In this document: one piece after another, positions 1 to 64,000 of the stretch
How positions within the stretch are numbered: the stretch's first letter is position 1
How the letters are laid out: each line of letters starts with the position of its first letter
Assembly: GCF_001442535.1 (NCBI RefSeq)
Contig: NZ_CP013141.1
Coordinates: forward strand, 1,117,602 to 1,181,601
DNA from: Lysobacter antibioticus
Lineage (GTDB): Bacteria; Pseudomonadota; Gammaproteobacteria; Xanthomonadales; Xanthomonadaceae
Direction of reading: 5' to 3'
DNA length: 64,000 bases
Program-made: the position numbers and the translations under genes
Notes under the pieces: model-generated
Told to the model about the DNA's origin: nothing
The model's input: the letters and a program-made list of their open reading frames with translations, nothing else
Databases searched by the model: none

Positions 1-4
1 AGGC

Positions 5-1528
5 ATGACATTGCCCAGCCTCGAATTCTGGTCGCTGCACCTGGGCGCCTGCCTGGCGACCGGCGCGCTGGCCTGGGGCGTAGGGCTCGGCCTGCATCGC
101 ACCCTGCGCCTGTCGCATGCCTCACGCGCTTACTGGCTCGGGGTGTGGACGCTGGCGGCCTTGCCGACCGCCGCCGCCCTCGCATTGCGTTGGCTCGGGC
201 CGGAGACCTCGTCCTGGCCGATCACGCCCGCCCTGCCGCTGCCGATGTTGAGCGATGCAGGCGCCTGGTCGGGCGTGGCCGCCGAGTCGCCGGCGACGCC
301 GACCGCAGCAGCCGCGCTGCGCGATTGGCTCGAACCGCTGCTGGCCGCCTTGTATCTCAGCGGCGCGATCGTCGCCGCGCTGCGCTGGTGGGCGGGGCTG
401 CGTGCGGTGCGCCGCATCGTCGCGGCTTCGCGCCCCTTCTACGGCACGCTCGGCGGCGCGCTCGACGACAGTTCGGTCGCCGCCGAATGCCGGCGCCTGG
501 GCGAGGCCGGCATCGAGGTGCGCAGTATCGACGATGCGACCAGCCCGTTCGCGGTCTGCCTGCCGCGGCCGACCATCCTGGTCCCGGCCGCGTTGAGCGC
601 GCAGATGAGCGATGAACAGCTGCGCATGGTGCTGGGCCACGAGGCGGCCCACCTCGCCCGGCGCGACCCGCAGCGCGCCGCCGGGATGCGGCTGGTCCAG
701 GTCCTGCTGTGGTTCGATCCCTTCCTGCGCCTGATCGCCCAACGCGTGCAGATCGCCGCCGAGCTGCGCTGCGACGCCGCGGCCATCGCCGACCGCGCCG
801 ACCGCCGCCGCAGCTATGCCCAGGCCTATCTGCAGACCTTGCGCCTGTCCGCCGGCCTGTCTCTGCCGGCCTCGGCCGCGGCGTTCTCGCGCAAGGACCC
901 CGGCCATCACCGGCTGCGCATCGCCCACATGATCGAAGGCGACCGGCGTCGCCGCGTGCCTCCGGCCTTGCGTTGGCTGCTGGCGGCGACGGCGCTGGTC
1001 GCCGGCGCGGCGATCGCCTCGGTGCAGATCGCCGCGACGCCGGCGACGACCACGCAGGCCGCCACGATCGCTCCGACGAGCGCAGCGCCCAAGCCGGCAC
1101 CCGGCCCGGCCGCCGCCGTTGCCACGGCCAGCGTGGAGATCGACTTCTCCTCGCCGATGCGCAAGCCGAAGATCAGCGGCCACTTCGGCGAGATCGGGCC
1201 GCCGCGCAGCAACCCGCATCGCGGCCTCGATTTCACCGCGGCACGCGGCACGCCCGTGCATGCGCCGGCCGCCGGCGTCGTGGTCGCGGCCACCGAACGC
1301 TACGACAACGCGCCGAATTACGGCACCGTGGTCGTGCTCGATCACGGCGGCGGCTGGCAGTCGCTGTACGCCCATCTCGACGCTTACGAGGTGCAGGTCG
1401 GCCAACAGGTCGCGAGCGGCGAGCGCATCGGCCGCGTCGGCACCACCGGCAAAGTCACCGGTCCGCACGTCCACGTCGAGATGCTGCACAACGGCCAACG
1501 CGTCGACCCGGAACCGCTGCTGCGGTGA
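5..1528 (+). CDS. M56 (BlaR1-like) / M23 fusion metallopeptidase
   Basis: A 507-residue membrane protein joining two zinc peptidase domains. The N-terminal half has several hydrophobic segments (about residues 9-30, 42-62, 105-125) and a cytoplasm-facing M56/BlaR1 site HEAAH at 212-216. After a further membrane segment near 326-345 and an Ala/Pro/Thr linker comes an M23 (LytM/lysostaphin) domain with the zinc ligands H405, D409 and the HVH motif at 488-490. M56 proteins normally cleave a BlaI-type repressor; M23 domains cut or bind peptidoglycan peptides. A fused M23 sensor/effector suggests a link to cell-wall state (inference). The ATGA at 5-8 may overlap the stop of an upstream gene, perhaps a BlaI-type regulator, outside the window. 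Confidence 0.9.
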   Translation: MTLPSLEFWSLHLGACLATGALAWGVGLGLHRTLRLSHASRAYWLGVWTLAALPTAAALALRWLGPETSSWPITPALPLPMLSDAGAWSGVAAESPATPTAAAALRDWLEPLLAALYLSGAIVAALRWWAGLRAVRRIVAASRPFYGTLGGALDDSSVAAECRRLGEAGIEVRSIDDATSPFAVCLPRPTILVPAALSAQMSDEQLRMVLGHEAAHLARRDPQRAAGMRLVQVLLWFDPFLRLIAQRVQIAAELRCDAAAIADRADRRRSYAQAYLQTLRLSAGLSLPASAAAFSRKDPGHHRLRIAHMIEGDRRRRVPPALRWLLAATALVAGAAIASVQIAATPATTTQAATIAPTSAAPKPAPGPAAAVATASVEIDFSSPMRKPKISGHFGEIGPPRSNPHRGLDFTAARGTPVHAPAAGVVVAATERYDNAPNYGTVVVLDHGGGWQSLYAHLDAYEVQVGQQVASGERIGRVGTTGKVTGPHVHVEMLHNGQRVDPEPLLR

Positions 1529-1711
1529 GTCCGATGCGATGAGCCACTGAGCCATCCCCCGGCGACGCGCCAGCCGCGCCGCCGCCCTACCCGGCCTGCC
1601 TGATTCGAACGCCCCGCTCACGGGGAGGGCCGGCCTTTGCCCGCGATCTTCGCCCGCTCCGGCGCCGCCAGGCGCGACGGCCGCGCGAGTGCGCCCTCTA
1701 TCCCGGTCCCT

Positions 1712-3940
1712 ATGAAATCAACGCCGTCGCCCACCCCGACCCCGCTGCATAAGGCATGCCGCCTGGCCTTGCTCGCCCACGCGGTGCTGGCCTGGATCCC
1801 AGCCGGCGCCAAGCCGCCCCAGGCCGCGCCCTCGCCCCCTGCTGCTGCGGCCGCCGTCGCCGAACTCGACAGCGTCGTGGTCCGCCACGACGCGCGCCGC
1901 GACGACACCGCCTCGCGCACCGTGGTCACGCGCGCCGAATTGCTCGCATTCGGCGACGGCAGTCTCGCCGAAGCGATGAAGCGCTTGCCGGGCGTCAGCA
2001 TCGGCACCGGTGCGCCCGGCAGCTCGGGCGCGATTTCGCTGCGCGGCATGGGCAGCGGCTACACCCAGTTGCTGGTCGACGGACAAGCGGTCGCGCCCGG
2101 TTTCGACCTCGGCGCGCTGTCGCCGGAGATGATCGAACGGATCGAAATCCTGCGCACCACGACCGCCGACCTGCGCAGCGCCGCCATCGCCGGAACCATC
2201 AACATCGTGCTCGCCCGGCAGGCACGCCGCGACAGCGACGAACTCAAGCTGGCCTTGGGCGTGTCGAACGGCCGACACCTGCCGAGCCTGCATTGGAGCC
2301 ATTCGCGCCGCGACGAATACCGCAGCCATTCGCTTGAAACCTCATTGACACGGCGCGAATACCTGGTCGAGGAAACCGGCAGCGAAATCGCACGCGACCG
2401 CGATGGCGTGCTGGCTTCACAACGCGACACCCGCCTGCGCGTCGACGGCTATCGCGACGCGTTGGCGATCGCGCCGCGTTTCGACCTGACCCTGCGCAAC
2501 GGCGACACCCTGGCCCTGCAGTCCTGGCTCGACGCCGGGCATGCGCGCAAATACGCCGACATCGGCTGGACCACCTCGCTGGGCCCGCAGCTCGATCATG
2601 TCCGCTACCGCCAGTTCACCGGCACCGATGTCGTGCAATTGCGCACCGACCTGCATTGGAGCCATGAGTTCGCCCAGGCCGGCAAGCTCAGCAGCAAACT
2701 CGGCCTCAGCGGCAATCGCGAGCGTTCGCGTTTCCGCGAGCAGGGCTATGCGATCGACGCCAACCAGAACCTCGACGACGTCACCGACGGCCGACTGCGC
2801 GTGCATGGCTTGAGCTCCAGCGGCAAGTACGCCTTGCCGCTGTCGGGGCCCGATGCGAGCGACAGTGGCCGGCACGCGCTCGAACTCGGCTGGGAGACCG
2901 GCCTGGAACGCCGCCGCGAATCGCGCCTGCAGCATCTGCGCGCCATCGCCGGCCAGCCGGAAACGATCAGCGACCTTTCCTTCGACGCCACCCTCCGGCG
3001 GCTGGCGCTGTACGCGCAAGACGAATGGACGCTGAGCCCGGGCTGGTCGCTGTATCTCGGCGCACGCTGGGAGCGCATCGACACCCGCAGCGAAGGCAAC
3101 CGCATTGCGACGGTGCGCAACGATGCGAGCGTGCTCTCGCCGGTGCTGCAGTCCTTGTGGAAACTCTCCAAGACCCGCAACGACCAGGTCCGCCTGGGCC
3201 TGAGCCGCAGCTACCGCGCGCCGGAATTGCGTTCGCTGATCCCGCGCCCTTACACCTCGACCAACAACCGCGCGCTCAACCCCGATCAACAAGGCAATCC
3301 CGACCTGCGCCCGGAACTCGCGACCGGCCTCGACCTGGCCTACGAGAAGTACTGGGACCAGGGCGCCATGCTCAGTCTCGGCGTCTACCTGCGCGAGATC
3401 GACGGACTGATCCGCACCGAGACCCGGCTGATCGATGATCGCTGGGTGGCCTTGCCGGCCAACGGCGGACGCGCCAGAACCTGGGGCGTCGAGCTGGAAA
3501 GCAAGCTCTCGCTGGCGCGCTGGTTCGCCGCGCTGCCGGTCGACCTGCGCTTCAACCTCACCCGCAACTGGTCGCAAGTCGACGACGTGCCCGGCCCGCA
3601 CAACCGCATCGACAGCCAACCGCGCCTGACCGCGGCCCTGGCCGCCGACTATGTCGTCAACCCGGTCTGGACGGTCGGCGCGAGCTACAGCCATCGCAGC
3701 GGCGGCCCGGTGCGAACCGGCGTGCACGAGATCGAAAGCGAATCGCCGCGACGCGAGCTCGACGCCTATGCCTCGATGAAGTTGGCCAAGCGCAGCAAGT
3801 TGCGCCTGAGCCTGAGCAACCTGCTCGAACAGGATCTCGTCAGCGGCGCGGAATACTTCGATGAGGAAGGCTGGCAAGGCACCCAGCGCCGGCGCCCGAC
3901 CTCGTTGTTACTGCGGGCGCAGATCGAGATTGCGTTGTAA
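1712..3940 (+). CDS. TonB-dependent outer-membrane receptor
   Basis: A 742-residue TonB-dependent receptor. The start at ATG 1712 places a signal peptide (MKSTP..., hydrophobic LALLAHAVLAWIPAGA) at the N-terminus. An upstream TTG at 1637 sits behind a strong GGGGAGGG (1622-1629) and would add 25 residues, so the start is uncertain. After the signal come a TonB-box-like ELDSVVV, a plug domain (LPGVSIG, SLRGMGSGYTQLLVDGQ, IERIEILR..., about 60-165) and a beta-barrel with the usual alternating aromatic strands. The protein ends in EIAL rather than a terminal Phe. The ligand cannot be told; no siderophore or TonB genes adjoin. A strong bidirectional hairpin lies 33 bases after the stop. Confidence 0.9.
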   Translation: MKSTPSPTPTPLHKACRLALLAHAVLAWIPAGAKPPQAAPSPPAAAAAVAELDSVVVRHDARRDDTASRTVVTRAELLAFGDGSLAEAMKRLPGVSIGTGAPGSSGAISLRGMGSGYTQLLVDGQAVAPGFDLGALSPEMIERIEILRTTTADLRSAAIAGTINIVLARQARRDSDELKLALGVSNGRHLPSLHWSHSRRDEYRSHSLETSLTRREYLVEETGSEIARDRDGVLASQRDTRLRVDGYRDALAIAPRFDLTLRNGDTLALQSWLDAGHARKYADIGWTTSLGPQLDHVRYRQFTGTDVVQLRTDLHWSHEFAQAGKLSSKLGLSGNRERSRFREQGYAIDANQNLDDVTDGRLRVHGLSSSGKYALPLSGPDASDSGRHALELGWETGLERRRESRLQHLRAIAGQPETISDLSFDATLRRLALYAQDEWTLSPGWSLYLGARWERIDTRSEGNRIATVRNDASVLSPVLQSLWKLSKTRNDQVRLGLSRSYRAPELRSLIPRPYTSTNNRALNPDQQGNPDLRPELATGLDLAYEKYWDQGAMLSLGVYLREIDGLIRTETRLIDDRWVALPANGGRARTWGVELESKLSLARWFAALPVDLRFNLTRNWSQVDDVPGPHNRIDSQPRLTAALAADYVVNPVWTVGASYSHRSGGPVRTGVHEIESESPRRELDAYASMKLAKRSKLRLSLSNLLEQDLVSGAEYFDEEGWQGTQRRRPTSLLLRAQIEIAL

Positions 3941-3972
3941 ACCGCGCTGGCCGCAAGCAGCGACGGCCGTAA

Positions 3973-4005
3973 ACGACGACGGCGCCCTCGAGGCGCCGTC
4001 GTCGT
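3973..4005. terminator. Bidirectional hairpin terminator between TonB receptor and dnaB
   Basis: Perfect 14-bp stem (3973-3986 with 3992-4005) around the loop ctcga, between two convergent genes. On the plus side it is followed by gtctt; on the minus side by TTTACGG. The T tracts are short, so termination strength is inferred from the stem. Confidence 0.7.
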
Positions 4006-4039
4006 GTCTTGCTTTAAGCCCTGGCCCGACGCCCGAGGA

Positions 4040-5452
4040 TTACTCGAACGAGCCGATGCTGTCGTGGGCGAGGTTGTCGAAGCGGGTGTATTCGCCGAAG
4101 AACTTCAGCTTGAGCGAGCCGGTCGGGCCGCTACGCTGCTTGCCGATGATGACCTCGGCCAGGCCTTTGTCCGGCGAGGTCTCTTTGTTGTAGTAGTCGT
4201 CGCGGTAAATGAAGATGATCACGTCGGCGTCCTGCTCGATAGCGCCGGATTCGCGCAAGTCGGCCATCACCGGGCGCTTGTCGGCGCGCTGCTCCAACGA
4301 GCGGTTGAGCTGCGACAGCGCGATCACCGGCAGGTTGAGTTCCTTGGCCAGGTGCTTGAGCGAACGCGAGATCTCGGAGATTTCGGTCGCTCGGTTCTCG
4401 CTGTTGCCCGGCACCGACATCAGCTGCAGGTAGTCGATCACGATCAGGCCGAGGTCGTGCTCGCGCTTGAGGCGGCGCGACTTGGCGCGCAGCACCTCCG
4501 GCGACAGGCCCGGGGTGTCGTCGATGAAGATCTTGGCTTCGCGCAGTTGGCGGATCGCGCTGGTCACGCGGCTCCAGTCTTCGTCCTCGAGCTGGCCCGA
4601 ACGCAGGCGCTGAGCGTTGACGCGGCCGACCGAGGAGATCAAGCGCAGGGCGAGCTGGCTTGCCGACATTTCCATCGAGAAGATCGCCACCGCCTTCTTG
4701 CTGCGGAACGCGGCGTACTCGGCCATGTTCAGCGCGAGCGTGGTCTTGCCCATCGCCGGACGCGCGGCCAGGATCAACAGGTCGGTCGGTTGCAGACCGG
4801 CGGTCATCTCGTCGAATTCGGTGTAGCCGGTGGCCAGGCCGGTGACCGCGCCGCCGCTGGCGTAGCGCGTCTGCAGCACGTCGAAGGCTTCCGACAGCGC
4901 CTTGGTGACCGGGGTGAAGTCGGTGCGGCCGCGGGCGCCGGCTTCGGCGATCGCGAACACCTGCTGCTCGGCCTTGGCCAGGATCTCGCCGCTGTCGCGG
5001 CCGTCGGGCTGGAAGCCGTCGTTGACGATCTCGGTGCCGACCTCGATCAGTTTGCGCATCACCGCCTTGTCGCGAACGATTTCGGCGTAGGCGGTGATGT
5101 TGGCCGCCGAGGGCGTGGTGCTGGCCAGTTCGATCAGATAGGCGCCGCCGGCGACTTGTTCGGACAGGCCTTGCGAGTCGAACCATTCGCCCAGGGTCAC
5201 CGCGTCGAACGGCCGGCTCTTCTCGGCCAGTTCGCGGATGGCGCGGTAGATCAGCTGGTGATCGCGACGATAGAAATCTTCCTCGACGATCTGGTCGGCG
5301 ACGCGGTCGTAGGCGTCGGGCGCGAGCATGAGGCCGCCGAGCACGGCCTGTTCGGCCTCGATCGATTGCGGCGGCACCCGAAGCTGGTCCACGCGCTGTT
5401 CGGCGCGGGTCTCGAAACGTTTTTCGCTACGGAATCCGCCACGTGCGCTCAT
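4040..5452 (-). CDS. dnaB: Replicative DNA helicase DnaB
   Basis: 470 residues, the normal length for the hexameric helicase that unwinds DNA 5'-3' at the replication fork. The N-terminal domain (about 25-130) binds primase. The RecA-like domain starts with the conserved TGYTEFDEMTAGL and carries the Walker A motif ARPAMGKT at 230-237, followed by the FSMEMS, VIDYLQLM and ALSQLNRSLEQR motifs. ATG at 5452 is preferred over an upstream in-frame TTG (5494) because it matches the family length. The gene is transcribed apart from rpsF-rpsR-rplI, whose terminator lies upstream, and has its own likely promoter with a DnaA box. Confidence 0.97.
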   Translation of the reverse strand: MSARGGFRSEKRFETRAEQRVDQLRVPPQSIEAEQAVLGGLMLAPDAYDRVADQIVEEDFYRRDHQLIYRAIRELAEKSRPFDAVTLGEWFDSQGLSEQVAGGAYLIELASTTPSAANITAYAEIVRDKAVMRKLIEVGTEIVNDGFQPDGRDSGEILAKAEQQVFAIAEAGARGRTDFTPVTKALSEAFDVLQTRYASGGAVTGLATGYTEFDEMTAGLQPTDLLILAARPAMGKTTLALNMAEYAAFRSKKAVAIFSMEMSASQLALRLISSVGRVNAQRLRSGQLEDEDWSRVTSAIRQLREAKIFIDDTPGLSPEVLRAKSRRLKREHDLGLIVIDYLQLMSVPGNSENRATEISEISRSLKHLAKELNLPVIALSQLNRSLEQRADKRPVMADLRESGAIEQDADVIIFIYRDDYYNKETSPDKGLAEVIIGKQRSGPTGSLKLKFFGEYTRFDNLAHDSIGSFE

Positions 5453-5625
5453 CGGGAAAGACGATCCTCGTCGTTCGGCCGCGTGTGCGGCCAATCGAGC
5501 CGATCAAGGCTCAGGGGCTGGTGAGGGCGCCGGCGATCCGGGGATCGGCGTCGATGGGTGTCGGTCGACGTCGCAGGAAGGAGGCCGGACACGCATCGTA
5601 GTCTCGATCGGGCCATGCCCGTTGC

Positions 5626-5654
5626 AGATAACCCTGTGGATAAGAAGGGGACAA
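5626..5654 (-). promoter_or_regulatory. Likely dnaB promoter
   Basis: On the minus strand TTGTCC (5649-5654) and TTATCT (5626-5631) are 17 bp apart, about 175 bases upstream of the dnaB ATG and downstream of the rplI terminator. The -10 match is weak; an 18-bp spacing gives TATCTG. The DnaA box lies inside the spacer. Confidence 0.4.
5635..5643 (-). promoter_or_regulatory. DnaA box upstream of dnaB
   Basis: TTATCCACA on the minus strand, an exact match to the strongest DnaA-binding consensus, between the -35 and -10 of the likely dnaB promoter. Bound DnaA would compete with RNA polymerase there. Confidence 0.6.
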
Positions 5655-5730
5655 CTCGCCCTTTCTATGTCACGAGCGCGTCGCACAGACTGCGACGGCA
5701 GGGTCCTGCCCGGAACTCCGACACCTTCAG

Positions 5731-5761
5731 AAAAAACGAAGGGCGCCTTTCGGCGCCCTTC
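5731..5761 (-). terminator. Rho-independent terminator of rpsF-rpsR-rplI
   Basis: Read on the minus strand: perfect 10-bp stem GAAGGGCGCC/GGCGCCCTTC (5752-5761 with 5738-5747), loop GAAA, then TTTTTT after one base (5731-5736). It begins 27 bases after the rplI stop. Confidence 0.9.
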
Positions 5762-5787
5762 GCAGTCTTACGATCGGGCGGTCGCGA

Positions 5788-6240
5788 TTAAGCGGCTTCG
5801 CCAGCGACGATGACCTTGACCGTGATTTCGACGTCGGCGTGCAGGTGGATCAGCACGTCGTATTCGCCGGTGCGGCGGATCGGGCCTTCGCCCATGATCA
5901 CTTCCGACTTGCCGACTTCGAAGCCGGCCTTGGTCAGCGCCTCGGCGATGTCGCGCGGGGTCACCGAGCCGTACAGCTTGCCTTCGGTCGCGGCGTTGGC
6001 GTGGACGGTCACCGAAGCGCCTTCCAGACGGGCCTTGCGGCCTTCGGCGCCTTCCAGCAGCGACTTGGCCTTGGCTTCGTACTCCGCACGGCGGGTTTCG
6101 AAGTCGGCCAGGTTGCTGGCGGTGGCCGGAACGGCCTTGCCCTGCGGCACGAGGTAGTTGCGGCCGTAGCCCGGCTTGACGTTGACCTTGTCGCCGAGGT
6201 TGCCGAGGTTGGTGACTTTCTGCAGGAGAATCAGTTGCAT
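5788..6240 (-). CDS. rplI: 50S ribosomal protein L9
   Basis: 150 residues, full length. It begins [36 protein letters not shown] in register with the conserved N-terminal rRNA-binding domain, followed by the long connecting helix (about 40-75) and the C-terminal domain ending in the [11 protein letters not shown] region. Last gene of the rpsF-rpsR-rplI operon, followed by a strong terminator. It is separated from rpsR by an unusually long, structured spacer of 165 bases. Confidence 0.97.
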
Positions 6241-6305
6241 GGTCTTGCTCCGTGTTCGTTAGCGGGCCTATAGGTCCGCAGCGGGATTCGCTGTCCGATG
6301 AAGCG

Positions 6306-6398
6306 AGGAACGAGTTCGGAGGAGTGAGAATGAGTGAAAGCGAAAAGCTCTCTCTCGTTTCTCACTCTTCCAAGGCGGCACAGCCGCCACTCGTTCCT
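6306..6398 (-). other. Structured intercistronic spacer rpsR-rplI
   Basis: Nested inverted repeats fill the space between rpsR and rplI. An outer arm aggaacgagt (6306-6315) pairs with actcgttcct (6389-6398), a middle arm gagtgagaa (6322-6330) with ttctcactc (6359-6367), and a separate hairpin ggcggc/gccgcc occupies 6374-6388. In the transcript this would form a branched stem-loop between the two ribosomal protein genes. Its role is unknown. Confidence 0.5.
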
Positions 6399-6405
6399 AA
6401 CGCCG

Positions 6406-6636
6406 TCAGGCGTTGTGATTGTCGGTGTACGGGATCAGCGCGAGGAAACGAGCGCGCTTGACCGCCGTGGCCAGCTGGCGCTGGTACTTCGACTTGGTGC
6501 CGGTGACGCGGCTCGGCACGATCTTGCCGGTCTCGGTCAGGTACTGGCGCAGGGTGTTGAGATCCTTGTAGTCGATCTCTTTGACGCCTTCGGCGGTGAA
6601 TTTGCAGAACTTGCGGCGGCGGAAAAACTTGGACAT
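6406..6636 (-). CDS. rpsR: 30S ribosomal protein S18
   Basis: 76 residues, full length: [13 protein letters not shown] at the start, then [28 protein letters not shown], the S18 core that binds S6 and 16S rRNA. It begins 11 bases after rpsF and is cotranslated with its binding partner S6. A single Cys (CKF) remains of the zinc-type set found in some S18 paralogues. Confidence 0.97.
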
Positions 6637-6647
6637 GGGGGCAATCC

Positions 6648-7085
6648 TCAGGCGGCTTCGGCGTTGTCGTCGGCGTTGTCGGCGGTGCCGACGGCGGTTT
6701 CGCTATCGTCGTCACGACGACGACGCTCACCGCGCTCACCGCGCTCGGGCTTGTCGCCCTTCTCGTCCTTGAACTTCATGATCAGCGACTGCTCGGTGTC
6801 GGCATCGTCGCGCTTCATGACCAGGTGACGCAGCACGGCGTCGTTGAAACGGAAACCGTCGACGAGCTCGTTGAGCACCGTCTGGGTGACTTCGATGTTC
6901 AGCAGGACGTAGTGGGCCTTGACCAGGTTCTCGATCGGGTAGGCCAGCTGACGGCGGCCCCAGTCTTCGAGACGGTGGATCTTGCCTTCGCCGCCTTCGA
7001 TCAGCGACTTGTAGCGCTCGATCATGGCCGGCACCTGCTCGCTCTGGTCCGGATGGACCAGGAACACGACTTCGTAATGACGCAT
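6648..7085 (-). CDS. rpsF: 30S ribosomal protein S6
   Basis: 145 residues. The core ([25 protein letters not shown] ... [10 protein letters not shown] ... [13 protein letters not shown]) is followed by a charged, low-complexity tail of about 45 residues rich in D, E, R and K, as in other gammaproteobacterial S6 proteins, where the C-terminus is extended by glutamates. First gene of the operon, with a good ribosome-binding site (AAGGAA, 8 bases before ATG). S6 and S18 form a complex that is known in other bacteria to repress this operon through the leader. Confidence 0.97.
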
Positions 7086-7205
7086 GGGTGTGTTTCCTTG
7101 TGGATGATGGATCGCCGACGGCGACCCGGTTCAGCCCCCCGGGGTCCGGATGCGGACGCGGTGGAGCAAGGTCCCGACCGGCCTTGGGCCGTTCGAGAGC
7201 CGGAA

Positions 7206-7234
7206 AGTATGGCAGGGCAAGGGCTTAGGTGCAA
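7206..7234 (-). promoter_or_regulatory. rpsF operon promoter with long leader
   Basis: On the minus strand TTGCAC (7229-7234) and CATACT (7206-7211) are separated by exactly 17 bp. Transcription from here gives a leader of about 110 nt before rpsF. The leader is GC-rich with several short inverted repeats (for example cggcc-caa-ggccg), a plausible home for the S6:S18 autoregulatory fold, which I could not resolve by eye. Confidence 0.6.
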
Positions 7235-7278
7235 ATCGATGCGGATGGGTCGGCCAAGGGCGCCCGCCCCGGCTTGGG

Positions 7279-7370
7279 TAGGAGCGGCGCAAGCCGCGAC
7301 CGCGAGAACGCGGGCGGCGGCGAATGCCACGGTGGCCGAGGTGGCGCGGTCGCGGCTTGCGCCGCTCCTA
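7279..7370. repeat. Inverted pair of REP-like repeats
   Basis: Two copies of the family 'taggagcggcgcaagccgcg' face each other (7279-7300 plus, 7349-7370 minus) about 50 bases apart, between the rpsF promoter and the end of the DUF885 gene. The same sequence recurs at many intergenic sites in the window and never inside a gene. Confidence 0.85.
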
Positions 7371-7398
7371 CCCCGGTACATCTCACCGCTTTCGGAGA

Positions 7399-9237
7399 TC
7401 AGCGCTTCTTCGGCTTGCCGGCCGATTTCGGCGCCGGCGCCGGCTTCTTCGCCGCGATCCAAGTATCGATGTGCTTCTCCAGCACCTGCAGCGGCACCGA
7501 GCCGGTCGACAGCACTTCGTCGTTGAAGTCGCGCAGGTCGAAGGCCGGGCCGAGCGCCTTGCGCGAGCGCTCGCGCAGCTCGGAGATCTTCAGCTGGCCG
7601 ATCTTGTAGGCCAGCGCCTGGCCCGGCCAACCGATGTAGCGGTCGATCTCGTTGACCACGTCCTGCTCGGTCTTGGGGGCGTTGTCCATGAAGAACTTGA
7701 TCGCCTTGTCGCGGCTCCAGCCCTTGCTGTGCATGCCGGTGTCGACCACCAGCCGGACCGCGCGCCACATGTCGTAGGACAGCTGGCCCATGCGGTCGTA
7801 GGGGTCGTCGTACAGGCCCATGTCGTAGCCCAGGCGCTCGGCGTACAGGCCCCAGCCCTCGCCGTAGGCGACGAAATAACCGGTGCGGCGGAACATCGGC
7901 GCGTCCGGCAGCTCCAGGCCGCGGGCGAACTGGAAATGATGGCCCGGCACCGCCTCGTGCAGCGACAGCGGCATCATTTCCCAGGTCGGGCGGACCTCGG
8001 GCTTGTACAGGTTGACGTAGTAATAACCGGCGCGGGTGCCGTCGACCGCGCCCGGCAAGTAGTAGGCGGTGGTCGTGTCCGGGGCGACGTTGTCCGGGAT
8101 CGGGCGCACGCCGTAGGGCTGGCGCGGGATCAGCTTGGAAATCTTGACCAGTTCCGGGTCGATCCGCTTGGAGATCGCCTGGTAGGCCTCGAGCAACGCC
8201 GCCGGGGTCTTGTGGAAGAACTTCGGGTCGCTGCGCAGATAGGTGAAGAACTCCGCCAGGGTGCCCTTGAAGCCGACCTCGGCCTTGACCTTCTCCATGT
8301 CGGCGCGGATGCGCGCGACTTCCTTGAGGCCGATCTTGTGGATCGCATCGGCGCTCAGATTGGTGGTGGTGAAATCGGCGGCGAGGAAATCGTAATAAGC
8401 CTTGCCGTCGGGCAGGTCGCTGGCGGCGATGCTGGTGCGCGCCGCGGCCAGGTATTCCTTCTCGAAGAAGCTGCCGAACTCGCGGTAGGCCGGCACGATG
8501 GTCTCGGCGATGACCTTCTTCGCTTCGGCCTGCAGCGCCTTGCGCTCGGCCGCCGGCACGCTGTCGGGGAAGCGGTTGAACGGCTTGTAGAACGGGCTCT
8601 TACTGGGGTCCTCGACGATCTGCTTGGCGATCTGGCCGGGCACGCGCTGCATCAGCACGCGCGGCGGGGTGATGCCGGCCTTGGCGCCCTCGCGCAGCAG
8701 GGCCTGGTTCTGCTCGATCAGCACCGGCAAGGCGCGCATGCGCGCGAGCCAGTCGCGATAGTCCTTGACCTGCTCGAACGAGAGGCCTTCGACCAGGCCA
8801 TCGGCGGTCTGCACGCCGCCGCTCTGCCCGACCGGCGCCAGGTATTCGCGGTACTTCTGCCGCTCGATGCTCTTGCCGAGGTTCCAGCCGAACACGTCGT
8901 AGTTGAGCTGATCGGCTTCCGACAGCTGGCTGCGGTCGATGCTCTTGAGCTTGGCCAGCGCCTGGCGGTCGCTTTCCTGGCGCGCCTGGATCGCGCTGAG
9001 GCTGGCGTCGGTCCAGCGGTCGTTATAGCGCTTGTCGCCGTTGAAGCTGGCGCCTTCGGGGTTCTCGCGCAGGCCGCGTTCCCACTCATCGTCGAACAAA
9101 CGGTGCAGCGCCTCGGTGGCGGCGTTGGCGTTGCGCGTGGCGGATGCGGCAGTGCCGGGCGCGGCAGCGGCCATCGAGGCCAGCGGCGCGGCCAGGCCCA
9201 CGGCGATGGCCGCGGCGAGCAGAACGGGACGGAGCAT
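7399..9237 (-). CDS. Secreted DUF885 family metallopeptidase-like protein
   Basis: 612 residues from ATG 9237, which exposes a clear signal peptide (MLRPVLLAAAIAVGLAAPLASMAAAA); the longer reading frame from 9339 would bury it. DUF885 proteins carry a zinc-peptidase-like motif, here HEAVPGHH (H427, E428, H433, H434), preceded by the conserved YYxxN-type region (GYYYVNLYKP) and followed by EGWGLYAERLG. Family members are described as putative dipeptidases or carboxypeptidases; the substrate is unknown. The protein probably acts in the periplasm. The basic tail (KKPAPAPKSAGKPKKR) is lineage-specific. Confidence 0.88.
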   Translation of the reverse strand: MLRPVLLAAAIAVGLAAPLASMAAAAPGTAASATRNANAATEALHRLFDDEWERGLRENPEGASFNGDKRYNDRWTDASLSAIQARQESDRQALAKLKSIDRSQLSEADQLNYDVFGWNLGKSIERQKYREYLAPVGQSGGVQTADGLVEGLSFEQVKDYRDWLARMRALPVLIEQNQALLREGAKAGITPPRVLMQRVPGQIAKQIVEDPSKSPFYKPFNRFPDSVPAAERKALQAEAKKVIAETIVPAYREFGSFFEKEYLAAARTSIAASDLPDGKAYYDFLAADFTTTNLSADAIHKIGLKEVARIRADMEKVKAEVGFKGTLAEFFTYLRSDPKFFHKTPAALLEAYQAISKRIDPELVKISKLIPRQPYGVRPIPDNVAPDTTTAYYLPGAVDGTRAGYYYVNLYKPEVRPTWEMMPLSLHEAVPGHHFQFARGLELPDAPMFRRTGYFVAYGEGWGLYAERLGYDMGLYDDPYDRMGQLSYDMWRAVRLVVDTGMHSKGWSRDKAIKFFMDNAPKTEQDVVNEIDRYIGWPGQALAYKIGQLKISELRERSRKALGPAFDLRDFNDEVLSTGSVPLQVLEKHIDTWIAAKKPAPAPKSAGKPKKR

Positions 9238-9448
9238 GGTGCGTTTCCCCAGGAGACCAGCGGCCGAGTCTAGCCCGGCCCAACGCCGCTGCCGCATGTC
9301 GAAAGTTGGCGGCAACGCCGCGCCGGCCTCAACCGGCATAGCCCTTAGAGCGAGCTGGATAGAACGCGACGCGGCAGACCGCTGCGAGGCGCAATCTCGA
9401 TACGGACGGGAGCCGTACCCGGCTTGCGCCGCCCTGCCCCGGTCGACC

Positions 9449-9787
9449 TCAGGCCGCGTCGGCCTGGGTGGTGAAGCTTTCGCCGCAACCGCATTCGGCG
9501 GCCGCGTTCGGGTTCTGGAACACGAACATCTCGCCCAGGCCCTGCTTGAGGAAATCGATGCGGGTGCCGTCGACCAGCGGCAGGCTGATCGGATCGACGT
9601 AGATGCGCACGCCGTCCTGCTCGAACACGGTGTCGCCTTCGCGTTCGTCGCGGGCCAGGTCGGCGATGTGCTGCCAGCCCGAGCAACCGGTGCGGGTCAC
9701 GCCGAAACGCAGGCCCAGCGCGGTCGGCGTCTCGGTCAGGAAATGCTGGACACGGGCGAGCGCGGCGGGGGCGAGGGTCACGGACAT
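9449..9787 (-). CDS. A-type iron-sulfur carrier (HesB/IscA family)
   Basis: 112 residues, full length. The three cysteines that hold iron or an Fe-S cluster are present: C35 (GCSGW) and C99/C101 (CGCGESF). Fold residues such as LRFGVTRTGCSG and the VYVDP-type strand (IYVDPISLPLVDG) match the family. It delivers assembled clusters to apo-proteins in the cytoplasm. It stands alone here rather than in an isc or suf operon, so I cannot say whether it is the IscA, SufA or ErpA orthologue. Downstream (9238-9448) I see only a degenerate REP-like stretch. Confidence 0.9.
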   Translation of the reverse strand: MSVTLAPAALARVQHFLTETPTALGLRFGVTRTGCSGWQHIADLARDEREGDTVFEQDGVRIYVDPISLPLVDGTRIDFLKQGLGEMFVFQNPNAAAECGCGESFTTQADAA

Positions 9788-9997
9788 GGCGGTACTCGTA
9801 AGAATGTTGACTCGATGCCGGCTGCGACCGGGAAGGCGGCGGCCGGATCGGCGCTACCGGAATGGTAGCAGCCTGGAATCGGCGGGCTGTACCCGATATG
9901 GCGGCATTGCGATGGCGTTCAAGCAGGCGGCTGGTCGCTACCCGCCGGGGCAGCCTGTCGCAGCGCCGGCAAAGACGCTGCTTCGGGCCTGAACGCC

Positions 9998-11194
9998 TCA
10001 GTCGCTGCGCCCAGCCCCGGTCGCCGCGGACGGTGCCGGTGCCGGCGCCGCATCCGGCGGCGCCATCAGATAGGTGGCGAAACTGCCCAGCCAATGGGCG
10101 CCGGCGTAATGGCTGTCGCCGACCGCGATCAGGCCGAGTTCGCGATGCACGGCGGCGGCGGCGCGCAGGGCGCGGATGCGGCGGTCGCGCGGCGGCAATC
10201 CGGCGGCGATGCCTTCCAGCATCCAGGCCCGGCTCAGGTTGAGGCCGTCGAGATGGGCCAGCTTGCCGTCCTCGGGGTCGAGCACCAGCGCCGGCACCAG
10301 CCAGTCGGCGCGCGCGCGGCGCGGCACCTGCGGCAGGAACTCGCGCAGCCAGCGGGCGTATTCGTCCGGCGCCAGCACCCGCCGCATCAGGTCGGCTTCG
10401 GCCAGACACGGCGAGAGGAAATCTTGCCCGGAGGGCTCGTAGGCCAAGGGGCAGTCGCGGTCGCCCTGATAGAAAAAGCGCGAACGTGCGACCAGGGCGT
10501 CGCGCAGCGCCTGGTCGCCGCTGCGGCGGGTCCAGTCCAGGGCCAGACCGAAGGCGAATGCGGTCTGGCTGTGTTCGCCGACGCGGATCGGCCGGGTCAG
10601 TTTCGGCAGCCAGCGCAGCAGCCGCGCCGCGGCTTCGCGTTCCAGGGGCTCCAGCGCCGCCGCCCATTGCCGCGCCTGCGGGTCGTCCCAGCCGCGCAAC
10701 TGCGAGCCCAGTTGCAACAACCAGGCCAGGCCGTAGGGGCGTTCGAAGGTCTCGTCGCTGCTGCGGCGCAGATACGCCAGTTCGCCGGCGATGTTCTCGC
10801 TGGTCAGGTTGCGCGCCAGCGCGGCCCGCGCCGGCGCGGCGAACGGCGCCTGCGGGAAACGCTCGACCAGCCGCGCCAGCAGCCAGTGCCCGTGCACCGA
10901 CGAATGCCAGTCGTAGCAGCCGTAGAAGGCCGGATACAGCTTGCTCGGCGCGGCCACGTCCTTGGCGCCTTCGAGGCGATGGCTGATCTTGTTCGGGTAT
11001 TCGCGGCCGACGCAGCTGAGTGCGAGGCCGGCGAAATGGCCGGCGCGCGCCTCGTCGAGCACGACCACCGGCAAGGGCTCCGGCACCGGCGCCGCTGCGG
11101 CCGCCTGCGCGCATGTCGCTGCCGCCGCCATGGCGAGCATCCAGCCGGCCCACCCGCGTCCCCATCGTCCGAGCCATCGCCAAACCCGATTCAT
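9998..11194 (-). CDS. DUF2891 family protein, exported
   Basis: 398 residues from ATG 11194, giving a signal peptide (MNRVWRWLGRWGRGWAGWMLAMAAAATCAQAAAAA). The mature part matches DUF2891 throughout: CVGREYPNKISH, LYPAFYGCYDWHSSVHGHWLL, YGLAWLLQL, LTRPIRVGEHSQTAFAFGLAL, DFLSPCLAEADLM, LNLSRAWMLEGIA, YAGAHWLGSFATYL. The all-helical repeats with conserved His, Asp and Trp recall (alpha/alpha)6-barrel glycan-active enzymes, but no reaction is established. It is divergent from asnS with a 124-base spacer. The 3' flank up to 9788 shows nothing recognisable. Confidence 0.85.
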   Translation of the reverse strand: MNRVWRWLGRWGRGWAGWMLAMAAAATCAQAAAAAPVPEPLPVVVLDEARAGHFAGLALSCVGREYPNKISHRLEGAKDVAAPSKLYPAFYGCYDWHSSVHGHWLLARLVERFPQAPFAAPARAALARNLTSENIAGELAYLRRSSDETFERPYGLAWLLQLGSQLRGWDDPQARQWAAALEPLEREAAARLLRWLPKLTRPIRVGEHSQTAFAFGLALDWTRRSGDQALRDALVARSRFFYQGDRDCPLAYEPSGQDFLSPCLAEADLMRRVLAPDEYARWLREFLPQVPRRARADWLVPALVLDPEDGKLAHLDGLNLSRAWMLEGIAAGLPPRDRRIRALRAAAAVHRELGLIAVGDSHYAGAHWLGSFATYLMAPPDAAPAPAPSAATGAGRSD

Positions 11195-11318
11195 GCCGCG
11201 CCTCGCCCCCCCGTGATCCAAAGCGCAGTCTAAGGCCGCGGCGACCGGCACGCCCTGTGCCGGCGGCATCCGTTATCATCGCCGTCCTTTACTTTTCAAC
11301 GCGCTGGGGCGGCATCAC

Positions 11319-12719
<1,401 letters not shown>

Positions 12720-12786
12720 TCCGCACCCGCCTCGCGCGGCGCGGCCGTGTGCGCCATCCCGTCGCTCGGTTCGCTCCGTGTTCGTT

Positions 12787-12806
12787 ATCCCCGCGCAGGC
12801 GGGGAT
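12787..12806. repeat. Short palindromic repeat after asnS
   Basis: Perfect 8-bp stem atccccgc/gcggggat (12787-12794 with 12799-12806) around gcag. This is the common 'VIPACAG' type palindrome of high-GC proteobacteria. It lacks a T tract, so I do not call it a terminator, though it could act as an mRNA 3' end. Confidence 0.55.
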
Positions 12807-12932
12807 GACGGTGTGAAAGCGCATGGACAGGCGCAGCGCTCGCGACCTCGGGCCGCTTTACCCCGCCGCGCACGCGGCACATGATTGATGTCGGCGTTAA
12901 TTCCGGCCCCTGGGCCACAGAGGTAAGAGTAC

Positions 12933-13238
12933 GTGATCCTGTTCCTGGCCCTGACCTTCGTCGGCATCGCGATCTCCGCGTTCTGCGCGTTCGCGATCTT
13001 CTGGCCGCTGGCCCTGGTCCACCTGCGCGACCGCCATCCGGTCTTGCGCGGCGAACTCGGCGAGGCCGCCTTCGCCAATCCGTCCGCATGGGGCTGGCTG
13101 CTGCGCCAGCGTTATCGCGCCGCGAGCGACCGCAACCTCGACGGCCTGGCCACGCCGGCGCGGGTTTCGTTACTGATCGTGTTCGCCTCGCTGGCCTGCG
13201 CGGGCCTGCTCTGGCTGCTTTCCATGATGGTGCCCTGA
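12933..13238 (+). CDS. Small two-TM membrane protein, unknown function
   Basis: 101 residues from GTG 12933, with AGAGG ten bases upstream. Two hydrophobic helices (about 2-30 and 78-99) flank a basic, aromatic-rich loop (HLRDRHPVLRGELGEAAFANPSAWGWLLRQRYRAASDRNLDGL). The loop resembles that of universal-stress-type UspB-like small membrane proteins of this lineage, but I do not recognise the family. Its TGA overlaps the ATG of the next gene (TGATG), so the two are translationally coupled. Confidence 0.7.
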   Translation: MILFLALTFVGIAISAFCAFAIFWPLALVHLRDRHPVLRGELGEAAFANPSAWGWLLRQRYRAASDRNLDGLATPARVSLLIVFASLACAGLLWLLSMMVP

Positions 13239-13576
13239 TGACCGAAAACGAATACGACACCCACTCCGCGCCGGCTCCCGGCGAAGGCCAATGGTGGCTG
13301 GCCACGCTCGGCCGCACCGTGGTCTGGGCGCGTTTGCGCGTGCGCGAGGCCGGCACCGCCGAAGTCTTCGACAGCGACGCCAACACTTTGTCCTACGACA
13401 GCGAAGACACCGCCCGTGCGGCGCTGATGGACGCCGAGTTCGTCGAGCTCGAAGGCCTGGACGAAGAGGACGCGCAAGCGCGCGGCTTCGCTCTCGACGA
13501 ACTGGTACCGCCGCAGGCCCAGGACGACCAGACGCTGGGCACGCTGATGATCCAGAAACTGCCGCAGCGCCACTGA
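13238..13576 (+). CDS. Small acidic protein, unknown function
   Basis: 112 residues from ATG 13238, which overlaps the stop of the upstream membrane-protein gene; longer in-frame readings run through that gene and are not credible. The product is acidic with a beta-rich start (WWLATLGRTVVWARLRVREAGTAEVFDSDANTLSYDSEDTARAALMDAEFVEL) and an acidic end (DEEDAQARGFALDEL). No motif or membrane segment is seen. Ten bases separate it from the PaiB-like gene. Confidence 0.65.
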   Translation: MTENEYDTHSAPAPGEGQWWLATLGRTVVWARLRVREAGTAEVFDSDANTLSYDSEDTARAALMDAEFVELEGLDEEDAQARGFALDELVPPQAQDDQTLGTLMIQKLPQRH

Positions 13577-13586
13577 GCCCGACGCC

Positions 13587-14222
13587 ATGTACCTGCCGCG
13601 CGCCTTCGCCGAAACCGACCTGGGCGCGCTCGATCGCCTGGCCGACGCCTACGACTTCGCCACCCTGATCACCGTGCGCGACGACGCGCCGACGGTCAGC
13701 CACCTGCCGCTGTTGTACCGACGCGACGGCGAGCAGGTCGAACTGCGCGGCCATTGGGCGCGCCCCAACCCGCAAGCGCGTCATGCCGGCCCGGCCCTGG
13801 CGATCCTGCAAGGCCCGCACGCCTACGTGTCCCCAGGTTGGTACACCGACAAGGAAAGCGCGGCGCGAGTGCCGACCTGGAACTACGCCATCGCCCATCT
13901 GCACGGCGAGCTGCACACTTTCGAAGACGAGGACGGCCTCGCCCAGCTCGTCGACGACCTCAGCGCCCGTCACGAAGGCCGCATCGGCAGCGACTGGCGC
14001 TTCGAAGTCGAACGCGAAGAACTGCGCCGGCAATTGCGCGGCATCGTCGGTTTTCGCTTCAAGGTCGAGCGCATCGCCCTGAAGTTCAAGCTCAGCCAGA
14101 ACCATCCCCTGGCCAATCGCGAGAACGTCGCGACCCAGTTGCAGGCGCAGGACCGCGACGACAGCCGCGCGGTCGCCGCCCTGATGCGCGAGCGCATGGC
14201 CTTACCGAGTAGCGGAGACTGA
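13587..14222 (+). CDS. PaiB family FMN-binding protein
   Basis: 211 residues, typical of the PaiB / FMN-binding negative transcriptional regulator family. Family signatures: MYLPRAFAE at the start, SHLPLLY, GHWARPNPQARH, YVSPGWYTDKESAARVPTWNYAIAHLHG, and GFRFKVERIALKFKLSQNHPLANR near the end. The split-barrel fold binds flavin. In Bacillus, PaiB was linked to repression of sporulation and protease genes; in most bacteria the role is unproven. It forms an operon with the two small genes before it and the SDR two bases after its stop. Confidence 0.88.
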   Translation: MYLPRAFAETDLGALDRLADAYDFATLITVRDDAPTVSHLPLLYRRDGEQVELRGHWARPNPQARHAGPALAILQGPHAYVSPGWYTDKESAARVPTWNYAIAHLHGELHTFEDEDGLAQLVDDLSARHEGRIGSDWRFEVEREELRRQLRGIVGFRFKVERIALKFKLSQNHPLANRENVATQLQAQDRDDSRAVAALMRERMALPSSGD

Positions 14223-14223
14223 T

Positions 14224-15009
14224 ATGGATCTGAACTTGAGCGGCAAGCACGCCCTGGTCTGCGGCGCCTCCGAAGGCATCGGCCGCGCCGCCGCGCACGA
14301 GCTGGCCCTGCTGGGCTGCGACGTGACCGTACTGGCGCGCCGCGCCGACGCCCTGGCCGCGGTCGCGCAGGCCTTGCCGCGCAGCGGCGCGCAGGCGCAC
14401 GGCTGGATCGCCGCCGACGTCGCCGACACGGCCGCCCTCGCCGCCCAGGTCGAAGCGCTCGCGGCCGGCAAGCCGGTGCAGATCCTGGTCAACAACACCG
14501 GCGGCCCGCCTGGCGGCCCGGCGCATACCGCGCTCGACGACGCCTATCTGGACGCCTTCCAGCGTCACCTGCTCGCCAACCAGACCCTGGTGCGCGCGGT
14601 GCTGCCCGGCATGCGTTCGGCGCAATGGGGCCGCGTGGTCAACGTGATCTCGACCTCGGTCAAGGAACCGATCGTCGGCCTCGGCGTGTCCAACACCATC
14701 CGCGGCGCCGTTGCGAGCTGGGCCAAGACCCTCTCGCGCGAACTCGGCGCCGACGGCATCACCGTCAACAACGTCCTGCCCGGCTACACCCAGACCGCGC
14801 GCATCGAACAGATCATCGGCGACCGCGCCCGCAACAGCGGCCAGTCGCAGGAAGCGGTGATCGAGGCCATGCGCAAGACCGTGCCGGCGAACCGCTTCGC
14901 CGAACCGGGCGAGATCGCCGCCTGCATCGCCTTCCTGTGTTCGCCGGCCGCGGCTTACGTCAACGGCGTGAGTCTCGCCGTCGATGGCGGGCGCATGCAG
15001 TCGATTTGA
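14224..15009 (+). CDS. SDR family protein with altered catalytic residues
   Basis: 261 residues, Rossmann-fold short-chain dehydrogenase/reductase. The cofactor motif is CGASEGIGRA (variant of TGxxxGIG) and NNTGG replaces NNAG. The catalytic Ser is in NVISTSV, but the usual YxxxK is replaced: the aligned segment reads GVSNTIRGAV, so Tyr becomes Ser and Lys becomes Arg. This fits the subgroup annotated as 3-oxoacyl-ACP reductase-like without a complete catalytic tetrad. Dehydrogenase activity is therefore doubtful; binding or isomerase-like roles are possible. The C-terminal PANRFAEPGEIAACIAFLCSPAAAYVNGVSLAVDGG is canonical. Confidence 0.85.
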   Translation: MDLNLSGKHALVCGASEGIGRAAAHELALLGCDVTVLARRADALAAVAQALPRSGAQAHGWIAADVADTAALAAQVEALAAGKPVQILVNNTGGPPGGPAHTALDDAYLDAFQRHLLANQTLVRAVLPGMRSAQWGRVVNVISTSVKEPIVGLGVSNTIRGAVASWAKTLSRELGADGITVNNVLPGYTQTARIEQIIGDRARNSGQSQEAVIEAMRKTVPANRFAEPGEIAACIAFLCSPAAAYVNGVSLAVDGGRMQSI

Positions 15010-15038
15010 TGCTTGGGCGTGTGCCTTCGCCCTAAGGG

Positions 15039-15306
15039 AACGATCTCGCGCCGAGTCTGGCGTTGTCTCACTGTAGAAGCGGCGTGAGCCGCGATCGCGG
15101 GACGCGTAGTGGCAACAACGCCGATGTCATTCATCGAAGGGGCGTCCTGTCGCGAGGGGAAACGATCTCGCGCCGAATCCGGCGTTGTCCCACTGTAGGA
15201 GCGGCGTGAGCCGCGACCGCGGGACGCGTAGTAGCAACAACGCCGATGCCTTGCATCGAAGCGGCGTCCTGTCGCAAGGGTAGGAGCGGCGCGAGCCGCG
15301 ACCGCG
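15039..15306. repeat. Tandem 122-bp duplication carrying REP-like repeats
   Basis: A 122-bp unit beginning aacgatctcgcgccga (15039-15160) is repeated at 15161-15279 with scattered changes. Each unit holds one REP-like copy (15074-15101, 15196-15223), and a third, truncated copy with its own REP follows at 15281-15306. It is the left part of a 1.15-kb stretch (15010-16159) with no credible gene. Confidence 0.8.
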
Positions 15307-15340
15307 CCGCATCGGTCTCGCGGCGAGACGCTCAAGCAAC

Positions 15341-15418
15341 ATCAACATCAACATCAAGATCAAGATCAAGATCAACATCAACATCAAGATCAAGATCCAG
15401 ATCCAGATCCAGATCAAA
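15341..15418. repeat. Hexanucleotide satellite (ATCAAC/ATCAAG/ATCCAG)x13
   Basis: Thirteen contiguous 6-bp units at 15341-15418, varying only at positions 4 and 6 of the unit. It ends seven bases before the first copy of the hairpin element. Open frames across it encode only dipeptide repeats (Ile-Leu/Met or Ser-Arg/Thr) and are not genes. Confidence 0.9.
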
Positions 15419-15424
15419 CGCCAA

Positions 15425-15628
15425 AAGCTTCCGCCACTAAAGCGGCGGGTTACTTTCTTTTGTCATAAGCAACAAAAGAAAGGTAACCAAAGAAAAATGC
15501 TTTTCTTTGAATCGCAGGCCCGCACGTTCGATGCCGACGCAGGGATTTTTCATACGGGACATCCCTGTCCCGATGAAAAACGACGCGCATCCCTGCGCGC
15601 CGCCCTCCGGGTCTTCGATTGCCTTCGC
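15425..15628 (+). repeat. Hairpin repeat element, copy A1
   Basis: About 204 bp starting at aagctt. It contains a long hairpin (15546-15561 with 15566-15580, one bulged A, loop tccc) and a second short GC hairpin just after it. The same element occurs as A2 (39259-39462) on the same strand and, diverged, inverted as B1 and B2. It has no credible coding capacity. Confidence 0.85.
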
Positions 15629-15669
15629 TAGTGCGCGATGGCGCACAGCAACAGCACAGCGACGTTCAA

Positions 15670-15972
<303 letters not shown>

Positions 15973-16020
15973 TAGATGTTGCTTACGGCTCTGCGGCAAG
16001 AAACGCCGCAACCACCAGTT

Positions 16021-16140
16021 GCGCGGTCGCGGCTCGCGCCGCTCCTACCCTAACGGCTTCGGGAGGCGGCGTTGCGAGACCGCAACAACGCGGTCGCGGC
16101 TTGTGACCGAAGGAAATCCCTGTGGGACGCCGCTCCTACC
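16021..16140. repeat. REP-like repeats, one interrupted
   Basis: One intact copy of the REP-like family on the minus strand (16021-16049). A second copy is split: gtcgcggctt (16093-16102) and gccgctcctacc (16129-16140) are separated by 26 bases of other sequence, as if interrupted by an insertion. Confidence 0.7.
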
Positions 16141-16159
16141 CTCTGATTCGTCGCTACCG

Positions 16160-18049
16160 CTATTCACCCTGCGCGACACGCCCGCGCCGCGAACGCTCCA
16201 GCCACCACACGCCCGCGCTGACCAACAACCAGCCCAGGAACCACGGCCACGACGCGCCGCGCTGAACCTGCGCAGACGCGACCGAATTCGCCAGCGACGA
16301 GGCCGCAGCGGTCGGCGCTCGCGCTTGCGCCATCAAGTTCAATGTCGCTTCACGCATTTCGCTCGCCCGCAAGCCCGGCGCCTCGTCGCGTCCGCGCACC
16401 GCGAAGGGCTGCGAGTACTCGCCCTGGCGCAACAGATGCCAGCCCGCTTCGGTCGGCCAGAACGCGGCGCAGCGTTCGCTGCCGCTGGCCGGATCGATCA
16501 ACAGATGAATGTTCTGGCCTTGCGGCGTACGCACCAGCGCCCCATCGCTCAAGCCGCACAGCGATACGCGCCGGCCCTGCCGCGCCTCACCATCGATCCG
16601 CAGTACCGGCTTCGGCTGGGCCCGCGCCAGTGCGCCAAAAGCGGCACTCCACCATTGCCCATGCAGATCGTCGCGGCCGACCAGGGTCAGGCGGAAGCTG
16701 TCGCTCAGGGTCCACAAGCCAAGCCGGCCGCGCCCAGTGCTGCGCCAGCTCGCAAAAGCCTTGCCGTCCTTGCCGCGCAGCAGGCTGTGGGCACCGGCGC
16801 CATCGAGTGTGAGCGCACGGCGGTTCAATACCGGCAATTCGGCCATCGCCTCATCGCGGGCGCGCGGCGCGTCGATCGTGCCCGGGCCGATGCGCGCACG
16901 GGTCGCTTCTTCATCCGCGCTCGATGGCGGTAAGCGCACTTCGACCGAGTCCGCACCGGCGCCGAGCTCGAAGCCCAGCGCCCGCAGTTGCGTGCGCGTG
17001 CGTGGCGACAAAGGGCCGCCGATGCGCAGCAGTACGCCGAGGCCGTCGCGCATGGCGCCGAGCAAGGCCGCACGCTGCGATTCGCCCAGGCCCTCCCAGA
17101 CGCGTTCATCTAGCACGACCAGGTCGAAACCCGCCAAGGTCGGGGCATTCAAACTCAGCGGTGCATCGCCGAGTTGCAGCCCAGCGCCGACATCGATCTG
17201 GGTGTGCAACTTGATTCCGGCGTCCAAGGCCCAGCGTCGCAGGTACTTCAACTCCGGACTCGGCGCGCCGGCCAACACCAGCACTCGCGGCGGAGTGTCG
17301 GCGACTACCGACAAGGGCAGTTCGATCTCTTCGGCAACGTTCTGACGCACGTCGCGCAAGCGCAGCCTGAAGTTCATCAGGCCCGGAATGCGTGCGATGG
17401 CGCCGACGCGGAAACCGCCGTCCGCCGCCAAGATGCTGCGGTCGACCCGTTGCAGACCCGGGTCGAGCAATTCGACCAGCGCACCAGGCATCGCTTCGAC
17501 TCGTCCGCTCACGCTGAACTCGGCGCCGGCCGCGACCTCGCGTGGTGCCCACAAACCGCCCAATCCGCGCGGCGACGAGGTCGGCTGCCATTCGACCGTC
17601 AAGCCGCGTGCCGCATCGCGATCGCGCGGCTCCAAGCCGGCGCCGAGCAGGCGCAGCCGTTGCGTGCCGGGATGTCGACGCAGTGCAGTGGCGAGGTCGG
17701 GTACGCGTTCGCTGTCGGCCGAGACCACGGCCTCGGGCAAAGCGATACCGGTCTCGCCGGCGATCGTGGCATCGCTTGCGCTCGCACCGGCCGTCGCCAC
17801 CACCAAGGTGCCGGCTTCGCTGTAGACCAGCGGCGGGAACAGCGCGAGATACAGCAAGGCCGCCATCAATGGCTGCGCGATCAGCAACAACGCCAGCCGC
17901 CAGCCGCGCGCACGCGCCCCGGTCCCGCTGCGGTACTGGCGCAGGATCAGGCTCGCCATCGCCAGCACGGCGGCGAACCCGAGCAATCCGGCGACCGCGG
18001 TTTCAAGGCCGCTTTGCAGACCGGTATCGAGATCGATGGCGCCGATCAT
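16160..18049 (-). CDS. GATase-like domain membrane protein of the MoxR cluster
   Basis: 629 residues from ATG 18049, which overlaps the upstream stop (ATGA). Two N-terminal membrane helices (about 10-36 and 47-72) are followed by a large periplasmic part. This includes a beta-sandwich-like section (about 155-260) and a region resembling the class I glutamine-amidotransferase fold (PPRVLVLAGAPSPELKYLRRWALDAGIKL ... FDLVVLDERVWEGLGESQRAALLGAMRDGLGVLLR), without an obvious catalytic Cys. A final membrane helix lies near the C-terminus (WPWFLGWLLVSAGVWWLE). This layout is common for the last gene of MoxR-DUF58-BatA clusters. The molecular role is unknown. Confidence 0.75.
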   Translation of the reverse strand: MIGAIDLDTGLQSGLETAVAGLLGFAAVLAMASLILRQYRSGTGARARGWRLALLLIAQPLMAALLYLALFPPLVYSEAGTLVVATAGASASDATIAGETGIALPEAVVSADSERVPDLATALRRHPGTQRLRLLGAGLEPRDRDAARGLTVEWQPTSSPRGLGGLWAPREVAAGAEFSVSGRVEAMPGALVELLDPGLQRVDRSILAADGGFRVGAIARIPGLMNFRLRLRDVRQNVAEEIELPLSVVADTPPRVLVLAGAPSPELKYLRRWALDAGIKLHTQIDVGAGLQLGDAPLSLNAPTLAGFDLVVLDERVWEGLGESQRAALLGAMRDGLGVLLRIGGPLSPRTRTQLRALGFELGAGADSVEVRLPPSSADEEATRARIGPGTIDAPRARDEAMAELPVLNRRALTLDGAGAHSLLRGKDGKAFASWRSTGRGRLGLWTLSDSFRLTLVGRDDLHGQWWSAAFGALARAQPKPVLRIDGEARQGRRVSLCGLSDGALVRTPQGQNIHLLIDPASGSERCAAFWPTEAGWHLLRQGEYSQPFAVRGRDEAPGLRASEMREATLNLMAQARAPTAAASSLANSVASAQVQRGASWPWFLGWLLVSAGVWWLERSRRGRVAQGE

Positions 18050-20262
18050 CGCCGGGCCTCCTGCTGCAAGGCCTCGAAATAACGCCGGTCGACCGCATCG
18101 CCCTGCCCGCGCCGCGGCACGCTCGCCGGCGGCCGCGTCAGCAGCGGCCACAGCAGGCGCCGCAACTCGGCGCGGCAGCGTCGGCATTCGGGTTCGTTGC
18201 GCAAGGCATCGAAGGCAGCGGCGAAGGCCAAGGGATCGGGCACCCGCGACTCGTGCTCGCGCAACCAACGCTGCAGGCCGGTGTAGTCGATCGGGGGCGG
18301 CTCGGTCGTGCGCGTGCTTTGCTCCAGATCGCGCCACAGCGATTCGAGCAAGGGGTCGGTCGCGTTCGCTGCGGCTAGCCTCTCGCCGCGTCGCGCCAGA
18401 CCGGCGCGCTCGCCGCTCAGGCGGCGGCTCTCGTCGATCGGCGGCAGCTCGGGGCCGACCCGGGCCAGATAAATGCGCGTGGCCTGCTGCACTTTCTTGA
18501 TGAAGCCCAACGCCTTGTATGCATACGGCAGTGCCTGCTGCGGGTGGCCCTGTCGAAGATGCAGCTCCGACTGCCACATCTCGTCGAGCGCGGCCTTGAG
18601 CAGCTTGCGCGTGTCCGGATCGAGCAAGGTCGCGGCCTCGGCATGATCGTGGGTATGGCCGAACTGCTCCAGCACCGGACCTTCCTCGCCGAAGCTCGGC
18701 GCGGCCGGCTTCGGTGTGTGCGCATGCTCATCGTGCTGCTCGGGCGCCGAACTCGCGGCTTGCCCCTTTTCCGCGGGCGCATGCTGGTCATGGGCCTGGC
18801 CGGGTTCGTCGTGCGGCTCGGGTTCGTCGCGATCGTTGGTCGGCAGTTGCGGCGCGCCTTCGGATTCTTCGCCGAGGAACTGGCCGTAGCGCAGGCGCAG
18901 CAGGCGCTGGTCGACGCCGATCGCGTCGGAACGTTCGATAAACCGCGCCTCGTCGAGTTTGCGCCGCTGCGCGATCAAGGCCTCGGCGTCGATGATGATC
19001 TGGCGCTGGCTGCGGAAATACGCCGGCAAGGTGGTCTTGACCATGCCGTCCAGGCCGGTCGCCTCGCTGCCCAAGTCGGCCGGCCAGCGCAGGATCAGGC
19101 TCGGGCTCAGCGCCGTCTGCGCCTTAGGCGAGCGGTTGTCGTCGACGCTGAGCTGGACGATGAGGTCGTCGCCGCTGGCGAAGCCGAGGCTGGCCAGGTC
19201 GAGACGCTGCGCATAGCGCTTCTGGGTCGTCGTACCCGTGCCGCGCAGACTGAGGCGCTGCTCGCGGAAGGTGATGTTCTCGCCGCTGCCCTGGGCCAGG
19301 GTGATGCGCAGCTGCGCGTTCGCGGCCAGGCCGTAGTCGTCGCTGGCCTCGAATTCCAGCGGCCAGCCGCGCTGGCCCGCGCTCATCAGGCTCAGGCCGC
19401 GATCGGGTTCGAGCATGCGCAACTGCGGTGCACGGTCGGCGGTGACGTCGAGGCGGTACAGACGGCGCGTCTGCGCTTCCGGCGCGCCGCTGGCGACGAT
19501 GCGATACAAGGCCGGCTTGGCCAGCACCCGCTCGGCGCTCCAGCGTCCGTCGCTCTGGCGCGCCAGCGCTAAGCGCTGGCCGTCGTGGAAGACCAGCTCG
19601 ACCGCGCTCGGCTGCGGCTCGAAACGCAGATTCCAGCGCAGGCGCGCGTTCTCGGGCACGCGCCCTTCGAGGGTGGGCTCGCTGCGCGACGGCAAGTGGG
19701 TATAGGCCGGTGGATCGATGCGCAGGCCTTGTTCGATCAGGCGAGGCTGCCCGGGCAAGGCCGCGACCTGGGGCGCCGGCGACAAGGCTTCGAGATCGCG
19801 CGCGCCGCTCTGCGCGCGTGGCCACAGACCGATCGCGATCAAGGCCAGCGCCGCAGCAAGCGCGGACAGGAGCAGGCGCCGTGCCGACCACGCCGGGCGC
19901 AGCTCGGGACCGTTTGCGGTTTCGATACGTTCGCGCAGGCGCGCCTGCTGCAAGCGCTGCAAGCCGTTCAAGCTCTCGCCCGATACGAACAACAGATCGG
20001 CGCTGTCGTCCATGTCGCTGCGGGTGGCGTTGAGGCGACGCGCGAGCCAAGCATGGTCGAGGCGCCGGGCGCTACGCCAGGCGACGACGATGACCGCAAT
20101 GCCGACCGCGGCCGCAACCGCCAACGCAATGACGAGACCCTGCATTCGCCACGCCCATGCCGCCGCAACCAGCGCCCACGGCAGCAGGCACAGGGCCAGA
20201 TCGAGGGCGCGCCGGGTGCGCGCCGAATGCAGCTTGTCTGCGAGGATCGCCGCCGCGGTCAT
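18046..20262 (-). CDS. DUF4175-like large membrane protein
   Basis: 738 residues from ATG 20262, overlapping the previous stop by four bases. Two close membrane helices near the N-terminus (about 22-63) and a third near 125-145 are followed by a periplasmic region with the DUF4175-type motif FEASDDYGLAANAQLRITL and a helical C-terminal half. An unusual His/Glu/Asp-rich linker of about 60 residues (roughly 485-545; runs such as HDQHA, QHDEHAH, GHTHDHAE) may bind divalent metal. It is coupled to its neighbours by overlapping start and stop codons, so a membrane complex with BatA-like and GATase-like proteins is likely. Confidence 0.72.
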   Translation of the reverse strand: MTAAAILADKLHSARTRRALDLALCLLPWALVAAAWAWRMQGLVIALAVAAAVGIAVIVVAWRSARRLDHAWLARRLNATRSDMDDSADLLFVSGESLNGLQRLQQARLRERIETANGPELRPAWSARRLLLSALAAALALIAIGLWPRAQSGARDLEALSPAPQVAALPGQPRLIEQGLRIDPPAYTHLPSRSEPTLEGRVPENARLRWNLRFEPQPSAVELVFHDGQRLALARQSDGRWSAERVLAKPALYRIVASGAPEAQTRRLYRLDVTADRAPQLRMLEPDRGLSLMSAGQRGWPLEFEASDDYGLAANAQLRITLAQGSGENITFREQRLSLRGTGTTTQKRYAQRLDLASLGFASGDDLIVQLSVDDNRSPKAQTALSPSLILRWPADLGSEATGLDGMVKTTLPAYFRSQRQIIIDAEALIAQRRKLDEARFIERSDAIGVDQRLLRLRYGQFLGEESEGAPQLPTNDRDEPEPHDEPGQAHDQHAPAEKGQAASSAPEQHDEHAHTPKPAAPSFGEEGPVLEQFGHTHDHAEAATLLDPDTRKLLKAALDEMWQSELHLRQGHPQQALPYAYKALGFIKKVQQATRIYLARVGPELPPIDESRRLSGERAGLARRGERLAAANATDPLLESLWRDLEQSTRTTEPPPIDYTGLQRWLREHESRVPDPLAFAAAFDALRNEPECRRCRAELRRLLWPLLTRPPASVPRRGQGDAVDRRYFEALQQEARR

Positions 20263-21434
20263 GGCGTCGCTCCGCGTCGGGCGCGCGTCGCCAGCCAGCG
20301 TTCGAGCACGAACACCAACGCGATCAACAGCGCCAGCCACAAGCGCAGATCGCGCGGCGGCAAGGCATAGGCCGCAGCGCCGATCGCCGGCGCATGGTCT
20401 TTAGCCGAGACCCGAGAAGGCGCGGGAGCGGTTGGCTCGAACAAGCCGCGTACGCGTTGCGGGAAACCCGGTTCGAGCAACTCGGGCATGACCTGCGGCA
20501 CCAGCGCACGGGTCAAGCGCATGAGCCGGCCACGGCCGAACGCGACGCCCTCGACCAGGGCCGCACCGGACCCGTCGCGCCACAATGGCGCACGCGGCGA
20601 TGAGGCGTCGCGCGGCCATTCGCTGCCGGCATCGAGCAGCACGCGCCCGCCGTTGCGGGCGAACTCGCCCACTTCGTTCGGCACCGCACCAGGCGCGAGC
20701 CAGATCAACTCGCGGCTGTCGGCCGGCCACGCCTCGGTGCTCGGCGCGACCGATTCGGTTGAGCGACTGCCGGCCGCCGGATCGCGCCAGGCGGCGATCG
20801 CCGCGCGCAGATACGGCAGGGCCGCTGCACGATCGTCGGCATAGCGGACCACCGGCGACGGCGCGGCGATGGCGCTGGTCGGGGTCGCAACCGGCATCGT
20901 GCCGGGCACGACCCGCCATTCGACCGGCCGCGACAACCGTGGCCGTTGTCCGTCGGCGCCGCCCATGCGCTCGGGCACGAACACGGTCAGCGCCGCTGCC
21001 GCCGGCAGGCTGGCATCGAGCTCGCGCAACATACTCGACAGCGGCACGGGCCGATCGGGTGCGGCGTCATCGAGACGTGGAAAACCCGGCGCGAGCCAGT
21101 GCAGGCGCGCATCGGATGCGGCAGCTTGGGCACGTGCGGCCTGGGTGTCGACGCCCGGTGCGACCACGATCCACGGCCGCGCACTCTCAGCGCCGAACAG
21201 CACCGGCCGCGCCAACCACAGCGCCAGCAGGGCCAGCAGCAACAGACGCAGCAACAACAACGGCCATTCGTCGAAGCGGATGCGGTGCCGCGGCTTCGGC
21301 CGCTGCCGCAGCCAACGCAGGGCGGCGAAATCGGTCGGGCGCTGTTCGCTGCGCCGCGCCAGATGGATCAACAGCGGCAGGAGCAACGCGGCCAATGCGG
21401 CCAGCGCGGCAGGCAGAAGCAGGCTAAGGTTCAC
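20259..21434 (-). CDS. BatA domain membrane protein
   Basis: 391 residues. The N-terminus is the BatA domain: LLLPAALAALAALLLPLLIHLARRSEQRPTDFAALRWLRQ, then a second helix WPLLLLRLLLLALLALWLARPVLF. A periplasmic region of about 280 residues follows without a recognisable VWA motif, and a C-terminal helix (LWLALLIALVFVLERWLA) returns to the membrane. It overlaps DUF58 upstream and the DUF4175-like gene downstream by 4 bp each. In Bat (aerotolerance) operons the equivalent protein forms membrane complexes with MoxR and DUF58 partners. Confidence 0.82.
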   Translation of the reverse strand: MNLSLLLPAALAALAALLLPLLIHLARRSEQRPTDFAALRWLRQRPKPRHRIRFDEWPLLLLRLLLLALLALWLARPVLFGAESARPWIVVAPGVDTQAARAQAAASDARLHWLAPGFPRLDDAAPDRPVPLSSMLRELDASLPAAAALTVFVPERMGGADGQRPRLSRPVEWRVVPGTMPVATPTSAIAAPSPVVRYADDRAAALPYLRAAIAAWRDPAAGSRSTESVAPSTEAWPADSRELIWLAPGAVPNEVGEFARNGGRVLLDAGSEWPRDASSPRAPLWRDGSGAALVEGVAFGRGRLMRLTRALVPQVMPELLEPGFPQRVRGLFEPTAPAPSRVSAKDHAPAIGAAAYALPPRDLRLWLALLIALVFVLERWLATRARRGATP

Positions 21435-22336
21435 GCCGGCTCCGCCATGTCGCGCGCGCCGAACAGCCGCCGCAGCGGCAGATCCAGCGCTTCGTCGAGC
21501 ACGTATTCGGTGTGGCGGATGCCGCTGGCGTCCAGGCGGGCATCGAGTGCCTTGCGCGCGGCAGCGAATCGGACGAGAAACTCGTCGCGCAAGGCCGCGC
21601 CGTCGCCGAGCAATTCTTCGCCGGTTTCCGGGTCGCGGAAGTGGTAACCGCCGCGGAACGGGAAGTCGCGTTCCTCGGCGGTCAGGATGCGAATGCTCAG
21701 CACTTCGCGTCGCGCCGAGGCGAGCCGCTCGGCGATCGCGACCGCGCCCTCATCGCTGCCGTCGTCGAAACCGTCGCCGAGCATCAGCACCAGGTCGCCG
21801 GCGGCGATGCGCTCCCACAGCGGCCGCAGCCGTTGCGCGGCCGGCCAGGCGCCCTGCGCCGACAAGGCATGCAGCTCCAGCCACAAGCGGTCGCGTTGGC
21901 GCGCACCGGTCGCCGGGGCGACCAGACGCACGCCGTCCTCACGCAAGGCGATCAAACCGAAACGGTCGCCCTGGCGCAGTGCCAGCTCGGCGACGCAGGC
22001 GGCCAGGGCCTTGGCCGCGTCGAGCCGCGACCAATCCGGGCGCGCCGCGTCGCACTGATTCATCGAGGCGGTGGCGTCGACCAGCAACCAGACCGCGAGC
22101 GGGCTTTCGCGCTCGGCTTCGCGCACGAAGAAGCGGTCCGAGCGCGCATACAACTTCCAGTCGACCTGGCGCAGTTCGTCGCCGGGCTCGTAAGCACGGT
22201 ACTGGGCGAATTCGAGCCCGGCGCCGCGGCTGCGGCTGTTGTGCAGGCCGATACCGTGGGTGCCGACCGCGCGCCGCGACAACAGCCGCAGGCTGCGCAG
22301 CCGCGCTCGTACCGGCGGTGGAATGAAATCCTTCAC
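21431..22336 (-). CDS. DUF58 domain protein
   Basis: 301 residues. The DUF58 signature is clear: SRSRGAGLEFAQYRAYEPGDELRQVDWKLYARSDRFFVREAERES. It is followed by a von Willebrand-like stretch with a MIDAS-type motif LLVDATASMN and LMLGDGFDDGS. DUF58 proteins sit beside MoxR ATPases almost universally and are thought to be their client-binding partners. The gene starts 19 bases after moxR and ends overlapping the BatA-like gene. Confidence 0.93.
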   Translation of the reverse strand: MKDFIPPPVRARLRSLRLLSRRAVGTHGIGLHNSRSRGAGLEFAQYRAYEPGDELRQVDWKLYARSDRFFVREAERESPLAVWLLVDATASMNQCDAARPDWSRLDAAKALAACVAELALRQGDRFGLIALREDGVRLVAPATGARQRDRLWLELHALSAQGAWPAAQRLRPLWERIAAGDLVLMLGDGFDDGSDEGAVAIAERLASARREVLSIRILTAEERDFPFRGGYHFRDPETGEELLGDGAALRDEFLVRFAAARKALDARLDASGIRHTEYVLDEALDLPLRRLFGARDMAEPA

Positions 22337-22355
22337 GAGGCCTCGCCGAGCGTGC

Positions 22356-23366
<1,011 letters not shown>

Positions 23367-23444
23367 TTCGTCATCCCGAAAGCCAACATTCGTTCAAGCA
23401 AGCAACAGCAACAGCAAATCCCCCGCGCCCGCTGCGCGATCGCC

Positions 23445-23532
23445 GCCCCCTTTTTCTAAGGGGGCAAAAGCGAGCCCACCACCGTGCTCTGCCGAGTCCC
23501 GAGTCCCGAGTCCCGAATCCCGAATCCCGAGC
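23445..23532. repeat. Hairpin and heptamer repeats between DUF4159 and moxR
   Basis: A hairpin gccccc/gggggc (23445-23450 with 23460-23465) with loop tttttctaa is followed by five units of a 7-bp repeat, cgagtcc/cgaatcc, at 23493-23527. The heptamer is the same family as the repeats at 57016-57095. No T tract follows the hairpin on the minus strand. Confidence 0.7.
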
Positions 23533-23533
23533 A

Positions 23534-24238
23534 TCAAGAATTCAACGCATACATGACGATGTTGACCGCGAACTTGGTGTTGTCCTCGGCCAGGAAGCGT
23601 TTGTTGCGCCAGTCGTAGTCCCATTCGCAGCCGTAGTCTTTGTTGCTGTACAGCACGCCCAGGCGACCGTCGATCTCGATGCCTTGCAGGTAGTCGTGGA
23701 CCAGGTCGTCGCCCCAGCCGTTGAGCTCGAAGCCGGTCGCGGGCGGGCCGTCGAAGACGAAGAAGCTGCGGTAAATGGGGTGCTTCTTCGGCAGCCGGCG
23801 CAAGGCCTTGGCGCCGAAAATCCTCGCCATCTGTTCCTCGAAGGACTTGGCGAACAGACCGTCGATGTCGTGGTTGCAGTCGTCGACGAAGACGAAGCCG
23901 CCATTGCGCACATAGCGCTCGAAGTTGCGGCGTTCGTCGGGGTTGAACTCGACCAGCTTGTGCCCGGCCAGGTAGCAGAACGGCGCGCCGAGCATCTTCG
24001 GGTCGGCCAGCGCCAGCACATGCTCTTTCGGGTCGACCCGCAGGTTGGTGTAATCGATCAGCGAGGTGATCAGGTTGGCCGGCATGCGCTGGTCGACGTC
24101 CCAGTCGCCGGAGTCGTATTTGAGCCGGGTGAACCAGAAGTCGTAATCGGCGCGGGCGGCCTGGGCCAGCGGCGAACGCGCCAGCCAGGCGCCGGCGGCA
24201 CCGCCGAGCATCAGCCGCAGGAACTGCGCCCGGTTCAC
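23534..24238 (-). CDS. DUF4159 domain protein, exported
   Basis: 234 residues from GTG 24238. The whole mature protein matches DUF4159: DYDFWFTRLKYDSGDWDVDQRMPANLITSLIDYTNLRVDPKE, KLVEFNPDERRNFERYVRNGGFVFVDDCNHD, HPIYRSFFVFDGPP and LGVLYSNKDYGCEWDYDW. The N-terminus (VNRAQFLRLMLGGAAGAWLA) resembles a Tat signal but has only one Arg at the usual position, so it is either a degenerate Tat or a Sec signal. In other proteobacteria DUF4159 is fused to the BatA domain; here it is a separate gene in the same cluster. Function unknown. Confidence 0.85.
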   Translation of the reverse strand: MNRAQFLRLMLGGAAGAWLARSPLAQAARADYDFWFTRLKYDSGDWDVDQRMPANLITSLIDYTNLRVDPKEHVLALADPKMLGAPFCYLAGHKLVEFNPDERRNFERYVRNGGFVFVDDCNHDIDGLFAKSFEEQMARIFGAKALRRLPKKHPIYRSFFVFDGPPATGFELNGWGDDLVHDYLQGIEIDGRLGVLYSNKDYGCEWDYDWRNKRFLAEDNTKFAVNIVMYALNS

Positions 24239-24300
24239 CGGGCCCTGCCTGCGTCGGTCTGGATGCCTGGAACCGCCATGCCCTGCCTCAACCCCATCGG

Positions 24301-25926
24301 CTAGAGCGCACGCGCGGTGTTGATGATGTTGACGCCGTTGAAGCGCGTGGTGCTCGACCCGTGCGACACCGCCGAGACTTGGCTCGGCTGGCCCTTGCCG
24401 TCGAAGAACGAGCCGCCGAGGCGGAAGTCGCGTTCGTCGCAGACCGCCACGCAGGCGCTCCAGAACTCCGGGGTGCGGATCTGGTAAGCGGCATCCTCGA
24501 CCATGCCGGTGACCTGGCCGTTCTTGATCTCGTAGAACAACTGGCCGCCGAATTGGGCGTTGTAACGTTGCTGGTCGATCGAATACGAGCCGCGGCCGTG
24601 CACGTACAGGCCGCGTTCGACGCCCTTGATCATCTCGGCCACGCTCAATGGCTGCTTGCCCGGCTTCAGCGAAACATTGGCCATGCGCTGGAACTGCACG
24701 CTCGACCAGGAATCGGCATAGCTGCAGCCGTGCGATTGCTTGTGACCGAGCAGATGCGCCTCGTCGCGGGTGGCCTGGTAGTCGACCAGGATGCCGTCGC
24801 GGATCAAGTCCCACTCGCGGGTCTTGACGCCTTCGTCGTCGTAGCCGACCGCGCCGAGGCTGCCGGGACGGGTCTTGTCGGCGACGAAGTTGACCAACTC
24901 GCTGCCGTAGCGATAGCCCTGCTCGCGCTTGTCCAGGGTGGCGAAACTGGTGCCTGCGTAATTGGCCTCGTAGCCGAGCACGCGGTCGAGTTCGAGCGGG
25001 TGGCCGACGTTCTCGTGGATGGTCAGGAACAGGTTGGACGGGTCCAGTACCAGGTCGTACTTGCCCGGCTTCACCGACGGCGCCTTGAGCTTGGCGCGGG
25101 CGTGCTTGGCGGCGGCGACCGCGTCTTCCATCACGTCGTAGGAGCGTCCGTAACCGGTCAAGCCGCCGGGCAGCGCGACCTTGCCGGCCGGGTCGGCGTC
25201 GAGGTATTCGTAGCCCATGCCCATCGGCGCCGACAGGCCGTCGCGGGTGCGGAACTTGCCGCTGACCTTGTCGACCGCGGTCGCGGTCAGCGGCAGCCAG
25301 ATGCGATGGATGTCCTGGTCGATGTAGCTGCCGTCGCTGGAAGCGAAATACTTCTGTTCGTTGATCACGAACAGGGTCGAGTTGACGTAGTCGGCGCCGG
25401 CCTTGAGCGCGGCGGCGTTGACGCCGAGCAGCAGGTCGACTTTCTCCTTGATCGGCACCGCCATCGCGTTCTTGCGCAGCGGCGTCGCCCAGCGCGTTTC
25501 GCCAACGCCGGCGACCGGCGCCAGTTCGACCTTGCGGCTCTGCACACGCGCGTTGGCGCGGGCGATCGCCAGCGCCTGGCGCGTGGCGATCGCGACGGCG
25601 TCCGGGGTCGAGGCGTCGGTGGCGGCGAAGCCCCATGCGCCCTGGCTCAGCACGCGGATGCCGACGCCGGCGGATTCGCCGTTGACGATGTTGCGGACCT
25701 GCGCTTCGCGGGTCACCACCGATTGGCGCAGGTAGCGGCCGATGCGCACGTCGCAATAGTCCGCCCCGCCCTCGCGCGCGGCGTTCAGCGCGGTGTCGGC
25801 CAGGCGCCGCCAGTGCGCCACGTCGGCCGGTTCCAGCAAGGCTTCGGCGGCGATCGCGCGGCCGTAGGGAAGCGCCAGGCCGGCCAGACCCAGGCCGGTG
25901 AAACTCAGGAAATCGCGTCGTTGCAT
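24301..25926 (-). CDS. Tat-exported TldD-like metalloprotease (copy 1)
   Basis: 541 residues from ATG 25926, which exposes a twin-arginine signal (MQRRDFLSFTGLGLAGLALPYGRAIAAEA). The TldD/PmbA (U62) fold follows, with the zinc motif HENVGH at 304-309 and the downstream GHPLELDRVLGYEANYAGTSFA. The C-terminal domain is complete (YSIDQQRYNAQFGGQLFYEIKNGQVTGMVEDAAYQIRTPEFW, SAVSHGSSTTRFNGVNIINTARAL). Classical TldD is a cytosolic protease acting with TldE on small modified peptides; this one should act in the periplasm. It is collinear with the TldD at 27449-29077, including the position of the active-site His. Confidence 0.92.
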   Translation of the reverse strand: MQRRDFLSFTGLGLAGLALPYGRAIAAEALLEPADVAHWRRLADTALNAAREGGADYCDVRIGRYLRQSVVTREAQVRNIVNGESAGVGIRVLSQGAWGFAATDASTPDAVAIATRQALAIARANARVQSRKVELAPVAGVGETRWATPLRKNAMAVPIKEKVDLLLGVNAAALKAGADYVNSTLFVINEQKYFASSDGSYIDQDIHRIWLPLTATAVDKVSGKFRTRDGLSAPMGMGYEYLDADPAGKVALPGGLTGYGRSYDVMEDAVAAAKHARAKLKAPSVKPGKYDLVLDPSNLFLTIHENVGHPLELDRVLGYEANYAGTSFATLDKREQGYRYGSELVNFVADKTRPGSLGAVGYDDEGVKTREWDLIRDGILVDYQATRDEAHLLGHKQSHGCSYADSWSSVQFQRMANVSLKPGKQPLSVAEMIKGVERGLYVHGRGSYSIDQQRYNAQFGGQLFYEIKNGQVTGMVEDAAYQIRTPEFWSACVAVCDERDFRLGGSFFDGKGQPSQVSAVSHGSSTTRFNGVNIINTARAL

Positions 25927-26092
25927 CGGGCGGCTCGGGTTCGGCGGGTCGGGTTCGGCAGATCGCGTTGGGCAGATCACGTTGGGCAGAATCGGCGGGA
26001 CACTGCTGCAGCGAACCGATGCGGGCGGCGCGCCGGATCGCCGGCGGCGCCGCCCCTCAAACGCCGCACTCAAGCGGCGCGTTCAAGTGTCG

Positions 26093-27427
26093 TCAGACCG
26101 CGTCCGACAACGAGGTGAAGGTGAAATCGCGCAACTTCATCGGCGGGATCATCATCACGAACGAGGACTCGTCGCCGGCCACGCGCACCGGCCGGCCGAG
26201 TTCCTCGATGTTGTTGAGCATGATCACCGGCGACTCGTTGAAGCGGAAATTCTTCACCGGGTGCTTGATCACCCCGTTCTCGATGTAGAAGGTGCCGTCG
26301 CGGGTCAGGCCGGTCAGCAGCACGGTCTGCGGGTCGACCATCCGTATGTACCAGGTGCGGGTGACCAGGATGCCCTTCTGGGTGCCCTTGATCAGCTCGG
26401 CGGTCGACTTGTCGCCGCCGGCCATGAGCAGGTTGCCGGGCGTGCCGACCGCACGCTTGCCCTGCTTCTTGGCCCAGAAGCGCGAGTAGTCCAACGCGGT
26501 GACCTTGCCGTTCTCGACCACCGCCATCTTCTCGCGCGCCAGGCCCTGCGCATCCCACGGCAATACCGGGGCGCGCGGGTCCCAGGGATCGGCGCTGATG
26601 TTGACGCGCGGGTCGTAGACCTGCTCGCCGAGTTTGTTGCCGCCGCCCTTCTTCGACAGGAAGCTGCGGCCTTCGTCGGCCTGGCGCGCATCGAAGAAAT
26701 TCATCATGAACGAGATCAGCCCGGCGGCCGCGGCCGGCTCCAGGATCACCGTGTACTTGCCCGGCTCCAGCGCCTTGGCTTCGGCCGACTCGGTGGCCTT
26801 GCGCATGGCGATGCGCACTTCGTTGTCGGCCTTGAACTCGCTGGCATCCTTGAGGTTACGCCCGACCCAGCCGGAACCGCGGCCATCGTCGGTGCGAACG
26901 GTGCAGGTGTAATCGAAGTTGGTGGCCTGCTGGTAACCGAAATTGCCCTTGCTGTTGGCCACCGCGACGAAGCTCTGGCCGTCTTCGAGAAAACCGGCGG
27001 CCGTGAGCTTGTCGGCGCGGCACGGCGCGATCGAGTCGGCTGCGACCTGGGCGCGGAACTCGGGCGTGATCGCCGCGGTCGAGGCGCTGAAGGTCGGGCT
27101 CGGCTTATAGCTCTGCTTGTCGATCGCCGGCATGAACTCCGGGTTTTCCGGCGCCAGCCTGGCCAGGTCTTCGGCGCGGCGAACCACGCGTTCTAGCGCG
27201 GCATCGTCGAACTCGTTGATGCTGGCGGTGCCGACGCGGTTGCCGAAGGCCGATTGCACGGCCAGGTTGCTGTTGCTGACGATGCCGCTGGTCGACACGT
27301 TGTTGAGGGCGAAACGGATGTTGCCGGCGATGGAACCGGTCAGGGTCGCGGTGCACTCGTCGGCCTTGGACAGCGCCAGGACCTTGTCGAGGATGGCCTT
27401 GGCTTCGGCTTCGGTGAAGATGCTCAT
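26093..27427 (-). CDS. PmbA/TldE-like protein without export signal
   Basis: 444 residues, PmbA/TldE branch of the U62 family. It starts MSIFTEAEAKAILDKVLALSKADECTATLTG with no signal peptide or Tat motif and lacks the HExxxH site, as expected for the non-catalytic partner of a TldD-TldE heterodimer. Characteristic parts are RVGTASINEFDDAALERVVRRAEDLARL and the C-terminal ENGVIKHPVKNFRFNESPVIMLNNIEELGRPVRV. It lies between two TldD copies, 21 bases after one and 166 bases before the other. If it pairs with them it must either stay cytoplasmic or be exported with them as a folded complex. Confidence 0.92.
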   Translation of the reverse strand: MSIFTEAEAKAILDKVLALSKADECTATLTGSIAGNIRFALNNVSTSGIVSNSNLAVQSAFGNRVGTASINEFDDAALERVVRRAEDLARLAPENPEFMPAIDKQSYKPSPTFSASTAAITPEFRAQVAADSIAPCRADKLTAAGFLEDGQSFVAVANSKGNFGYQQATNFDYTCTVRTDDGRGSGWVGRNLKDASEFKADNEVRIAMRKATESAEAKALEPGKYTVILEPAAAAGLISFMMNFFDARQADEGRSFLSKKGGGNKLGEQVYDPRVNISADPWDPRAPVLPWDAQGLAREKMAVVENGKVTALDYSRFWAKKQGKRAVGTPGNLLMAGGDKSTAELIKGTQKGILVTRTWYIRMVDPQTVLLTGLTRDGTFYIENGVIKHPVKNFRFNESPVIMLNNIEELGRPVRVAGDESSFVMMIPPMKLRDFTFTSLSDAV

Positions 27428-27448
27428 GGGTGGATTCTCCTGCGCCGG

Positions 27449-29077
27449 TCAGCCGAGCTTGCGGGCGGTGTTGATGACGTTGACGCCGTTGAAGCGCGCC
27501 GTGCTGGAACCGTGCGAGACCGCCGAGACCTGGCCCGGCTGGCCCTTGCCGTCGAAGAACGAGCCGCCGAGGCGGTAGTCGCTTTCGTCGCAGACCGCGA
27601 CGCAGGAATTCCAGAATTCCGGGGTGCGGATCTGGTAGGCCACGTCTTCGAGCATGCCGGTGATCTTGCCGTTCTTGATCTCGTAGAACAGTTGGCCGCC
27701 GAACTGGGCGTTGTAGCGCTGCTGGTCGATCGAGAAGGAGCCGTCGCCGACGATGTAGATGCCGTTCTCGACGTCCTTGATCATGTCGGCGACGCTGAGC
27801 TTGTTCTTGCCCGGCGCCAGCGACACGTTGGCCATGCGCTGGAACTGCACGCTCGACCAGGAGTCGGCGTAGCAGCAGCCGTCGGATTCGCTCTTGCCCA
27901 GGATGTGGGCCTGGTCGCGGATGGTCTGGTAGTCGACCAGGATGCCGTCCTTGATCAGGTTCCAGCGCTTGGTCTTGACGCCCTCGTCGTCGAAGCCGAC
28001 CGCGCCGAGGCTGCCCTGCTGGGTCTTGTCGGCGAACACGGTGACCTGGTCGCTGCCGTACTTGAAACCGCTCTTGACCTTGTCGACGGTGGCGAAACTG
28101 GTGCCGGCGAAGTTGGCCTCGTAGCCGAGCACGCGGTCGAGTTCGAGCGGATGGCCGATCGATTCGTGGATGGTCAGCCAGGTGTGCGAGGGGTCCAGCA
28201 CCAGGTCGTACTTGCCCGGCTTGACCGAGGGCGCGGTGAGCTTCTGCCGCGCCTGCTTGGCGGCGGCGACCGCGTCTTCGAGCATGTCGTAGGAATTGCT
28301 GTAGTTGACTACGCCGTTCGGCGATACGGTCTTGCCCGAGGCGGCGCCGTCGAGGTATTCGAAGCCCATGCCCATCGGCGAGGACAGGCCTTCGCGGGTG
28401 CGGAACTTGCCGCTGGCCTTGTCGATCGCGGTGATCGTCATCGGCGTCCAGATGCGGTGCACGTCCTGGTCGATGTAGGAGCCGTCGGTCGAGGCGAAGT
28501 ATTTCTGCTCGTTGACCAGGAACAGCATCGAGTTGACGAAGTCGGCGCCGGCCTTGACCGCGGCGGCGTTGACGCCGAGCAATAGGTCGACCTTGTCCTT
28601 GATCGGCACTTCCATGGCGTTCTTGCGAATCGGCGTCTTCCACGCCACCTCGCCCACGCCCGGGGTCTTGGCCAACACCACCGGCTGGGTCTGGGTCTTG
28701 GAGTTCGCGCGCGCGATCGCGGCGGCCTGTTGCGCCGCCTCGGCCACGCTCTTGGCGTTCAGCTGGTTGGTCGCGGCGAAGCCCCAGGCACCGTTGACCA
28801 GCACACGGATGCCGATGCCGGTCGACTCGGTATTGACCACGTTCTGGACCTTGTCCTCGCGGGTGATGACGAACTGGCGCAGATAACGGCCGATGCGCAC
28901 ATCGCAGTAGCTCGCGCCCGCGCCTTTCGCCGCGGTCAGCGCGGTGTCGGCGAGTACTTTCTTCTTGGCCACGTCCAGCGGCGTCAACAGGGCTTCGGCG
29001 GCGATCGCGCTGCCGTAGGGAATCATCAGCCCGGCGATGCCGAGCCCCGACATGGTCAGGAAGTTGCGTCTATCCAC
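27449..29077 (-). CDS. Tat-exported TldD-like metalloprotease (copy 2)
   Basis: 542 residues from GTG 29077, giving the Tat signal VDRRNFLTMSGLGIAGLMIPYGSAIAAEA. The zinc motif HESIGH is at 304-309, followed by GHPLELDRVLGYEANFAGTSFA. Long stretches are identical or nearly so to copy 1 (24301-25926), so the pair arose by duplication, with PmbA now between them. It is the first gene of the nine-gene minus-strand group. The upstream 547-base spacer holds a REP pair and a 14-bp palindrome. Confidence 0.92.
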   Translation of the reverse strand: MDRRNFLTMSGLGIAGLMIPYGSAIAAEALLTPLDVAKKKVLADTALTAAKGAGASYCDVRIGRYLRQFVITREDKVQNVVNTESTGIGIRVLVNGAWGFAATNQLNAKSVAEAAQQAAAIARANSKTQTQPVVLAKTPGVGEVAWKTPIRKNAMEVPIKDKVDLLLGVNAAAVKAGADFVNSMLFLVNEQKYFASTDGSYIDQDVHRIWTPMTITAIDKASGKFRTREGLSSPMGMGFEYLDGAASGKTVSPNGVVNYSNSYDMLEDAVAAAKQARQKLTAPSVKPGKYDLVLDPSHTWLTIHESIGHPLELDRVLGYEANFAGTSFATVDKVKSGFKYGSDQVTVFADKTQQGSLGAVGFDDEGVKTKRWNLIKDGILVDYQTIRDQAHILGKSESDGCCYADSWSSVQFQRMANVSLAPGKNKLSVADMIKDVENGIYIVGDGSFSIDQQRYNAQFGGQLFYEIKNGKITGMLEDVAYQIRTPEFWNSCVAVCDESDYRLGGSFFDGKGQPGQVSAVSHGSSTARFNGVNVINTARKLG

Positions 29078-29358
29078 GAGATTGTTCCGCCGTTGTGGGC
29101 CCGATCGGCAGTGCTGGTTGCCGCCGCAAGGCATGGATGAAAGTCACCTCTCGGAATGTGCGCAGTGCTTGCACGGGCAGTCAAGTGCCGGGAGACAGTG
29201 ACTCGCGATGCCGCCGTTGCGCCGATCGGGGTTGCCGATACGAGACGCTTGGCGCAGCGATTCATCTTATTTCGCGGTATTTCGCGTCCGTTGCCGACCG
29301 CCCTTGCGTGTCGTCGCGACTGCGCGAGGCGACATTGCTGCAGTGCACCTGGGCCAAC

Positions 29359-29372
29359 AGTCATGCATGACT
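29359..29372. promoter_or_regulatory. 14-bp palindrome AGTCATGCATGACT
   Basis: A perfect palindrome in the spacer between the divergent TldD group and the kynurenine cluster, followed after four bases by a second GTCATG. Such a site could be an operator for either direction; no regulator gene adjoins. The rest of 29078-29624 holds only the REP pair. Confidence 0.3.
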
Positions 29373-29448
29373 TTGGTCATGTCCGTGCGCCACGGACCGG
29401 ATCGGCAAAGTCGGAGGCATCGTTATTCGTTCGCGAGGGTCTTCAGAC

Positions 29449-29523
29449 TAGGAGCGGCGCGAGCCGCGACCGCGCCATCCGGCCTGCGACGCCCCTGCGA
29501 GGTCGCGGCTCGCGCCGCTCCTA
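29449..29523. repeat. Inverted pair of REP-like repeats
   Basis: Copies at 29449-29474 (plus) and 29501-29523 (minus) face each other 26 bases apart, the same head-to-head layout as at 7279-7370. They lie upstream of the semialdehyde dehydrogenase gene. Confidence 0.85.
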
Positions 29524-29624
29524 CCCCGAAAGCGCACGCCATCCGGACGCCGCCGTCACGGAACCGCGACCTGCCGCCGCCCGGCGCTATGGGCGCTGCC
29601 GCGCCCACGCGTTAAGCTTGGCGC

Positions 29625-31052
29625 ATGCACAGATTCCGGCACTGGATCGACGGCCAGGCGCGCGATGCGGCCGGCGGTCGTTGGCTCGATGTCCACGACC
29701 CCGCCAATGCGCAAGCGTATGCGCAGGTCGCAGCCGGCGACGCCGCCGACGTCGAGCTCGCGGTCGCCGCGGCCCAGGCTGCGTTCCCGGCCTGGTCGGC
29801 TCTGCCGCATAGCGAACGCGCGCGCTGGCTCGAAGCATTGGCCAGCGCGTTGGAAACGCGCCTGGAAGACTTCGCCCAAGCCGAATCGCGCGATGCCGGC
29901 AAGCCGATCCGGCTCGCCCGCGAGGCCGAGATCCCGCGTGCGGTCTCGAACCTGCGCTTCTTCGCCCATGCCGCAACCCAGTTCGCCAGCGAATCCCACC
30001 ACGGCCAGGCCGGGCTCAACTACACCTTGCGCGCGCCGCTCGGGGTGGTCGCGACGATCTCGCCGTGGAACCTGCCGCTGTATCTGTTCACCTGGAAGAT
30101 CGCCCCGGCGCTCGCGGCCGGCAACACCGTGGTCGCCAAACCGTCCGAAGTGACCCCGGCCACCGCCAGCCTGCTCGGCGAGCTGGCCGCGCAGATCGGC
30201 TTCCCGCGCGGCGTGCTCAACATCGTCCACGGCCTCGGCCCCGAGGTCGGCGAAACCCTGGTCCGGCACCCGGCCGTGCGCGCGATCTCCTTCACCGGCA
30301 GCACCGCGGTCGGCCAGCGCATCGCCGGCATTGCCGCGCCGCTGTTGCGCAAGGTCTCGCTGGAGCTCGGCGGCAAGAACCCGACCCTGGTGTTCGCCGA
30401 CAGCGATTGGCGCGCCAATCTCGACACCCTGATGCGCTCGGCGTTCCAGAATTCCGGGCAAATCTGCCTGTGCGGCTCGCGCCTGCTGATCGAGCGCTCG
30501 ATCTACGACGAAGTCCGCGACGCCCTGGTCGAACGCGCCCAGGCGCTGAAGATCGGCGAGCCCGCCGACGAAGCCACCTCGCTCGGCCCGCTGGTCTCCC
30601 AGGCGCATTACGACAAGGTCCTGGCCGCGCTCGAACGCGCGCGCGGCGAAGGCGGCCGCGTGCTGTGCGGCGGCCATGCCCTGGACCGACCCGGCTGGTA
30701 CGTGGCGCCGACCCTGATCGAAGGCCTCGGCCCGGATTGCGCGAGCAACCGCGAAGAGATCTTCGGCCCGGTCGTGACGCTTCAAGCGTTCGACGACGAC
30801 GCCCAGGCTCTGGCCCTGGCCAATGCCGGCGACTACGGCCTGTCTGCGTCGGTCTGGACCCGCGACCTCAACCGCGCCCATCGCCTCGCCGCGCAATTGC
30901 GCGTCGGCATGGTCTGGGTCAACACCTGGCTGCAACGCGACCTGCGCACGCCGTTCGGCGGCGTCGGCGCGTCGGGCCTCGGCCGCGAAGGCGGCGCCGA
31001 GGCCATGCGTTTCTTCACCGACGCCAAGAACGTCGGCCTTCACCTGGGATGA
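29625..31052 (+). CDS. 2-aminomuconate/2-hydroxymuconate semialdehyde dehydrogenase
   Basis: 475 residues of the aldehyde dehydrogenase superfamily. The NAD-binding region (TISPWNLPLYLFTWKIAPALAAGNTVVAKPSE), catalytic Glu (LELGGKNP) and catalytic Cys (FQNSGQICLCGSRLLI) are intact. The C-terminal RDLRTPFGGVGASGLGREGG is typical of hydroxymuconic/aminomuconic semialdehyde dehydrogenases. With ACMSD and a RidA-type deaminase downstream, the natural role is oxidation of 2-aminomuconate semialdehyde to 2-aminomuconate in 3-hydroxyanthranilate catabolism. It is the first gene of the cluster; the next starts seven bases after its stop. Confidence 0.9.
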   Translation: MHRFRHWIDGQARDAAGGRWLDVHDPANAQAYAQVAAGDAADVELAVAAAQAAFPAWSALPHSERARWLEALASALETRLEDFAQAESRDAGKPIRLAREAEIPRAVSNLRFFAHAATQFASESHHGQAGLNYTLRAPLGVVATISPWNLPLYLFTWKIAPALAAGNTVVAKPSEVTPATASLLGELAAQIGFPRGVLNIVHGLGPEVGETLVRHPAVRAISFTGSTAVGQRIAGIAAPLLRKVSLELGGKNPTLVFADSDWRANLDTLMRSAFQNSGQICLCGSRLLIERSIYDEVRDALVERAQALKIGEPADEATSLGPLVSQAHYDKVLAALERARGEGGRVLCGGHALDRPGWYVAPTLIEGLGPDCASNREEIFGPVVTLQAFDDDAQALALANAGDYGLSASVWTRDLNRAHRLAAQLRVGMVWVNTWLQRDLRTPFGGVGASGLGREGGAEAMRFFTDAKNVGLHLG

Positions 31053-31059
31053 CCGTTGT

Positions 31060-31725
31060 ATGACCCCGTTGCACGACCTGCTTGAACGAAACCGCGAATG
31101 GTCCGAGCGCATCAGCGCCGAGGACCCGGAGTTCTTTGCCCGCCTCTCGCGCCAACAGGCGCCCGAATACCTTTGGATCGGCTGCTCGGATTCGCGCGTG
31201 CCGGCCAACCAGATCATCGACATGGCCCCGGGCGAGGTCTTCGTCCATCGCAACATCGCCAACGTCGTGGTCCATACCGATCTCAACTGCCTGTCGGTGA
31301 TCCAGTTCGCGGTCGACGTGCTCAAGGTCAAGCACATCCTCGTCGTCGGTCACTACGGCTGCGGCGGCGTCCATGCCGCGTTGCACGGGCACCGTCTCGG
31401 CCTGGCCGACAACTGGATCCGCCACGTCGGCGACGTCGCCGACAAGCACGTGGCCTGCATCTCGCATGCCCATGCCGAGGAGCGACACGACCGTTTGTGC
31501 GAACTCAACGTGATCGAGCAGGTGCAGAACCTCAGCCTGACCACCATCGTCCGCGATGCCTGGGCGCGCCAGCAGCCGCTCGCCGTGCACGGCTGGGTCT
31601 ATAGCCTGCGCAACGGCCGCGTCCACGACACCGGCATGAACATCGACAGCTTCGAAGCGCTGCAGGACACCTACGAGCGCGCCGTCGCCACGGTGCACTC
31701 CACCCACGGCGGTTCGCCGCGATGA
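31060..31725 (+). CDS. Beta-class carbonic anhydrase
   Basis: 221 residues from ATG 31060. Zinc ligands C42, H98 and C101 and the catalytic dyad D44/R46 (CSDSR, GHYGCGG) are all present, as in E. coli Can-type enzymes. It interconverts CO2 and bicarbonate in the cytoplasm. Its position is unusual: it lies between the semialdehyde dehydrogenase and the deaminase, overlapping the latter by ATGA, so it is part of the kynurenine-cluster transcript. Handling CO2 released by ACMSD is a reasonable inference. Confidence 0.93.
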   Translation: MTPLHDLLERNREWSERISAEDPEFFARLSRQQAPEYLWIGCSDSRVPANQIIDMAPGEVFVHRNIANVVVHTDLNCLSVIQFAVDVLKVKHILVVGHYGCGGVHAALHGHRLGLADNWIRHVGDVADKHVACISHAHAEERHDRLCELNVIEQVQNLSLTTIVRDAWARQQPLAVHGWVYSLRNGRVHDTGMNIDSFEALQDTYERAVATVHSTHGGSPR

Positions 31726-32180
31726 GCGGCGGCGGCATCAGCGCCGCCAAGGCGCCGCGGCCGGTCGGCCTGTACCCGCATGCGCGCCGGGTCGGCGAGC
31801 TGCTGTTCCTGTCCGGGATCGGCCCGCGCGATGCCGCCAGCAACGCCATCCCCGGCAACGTCCACGACGCCGAAGGCCGCCTGATCGCCTACGACATCGA
31901 GCTGCAATGCCGCTCGGTGTTCGCCAACGTCCGCGCCGTGCTCGAAGCCAGCGGCGCCGGCTGGGACGACCTGGTCGACGTGACCGTGTACCTGACCGAC
32001 ATGGCCCGCGATTTCACCGCCTATAACGCGGTCTGGGCCGAGTATTTCCCCGACCTCGAACGCGCGCCGTGCCGTACCACGCTCGGCATCACCGCGCTGC
32101 CGACGCCGATCGCCATCGAACTCAAATGCATCGCCGCCTTCGCCCCGCAGCGGAACGGCGCACCGCCCGAGGGCACGTGA
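31722..32180 (+). CDS. RidA family protein, probable 2-aminomuconate deaminase
   Basis: 152 residues, YjgF/RidA fold: LLFLSGIGPRD, IELQCRSVFANVRAVLEASGAGWDDLVDVTVYLTDM, YNAVWAEYFPDLERAPCRTTLGITALPTPIAIELKCIA. Position between the dehydrogenase and 3-HAO matches the AmnD/NbaF-type 2-aminomuconate deaminase, which makes 4-oxalocrotonate. The start overlaps the carbonic anhydrase stop, and its own TGA abuts the ATG of 3-HAO. A general enamine/imine deaminase is the alternative reading. Confidence 0.85.
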   Translation: MSGGGISAAKAPRPVGLYPHARRVGELLFLSGIGPRDAASNAIPGNVHDAEGRLIAYDIELQCRSVFANVRAVLEASGAGWDDLVDVTVYLTDMARDFTAYNAVWAEYFPDLERAPCRTTLGITALPTPIAIELKCIAAFAPQRNGAPPEGT

Positions 32181-32711
32181 ATGCTTCCTGGACCGATCAA
32201 CCTCAATCAATGGATCGACGAACACCGGCACCTGCTCAAGCCGCCGGTCGGCAACAAGGTGATCCACCTCGGCGACTTCATCGTCATGGTGGTCGGCGGC
32301 CCTAACCAGCGCACCGACTATCACTGGGACGAAGGCCCGGAATGGTTCTACCAGCTCGAGGGCGAGATGGTTCTGCGGATCCAGGAGGATGGGGCTGTGC
32401 GCGACATCCCGATCCGCGCCGGCGAGACCTTCCTGCTGCCGCCGCGCGTGCCGCATTCGCCGCAGCGCATGCCCGACTCGATCGGCCTGGTGATCGAGCG
32501 CAAGCGCCTGGAGCACGAAGACGACGGTCTGATGTGGTACTGCGAGCGCTGCAATCACAAGCTGTACGAAGAGTTCTTCCATTTGCACGACATCGAAGCC
32601 GATTTCCCGCCGGTGTTCGAGCGTTTCTATTCCTCGCGCGAACATCGGACCTGCATGGACTGCGGCCATCTGAACCCGGCGCCGGGCCGCTACGTGATGC
32701 CCGACACCTGA
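32181..32711 (+). CDS. nbaC: 3-hydroxyanthranilate 3,4-dioxygenase
   Basis: 176 residues, cupin fold, full bacterial length. Catalytic Fe(II) ligands H48, E54 and H92 are present ([23 protein letters not shown]). The second, rubredoxin-like iron site is also intact (CERC in the middle, CMDC near the end). It opens the ring of 3-hydroxyanthranilate to 2-amino-3-carboxymuconate semialdehyde, which either cyclises to quinolinate for NAD or is drawn off by the ACMSD encoded seven bases downstream. Confidence 0.97.
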
Positions 32712-32718
32712 GGCGACG

Positions 32719-33729
32719 ATGCTCAAGATCGACACCCACGCTCACTACCTGCCGCGCGACTGGCCCGACCTGGCGCGCAAGTACGGCGACGAGCGCTTCC
32801 CGGTGATCCACCACACCGACGACGGCCGCCATCGCATCTACAAGGACGGCAAGTTCTTCCGCGAGATCTGGTCGAAGACCTGGGACCCGCAGGAGCGCAT
32901 CGACGACTACGCGCGCTTCGGCGTGCAGGTGCAGGTCATCAGCACCGTGCCGGTGATGTTCAGCTATTGGGCCAAGGCCAACCAGGCCCTCGACCTGCAC
33001 CAGGCGCTCAACGACCACATGGCGCAGGCCTGCCGCGACTACCCGCGCCACTACGCCGGCATCGGCACGGTGCCGCTGCAGTCGCCGCGCCTGGCGGTGC
33101 AGGAGTTGGAACGCTGCATGGACCAGCTCGGCCTGCAGGGCTGCCAGATCGGCAGTCACGTCAACGACTGGAACCTCGACGCACCGGAGCTGTTCGAGTT
33201 CTTCCAGGCGGCCAGCGACCTCGGCGCGGCGATCCTGGTGCATCCCTGGGACATGATGGGCACGCCGAGCATGCCGAAGTACTGGCTGCCGTGGCTGGTC
33301 GGCATGCCGGCCGAGCAATCGCGCGCGGCCTGCTGCCTGGTGTTCGGCGGCGTACTCGAACGCCTGCCGAAGCTGAAGATCTGCCTGGCCCACGGCGGCG
33401 GCAGTTTCCCCTACACCATCGGCCGCATCGAACACGGCTTCAACATGCGTCCCGACCTGGTCGCGACCGACAACCCGCGCAACCCGCGCGATTACCTCAA
33501 CCAGTTCTACTTCGATTCCTGGGTCGCCGATCCGCGCGCGCTGGAATACCTGCTCGACACCTGCGGCGTGTCGCGGGTGATGCTCGGCACCGACTACCCG
33601 TTCCCGCTCGGCGAACAGACGCCCGGCGCCGGCATCGCCTCGCTCGACCTGCCGCCGGCCGATCAGGCCCGGCTGTATCACGGCACCGCGCTGGAATGGC
33701 TCGGGCTGTCGAAGTCGCGCTTCGAGTGA
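32719..33729 (+). CDS. 2-amino-3-carboxymuconate-6-semialdehyde decarboxylase (ACMSD)
   Basis: 336 residues of the amidohydrolase superfamily. Zinc ligands: H7 and H9 (DTHAH), a His in ILVHPWDMMG and D292 (LGTDYPFPLG). The segment HGGGSFPYTIGRIEHGF is typical of ACMSD. It releases CO2 from the 3-HAO product to give 2-aminomuconate semialdehyde, committing the pathway to catabolism instead of quinolinate. It lies directly downstream of 3-HAO. Confidence 0.95.
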   Translation: MLKIDTHAHYLPRDWPDLARKYGDERFPVIHHTDDGRHRIYKDGKFFREIWSKTWDPQERIDDYARFGVQVQVISTVPVMFSYWAKANQALDLHQALNDHMAQACRDYPRHYAGIGTVPLQSPRLAVQELERCMDQLGLQGCQIGSHVNDWNLDAPELFEFFQAASDLGAAILVHPWDMMGTPSMPKYWLPWLVGMPAEQSRAACCLVFGGVLERLPKLKICLAHGGGSFPYTIGRIEHGFNMRPDLVATDNPRNPRDYLNQFYFDSWVADPRALEYLLDTCGVSRVMLGTDYPFPLGEQTPGAGIASLDLPPADQARLYHGTALEWLGLSKSRFE

Positions 33730-33807
33730 GCGCTCGTCGCCGACGCCGCCACGCGTACGCGTGAACCCTCGTCTCTCATCACCGCTCCACGTTCCCAGGC
33801 CGTTCCC

Positions 33808-35097
33808 GTGACCGATCTGTCGTCCCCCGCCCATGCCGCCGCGCTCGACGCCGCCGACCCGCTGCCGACCCTGCGCAGCGAATTCCTGATTCCCCGCCAC
33901 GGCGACGACGAGCAGGCCTATTTCGTCGGCAACTCGCTCGGCCTGCAGCCGCGCGGCGCACGCGCACACGTCGAAGAGGTGCTGGACAAGTGGGCGATGG
34001 AAGCGGTCGAAGGCCACTTCACCGGTCAGGCGCAGTGGATGCCGTATCACGAACTGGTGCGCGACCCGCTCGCGCGGCTGGTCGGCGCCCACCCGGGCGA
34101 AGTGATCGCGATGAACTCGCTGACCGCCAACCTGCACCTGATGATGGTCAGCTTCTACCGGCCGACCCGCGAACGCCCGGCGATCCTGATCGAAGCCGGT
34201 TCGTTTCCGTCGGACCGCTACGCCGTCGCTTCGCAGATCGCCTTCCACGGTTTCGACCCGGTCACCGACCTGATCGAGGTCGAGCCCGACGAACCCGGCG
34301 GGCTGATCTCGATGGCCACCATCGAACGCGCCATCGCCGAGCACGGCCCGCGCCTGGCCCTGGTGCTGTGGCCCGGCGTGCAGTACCGCAGCGGCCAGGC
34401 CTTCGACTTGCCGGCGATCGTGCGCCTGGCGCATGCGCAGGGCGCGCTGTGCGGCTTCGACCTCGCCCACGGCGTCGGCAACCTCGAACTGCAGTTGCAC
34501 GACAGCGGCGTCGACTTCGCGGTATGGTGCCACTACAAGTACCTGAACTCCGGTCCCGGCGCGGTCGCCGGCTGTTTCGTCCACGCACATCACGCCCGCA
34601 CCGACCGACCGCGCTTCGCCGGCTGGTGGGGCCACGAAACCTCGACCCGCTTCCGCATGGGCCCCGATTTCGTTCCGACCGCCGGCGCCGAAGGCTGGCA
34701 GCTGAGCAACCCGCCGATCCTCGGCCTCGCCCCGCTGCGCGCGTCGCTGGACCTGTTCGACCGGGTCGGCATGCCCGCCCTGCGCGAGAAGTCCCGGCGC
34801 CTGACCGGTTACCTGGAAGCGCTGATCCGCGAGCGCCTCGCCGATACGCTCGACATCGTCACTCCCGCCGACCCGGCGCAACGCGGCTGCCAGCTGTCGT
34901 TGCGGGTGATCGGCGGTCGCGGCCTGCGCGGCCGCGCCGCCGGCCGCGACCTGTTCGACTACCTCGCCGGCAACGGCGTGCTCGGCGACTGGCGCGAGCC
35001 CGACGTGATCCGGATCTCGCCGGCGCCCTTGTACAACACCCACGCCGACGTGCTGCGCTTCGCACGGGCGGTGGAAGCCTGGAGGGACACGGCTTGA
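33808..35097 (+). CDS. kynU: Kynureninase
   Basis: 429 residues from GTG 33808. PLP-dependent fold type I enzyme with the lysine in the context WCHYKYLNSGPG (K244). Other family marks are NSLGLQPRGARAHVEEVLDKW, SLTANLHLMMVSFYRPT, GFDLAHGVGNLELQLHDSGVDFAVW and RFAGWWGHE. It cleaves 3-hydroxykynurenine to 3-hydroxyanthranilate and alanine. It lies between ACMSD and kynurenine monooxygenase. Confidence 0.96.
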   Translation: MTDLSSPAHAAALDAADPLPTLRSEFLIPRHGDDEQAYFVGNSLGLQPRGARAHVEEVLDKWAMEAVEGHFTGQAQWMPYHELVRDPLARLVGAHPGEVIAMNSLTANLHLMMVSFYRPTRERPAILIEAGSFPSDRYAVASQIAFHGFDPVTDLIEVEPDEPGGLISMATIERAIAEHGPRLALVLWPGVQYRSGQAFDLPAIVRLAHAQGALCGFDLAHGVGNLELQLHDSGVDFAVWCHYKYLNSGPGAVAGCFVHAHHARTDRPRFAGWWGHETSTRFRMGPDFVPTAGAEGWQLSNPPILGLAPLRASLDLFDRVGMPALREKSRRLTGYLEALIRERLADTLDIVTPADPAQRGCQLSLRVIGGRGLRGRAAGRDLFDYLAGNGVLGDWREPDVIRISPAPLYNTHADVLRFARAVEAWRDTA

Positions 35098-35146
35098 ACC
35101 TGCATCGCCCACCGTCCCTCATCGCCGCCAGCAAGGACCCGACTCC

Positions 35147-36517
35147 TTGAACGACACTGCAAACCCCAAGCACATCACCATCATCGGCGCCGGCCTCGCC
35201 GGCGCCTTGCTCGCCACCCTGCTGGCGCGGCGCGGTTGGGAGGTCGATGTCTACGAGAAGCGCGGCGACCCGCGCCTGAAGGGCTATCAGGGCGGGCGAT
35301 CGATCAATCTCGCCCTGGCCGAACGCGGCCGCCATGCGCTGCGCCTGGCCGGGGCCGACGATGCGGTCATGGCGCAGGCGGTGATGATGCGCGGGCGCAT
35401 GGTGCATTTCCTCGACGGCCGCACCGACCTGCAGCGCTACGGACGCGACGACAGCGAAGTGATCTGGTCGGTGCACCGCGGCGAGTTGAATCTGATCCTG
35501 CTGCAGATCGCCGAGGACGCCGGCGCCCAGTTGCACTTCCACCGCGGCCTGCAATCGGTCGATTTCGACGGCCGGCTGGCGGTGTTCCACGACGACCGCG
35601 ACGACAGCGCGCACGAGATCGTGTTCGACAGTCTGGTCGGTGCCGACGGCGCCGGCTCGGCCCTGCGCGGGGCGATGAAACAAGCGGTGGAATTGGGCGA
35701 ACGCACCGAATTCCTCGGCCATTCCTACAAGGAACTGGAGATCCCGCCCTCGCCCGACGGCGGTTTCAGCATCGAGCCGAACGCCCTGCACATCTGGCCG
35801 CGCGGCCGCTACATGTGCATCGCCCTGCCGAACGACGAACGCACCTTCACCGTTACCCTGTTCCTGCCCAACGAAGGCGACCCCAGCTTCGAGACCGTGC
35901 GCAACGGCGCCGATGCGCGCGCCCTGTTCGAGCGCGACTTCGCCGATGCGGTGCCCTTGATCCCGCAACTCGAACAAGACTTCGAGCGCAACCCGGCCGG
36001 CCTGCTCGCCACCTTGTACCTCGACCGCTGGCACCTGGACGACCGCGCCGTGCTGCTCGGCGACGCCGCCCACGCGATGGTGCCGTTCCATGGCCAGGGC
36101 ATGAACTGCGCCTTCGAGGATTGCGTCGCCCTGGCCGAGCGCCTGCTCGCCGACGACGATCGCGCCGCCGCCTTCGCCGCGTTCCAGGCCGAGCGCCTGC
36201 CGAGCGCGCGCGCGATCCAGGCGATGGCGCTGGAAAACTATCTGGAAATGCGCGACCGCGTCGACAACGACGACTACCTGCTGCAACGCGCCCTCGAACA
36301 CGAACTCGCCGAACGCCATCCCGAGCGCTTCATGCCGCGCTACGCGATGGTGACCTTCCACCGCATGCCTTACGAAGTGGCCTATGCCCGCGGCCTGCAA
36401 CAACGCGAGCTGCTGGTCGAACTGACCCGCGGCCACGACAGCCTGGCCAGCCTCGACTGGCCGGCGGTCGATGCGCTGGTGCGCGAGCGTTTGTCGCCCT
36501 TGCCGGCGGACGAGTGA
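35147..36517 (+). CDS. kmo: Kynurenine 3-monooxygenase
   Basis: 456 residues from TTG 35147, with AAGGAC ten bases upstream; no better start exists before the FAD motif. FAD-binding IIGAGLAGALLATLLARRGWEVDVYEKR, the KGYQGGRSINLALAERGRHAL substrate-site region and GDAAHAMVPFHGQGMNCAFED are conserved. It hydroxylates kynurenine using NADPH and O2. The two upstream steps, tryptophan dioxygenase and formamidase, are not in the window. Confidence 0.95.
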   Translation: MNDTANPKHITIIGAGLAGALLATLLARRGWEVDVYEKRGDPRLKGYQGGRSINLALAERGRHALRLAGADDAVMAQAVMMRGRMVHFLDGRTDLQRYGRDDSEVIWSVHRGELNLILLQIAEDAGAQLHFHRGLQSVDFDGRLAVFHDDRDDSAHEIVFDSLVGADGAGSALRGAMKQAVELGERTEFLGHSYKELEIPPSPDGGFSIEPNALHIWPRGRYMCIALPNDERTFTVTLFLPNEGDPSFETVRNGADARALFERDFADAVPLIPQLEQDFERNPAGLLATLYLDRWHLDDRAVLLGDAAHAMVPFHGQGMNCAFEDCVALAERLLADDDRAAAFAAFQAERLPSARAIQAMALENYLEMRDRVDNDDYLLQRALEHELAERHPERFMPRYAMVTFHRMPYEVAYARGLQQRELLVELTRGHDSLASLDWPAVDALVRERLSPLPADE

Positions 36518-36521
36518 TCCC

Positions 36522-37973
36522 ATGCCCGCCAGTTTTCTGTTCTACGACCTCGAAACCTTCGGCGCCGACCCGCGCACGACCCGCATCGCCCAGTTCGCGG
36601 CGATCCGCACCGACGCCGATCTGAATCCGATCGAGGAGCCGATCAGCGTCTTCGTCAAGCCCGCCGACGATCTGCTGCCCTCGCCGGTGGCGACCCTGAT
36701 CACCGGGATCGCGCCGCAGGACGCCCTGCGCGACGGTGTCAGCGAGGCCGAGATCTTCGCCCTGATCTCCGACGAGATGTCGCGGCCGGAGACCTGCAGC
36801 GCCGGCTACAACTCGCTGCGCTTCGACGACGAGTTCGTCCGCTACGGTCTGTTCCGCAATTTCTACGACCCTTACGAACGCGAATGGCGCGGCGGCAATT
36901 CGCGCTGGGACTTGCTCGACGTGATGCGCCTGGCCCACGCCTTGCGCCCCGAGGGCGTGGTCTGGCCGCAACGCGAAGACGGCACCACCTCGTTCAAACT
37001 CGAACACCTGGCCGAAGCCAACGGCGTGCGCGAAGGCGATGCCCACGAAGCACTGTCGGACGTGCGCGCCCTGATCGGCATCGCGCGCAAGTTCAAGACC
37101 GCGCAGCCGAAGCTATGGGAGTACGCCCTGCGCCTGCGCGACAAGCGCTTCGCCGCGACCTTGCTCGACACCATCGCGATGACCCCGGCCCTGCACGTCT
37201 CGCAGCGCTACCCGGCCAGCCGCCTGTGCGCGGCGCCGGTGATCCCACTGGCGCGGCATCCGCGCATCGACAACCGCGTGCTGGTGTTCGACCTGGTGCA
37301 GGACCCGGCGGCGCTGTTGCGGCTGGCGCCGGACGAGATCGCCGACCGCCTGTACACGCCGACCGCCGACCTGCCCGAAGGCGAGGAACGCGTCGCGCTC
37401 AAGGAAGTGCATCTGAACCGCTGCCCGGCACTGATCGCCTGGAACCACCTGCGCCCAGCCGATTTCGAACGTTTATCGATCGACCCGGCCCAGGTCGAGT
37501 ATCGCGCCGCGCAGATCCGCGAAGCCGGTCCGGAACTGGTCGAGAAAGTCCGCCGTGTCTACGCCAACGACCGTGCCCGCGAACCCTCCGACGTCGACGC
37601 TTCGCTGTACGACGCCTTCATCGGCGACGGCGACAAGCGCCTGTTCCGCCAGGTGCGCACCACCCCGCCACAAGCGCTGGCCCAGGCCGCCTTCGATTTC
37701 CGCGACGCCCGCCTGCCGGAACTGCTGTTCCGTTATCGCGCCCGCAATTGGCCGCAGACCCTGGACGCGCAAGAACGCGGACGCTGGGACGACTACCGCC
37801 GCCGCCGTCTGTACGACGAGGCCGGCCTGTCCGAGTACAGCTTCGAGCGCTTCCGCGCCGAGCTGGCGCAGACCCGCGCGCTCGCCGGCGCCGACGGCGG
37901 CAAGCAGGCTTTGCTCGACCGCCTGGAAGCCTGGGCCGGCGATATCGACGCCGGCTTGAAGTCCGCCCTGTAA
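36522..37973 (+). CDS. sbcB: Exodeoxyribonuclease I
   Basis: 483 residues from ATG 36522, five bases after kmo. DEDDh exonuclease motif I is D9/E11 (FYDLETFG), motif II lies in AGYNSLRFDDEFVRYGLFRNFYDPYEREW and motif III in EGDAHEALSDVRALIGIA. The SH3-like and C-terminal helical domains are present. It degrades single-stranded DNA 3'-5' in recombination and mismatch repair. Its attachment to the kynurenine genes looks positional only. Confidence 0.95.
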   Translation: MPASFLFYDLETFGADPRTTRIAQFAAIRTDADLNPIEEPISVFVKPADDLLPSPVATLITGIAPQDALRDGVSEAEIFALISDEMSRPETCSAGYNSLRFDDEFVRYGLFRNFYDPYEREWRGGNSRWDLLDVMRLAHALRPEGVVWPQREDGTTSFKLEHLAEANGVREGDAHEALSDVRALIGIARKFKTAQPKLWEYALRLRDKRFAATLLDTIAMTPALHVSQRYPASRLCAAPVIPLARHPRIDNRVLVFDLVQDPAALLRLAPDEIADRLYTPTADLPEGEERVALKEVHLNRCPALIAWNHLRPADFERLSIDPAQVEYRAAQIREAGPELVEKVRRVYANDRAREPSDVDASLYDAFIGDGDKRLFRQVRTTPPQALAQAAFDFRDARLPELLFRYRARNWPQTLDAQERGRWDDYRRRRLYDEAGLSEYSFERFRAELAQTRALAGADGGKQALLDRLEAWAGDIDAGLKSAL

Positions 37974-38016
37974 TACTGCCCGTCCCCCGCTACGAGCCTG
38001 CCCAAGAGCCCGCCGC

Positions 38017-38703
38017 ATGAGCCGCTATTTTTCCGAAGCCAGCTTCAAGTTCCTGCGTTCGCTGGCGCGTCACAACAACCGCGAATGGTTTCATGCCCAC
38101 AAGCCCGATTTCGAGAGCCATGTGCGCGAACCCTTCCTGCGCCTGCTGACCGACCTGCAGCCGGTCCTGGCCGAAGTCAGCCCGCATTACCGCTCCGAGC
38201 CGAAGAACGTCGGCGGCTCGCTGTTCCGCATCCAGCGCGACACCCGTTTCGCCAACGACAAGGCGCCGTACAAGACCCACCAGGGCGCGCGCCTGTTCCA
38301 CGAGCGCGGCCGCCAGATCGAGGCGCCGTCGTTCTACATCCACCTGGAAGGCGGCAACTGCTTCATCGCCTCCGGCGTATGGCACCCGCAGCCCGATTCG
38401 CTGCGCAAGATCCGCCACTTCGTGCTCGACAACCCGGGCAGTTGGAAAGCCGCTGCGCACGATCCGAAATTCCGCAGACGCTACGACCTCGACGACAGCG
38501 AAATGCTGACCCGCGCCCCGCGCGGTTTCCCCGCCGATTTCGAGTTCGCCGACGACCTGCGCCGCAAGAATTTCGTCGCCTTGCGGGCGATCGACGACGA
38601 GACCATGACCGGGCCGCGATTGTTGAAGACGCTGGAGAAGGATCTGGCCGGGCTGGCGCCGTTCACCGATTACCTGTGCGCGGCGCTGGATCTGGAATTC
38701 TGA
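38017..38703 (+). CDS. DUF2461 family protein
   Basis: 228 residues matching the conserved DUF2461 (TIGR02453) family over its full length: FKFLRSLARHNNREWFHAHKPDFE, FRIQRDTRFANDKAPYKTHQGARLFH, APSFYIHLEGGNCFIASGVWHPQPDSLRKIRHFVLDNP, RAPRGFPADFEFADDLRRKNFVALR. Function is unknown; no catalytic motif or membrane segment is visible. It follows sbcB by 43 bases. After it a repeat locus of about 1 kb begins. Confidence 0.88.
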   Translation: MSRYFSEASFKFLRSLARHNNREWFHAHKPDFESHVREPFLRLLTDLQPVLAEVSPHYRSEPKNVGGSLFRIQRDTRFANDKAPYKTHQGARLFHERGRQIEAPSFYIHLEGGNCFIASGVWHPQPDSLRKIRHFVLDNPGSWKAAAHDPKFRRRYDLDDSEMLTRAPRGFPADFEFADDLRRKNFVALRAIDDETMTGPRLLKTLEKDLAGLAPFTDYLCAALDLEF

Positions 38704-38751
38704 TCTTCGAGTCCGATCGTTTTTTATAGCTGCGCCGTGGTGTGGGGCGGC

Positions 38752-38826
38752 GCGGTCGCGGCTTGCGCCGCTCCTACCCGCTAGGGTTGCAGTTGCACCT
38801 GGGTAGGAGCGGCGCGAGCCGCGACC
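38752..38826. repeat. REP-like repeat pair, tail-to-tail
   Basis: Copies at 38752-38778 (minus) and 38804-38826 (plus), 25 bases apart. They point away from each other, opposite to the pairs at 7279 and 29449. Confidence 0.85.
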
Positions 38827-38908
38827 AAGGGACAGGGAGAATCCGCACCGCCGTCGTGAGGGATCGAAGATTCGAACTGTTTTGCTGTGCTTCTTGCCGC
38901 AGAGCACG

Positions 38909-39208
<300 letters not shown>

Positions 39209-39258
39209 TGCACTTGCTTGTGGCTTGTAGCTTCTTGCGAAGCAAGATAAAACGCCTA

Positions 39259-39462
39259 AAGCTTCCGCCACTAAAGCGGCGGGTTACTTTCTTTTGTCAT
39301 AAGCAACAAAAGAAAGGTAACCAAAGAAAAATGCTTCTTTTTGAATTACAGGCCCGCACGTTCGGTGCCGACGCGGGGATTTTTCATACGGGACATCCCT
39401 GTCCCGATGAAAAACGGCGCGCATCCCTGCGCGCCGCCCTCCGGGTCTTCTATTGCCTTCGC
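39259..39462 (+). repeat. Hairpin repeat element, copy A2
   Basis: Near-identical partner of A1, starting at aagctt (39259-39264). The main hairpin is 39380-39395 with 39400-39414. A2 lies to the right of B2 with the aagctt ends facing each other, the reverse of the A1/B1 arrangement. Confidence 0.85.
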
Positions 39463-39483
39463 GAGTGCTCGGCTACGCACAGC

Positions 39484-39521
<38 letters not shown>

Positions 39522-39546
39522 AATCCTTAGCGTCGCTGCTCTTGGG

Positions 39547-39570
39547 TAGGAGCGGCGCGAGCCGCGACCG
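39547..39570 (+). repeat. REP-like repeat, single copy
   Basis: Intact copy of the 'taggagcggcgcgagccgcg' family at the right edge of the second repeat locus. Confidence 0.8.
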
Positions 39571-39746
39571 GAGAAACTGCGATACCTCGGACGCTCGCCG
39601 CCCCTAAGGTCCGGCCTACCGATCCGACACCGCATCGCCCGGCCGGAGCGATCGAAAAAACTCCCGAAACCGCGCCCCACGGCAACCGAATCCCACACCG
39701 CTTCCGGTATCGTGAGCGGCATCCGCCGCGCCTCGCCGAGCCTCAC

Positions 39747-40916
39747 TTGTCCACCGCCGAATTCCGCCGCTACGCCCTGTTCTACCTCGGCTACTTCGGC
39801 ATGCTCGGCGCCTATACGCCCTACATCGGGCGCTGGGTCAGCGCCAACGGTCATGGCGGTTATGCGGTCGGGGCAATGCTGGCGCTGTGGTACGGCGGGC
39901 GGATCCTGGCGCCGCCGACCTGGGCGCGGCAGGTCGCGCGCAGCCAGGCGCCGGGGCATTGGCTGGTCGCCGGCTGCCTGCTGGCGCTGGCGATGTTCGC
40001 CGGCTTCGCCCGCTTCGACGGCGGGGTGATGCTGTTCGTGGTGATGGGCGCGTTCGCGCTGTTCTTCAACGCGGTCATGCCGCAGTTCGAGGCGATGACC
40101 CTGAACGCGCTGGGCACGCGCAATCACGACTACGGCAAGATCCGCATGTGGGGCTCGGTCGGCTTCCTGATCGTTGCGGCAAGCTACGGCTGGTTGCTCG
40201 ACCGGCTCGGCAACGACGCCTTCGTCTGGTTGAGCCTGCCTTGGCTGGTACTGACCGCCGCCGCAGCCTGGCTGCACCGCGCCGATCCGCCCTCGCCGGC
40301 GCCGCTCGAAGGCACGCCGCGCGAGCGTCTGTGGCGGCGACCGGGCACGCGCCGGCTGCTGGGCACGGTCTTGCTGGTGCAGCTGAGCTTCGGCCCCTTC
40401 TACGTGTTCTACACCCTGCAACTGCAGGCGCACGGCCACGACGGTTTCGCGGTCGGCCTGCTGTGGGCGATCGGGGTGGTGTGCGAGATCCTGATGTTCT
40501 GGCAGGCGCCGCGGCTGGTGCAGCGCTTCGGTGCGCATCGCCTGATCGCGGCCTGCATCTTCGCGACCGCGCTGCGCTGGGTGTTGGTGGCCTGGTTCGC
40601 CGATTCCTTCGCCTGGATGGCGCTGGCCCAGACCGGCCACTCGTTGAGCTTCGCCGCGTTCCACGCCGGCTGCATGCGGCGCATGGCCGAGCTGTTCCCG
40701 GCGCGCCGCGACATGGCTTCGGCGCAAGGCATGTTGTCCGGCTTCAGCGGCGGCATCGGCGGCGTGCTCGGCGCCGGCATGGCCGCACTGGCCTGGCAGC
40801 ACGGCGGCGGCACCGCGGCGTTCATGGCCGGCTCGGTCTGCTCGGTGGCCGCACTGGCGCTGCATCTGGCCGCGCAACGCTACGCGCGCGACCCGCGCCC
40901 GGTCGAGACCGCCTGA
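39747..40916 (+). CDS. MFS transporter, HcaT/LacY-like branch
   Basis: 389 residues from TTG 39747; there is no earlier alternative without losing the first helix. About twelve hydrophobic helices, starting YALFYLGYFGMLGAYTPYIGRWV. The KIRMWGSVGFLIVA segment after helix 4 is characteristic of the 3-phenylpropionate/nucleoside-type MFS_1_like branch. It is an inner-membrane secondary transporter, substrate unknown. It stands alone after the repeat locus, so context does not help. Confidence 0.85.
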   Translation: MSTAEFRRYALFYLGYFGMLGAYTPYIGRWVSANGHGGYAVGAMLALWYGGRILAPPTWARQVARSQAPGHWLVAGCLLALAMFAGFARFDGGVMLFVVMGAFALFFNAVMPQFEAMTLNALGTRNHDYGKIRMWGSVGFLIVAASYGWLLDRLGNDAFVWLSLPWLVLTAAAAWLHRADPPSPAPLEGTPRERLWRRPGTRRLLGTVLLVQLSFGPFYVFYTLQLQAHGHDGFAVGLLWAIGVVCEILMFWQAPRLVQRFGAHRLIAACIFATALRWVLVAWFADSFAWMALAQTGHSLSFAAFHAGCMRRMAELFPARRDMASAQGMLSGFSGGIGGVLGAGMAALAWQHGGGTAAFMAGSVCSVAALALHLAAQRYARDPRPVETA

Positions 40917-41075
40917 GCCGAGCGCCCTTATCCCATTCACCGAGAGGGTCGGGATGAAGATTTAAGACGTTCTCCCACCGCCCGGAGAAGCAGTTAGTTC
41001 CGGCACCTCCAGGTCTCTTAAGCCAGCGTAAGGCCAACGCCGTTACTCTGGCGGTCCGTCACCTGGATCGCCGCG

Positions 41076-41627
41076 ATGAAGAAATGGATAGCTCTGTTGG
41101 TCCTGGCCCTGGTCCTGTTGCTCGGCTACGTCGCCGCCGGGCCGTTCCTCACCGTCGACGCCATCCGCACCGCGGTCAAGGAGCGCAACGCCGGCGAACT
41201 CAGCAAGCACGTCGACTTCGCCGCGCTGCGCCTGAGCCTGAAGGCCCAGGTCGACGACTACATCGTCCGCCGCGCCGGTCCGCAGGCGCAGTCCAGTCTG
41301 TTCGGCGCGCTCGGCCTGAGCCTGGCCAGCGGCGTCGCCGGCACCGCGGTCGATGCGATCGCCACGCCGGTCGGTATCGGCGCCGTGCTCGAAGGCCGCA
41401 ATCTGCTGCGCCGCCTCGACCCGTCCGCGCCGCGCCGCGACGCCTATGCGCAGGTGCCACCGGCGGAACCACTCAAGCACGCGAGCTATCGCTTCGAGTC
41501 GCCATCGCGCTTCACCGCTACGGTCAACAACGCCGACGGCGATCCGGTGGTGTTCGTGCTGACCCGCGACGGCCTGAAGTGGCGGGTGACCGACGTGCGC
41601 CTGCCCCTGGAAAAGATGCTGCCGTGA
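41076..41627 (+). CDS. DUF2939 family protein
   Basis: 183 residues. An N-terminal signal anchor (MKKWIALLVLALVLLLGYVAAGPFLTVDAIRTAVKERNAGELSKHVDFAALRLSLKAQ) is the defining part of DUF2939, followed by a soluble periplasmic region ending with a TIM44-like strand pattern (VVFVLTRDGLKWRVTDVRLPLE). Function unknown. It has no operon partner. Confidence 0.85.
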   Translation: MKKWIALLVLALVLLLGYVAAGPFLTVDAIRTAVKERNAGELSKHVDFAALRLSLKAQVDDYIVRRAGPQAQSSLFGALGLSLASGVAGTAVDAIATPVGIGAVLEGRNLLRRLDPSAPRRDAYAQVPPAEPLKHASYRFESPSRFTATVNNADGDPVVFVLTRDGLKWRVTDVRLPLEKMLP

Positions 41628-41764
41628 AACAAAAACGCCGGCGGCGACGGCGTCGGGCGACCGGATTGCGACGACTTCGAACAGGCACCGCTCACCGAAG
41701 GCCTTGCGAGGCCTTCGTCCGGCCGCTGCGCTCGCACGAATCGAGCCAAAAATCCGGGGATTTC

Positions 41765-41780
41765 TGGCACGTTTGATGCC
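41765..41780 (+). promoter_or_regulatory. Sigma-54-like promoter upstream of the CHRD gene
   Basis: TGGCACGtttgATGCC has the -24 GG and -12 GC at exactly 12-bp spacing, with all seven bases of the TGGCACG half. The only mismatch in the core -12 half is A for the first T of TTGC. It lies about 100 bases before the CHRD start; a 7-bp hairpin (41819-41825 with 41828-41834) sits in the leader. Confidence 0.4.
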
Positions 41781-41881
41781 GGGAATGCTTTCACCCGCGG
41801 CTAACGGCGCAGGGAGCAGCGTCCGTTCGGACGCGTCTCGCGTCCGCCCGCAATGCGGGAACGATTCACGAGGACGACGAC

Positions 41882-42394
41882 ATGAAACGTATCGCTGCGT
41901 TCGCGATGGTCGCGTTGCTTCCGCTTGTTTCAGCGCAGGCCGAACACCGCGAGTTCCGCGCAGTCCTGGAAGGCAGCCAGGAAGTTCCGCTGGTCTCCAC
42001 CGGCGCCAGCGGCGGGTTCCGCGCCCGCATCGGCGACGGCGGCGCGATCCACTACCAGCTTTCGTATTCCGATCTCGAAGGTGACGTCACCCAGGCGCAT
42101 ATCCATGTGGGCCAACGCAGCGTCAACGGCGGCATCGCCGTGTGGCTGTGTTCGAACCTGGCCAGCCCGCCGACGCCTGCGGGCGTGCAGCCGTGTCCGC
42201 CGCCGCCGGCGACCATCCAGGGCGTGATCATGGCCGCCGACGTGGTCGGCCCGGCCGGCCAGGGCATCGCCGCCGGCGAGTTCGATGAATTGCTGCGTGC
42301 GCTGCGTGGCGGCAACGCCTATGCGAACGTGCACACCAGCAAATTCCCGGGCGGCGAGGTACGCAGCCAACTGGGCCATCGGCACGACGACTGA
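41882..42394 (+). CDS. CHRD domain protein, secreted
   Basis: 170 residues with a signal peptide (MKRIAAFAMVALLPLVSAQA) and one CHRD domain: EFRAVLEGSQEVPLVSTGASGGFRARI, QAHIHVGQRSVNGGIAVWLC, and ANVHTSKFPGGEVRSQLG at the end. Two cysteines within the domain could form a disulfide. CHRD proteins in bacteria are periplasmic or extracellular with unknown role. A GAGGA ribosome-binding site lies seven bases before the ATG. Confidence 0.9.
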   Translation: MKRIAAFAMVALLPLVSAQAEHREFRAVLEGSQEVPLVSTGASGGFRARIGDGGAIHYQLSYSDLEGDVTQAHIHVGQRSVNGGIAVWLCSNLASPPTPAGVQPCPPPPATIQGVIMAADVVGPAGQGIAAGEFDELLRALRGGNAYANVHTSKFPGGEVRSQLGHRHDD

Positions 42395-42413
42395 CGCGCC
42401 ATTGGCGCGCCGG

Positions 42414-42794
42414 TCAGTCGCACACCCTGACGGACCAGCCCTCGACGCGCAATAGCGTCGCGACCTCCAACGCCCGCATTGGAGAGTACCGCCCCAAGCA
42501 GAGTCGGCCGCTCGCGAAGCTGTTGCGGATTTCGTCTAGAGGCAGGTCCAGAAAAGCGGAAATCGCTCGCTTGAGCTTCATCGCATGCTTGGGCGCAGGG
42601 TCGAGCGGCCAGTCGATCACCACTTCGACCGTTGTTTCCCGAACGGCGAGGATCTCTTCGATCGGCAATGAAAAGTGCACGTAAGACTTGGCTCGGCAAT
42701 GCACGCAGTGGAACAGGTCCACCTGCCCCACTCTCGGACCTGCCTCCAATGTTCCGCCGCATCGCTCGCAAATCGCAGCCTGGAACGAGTGCAT
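42414..42794 (-). CDS. Zinc-ribbon protein, unknown function
   Basis: 126 residues from ATG 42794. Two CxxC pairs form a likely zinc ribbon: ICERCGGTLE near residue 10 and FHCVHCRAKSYV near 30. The remainder is mixed alpha/beta with no recognised family (VRETTVEVVIDWPLDPAPKHAMKLKRAISAFLDLPLDEIRNSF ... YSPMRALEVATLLRVEGWSVRVCD). The tail resembles ribosomal-protein-like L7/L12 C-domain helices (a guess). It is followed convergently by the CHRD gene, 19 bases away. Confidence 0.6.
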   Translation of the reverse strand: MHSFQAAICERCGGTLEAGPRVGQVDLFHCVHCRAKSYVHFSLPIEEILAVRETTVEVVIDWPLDPAPKHAMKLKRAISAFLDLPLDEIRNSFASGRLCLGRYSPMRALEVATLLRVEGWSVRVCD

Positions 42795-42826
42795 ATTCGT
42801 CGAAGCCTCGACCCGGATGATCGAAA

Positions 42827-43747
42827 TCAGCGGTTCGCGACCCCGTGCGGGACATGCCCCGCGGCGACGTGGTCGCGCGCCGACAGGATGTTGTGCTCGG
42901 AATCGTCGAAGAAGATGTCGGCGCCGAAGGCTTCCAGGAACGGCCCCTTGGGGCGGCCGCCGAGGAACAGGGCCTCGTCGAGACGGATGCCCCACTCGCG
43001 CAGGGTGCGGATCACCCGCTCGTGCGCCGGCACCGAGCGTGCGGTGACCAGGGCGGTGCGGATCGGTGCGTCCTGGCCGACCGGGAAGGCCTTCTGCAAG
43101 CGATGCAGGGCGTCGAGGAAGCCACGGAACGGGCCGCCGGAGAGCGGTTCGCCGGCATGGCTGCGCTCGTGCTCGGCGAACGCGGCCAGGCCGCCTTCGC
43201 GCGAGACACGCTCGCCCTCGTCGTCGAAGATCACCGCGTCGCCGTCGAAGGCGATACGCAGTTGGTCCGGGCGCAGATGCGGCGCCAGCCGCGACGGCGG
43301 AATCGCCGGCAACAGGGTCGCCGCGGCGACGCCGGCAGCGAGCGCGGCGCTGACGTCCTCGGCATTGGCCGAGAGGAACAGGTCGGCGCCGAACGGACGG
43401 ATGTACGGAAACGGCGGCGCGCCGTTGCTGAACGCCGCTCGCTTGATCGACAGGCCGTGATGGGCGATCGAATTGAAGATGCGCAGGCCGCTGTCGGCGG
43501 AGTTGCGCGAGATCAGGATCACCTCGACCCGCGGCGCCTCCGGCGGCGCGCCTTGGTTGAGCGCAAGCAGTTTGCGCACCAGCGGGAAGGCGACGCCGGG
43601 ACGCAGAAAATCGTCCTCGTGCTCGCGCTGGAAGTCGGCGTAGGCGTCGATGCCCTCACGCTCGAACAGCGTATGGCTCTCTTCCATGTCGAACAGGGTG
43701 CGCGAGGAAATCGCGACGATCAACGGGTCGGCATCACGGTCAGGCAT
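42827..43747 (-). CDS. 5'-nucleotidase (NT5C1-like family)
   Basis: 306 residues from ATG 43747 (MPDRDADPLIVAISSRTLFDMEESH). The sequence matches the cytosolic 5'-nucleotidase family related to eukaryotic NT5C1: LFDMEESHTLFEREG, VILISRNSADSGLRIFNSI, FDGDAVIFDDEGE (HAD motif I-like aspartates) and FFDDSEHN (motif IV). It should hydrolyse nucleoside 5'-monophosphates with Mg2+. An alternative in-frame start at 43798 cannot be excluded. Single gene, divergent from the DJ-1/PfpI gene. Confidence 0.85.
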   Translation of the reverse strand: MPDRDADPLIVAISSRTLFDMEESHTLFEREGIDAYADFQREHEDDFLRPGVAFPLVRKLLALNQGAPPEAPRVEVILISRNSADSGLRIFNSIAHHGLSIKRAAFSNGAPPFPYIRPFGADLFLSANAEDVSAALAAGVAAATLLPAIPPSRLAPHLRPDQLRIAFDGDAVIFDDEGERVSREGGLAAFAEHERSHAGEPLSGGPFRGFLDALHRLQKAFPVGQDAPIRTALVTARSVPAHERVIRTLREWGIRLDEALFLGGRPKGPFLEAFGADIFFDDSEHNILSARDHVAAGHVPHGVANR

Positions 43748-43934
43748 GCCGTCATTGTGCCCTGTCGCGCGCCACGCAGATAGGACGGACTTCCCCATGT
43801 CGGTCCCCCGCCGCCAGGCGTGGCCGCAAGCTGTGCGCTCGCGGCTGCGTATGGCGGGCCTCGCTTCGATGCCGTTTGAAGTTTGCTTCACAGGCGCCCG
43901 CGAGACTGGCCGTCCTTCACACGCAGTCCTCGCC

Positions 43935-45059
43935 ATGAACCTCCGATTCCCTCATTTGCGCCAGTTGGCCCTGGGCCTGCTGCTGGCGTACTCCGCCACC
44001 AGCATCGCCCAGGCCGCCGACAAGGTCTTGATCGTGGTCAGCAGCGAGGGCCGCGACCAGGGCAAGACCCGGCCCGGCTACGAGATGGACGAGTTCGCCC
44101 AGGCCTATCTGATCTTCCGCGACAACGGCCTGGCGGTGGACGTCGCCAGCCCGCGCGGCGGCGGCGCCGAGGCCGACAAGTACGACCCGAAGCTGGCCTT
44201 TAACGCGCGCCTGCTCGAAGAACGCCACGGCCTGAACCAGTTGAACACGACCCTGGCCACGTCGGCCGCGCGCGCCGAGGACTACGCCGCGGTCTACGTG
44301 GTCGGCGGCAAGGGCGCGATGTTCGATCTGCCGGACGATCCGGCGCTGAAGAAATTGCTCGCCGAGGTCTACGAGCGCGGCGGCGTGGTCGCGGCGGTCT
44401 GCCACGGTCCGGCGGCGCTGGTCGATGTGCGTCTCGACGATGGCTCCTATCTGGTCGCCGGCCGCGCACTGACCGGTTTCAGCAACGAGGAGGAAGCCAT
44501 CTTCGGCAAACGCTGGGCCAAGGAATTCCGCTTCCGGCTCGAAGACGCCCTGCGCGAACGCGGCGCACGCTGGCGGGAAGCGCCCTTGATGATGCCGGGG
44601 CTGGCCGTCGACGGCCGCCTGATCACCGGTCAGAACCCCTACTCCACCCCGGCCGTCGCCGAAGCCATCGTCGCCGCACTCGGGCGCACGCCGGTCGCGC
44701 GCACGCCCTGGCGCGACGAACGCAGCCTGGCCCTGGTCGAGCGCTTGCTCGCCGGCGAACGCGAGGCCGCGCACAAAGCGCTCGCCGACGCCCCGGACGC
44801 CTACCACGTGCAGTTGATCGGGCTGATCGGTTATTACCAGTTGCAGGCGCATCCTGAGCCGGCCCGCACCCGCGCCGCTCTGGAGATCATGCAGCTGGCG
44901 GCGCCGTACATGCCCGAACCGCAATTGCGCCTGGGCATGGCGGAAGCGCACTGGCGGCTCGGCGACGAGGCCCAGGCGCGGGCGATGATCGGCGAGGTGC
45001 TGGTCAGTCACCCGGACATGGCCGATGCTAAGCGCCTTCTCGAACGGATCGACGGCTGA
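43935..45059 (+). CDS. DJ-1/PfpI family protein with C-terminal helical domain, exported
   Basis: 374 residues from ATG 43935, with signal peptide MNLRFPHLRQLALGLLLAYSATSIAQA. A type 1 glutamine-amidotransferase-like (DJ-1/PfpI) domain follows, with the nucleophile C156 in AAVCHGPAAL, a conserved Glu in VVSSEG, and VVGGKGAMFDLPDDPAL. The last 120 residues are helical and TPR-like (RTRAALEIMQLAAPYMPEPQLRLGMAEAHWRLGDEAQARAMIGEVL). A periplasmic DJ-1-type hydrolase or chaperone is likely. It lies six bases before the response regulator, so it is probably cotranscribed with the two-component system. Confidence 0.87.
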   Translation: MNLRFPHLRQLALGLLLAYSATSIAQAADKVLIVVSSEGRDQGKTRPGYEMDEFAQAYLIFRDNGLAVDVASPRGGGAEADKYDPKLAFNARLLEERHGLNQLNTTLATSAARAEDYAAVYVVGGKGAMFDLPDDPALKKLLAEVYERGGVVAAVCHGPAALVDVRLDDGSYLVAGRALTGFSNEEEAIFGKRWAKEFRFRLEDALRERGARWREAPLMMPGLAVDGRLITGQNPYSTPAVAEAIVAALGRTPVARTPWRDERSLALVERLLAGEREAAHKALADAPDAYHVQLIGLIGYYQLQAHPEPARTRAALEIMQLAAPYMPEPQLRLGMAEAHWRLGDEAQARAMIGEVLVSHPDMADAKRLLERIDG

Positions 45060-45065
45060 GCGCTG

Positions 45066-45760
<695 letters not shown>

Positions 45761-45764
<4 letters not shown>

Positions 45765-47119
45765 GCGGCCCGGCGAAACGACCGAAACGGCGTCTGCGCA
45801 ATCGCCTGATGCTCGCTTTCGCCGGCTTCGCCCTGTCGGTCGCGGCCTTGTTCGGGCTGTATGCGGTGAGCTTCATGTACGCGACCGAAGACGCCTTCTT
45901 CGATTCGATGCTCGAACAGGAAGCCGCCGCGCAGTTGCGCCGGCATGCGCTCGACGGCGGCTGGGCCGAGCCGCAACAGGCCTTCATGCGCGTCTACCCG
46001 GACACCCAACATTTCCCCGCCGATCTGCTCGCCGCACGCGAGTCCGAGCCCTGGCGCTCGGAGTTCGCCGGCCGCGACGGACGCCATTACCACGTCAAGG
46101 CGCTGCAGCCGCCGGCGCCCGCGCAAGGCGCCTGGCTGGTCGCCGAGGTCAGCCGGCAACTGGTTGTGCGGCCGATGCGCGACCGCATCCTGCAATGGCT
46201 GGGCTGGTCGGCGCTCGCGGTGGTCGCCCTGGCCTTGTCGATCGGCGCCTGGCTGGCGCGGCGCAGCACCGCGCCGCTGTCGCGCCTGGCCGCACTGGTC
46301 GACAGCATGGCGCCGAACCGCTGGCCGCAACGCATCGCCGCCGGTTTTCCCGACGACGAGGTCGGCGTGCTCGCACGCGGCCTGGATGCGATGACCGAAC
46401 GCACCCAGGCCTTCATCGACCGCGAACAGGCCTTCACCCGCGATGCCAGCCACGAACTGCGCACGCCGCTGGCGGTGATCCGCAGCGCCGGCGAACGCCT
46501 GCTGGCCGAGCCCGCCCTGTCCGCGGCCGGCCGCGAGCATCTGCTGCACTTGCGCCAATCGGCCTGGCAACTCGAACAGACGGTAACGACCCTGCTGACC
46601 CTGGCGCGCGAGGCGCCGGTGGTGCTGCCCGATGCGCCGATCGCGCTGTTGCCGGTGCTGGAACGAGTGGTGCTCGAACAGGCGGTCTGGCTCGACGGCA
46701 AGCCGGTCGAAGTCGAAGTCGAGGTACCCGCCGACGCGCGCATCGATCTGCCGCAGCCGGTGCTGCATATCCTGTTGTCGAATCTGATCGGCAACGCCTT
46801 CGCCCACACCGAGAGCGGCACGGTCGCCATCGGCGTCGCCGGCGGATGCCTGCGCATCGCCAACCGCGGCCATCCGATCCCGGCCGAGCTGCGCGAACGC
46901 CTGCACGAGCCGTTCCGCAAACGCGAAGGCAGCGCCGGCCTCGGCCTCGGGCTGGCGATCGTGCAGCGCCTGTGCGAGCGCTACCGGGTCGACCTGCGCC
47001 TCGACGAGGAGGCCGGGGCGATGGTGGTGAGCCTCGCCCTGGCCGGCGCTGCGGGTCCGCCCCAAGGTGCGCCCGGAACTGCGAGGCCGGCCGAAGACTC
47101 GGCCGCGCGCTCGGATTAG
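45761..47119 (+). CDS. Sensor histidine kinase
   Basis: 452 residues from GTG 45761. Two membrane helices (about 17-40 and 145-167) bracket a periplasmic sensor of about 105 residues. A HAMP-like segment leads to the HisKA motif DASHELRTPL (H231) and an HATPase domain with N box LLSNLIGNAFAHTESG and the G box GSAGLGLGLAIVQRLC; the DxGxG motif is degenerate (IANRGHPI). The tail is low-complexity. Partner of the overlapping OmpR-type regulator. Confidence 0.92.
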
Positions 47120-47242
47120 CCGCGCGGCACCGGCGCCGGACGACCGATTCCTGCGGTTTCGGGCCGGAATCGCCGCGGGCCTCGTTGCCGACCGCGGCGA
47201 CAAGGTATCGTTCCGCACCGCCTCATCGTCCGGACGCCCGAC

Positions 47243-48652
47243 ATGTCCCCAACCGAAGTCCCTGCCCGCTCCGCCACGCTCATGAACGGCGCCGCCGCGT
47301 CCCAGCTCGGCCACGCCTTGAAGTCGCGCCAGTTGGTGATGATGGGCCTGGGCAGCGCGATCGGCGCCGGCCTGTTCCTCGGCTCGGGGGTCGGCATCCG
47401 CAGCGCCGGGCCGGCGGTGTTGCTGTCGTATCTGATCGCCGGCGCGCTGGTCATCATCGTGATGCGCGCGCTCGGCGAGATGGCCGCGGCGCGGCCGACC
47501 AGCGGCGCGTTCTCGGTGTACGCCGCCGACGCGATGGGGCCGACCGCTGGCGCCACCCTCGGCTGGCTGTGGTGGGCGCAGTTGGTGATCGTGATCGCGG
47601 CCGAGTCGGTCGGCGCCGCCGGCCTGCTCGCCACGGTCTGGCCGCAATTGCCGGTGGCGCTGATGTCGCTGGTATTCATGTCGGTGTTCACCGGCGTCAA
47701 CCTGCTCGGCGTGCGCAACTTCGGCGAGTTCGAGTTCTGGTTCGCGATTCTCAAGGTCGCTGCGATCCTCGCCTTCATCGCCATCGGCGTGCTGCTGGTG
47801 TGCGGCCTGTTGCCCAACGTGCCCTCGCCGGGCCTGTCGAACTTCTTCGACCACGGCGGCTTCGCGCCCAAGGGTTGGGCCGGGGTCGGCGCGGCCTTGC
47901 TGGTGGTGGTGTTCGCCTTCGGCGGCACCGAGATCGTCGCGGTCGCCGCGGCCGAAACCCAGGACCCGGAGCGCAGCATCACCCATGCCATCCGCACCGT
48001 GGCCTGGCGCATCCTGGTGTTCTACATCGGCTCGCTCGCGGTGATCATCGCGGTGGTGCCGTGGACCAGCGAGTCGTTGAATTCGCCGTTCGCCGCGGTG
48101 CTGGAAGTCGCGCGCATCCCGGGCGCGGCGACCGCGATCACCCTGGTCGCGGTGGTCGCCCTGCTGTCGGCGCTCAACGCCAATCTCTATGGCGCCTCGC
48201 GCATGATCTATTCGCTGGCCGAACGCGGCGAAGCGCCGCGCGCGCTCGCCCACCTCAGCCGCAGCCGCGTGCCGACGGTCGCGGTGCTGGCGAGCGTGGC
48301 GTTCGGCTTCGTCGCCACCGCGCTGGAGCTGCTGTATCCCGACAAGGTGCTGCCAACGCTGTTGAACGTGGTCGGTTCGACCTGCTTGCTGGTGTGGGCG
48401 CTGTCGCTGGTCTCGCAGTTGATCCTGCGCCGCCGCGCCGACCGCGCCGGCACGGTGCTGCCGTTCAAGATGTGGGCCTTCCCCTACGTGACCTGGGCCG
48501 GCCTGGCGATCCTCGGCTTGGTGTTCGTATTGGCGCTGTCGATCGAAGGCCCACGCCTGCAGCTGCTGTCGACGATCGCCCTGACCTTGCTGATCGCCGC
48601 GGCCAGCGAAGTCGCCCGGCGCATGCGCAACAAAACCGTCGGCAATAATTGA
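47243..48652 (+). CDS. Amino-acid permease (APC superfamily, AAT family)
   Basis: 469 residues, twelve predicted helices. The family hallmark LKSRQLVMMGLGSAIGAGLFLGSGVGIRSAGPAVLLSYLIAG opens the protein, and ALGEMAAARPTSGAFSVYAADAMG and FAFGGTEIVAVAAAETQDPERSI are conserved. It imports an amino acid with protons across the inner membrane; GABA/proline-type permeases are the closest branch by eye. A 123-base spacer separates it from the kinase; no operon partner. Confidence 0.9.
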   Translation: MSPTEVPARSATLMNGAAASQLGHALKSRQLVMMGLGSAIGAGLFLGSGVGIRSAGPAVLLSYLIAGALVIIVMRALGEMAAARPTSGAFSVYAADAMGPTAGATLGWLWWAQLVIVIAAESVGAAGLLATVWPQLPVALMSLVFMSVFTGVNLLGVRNFGEFEFWFAILKVAAILAFIAIGVLLVCGLLPNVPSPGLSNFFDHGGFAPKGWAGVGAALLVVVFAFGGTEIVAVAAAETQDPERSITHAIRTVAWRILVFYIGSLAVIIAVVPWTSESLNSPFAAVLEVARIPGAATAITLVAVVALLSALNANLYGASRMIYSLAERGEAPRALAHLSRSRVPTVAVLASVAFGFVATALELLYPDKVLPTLLNVVGSTCLLVWALSLVSQLILRRRADRAGTVLPFKMWAFPYVTWAGLAILGLVFVLALSIEGPRLQLLSTIALTLLIAAASEVARRMRNKTVGNN

Positions 48653-48675
48653 CGTTAATTTAGCTGTTTAAACTA

Positions 48676-48705
48676 TTGATATTAATAACTATTAATCCAT
48701 AACTT
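48676..48705 (+). promoter_or_regulatory. AT-rich promoter before the NUDIX gene
   Basis: TTGATA (48676-48681) and ATAACT (48699-48704) are 17 bp apart within a strikingly AT-rich island (about 48650-48708) in otherwise GC-rich DNA. The NUDIX gene begins 76 bases downstream. Confidence 0.45.
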
Positions 48706-48780
48706 AAAGCGATTTCGAGCAAGGCCGACCATCGCTCGCCCTGCTCGAACAGCGCGCAGCAGGAAGGAGCGCCGCAAACG

Positions 48781-49209
48781 ATGAGCGCAGGCGAACACGG
48801 CATCGATCTGGTCGGCGCCCTGCTGTGGCGCCAAGGCCGCGTGCTGTTGGGCCTGCGCGCCGCGCACAAGCGGTTGGCACCGAATTGCTGGGACATGCTC
48901 GGCGGCCACGTCGAGGCCGGCGAGACGCCCGAACGGGCCCTGTGGCGGGAACTGCAGGAAGAAGCAGGCATCGGCCCGCCCGTGCTCGCAACGTCCGACG
49001 AGCACTGCGCTACGGCGGCCAGCGTGGTCGCCGAACTCGCTTTCGACGGCCTCGTCCTGCGGGTCTACCGCATCGATGCCTGGGACGGCGAACCCGAGGC
49101 CCGCGGCGACGAACATCAACACCTGCAGTGGTTCGAACCGACCCAAGCGGCGGCCCTGCCCGACCTCGCCGATCCGCGCCTGCGCGAGGTCCTTCTACGG
49201 CTGCTCTGA
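48781..49209 (+). CDS. NUDIX hydrolase
   Basis: 142 residues with a complete Nudix box at 42-64 (G, E48, RE at 56-57, EE at 60-61, AGI). It begins with IDLVGALLWRQGRVLLGLR and matches small MutT-like enzymes. It should hydrolyse a nucleoside diphosphate-linked compound; the substrate cannot be told. It is convergent with nadK, whose stop lies six bases away. Confidence 0.9.
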   Translation: MSAGEHGIDLVGALLWRQGRVLLGLRAAHKRLAPNCWDMLGGHVEAGETPERALWRELQEEAGIGPPVLATSDEHCATAASVVAELAFDGLVLRVYRIDAWDGEPEARGDEHQHLQWFEPTQAAALPDLADPRLREVLLRLL

Positions 49210-49215
49210 GCCCGC

Positions 49216-49989
49216 TCAGCCGCTGGTGAACTGCTCGATCAGCATGCGCTCTTCGAGGTTGTGCTCGGGGTCGAACAGCAGGGTAACGGTGCGATCGCGC
49301 GACTCGCGGATCATCACCTCGACCACGTCGCGCACCTCGTGCGAATCGGCGGTGGCGCTGACCGGACGCTTGTAGGGGTCGAGCACGCGGAAGCGGATCT
49401 CGGTGTCGGCCTTGAGCAAGGCGCCGCGCCAACGCCGCGGCCGGAACGCCGCGATCGGGGTCAGGGCGATGACGGCCGAGCCCAACGGCAGGATCGGGCC
49501 GTGGGCGGAAAAGTTGTAGGCCGTGCTGCCGGCCGCGGTCGCGACCAGCACGCCGTCGCAGATCAGTTCGTCGAGCCGGGTCTGGCCGTTGAGGTCGATG
49601 CGGATGTGCGCGGCCTGTCGGGTCTGGCGCAGCAAGGACACTTCGTTATAGGCCAGCGAACCGAAAGTCGCGCCGGATTCGGTCTGGGCGACCATTTCCA
49701 GCGGACGCAGCACCGCCGGCTCGGCCGCCTCCAGGCGCGCGAACAGATCCTCGCCGTTGTGCTGGTTCATCAGGAAACCGACGGTGCCGAGCTTCATCCC
49801 GTACACCGGTTTGCCCAGGCCGCCATGGCGATGCAGGGTCTGCAGCATGAAGCCGTCGCCGCCGAGCGCGACCAGGACGTCGGCTGCGTCTGGTTCGTGC
49901 TGGCCGTGGCGTGCGACGAGATCGGCGAGCGCCCGCTGGGCCTCGTCGGTGTGACTGGCGAGGAAGGCGATGCGTTGCGTCGCGGTCAT
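49216..49989 (-). CDS. nadK: NAD kinase
   Basis: 257 residues from ATG 49989. The ATP-binding GGDG motif is at 43-46 ([15 protein letters not shown]), followed by [13 protein letters not shown], the NE/D-type region ([10 protein letters not shown]) and [28 protein letters not shown]. It phosphorylates NAD to NADP. Single-gene unit; the 50-kb terminator upstream belongs to the glutamate dehydrogenase. Confidence 0.95.
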
Positions 49990-50085
49990 CGGCGGCTCCG
50001 GAAGGATGCCGTCAGCATAACCCGGAGGGCGTTGCGGATTCTGCACGCCGGTCGCGACGGTCGGCGAAGGAGCGGCTTCAAGGGT

Positions 50086-50108
50086 AGGAGCGGCGCCTCC
50101 ACCGCGAC
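50086..50108 (+). repeat. Degenerate REP-like repeat
   Basis: gtaggagcggcgcctccacc followed by gcgac: the left half matches the REP-like family exactly and the right half is altered. Confidence 0.5.
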
Positions 50109-50122
50109 ATGACAGAGCGCAC

Positions 50123-50156
50123 AAAAAAGCCCCTCTCCCGGGTGGGAGAGGGGCTT
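50123..50156 (-). terminator. Rho-independent terminator of the glutamate dehydrogenase gene
   Basis: Read on the minus strand: perfect 13-bp stem (50144-50156 with 50127-50139), loop accc, and a T tract made by 50123-50128. It lies about 38 bases after the stop codon. Confidence 0.9.
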
Positions 50157-50193
50157 AGGGCCCATCGTCATCGACGCTTAGGTCAGCGCCCGA

Positions 50194-53100
50194 TCAACCG
50201 CGCGCGGCCAACTGCGACAGACGCTGCACCGCGACCGAGGCGGTCGGGTAGTCCAGCGACTTCTGCGCGGCCAACTCGTTGAGCATGGCCAAGGTGAAAC
50301 GCAGCGAGACGTCGTCGCGGCCGAGCCAATGCTTGATCTTGGCATCGGCGTTGGCACCGGGCATCGACAGCACCTGGCCGACCAGGATGCGCTGCTGCGC
50401 GCCCAGCTCTTCGCGCAGCACGCCGCGTGCGACCGCGTGCCAACGGCCATCGACAGTCAAGGCGTCGATCTGCTCCTGCAACCACGGCAGGCGCAGCGCT
50501 TCGCCGAGGCGGAAGTGGACCTTGGCCACCTCGACCGGCTTGAGCTTGCGCTCGCGCGCCAGTTCGATGATGTCGCAGCTCGGTTCCAGGTACGGCAGCG
50601 CCGCCAACTGGGCGGACAGCGCTTCCGGCACGCCCTTGGCCTTCCAGTCGGCGAACGCGGCATCGTGCGCCGGACGCTGGCCGTCGCCGAGGATGCCGTG
50701 GCCGGCGCGGATGTTCTTGAAGCCGTCGTGGTAGCGCTCCACCGCCGTGGTGATGTCGGGGATCGTGCCCGGACGCGACAACAGCCAACGGGTGAACGAG
50801 CGCTGCAGATTCCAGATCACCTGCAAGGCGTCGATCTGGGTCGACTCGGCGACCTTGCCGTCGAGCGCGTCGATCTGCGCCCACAAATCGCGCGCGTCGA
50901 GGGTCTCGCGGGTGATAGTGAAGGCCTTGGCGACCTCGCCCGGGGTGCGGCCGCTGTCTTCCTGCATGCGCAGCAGGAAGGTCGCGCCCATCCGGTTGAT
51001 GGTCGAGTTGGTCACCGCGGTGGCAATGATCTCGCGCTTCAGGCGGTGGTTCTCCATCGCCTTGGCGTACTTGCTCTGCAGCGGCTGCGGGAAGTAACGC
51101 ACCAGCTCCTTCGACAGGTACGGGTCTTCCGGCACGTCCGAGTCGAGCATCTGCTGGAACGCGACCAGCTTGGAGTACGACAGCAGCACCGACAGTTCCG
51201 GACGGGTCAGGCCCTGGCCGCGCGCCTTGCGCTCGGAGATCTCGGCGTCCGACGGCAGGAACTCGATCTGACGATCGAGCAGGCCTTGCGCTTCGAGGGT
51301 GCGGATGAAGTGCTGCTTGGAGCCCAGACGCGACTGGCTCATCCGCTCCATCAGGCTGATCGCCTGGTTCTGGCGGTAGTTGTCGTTGAGCACCAGCTCG
51401 GCGACCTCGTCGGTCATCGAGGCGAGCAGCTTGTTGCGGTCCGGCAGGGTCAGCTTCTTCGCCTGCACCTGGCCGTTGAGCAGGATCTTGATGTTGACCT
51501 CGTGGTCCGAGGTGTCCACGCCGGCCGAGTTGTCGATGAAGTCGGTATTGAGCAGCACGCCGTGCTGGGCCGCTTCGATGCGTCCGAGCTGGGTCAGGCC
51601 GAGATTGCCGCCCTCGCCCACCACCTTGCAGCGTAGGTCGCGGCCGTCGACGCGCAGACCGTTGTTGGCGCGGTCGCCGACGTCGCTGTTGGTCTCGCCG
51701 CTGAACTTGACGTAGGTGCCGATGCCGCCGTTCCACAGCAGGTCGACCGGCGACTTCAGGATCGCGCTCATCAGCTCGACCGGGCTCATCGCGGCGACGC
51801 CGGCGTCGATGCCGAGCGCGGCCTTGATCTCCGGCGACAGCGGGATCGACTTGGCCGAACGCGGGTACACGCCGCCGCCCTTGCCGATCAGCTTCTTGTC
51901 GTAGTCGTCCCAGCTCGAGCGCGGCAGCTTGAACATGCGCTCGCGTTCCTTGAACGTCTTCGCCGCATCCGGGTTCGGGTCGAGGAAGATGTGGCGGTGG
52001 TCGAACGCGGCGATCAGGCGGATGTGCTCGGACAGCAGCATGCCGTTGCCGAACACGTCGCCGGACATGTCGCCGATACCGACCGCGGTGAAGTCCTGGG
52101 TCTGGCTGTCGTGGCCCATCGCCCGGAAGTGGCGCTTGACCGACTCCCACGCGCCCTTGGCGGTGATGCCCATGCCCTTGTGGTCGTAACCGACCGAACC
52201 GCCCGAGGCGAAGGCGTCGTCGAGCCAGAACTTGTGCTCGGCGGCGATGCCGTTGGCGATGTCGGAGAAGGTCGCGGTGCCCTTGTCGGCGGCGACCACC
52301 AGATACGGATCGTCCTGGTCGTGACGGACCACGTCGCGCGGGGCGACGATCTTGCCGTCGACGATGTTGTCGGTGATGTCGAGCAGGCCGTTGATGAACA
52401 TCTTGTAGCAGGCGATGCCTTCGGCGAGCACGGCGTCGCGGTCGCCGCCGGCCGGTGGACGCTTGGCGAAGAAACCGCCCTTCGAGCCGACCGGCACGAT
52501 CACGGTGTTCTTGACCATCTGCGCCTTGACCAGGCCCAGCACTTCGGTGCGGAAGTCTTCGCGACGATCCGACCAGCGCAGGCCGCCGCGGGCGACCGGG
52601 CCGAAGCGCAGGTGCACGCCTTCCACGCGCGGGCCGTAGACGAAGATTTCGCGGTACGGACGCGGCTTCGGCAGGTCCGGCACCTGCGCCGAATCAAACT
52701 TGTAGCTGACGTAGCCGCGATCGGCGCCGTCGGCGGCGCGCTGGTAGTAGCTGGTGCGCAGGGTGGCGTTGATCACGCCGATGAAGCTGCGCAGGATGCG
52801 GTCTTCATCGAGGCTGGAGACGCGGTCGAGCAGCGCCTTGATCGCATCGACGGTGGCCTTGGCCTGCTCGTCGCGCTTGCCGTTGCGCGCATCGATGACC
52901 GGCTTGACCGCGGCCATGACCGCGGCGTCGCCGCCCGACAGGGCCTGCAATTGCTGGACCAACAGGTCCTGGCCGGCCTTGATCTCGGCCTTGCTCTCCT
53001 TGCCGGTGCACGGGTCGAAGCGAGCCTCGAACAATTCCACCAGCAGGCGCGCGAGCAGCGGATAACGCGAGAAGGTTTCCTCGACGTAACTCTGCGAGAA

Positions 53101-55299
53101 CGGCACGCCGACCTGCAGCAGGTACTTGCAGTAGGCGCGCAGCATGGCGACCTGGCGCCAGGACAGGTTGGCGGTGAGGATCAGGCGGTTGAAGCCGTCG
53201 TTCTCGGCGTTGCCGCGCCAGATCTGCGCGAACGCATCCTCGAAGTTCTCGTCGAGGCTGTCGATGTCGATGTCGTTGTTGGCGGTCTCGACCTCGAAGT
53301 CCTGGATGTAGACCGGCTGCTCGTCGACGCGCAGGCGGTAGGGGTGCTCGGAGATCACCCGCAGGCCCATGTTCTCCATCATCGGCAGAGCGTCCGACAG
53401 CGGGATGTCGTCGAGCTGGCGGTAGAACTTGAAGCGCAGGCCGCCCTCGCCCTGGCGGGTGCGGCACAGGCTCAGGCGCAGATCGTCCGGACCGCTCAGC
53501 GCGGCCAGGTGGGCGATGTCCTGGGCGGCGACGCCGGCCGAGACTTCCTCGATATAACCCGCCGGCAAGGCGCGGCCGTAGCGGTTGGCCAGGGCCAGGC
53601 CCTGCTGCTCGCCGTGGCGCTGGACCAGCGCGTCGCGCAGCTCGTCCTGGCGGTTGCGCACGATCTCGGTCAGCTCGGCCTCGATCGCGACATGGTCGAT
53701 CTGGATCGCTTCGCCCGACTTCGGACGCACGATCACGTGCATCTGCGCGAGCGGCGATTCGCCGATGTGCACGGTGGTGTCGATGTACTCGCCGTGCAGA
53801 CGACGCTTGAGCATCGCCTCCACGCGCAGACGCACGTCGGTGTTGAAGCGGTCGCGCGGGATGTAGACCAGGCCCGAGAAGAAACGGCCGTAGCGGTCGC
53901 GGCGCAGGAACATCTTGCTGCGCACGCGCTCCTGCAGGCCGAGGATGCCCGAGGTGGTCTTGAACAGCTCTTCCTCGCTCGACTGGAACAGCTCGTCGCG
54001 CGGCAGGGTTTCCAGGACGTGGCGCAGGGCCTTGCCGCTGTGGCTGTCCGGGGCCAGGCCCGACTGCTCCATCACGTAGGCATGGCGCTGACGCACCAGC
54101 GGGATGTCCCAGGGGCGGCGGTTGTAGGCGCTGGAGGTGTACAGGCCGAGGAAGCGTTTCTCGGCGACCGGGCGGCCCTTGTCGTCGAAGCTCAGCACGC
54201 CGATGTAGTCCATGTAGCCCGGACGATGCACGGTCGAGCGCGCATTGGTCTTGGTCAGGATCAGCGCATCGACCGAACCCGACTGCGGAATGTAATGCGC
54301 GGCCAGCGAAGTCAAGGGACGCGGCTTACCCGCGTCCTTACCGCGCAGCAGGCCCAGGCCGCTGCCCTTGATCGCGCTGAGCACGTCCTGGCCGTCGTGC
54401 TTGATCACCTCGTACTCGCGGTAACCGAGGAAGGTGAAGTGATTCTCGGCGGCCCAGTGCAGGAAGGCCTGCGCCTCGCGCTTGCCGTCTTCGTTGACCG
54501 GCATGCGCTCGCCGATCATGCCGTCGGCCACTTCGTTCATCTTGTCGCGCATCTGCGACCAGTCGCGGACGATCGCGCGCACGTCGGCGAGCACGGTTTC
54601 CAGCGCCTTCTTGGCCGAGGCCATCGACTCGTTGGTCAGGCGGTCGATTTCCAGGTGCATCAGCGACTCGGGCACGCCCTGCCCGACCGAGACCAGCTTG
54701 CCGGCCTTGTCGCGCTGGAAGGTCACCACCGGATGGCCGAGCACGTGCACGCCAATGCCCTGGTCGGCCAGGGCCATGGTCACCGAGTCGACCAGGAACG
54801 GCATGTCGTCGTTGGCGATCTGCAGCACGGTGTGCGCCGACTCCCAGCCGTGGGTCTTGATGGTCGGGTTGAACAGTCGCACCAGGGCGTTACCGGGCTT
54901 GCGGTCGCGCGCGTAGTCGAGGAAATCGGTCGCCAGCGCGGCCCAGCCGTCGGCCTGATGCTGCGGCAGCTCGTCCAGGCTCATGCGCTTGTAGAACGCC
55001 TTGGCGAACGCTTCGGCCTCCGCGTGGCGCGCCTTCGGCAGGCGCTTGCGCATCGCGGCGACGATCGGCTCCAGCGAGACGCTGGCGCTCTGCGCTTCGA
55101 CCGGCGCAACGCTCTTGGCGGCGGGCTTGGCGGCGACCGACTTGGCCGTCGCGCTCTTCGCGGCGGCGGACTTGGTCGCGGCAGGCTTGGTTGCGGCAGG
55201 CTTCGCGGCGACGGTCTTGGCGGCAGGCTGGCCCGCTTTCTTGGCCGAGGCTTGTTTGGCGGGTTCCTGCTTGGACGCGGCTTTGGGTTTGTTGCTCAT
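50194..55299 (-). CDS. NAD-dependent glutamate dehydrogenase, large (180-kDa) type
   Basis: 1701 residues from ATG 55299. It matches the large bacterial NAD-GDH family over its length, with N-terminal ACT-like regulatory regions and the catalytic core: FVYGPRVEGVHLRFGPVARGGLRWSDRREDFRTEVLGLVKAQMVKNTVIVPVGSKGGFF and ACYKMFINGLLDITDN. It deaminates glutamate to 2-oxoglutarate for catabolism. Unusually, the first 70 or so residues are an Ala/Lys/Pro-rich, histone-H1-like tail (runs such as AAKPAATKPAATKSAAAK) before the conserved domain. Transcribed alone, with a strong terminator. Confidence 0.95.
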   Translation of the reverse strand: MSNKPKAASKQEPAKQASAKKAGQPAAKTVAAKPAATKPAATKSAAAKSATAKSVAAKPAAKSVAPVEAQSASVSLEPIVAAMRKRLPKARHAEAEAFAKAFYKRMSLDELPQHQADGWAALATDFLDYARDRKPGNALVRLFNPTIKTHGWESAHTVLQIANDDMPFLVDSVTMALADQGIGVHVLGHPVVTFQRDKAGKLVSVGQGVPESLMHLEIDRLTNESMASAKKALETVLADVRAIVRDWSQMRDKMNEVADGMIGERMPVNEDGKREAQAFLHWAAENHFTFLGYREYEVIKHDGQDVLSAIKGSGLGLLRGKDAGKPRPLTSLAAHYIPQSGSVDALILTKTNARSTVHRPGYMDYIGVLSFDDKGRPVAEKRFLGLYTSSAYNRRPWDIPLVRQRHAYVMEQSGLAPDSHSGKALRHVLETLPRDELFQSSEEELFKTTSGILGLQERVRSKMFLRRDRYGRFFSGLVYIPRDRFNTDVRLRVEAMLKRRLHGEYIDTTVHIGESPLAQMHVIVRPKSGEAIQIDHVAIEAELTEIVRNRQDELRDALVQRHGEQQGLALANRYGRALPAGYIEEVSAGVAAQDIAHLAALSGPDDLRLSLCRTRQGEGGLRFKFYRQLDDIPLSDALPMMENMGLRVISEHPYRLRVDEQPVYIQDFEVETANNDIDIDSLDENFEDAFAQIWRGNAENDGFNRLILTANLSWRQVAMLRAYCKYLLQVGVPFSQSYVEETFSRYPLLARLLVELFEARFDPCTGKESKAEIKAGQDLLVQQLQALSGGDAAVMAAVKPVIDARNGKRDEQAKATVDAIKALLDRVSSLDEDRILRSFIGVINATLRTSYYQRAADGADRGYVSYKFDSAQVPDLPKPRPYREIFVYGPRVEGVHLRFGPVARGGLRWSDRREDFRTEVLGLVKAQMVKNTVIVPVGSKGGFFAKRPPAGGDRDAVLAEGIACYKMFINGLLDITDNIVDGKIVAPRDVVRHDQDDPYLVVAADKGTATFSDIANGIAAEHKFWLDDAFASGGSVGYDHKGMGITAKGAWESVKRHFRAMGHDSQTQDFTAVGIGDMSGDVFGNGMLLSEHIRLIAAFDHRHIFLDPNPDAAKTFKERERMFKLPRSSWDDYDKKLIGKGGGVYPRSAKSIPLSPEIKAALGIDAGVAAMSPVELMSAILKSPVDLLWNGGIGTYVKFSGETNSDVGDRANNGLRVDGRDLRCKVVGEGGNLGLTQLGRIEAAQHGVLLNTDFIDNSAGVDTSDHEVNIKILLNGQVQAKKLTLPDRNKLLASMTDEVAELVLNDNYRQNQAISLMERMSQSRLGSKQHFIRTLEAQGLLDRQIEFLPSDAEISERKARGQGLTRPELSVLLSYSKLVAFQQMLDSDVPEDPYLSKELVRYFPQPLQSKYAKAMENHRLKREIIATAVTNSTINRMGATFLLRMQEDSGRTPGEVAKAFTITRETLDARDLWAQIDALDGKVAESTQIDALQVIWNLQRSFTRWLLSRPGTIPDITTAVERYHDGFKNIRAGHGILGDGQRPAHDAAFADWKAKGVPEALSAQLAALPYLEPSCDIIELARERKLKPVEVAKVHFRLGEALRLPWLQEQIDALTVDGRWHAVARGVLREELGAQQRILVGQVLSMPGANADAKIKHWLGRDDVSLRFTLAMLNELAAQKSLDYPTASVAVQRLSQLAARG

Positions 55300-55552
55300 G
55301 GGAACTCTGAGGTCCGGATGGAATGAGGCCCACGCTTTCGCGCGGGCCAAGAGAAAGGTTAGAGCTTGCGGGTCGAGGCTTGCAGGGCGGCAATGGACGC
55401 GGCGCCGTAATCGAGCGACGCGCCGACGCGGCCGCGCGCCATCGGGCGCGGACCGTGTACGGCGAGCTCGTTCGAAGCGCGCAAACCCATGCCGCCGTCC
55501 TCAGGACAGGCGGTGGGCCGTGACGAGCCGAAACGTTTCATCGTCTGTCGCT

Positions 55553-56713
<1,161 letters not shown>

Positions 56714-56982
56714 GTCGGCACCTCTGCTGGTTTGAGCACTGCGGCCGGAGCGCGCGGCAGCCCGTAGGCGGCGCCGTCGTCGATCCCCGACCGGCGCGAT
56801 GGTTCTGCGTCCTGGTCCGCGGCCCGGGTCGATGGCCGCGAATGCGAATTGTAGCCGCGCGCGCTGAATAACCCCACCCATGGGCCTGCCCGGCGCCTGT
56901 CCCTGTGTTTGCGCCGCGAGGCGTCTGCGCAGCCACGGCCGGGCCGCCCCGACTTGACCTGCACCGCCCTCGGGAACACACT

Positions 56983-57000
56983 TATCGCTATATCGCGATA
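56983..57000. promoter_or_regulatory. Inverted repeat TATCGC-N6-GCGATA upstream of the ArsR fusion gene
   Basis: An 18-bp operator-like inverted repeat in the 399-base spacer before the ArsR-methyltransferase gene, containing the 10-bp palindrome TATCGCGATA. A TTGACC (56954-56959) lies just upstream. ArsR proteins bind such 12-6-12-type repeats, so autoregulation is plausible. Confidence 0.4.
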
Positions 57001-57015
57001 CGTTGATGGAACACG

Positions 57016-57095
57016 GGAATCGAGAATGGAGAACCGGGAATCGTCCTCATGGCCGTCCCGTTGCCCAACCTTCGATTCCCTATTCCCGATTCCCT
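57016..57095. repeat. Heptamer repeats in inverted orientation
   Basis: Four 7-bp units of the gggaatc/gagaatg type (about 57016-57043) and three to four of the complementary gattccc/tattccc type (about 57073-57095) face each other and could pair in the leader of the ArsR gene. Same family as 23493-23527. Confidence 0.7.
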
Positions 57096-57112
57096 CTCCC
57101 AAGGTGTTACCC

Positions 57113-58075
57113 ATGGATCTCGAAGGCTGGTCGTCCCGCTTGAAGGTGTTCGCCGACGCCACCCGTGTGCGTCTGCTCGCTCTGCTCGAAGGCGAAGAGC
57201 TGACCGTGGCCGAGTTGTCGGCGATCACCCGCCTGGCCCAGCCGCGCGTGTCGACGCATTTATCTAAGCTCAAAGAGGCCGGACTGGTGCGCGACCGCCG
57301 CGCCGGCGTGTCGGCCTATTACCGATTCGACGACGGCGCGCTCGACCAGGCCCAGCGCGCGCTCTGGCAGACCCTCAGCACCGGCAGCGACGACCCCTTG
57401 CTGCGCCAGGACGCCGAGCGCGTGGCCGCAGTGCTCGCCATGCGCGCCTCCGACCAGAACTGGGCCGACTCGGTCGCCGGCGACATGGAGCGCCATTACT
57501 CGCCGGGCCGGACCTGGGAAGCCCTGGCGCGCTCGGCCGTGCCCCTGCTGCAACCCGGCGACGTGCTCGACATCGCCTCCGGCGACGGCGTGCTGGCCGA
57601 ATTGCTGGCACCGCACTCCAACCGCTATGTCTGCCTGGACGCCAGCACCAAGGTCGTCGCCGCCGCCTCCGAACGCCTGCGCAAGCTGCGCAACGTCGAG
57701 GTGCGCGAAGGCGACATGCACGCGCTGCCGTTCGAGGCCGACAGCTTCGACCTGGTGGTGCTGATGCACGCGCTGACCTACGCCGAACACCCGGCCCAGG
57801 CCGTCGCCGAAGCCGCGCGCGTGCTGCGCCCCGGCGGCCGCTTGCTGCTGACCAGCCTGGCCGCCCACGAACACCGCGGCGCGGTCGAGGCCTTCGGCCA
57901 CGTCAACCTGGGTTTCGCCGAGAAGGACCTGCAGAAGTTCGCCTCCAAGGCCGGCTTCGACATCGTCAGCTGCGAAACCGTGACCCGCGAACGGCGCCCG
58001 CCGCATTTCGAAGTCATCGCCCTGATGGCGCGCAAACCCGCCGCCGAACCGGCCCGCAAGCCGGCGAAGAAGTAA
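57113..58075 (+). CDS. ArsR-family regulator fused to SAM-dependent methyltransferase
   Basis: 320 residues from ATG 57113, with AAGGTG six bases upstream. Residues 1-90 form an ArsR winged helix ([54 protein letters not shown]). The rest is a class I methyltransferase: motif [17 protein letters not shown], then [31 protein letters not shown]. No metal-binding cysteine set of ArsR/SmtB is visible. It lies 10 bases before the methionine synthase genes, suggesting a SAM or SAH sensor that controls them (inference). Confidence 0.9.
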
Positions 58076-58085
58076 GGAGGCCCCG

Positions 58086-59211
58086 ATGGAAACCCTGCCC
58101 TGGCTCAACCCCGAACGTGCCCGCACCCTGCTGCGCGGCCTGGACGAACGCATCCTGATCATGGACGGCGCGATGGGCACGATGATCCAGCAACACGAGT
58201 TGCAGGAAGCCGACTACCGCGGCGAGCGTTTCGCCGAAGGTTACGACCGGCTGTACGCGGGCGGCCACGACGGCGACGCCGAGCACGTCCATGGCGAGGC
58301 CTGCGGCTGCTCGCGCGACCAGCGCGGCAACAACGACCTGCTGACCCTCACCCGGCCCGACATCATCGGCGGCATCCACGCCGAATACCTCGCCGCTGGC
58401 GCCGACCTGATCGAGACCAACACCTTCAACTCGACCACGATCTCGCTGGCCGACTACGGCCTGGAGCACCTGGCGCGCGAACTCAACGAAGAAGGCGCGC
58501 GTCTGGCCCGCCAGGCCTGCGACGAGGCCGAGGCACAGGACGTCAAAGAGGGCAAACCTTCGAAGCCGCGCTACGTGATCGGCGTGCTCGGCCCGACCAG
58601 CCGCACCGCTTCGCTGAGCCCGGACGTGAACCAACCCGGCTACCGCGCAATCACCTTCGACGAGTTGCGCATCGCCTACCGCGAAGCCACCGACGGCCTG
58701 ATCGACGGCGGCGCCGACGTGATCATGGTCGAGACCATCTTCGACACGCTCAACGCCAAGGCCGCGTTGTTCGCGGTCGAGGAAGCCTTCGATGCGCGCG
58801 GCGCGCGCCTGCCGATCATGATCTCCGGCACCATCACCGACGCCTCCGGCCGCACCCTCTCGGGCCAGACCGCCGAAGCCTTCTGGTACTCGGTGCGCCA
58901 CGTCCAGCCGACCGCGATCGGGCTGAACTGCGCTCGGCGCCAAAGACCTGCGCGTGCACATCGACGTGCTGGCGCAGATCGCCGACTCCCACATCAGCAC
59001 CCATCCGAACGCCGGCCTGCCGAATGCCTTCGGCGGTTACGACGAAACCCCGGAAGACATGGCCGCGGTGCTCGGCGAGTTCGCCCGCGCCGGCCTGCTC
59101 AACCTGGTCGGCGGCTGCTGCGGCACGACCCCGGCGCACATCGCCGCGATCGCCGCGGTGGTCGAGGGCGTCGAGCCCCGCCGTCCGCTGCAACTGGTCG
59201 AGGCGGCATGA
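58086..59211 (+). pseudogene. metH: Methionine synthase N-terminal part (homocysteine-binding domain), frameshifted
   Basis: The first 282 codons read as the homocysteine methyltransferase domain of MetH ([13 protein letters not shown] ... [16 protein letters not shown] ... [18 protein letters not shown] ... AIGLNC). At about 58931 the frame breaks: the expected [12 protein letters not shown] continues only in the +1 frame. Two bases (GC) are missing from a GCGCGC run. The rest of the domain, including GGCCGTTP with two of the three zinc cysteines, runs intact in the other frame to a TGA at 59211. Either a true inactivating mutation or a sequencing/assembly error. About 375 residues if repaired. 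Confidence 0.85.
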
Positions 59212-59293
59212 CCGCCGTTTCGATCCTCCGTTCCACCACGCGCGGCCTGCATCCGCACCATTCGCACACCCCAGCGATCACGACCCCCACGCC

Positions 59294-61996
<2,703 letters not shown>

Positions 61997-62056
61997 GACG
62001 GACGGGCGGCGCCACCGCCGCCCCCTCCAGGGACTGGTCAACACGAGCGTGCACGG

Positions 62057-62791
62057 ATGAGCGAGATCCTGATACCCGGCGGTTACGAGATCGAGGCGGC
62101 CGGCGAGCGCGCCGGCGATGCGCTCGGCAACGCCGCCTTCATCGAAAAACACGCGGCCCCGGGCCGCATCGGCCTGTGCGGCGGGCGCGACTGGATCAAC
62201 AAACTGATTCGCAAAGCGCAGTCGCCCTTGACCGAGGACGGTCACCGCAGCCTGTGGTCGCACGCCTTCGTCTTCAGCGAACGCCGCATCGACGGGCAAT
62301 GGTGGGTGATCGAGTCCGATCTCGACCTGCGCTACAAGCAGATCCGCCTGGGCGTGCAGGAAAATCGCGTCGACCGCTACTACGACGCTGAAGCCTTTCC
62401 GAACATCGCCATTCTCGATTTCGACCTGAGCCCGGAACAGGTACGCAAGATCCAGATCGCTGGCCTGGACCTGCTGTCGGGCCTGTCGAGTTATTCGATC
62501 AGCGAACTGGTCGGCACCCTGATGGCGATGCACAGCCGTCGCCTGCGCCGGCGCAGCAATCTGCTGGCCAAGGAAGGCGCGCTGTATTGCTCGGCGTTGG
62601 TCCAGCATTGCTACCACGCCGCCGGCGTCGAGTTCCTGCCCGGCGTGCCCGGCAAGAACATCGCCCCGCACGACATCGACGAATCGCCGCTGCCGCACCG
62701 CACCCATCGGATCATCCGCGACCTCGGCGTCTCGACGATCCGCGAACTAGGTCACAAGTCGAAACACTGGCTGAGCAGCGCACTCGATTAG
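62057..62791 (+). CDS. NlpC/P60-like (YiiX-type) cysteine hydrolase-like protein
   Basis: 244 residues. Motif order His-Glu-Cys, as in circularly permuted papain-fold NlpC/P60 proteins: H69 in LWSHAFVF, E86 in WVIESD and C178 in ALYCSALVQHCYHAAG. No signal peptide or membrane segment, so it acts in the cytoplasm or is released otherwise. Permuted members include peptidoglycan amidases, acyltransferases and deubiquitinase-like enzymes; the substrate is unknown. Alone between metH and an alpha/beta hydrolase. Confidence 0.75.
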   Translation: MSEILIPGGYEIEAAGERAGDALGNAAFIEKHAAPGRIGLCGGRDWINKLIRKAQSPLTEDGHRSLWSHAFVFSERRIDGQWWVIESDLDLRYKQIRLGVQENRVDRYYDAEAFPNIAILDFDLSPEQVRKIQIAGLDLLSGLSSYSISELVGTLMAMHSRRLRRRSNLLAKEGALYCSALVQHCYHAAGVEFLPGVPGKNIAPHDIDESPLPHRTHRIIRDLGVSTIRELGHKSKHWLSSALD

Positions 62792-63066
62792 GACTGAGGC
62801 GTCCGCGCACAGGCGTGCCGGGATGCGAGGCCGGTACGCATGACGCGCGCACCTCCCGACCTTCGCCGAGCATCGTCCAAGGCGCCATCGTCCAAGGCAT
62901 TCGTGCCGCCGAATACTTCGGTGTGGACCGGCCGATCCGACACGGGGCCGCAAACGCGACCGGCGCCGCTATCGCACCTCAATACGCAATGGTATGGTGA
63001 CGCCATTCCTGGCCTGCCCGCGCCGCTTCCAACGCGACCGGCACCCCGACCCGCCCACGGATCGCC

Positions 63067-63930
63067 ATGCAAGACCTGCTGTTGTTCTCCCACGCCAATG
63101 GCTTCCCGGCCCCGGTCTACCGGGTGATGCTCGCTGCCCTGGCCGAGCGTTTCCATGTCGTCCGGCCCGAGCGCATCGGCCACGACCCCCGTTATCCGGT
63201 GACCCCGGACTGGCCGCATCTGGTCGAGGAACTGGTCGCCCGCGCCGAGAACGCCGCCGGCAATGCGCGCCGGATCTGGCTGGTCGGACACTCGCTGGGC
63301 GGCTATCTGAGCCTGCTTGCTGCGCACCGGTTGGCCGACTCGGCGCTGGCCGGGCGAGTCGCCGGCGTGGTCATGTTGGATTCGCCCTTGATCGCCGGCT
63401 GGCGCGCGCGCCTGGTTTCGATCGGCCGCCGCACCGGCCTGGACAATCTGCTGATGCCGATGCGCGCCACCTTGCAGCGTCGCCGGCTCTGGCCCGACCG
63501 CACCGCGGTACGCGAACACTTCCTGGCCAAGCCCGCGTTCGCCTGCTGGGACCAGCGCGTGCTCGACGATTACGTCGAACACGGCACCCGCGCCGCCGCC
63601 GACGGCAGCCGCGAACTCGCGTTCGAGCGCGAGATCGAATACCGGATCTATCACACCCTGCCGACCACGGCGCTCAGCGGCCTGGCGCCGTCGGTCCGCG
63701 TGCCGGTCGGCTTTCTGGCCGGCACGCGTTCGCGCGAATTACGCAACGCCGGTTCCGCGCCGACCCAGCGACTGGTCGGCGAACGCTGGCGCTGGATCGA
63801 GGGCGGCCACCTGTTTCCGATGGAACGGCCGCTGGACACCGCGCAGGCGATCGCGGCGATGATCGAGGGGATGCGGCCGGCCGTTGCCGACGAAGATCAG
63901 GCGAGTTGGGCGCAAGCCGTCAATGGCTGA
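63067..63930 (+). CDS. Alpha/beta hydrolase
   Basis: 287 residues. Oxyanion-hole segment FSHANGFPA, nucleophile S76 in the elbow GHSLGG, and a terminal catalytic His in IEGGHLFPME. The Asp/Glu acid would be in VGFLAGTRS or the strand before it and is not obvious. No signal peptide. Substrate unknown. The 275-base spacer upstream (62792-63066) holds no recognised feature. Confidence 0.88.
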   Translation: MQDLLLFSHANGFPAPVYRVMLAALAERFHVVRPERIGHDPRYPVTPDWPHLVEELVARAENAAGNARRIWLVGHSLGGYLSLLAAHRLADSALAGRVAGVVMLDSPLIAGWRARLVSIGRRTGLDNLLMPMRATLQRRRLWPDRTAVREHFLAKPAFACWDQRVLDDYVEHGTRAAADGSRELAFEREIEYRIYHTLPTTALSGLAPSVRVPVGFLAGTRSRELRNAGSAPTQRLVGERWRWIEGGHLFPMERPLDTAQAIAAMIEGMRPAVADEDQASWAQAVNG

Positions 63931-63958
63931 GTACGCGTTGCGGTCTGCTGCCGCGGGA

Positions 63959-63981
63959 TAGGAGCGGCGCGAGCCGCGACC
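63959..63981 (+). repeat. REP-like repeat at the window end
   Basis: Intact copy of the 'taggagcggcgcgagccgcg' family, 29 bases after the hydrolase stop. Confidence 0.8.
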
Positions 63982-64000
63982 ATGGGACGTGCTGAGGCAA

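What the first reader, a model, noticed from the sequence alone, without database searches (positions are those of the whole stretch)
16160..29077. Nine-gene cluster joining Tat-exported TldD proteases to a MoxR/DUF58/BatA/DUF4175 membrane system
Seen: nine consecutive minus-strand genes, TldD-PmbA-TldD-DUF4159-MoxR-DUF58-BatA-DUF4175-GATase-like, the last five nearly all overlapping or within 20 bases. Known: MoxR-DUF58-BatA genes form chaperone/membrane complexes of unclear client; TldD/TldE act on small modified peptides. Inference: a periplasmic peptide- or cofactor-processing machine in which the MoxR complex matures or regulates exported TldD enzymes. DUF4159 and DUF4175 have no assigned role.
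Basis: partly seen in the sequence, partly recalled or inferred. Interest (0 to 1): 0.75.

Follow-up and report, generated by a model that had tools for sequence, protein, structure and literature searches.

The report
Exported peptidase with its own ATPase
A set of nine neighbouring bacterial genes that travel together appears to build an exported peptide-cutting enzyme plus an ATP-driven membrane machine that may activate it; what the set does has not been worked out.

Summary
The nine genes are real, in the stated order and strand, and form a conserved unit. In a 397-genome sample of the phylum, the Tat-type TldD, the stand-alone DUF4159 and the DUF4175-like gene occur in exactly the same 13 genomes. 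Of 99 distinct loci, 86 carry all eight families in order; 12 of the other 13 are cut by a contig end. Elsewhere DUF4159 is fused to BatA; 32 such genomes tested (of 113) have no linked TldD.

The cluster TldDs are a distinct subfamily: Tat motif (142 of 144), HExxGH (144 of 144), and an Asp where E. coli TldD has its third metal ligand, Cys (144 of 144). The PmbA partner lacks signal and HExxGH (0 of 100), so it probably hitch-hikes through Tat. DUF4159 carries an invariant DDCNHD; the DUF4175-like protein has a His-rich loop.

Best reading: a MoxR-driven membrane machine that activates, perhaps metallates, an exported TldD/E peptidase. The unit is shown; the mechanism is inferred. A 2020 Stenotrophomonas transcriptome paper mentions what looks like this operon as uncharacterised.

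The parts
27449..29077 (-). tldD1: TldD-type metallopeptidase with Tat signal (VDRRNFL), HESIGH, DGK
26093..27427 (-). pmbA: TldE-type partner, no signal peptide, no HExxGH
24301..25926 (-). tldD2: second TldD with Tat signal (MQRRDFL), HENVGH, DGK
23534..24238 (-). duf4159: stand-alone DUF4159, class I GATase/ThuA-like fold, DDCNHD between a strand and a helix
22356..23366 (-). moxR: MoxR-type AAA+ ATPase
21431..22336 (-). duf58: DUF58 protein with vWA motif DATAS, no TM-like segment
20259..21434 (-). batA: BatA N-terminal double anchor, 3 TM-like segments
18046..20262 (-). DUF4175-like: 3 TM-like segments, predicted beta domains, His-rich low-confidence loop, GHTHD
16160..18049 (-). GATase/ThuA-like membrane protein, last gene of the unit
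16005..16033 (-). terminator-like stem-loop after the last gene
   Evidence: weak: 16 such sites in 15 kb, 10.5 expected

Best explanation
The nine genes are one functional unit. TldD1 and/or TldD2 fold in the cytoplasm with the signal-less PmbA (TldE-type) partner and are exported as a complex by Tat, PmbA hitch-hiking. In the periplasm the TldD/E peptidase meets a dedicated membrane machine: MoxR ATPase and DUF58 (vWA) on the cytoplasmic side; BatA, the DUF4175-like protein and the GATase-like protein in the membrane with large periplasmic domains; and exported DUF4159. This machine uses ATP to remodel and activate the peptidase, most likely by loading or guarding its active-site metal, as NorQ/NorD does for nitric oxide reductase; the His-rich loop and the Cys/His residues of DUF4159 would handle the metal. 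Shown by sequence: the unit, its co-occurrence, the signals, the metal-site change. Inferred: hitch-hiking, topology, physical interaction, metal loading. The substrate is unknown, probably small peptides.
For: Cluster-type TldD (63% identity or more), stand-alone DUF4159 and DUF4175-like in the same 13 of 397 genomes. Order sample: DUF4175-like in 23 of 101, the 25 DUF4159 genomes minus G004 and G018. 86 of 99 distinct loci with all eight families in order. Short gaps across loci. Distances in the T+E tree and the 4159+BatA+4175 tree correlate at r=0.92. DUF4159 is fused to BatA in 5 of 5 long proteins scanned, which ties it to the MoxR machine. Tat 142 of 144, HExxGH 144 of 144, DGK 144 of 144; E HExxGH 0 of 100. 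In E. coli TldD Cys454 is the third ligand, Asp is noted as an alternative, and TldD plus TldE are needed for activity (PMC5810440 passages). Of five TldDs outside the cluster found by profile, four read CGK and none has a Tat motif or a cluster-type MoxR in the stretch seen. DDCNHD in 99 of 99 cluster DUF4159s and 0 of 18 other DUF4159 loci. HxH motif 90 of 92, His-rich loop. G218 shows no TldD/PmbA outside the cluster. NorQD metal insertion by a MoxR/vWA pair (PMC13036017, abstract and passages).
Against: I have no interaction, expression or metal data. Tat normally exports folded, cofactor-loaded proteins, so periplasmic metal loading is not required (general knowledge). Apo-TldD of E. coli is reconstituted simply by adding metal and loses it very slowly, so a chaperone is not needed there. 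A TldD-type peptidase, PbsP, works without TldE (PMC12257519 passages), so PmbA need not accompany TldD. DUF4159's Cys could be a nucleophile or a disulfide rather than a metal ligand; the His-rich loop has other possible roles. 13 of 49 well-supported splits of the T+E tree conflict with the machine tree, so co-inheritance is not perfectly strict. One of five outside TldDs (L186) has neither CGK nor DGK, so the Cys/Asp rule rests on few cases. Gaps of 166-167 nt leave room for internal promoters.
Confidence: 0.42

Rival explanations
1. The machine and the peptidase work in sequence on a common substrate: the MoxR complex pulls apart or extracts an envelope protein or peptide and the exported TldD/E degrades it (envelope quality control). 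TldD is not a client.
For: Same genomic unit; TldD/E binds peptides in a sequence-independent way inside its chamber (PMC5810440 passages); MoxR-like ATPases remodel targets (PMC13036017 abstract).
Against: Does not by itself explain the clade-specific metal-site and Cys/His features.
Confidence: 0.3
2. A maturation pathway for a small modified peptide or peptide-derived cofactor, finished in the periplasm by TldD/E.
For: Known TldD/E roles: microcin B17 leader removal, release of a macrocyclic peptide by the TldD-type PbsP, and a role in PQQ supply in Gluconobacter oxydans (PMC8602642 passages).
Against: No further gene was found conserved beside the nine (only ORFs of 60 aa or more, so a short precursor could be missed). 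No recognised peptide-modifying enzyme in the unit.
Confidence: 0.12
3. Periplasmic peptidoglycan-peptide processing, with DUF4159 as an active cysteine hydrolase of the gamma-glutamyl hydrolase/GATase fold.
Confidence: 0.08
4. The nine genes are only neighbours, sharing expression but no function.
For: No direct interaction data exist.
Against: Patchy but all-or-none presence over eight families of the sample and near-constant order.
Confidence: 0.03

Closest known systems
E. coli TldD/TldE (PmbA) heterodimeric metalloprotease
   Same: Domain architecture, HExxGH on TldD only, TldE-type partner gene adjacent
   Different: Cluster TldDs have Tat signals, Asp-Gly-Lys instead of Cys-Gly-Lys, and come with a MoxR machine; distant in sequence (best PDB match E 2.1e-17)
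MoxR-DUF58-BatA/DUF4159 loci in other genomes of the phylum
   Same: MoxR, DUF58, BatA and DUF4159 families
   Different: There BatA and DUF4159 are one protein (5 of 5 scanned); no cluster-type TldD, PmbA or DUF4175-like gene in 14 of 14 stretches; no DDCNHD
NorQ/NorD metal-inserting MoxR/vWA pair
   Same: MoxR-like ATPase with a vWA partner bearing a MIDAS-type motif
   Different: NorD is one large protein and the client is nitric oxide reductase; here there are several membrane proteins and a peptidase is only the presumed client
Uncharacterised nine-tag S. maltophilia operon NIPOLPBK_01784-01792 (PMC7688217)
   Same: Two TldDs, a putative protease, a MoxR-like ATPase, a membrane protein and three hypotheticals are named for nine locus tags; Stenotrophomonas loci here carry T-T-E-4159-R-58-A-4175-G where not cut
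   Different: Identity is inferred from the description; I did not see that sequence. The paper says some of its genes were lower in biofilm in all isolates, yet elsewhere that only 5S rRNA was commonly lower in all; it offers no function

Membership tests
TldD/TldE metallopeptidases | Three PmbA/TldD Pfam domains | tested here: met
   All three genes, all three domains over cut-off
TldD/TldE metallopeptidases | HExxxH on TldD, absent from TldE | tested here: met
   144 of 144 T; 0 of 100 E
TldD/TldE metallopeptidases | Third metal ligand Cys454 (E. coli) | tested here: not met
   DGK instead of CGK in 144 of 144; Asp substitution is noted for some TldDs in PMC5810440. Equivalence rests on the [CD]GK motif; MAFFT placed a gap nearby
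NCBIfam TldD/PmbA equivalogs | Score above curated cut-off | tested here: not met
   tldD1 129 bits against 635 and 82 against 513; pmbA 52 against 438
Tat substrates | Twin-arginine motif near the N-terminus | tested here: met
   RRxF in 142 of 144 TldDs; the 2 misses start at a contig edge
Tat substrates | Tat-dependent export observed | not testable with these tools
   Needs fractionation
MoxR AAA+ ATPases with vWA partner | AAA_3 domain with Walker A and B | tested here: met
   both motifs in 98 of 98 (relaxed Walker A pattern; the strict one met 92 of 101)
MoxR AAA+ ATPases with vWA partner | vWA MIDAS core DxS/TxS in the partner | tested here: met
   95 of 95 DUF58 scoring over 150 bits, with a short pattern
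Metal-inserting MoxR/vWA systems | ATP-dependent metal loading of a client | not testable with these tools
   Needs biochemistry
DUF4175 (PF13779) | Score above Pfam cut-off | tested here: inconclusive
   No hit in the window protein; hits in 4 of 32 relatives, best 5.1e-13
Class I GATase/ThuA-like (last gene) | Pfam match | tested here: inconclusive
   ThuA in 8 of 34 relatives, best 9.5e-4; none in the window protein

The most novel reading that the evidence does not exclude
This is an undescribed kind of envelope machine: a MoxR AAA+ motor that, across the inner membrane, metallates or activates a Tat-exported heterodimeric TldD/E peptidase whose Cys metal ligand was swapped for Asp to suit the oxidising periplasm, with the signal-less TldE subunit carried out by its TldD partner. 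It would be a periplasmic TldD/E system and a peptidase served by its own MoxR machine, neither of which I found described in the papers searched.
Probability: 0.3. Interest if true: 0.8.

Novelty: new variant of a known kind. Interest (0 to 1): 0.62.

Why it matters
For many MoxR operons with DUF58 and BatA the client is not known (general knowledge). Here the presumed client is part of the same inseparable gene set, so the question becomes testable with single deletions. It would also place TldD/E, known as a cytoplasmic peptidase, in the periplasm, and it suggests a simple rule to test: Cys ligand inside, Asp ligand outside.

Tried and rejected
Independent distribution of the two halves: tested and rejected. 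A conserved tenth gene or flanking precursor: the ORF families shared by most loci are the known genes, the last gene and antisense frames; no further one stood out among ORFs of 60 aa or more (first 40 families printed); shorter ones not tested. Promoters: 0 sigma-70-like sites in 15 kb (1.1 expected), uninformative. The PDB fold search of the DUF4175-like model gave immunoglobulin-like, complement and similar beta domains, TM normalised to the query 0.14 at most: beta-sandwich domains and no more. A partnership with the ordinary TldD/PmbA pair (own copies near 4.95 Mb): not excluded here, but none was found in G218 (260 contigs). Cross-phylum: hardly tested; the TldD1 search of 72,556 plasmid records met 64, all under 60% identity.

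Literature searches (open-licence papers only): TldD/MoxR/DUF58, 14 papers at two of three terms; DUF4159/DUF4175, 1; TldD with twin-arginine, 1; TldD/MoxR/operon/Xanthomonas, 14 at three of four; TldD/TldE/hitchhiker/Tat signal, 58 at two of four, 15 listed; PmbA with MoxR, 1; two on MoxR mechanisms. I opened 13 papers, each as passages or outline: PMC7481262, PMC7688217, PMC8745565, PMC6122198, PMC8488296, PMC5810440, PMC4273604, PMC9728263, PMC13036017, PMC8602642, PMC4287336, PMC7074977, PMC12257519; only PMC7688217 describes this gene set. The other listed papers were not opened. [quoted passage not shown]

My errors: the gat query was out of frame and one search failed for that reason; redone. 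One search aligned spurious ORFs; redone. A first MIDAS pattern was too strict (80 of 98; then 94 of 98 with 4 read by eye). One search sorted genes by open-frame start and showed false permutations; redone by stop position. One search counted 102 loci, three of which were duplicates of named ones (L015, L027, L152); one search recounts 99, and these are the numbers used. (His-rich loop) counts still include the three duplicates, and the 81 tree loci hold one duplicate pair. Dropped before the count: L019 (BatA fusion), L023, L030, L032 (divergent DUF4159 without TldD); 5 of 149 TldDs with masked residues.
Full report
Observation. The window lies in a 5.77-Mb single-contig genome, most likely a Lysobacter: its DUF4159 is 94% identical to that of L. 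enzymogenes (the genus is inference). MoxR and DUF58 are 19 nt apart and the next three junctions are 4-nt overlaps. The genome also has another TldD/PmbA pair near 4.95 Mb and three further DUF58 matches.

Is it a unit? Twelve of the other 13 are cut by a contig end and one (L149) has a BatA below my score limit. Of 92 loci with the DUF4175-like gene, 89 have the last gene after it and three have no DNA left. The second TldD moves: before pmbA's TldD in Stenotrophomonas and several Pseudoxanthomonas, after pmbA in several Lysobacter, absent beside the cluster in most alphaproteobacterial loci.

These loci were picked for DUF4159, so unbiased samples matter more. In 397 genomes of the phylum, DUF4159 occurs in 126. 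In 113 it sits in an open frame of 578 to 1253 residues, mostly 900-1100; five such proteins scanned are BatA fused to DUF4159. The stand-alone form occurs in 13. The cluster-type TldD (63% identity or more) occurs in the same 13; two more distant matches, 45% and 32%, lie elsewhere. The DUF4175-like family occurs in the same 13. A direct test gave linked TldD in 6 of 6 short-form genomes and in none of 32 long-form ones (of 113); the nearest TldD on the same contig in those lies about 310 kb away. In 101 genomes of the order, DUF4159 is in 25 and DUF4175-like in 23, the difference being G004 and G018, whose DUF4159 is unlinked to TldD (G018's is the long form). Twelve tested genomes without DUF4159 (of 76) have exactly two TldD/PmbA matches each. 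The samples hold related genomes, so these are not independent events; but the 13 span eight families, presence is patchy inside several of them, and the three families tested come and go together. Trees of T+E and of 4159+BatA+4175 over 81 loci (one duplicate pair) correlate at r=0.92, with 13 of 49 well-supported splits in conflict.

The peptidase. The cluster TldDs keep HExxGH in 144 of 144 and carry an RRxF motif in 142 of 144, the two misses starting at a contig edge. E. coli TldD holds its metal with two His and Cys454, and Lys456 is also conserved; the authors note that Asp can replace Cys in some TldDs (PMC5810440, passages). Cluster TldDs read DGK there in 144 of 144, whereas the own TldD at 4.95 Mb reads CGK. 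Of five outside TldDs found by profile, four (G262, G299, Nonomuraea, Burkholderia stagnalis) read CGK and one (G004) neither; none has a Tat motif or a cluster-type MoxR in the stretch seen. Cys-to-Asp thus goes with export, which would make sense in an oxidising compartment; this rests on few outside cases. PmbA has no HExxGH in 100 of 100; in 42 of 79 loci an in-frame stop within 12 codons before its start leaves no room for a signal. Since TldD and TldE are both needed for activity in E. coli, PmbA probably rides out with TldD, as HybC and PaoB/C do (PMC4273604, abstract and part of the introduction). Against this, the TldD-type PbsP works without a TldE (PMC12257519, passages).

Mechanism. 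MoxR-like ATPases with vWA partners remodel targets and help insert metal; NorQ/NorD does so for nitric oxide reductase (PMC13036017, abstract and passages). A metallopeptidase, a His-rich membrane protein and a Cys/His-bearing exported partner beside such a pair point to activation or metal loading of the exported TldD/E. This is inference; a shared substrate is the main rival. Against it, apo-TldD of E. coli is reconstituted by adding metal alone.

What is known. Among the papers opened, only PMC7688217 describes the gene set (passages): nine locus tags in S. maltophilia, called not yet characterised, some genes said to be lower in biofilm in all isolates, although the same paper's Venn analysis names only 5S rRNA as commonly lower. 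It matches by description; I did not see its sequence. Searches for TldD with MoxR, DUF58, twin-arginine and for DUF4159/DUF4175 gave nothing on the function of the set. Verdict: a real, conserved, apparently uncharacterised system, a new variant that joins two known kinds.

Noticed in passing
window 29625-35097: Plus-strand genes beside the cluster: aldehyde dehydrogenase, amidohydrolase and kynureninase, a likely kynurenine-degradation set; no such family stood out beside the cluster elsewhere.
   Followed up: partly
window 23480-23533: Short tandem GGGATTCGGGA/GGGACTCGGGA repeats between duf4159 and moxR, which may mark an intergenic repeat or transcript boundary.
   Followed up: no
L050: A contig titled Bacillus subtilis SK7B5 carries the whole cluster with 83% DUF4159 identity, Stenotrophomonas-like: probably a mislabelled or contaminated record.
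   Followed up: no
G218 (L147): A gammaproteobacterial genome (260 contigs) in which only three TldD/PmbA copies were found, all in the cluster.
   Followed up: partly
L149: Doubled T-E-T-E arrangement, two TldD/PmbA pairs before one machine.
   Followed up: no
L186-L188 (G004, G015, G033): Further TldD-type pairs (PF19289); the cluster profiles hit only the one in L186, which has HExxGH but neither CGK nor DGK, and no MoxR in the stretch: another divergent TldD group.
   Followed up: no
L190: In Burkholderia stagnalis a TldD/PmbA pair sits directly behind a dipeptide ABC transporter, suggesting peptide degradation after import.
   Followed up: no
Xanthomonas campestris XC_1510 (PMC6122198, passage): A transposon insertion between a TldD gene (XC_1510) and XC_1511 was among the hits of a published regulator screen; whether that TldD is of the cluster type was not checked.
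   Followed up: no
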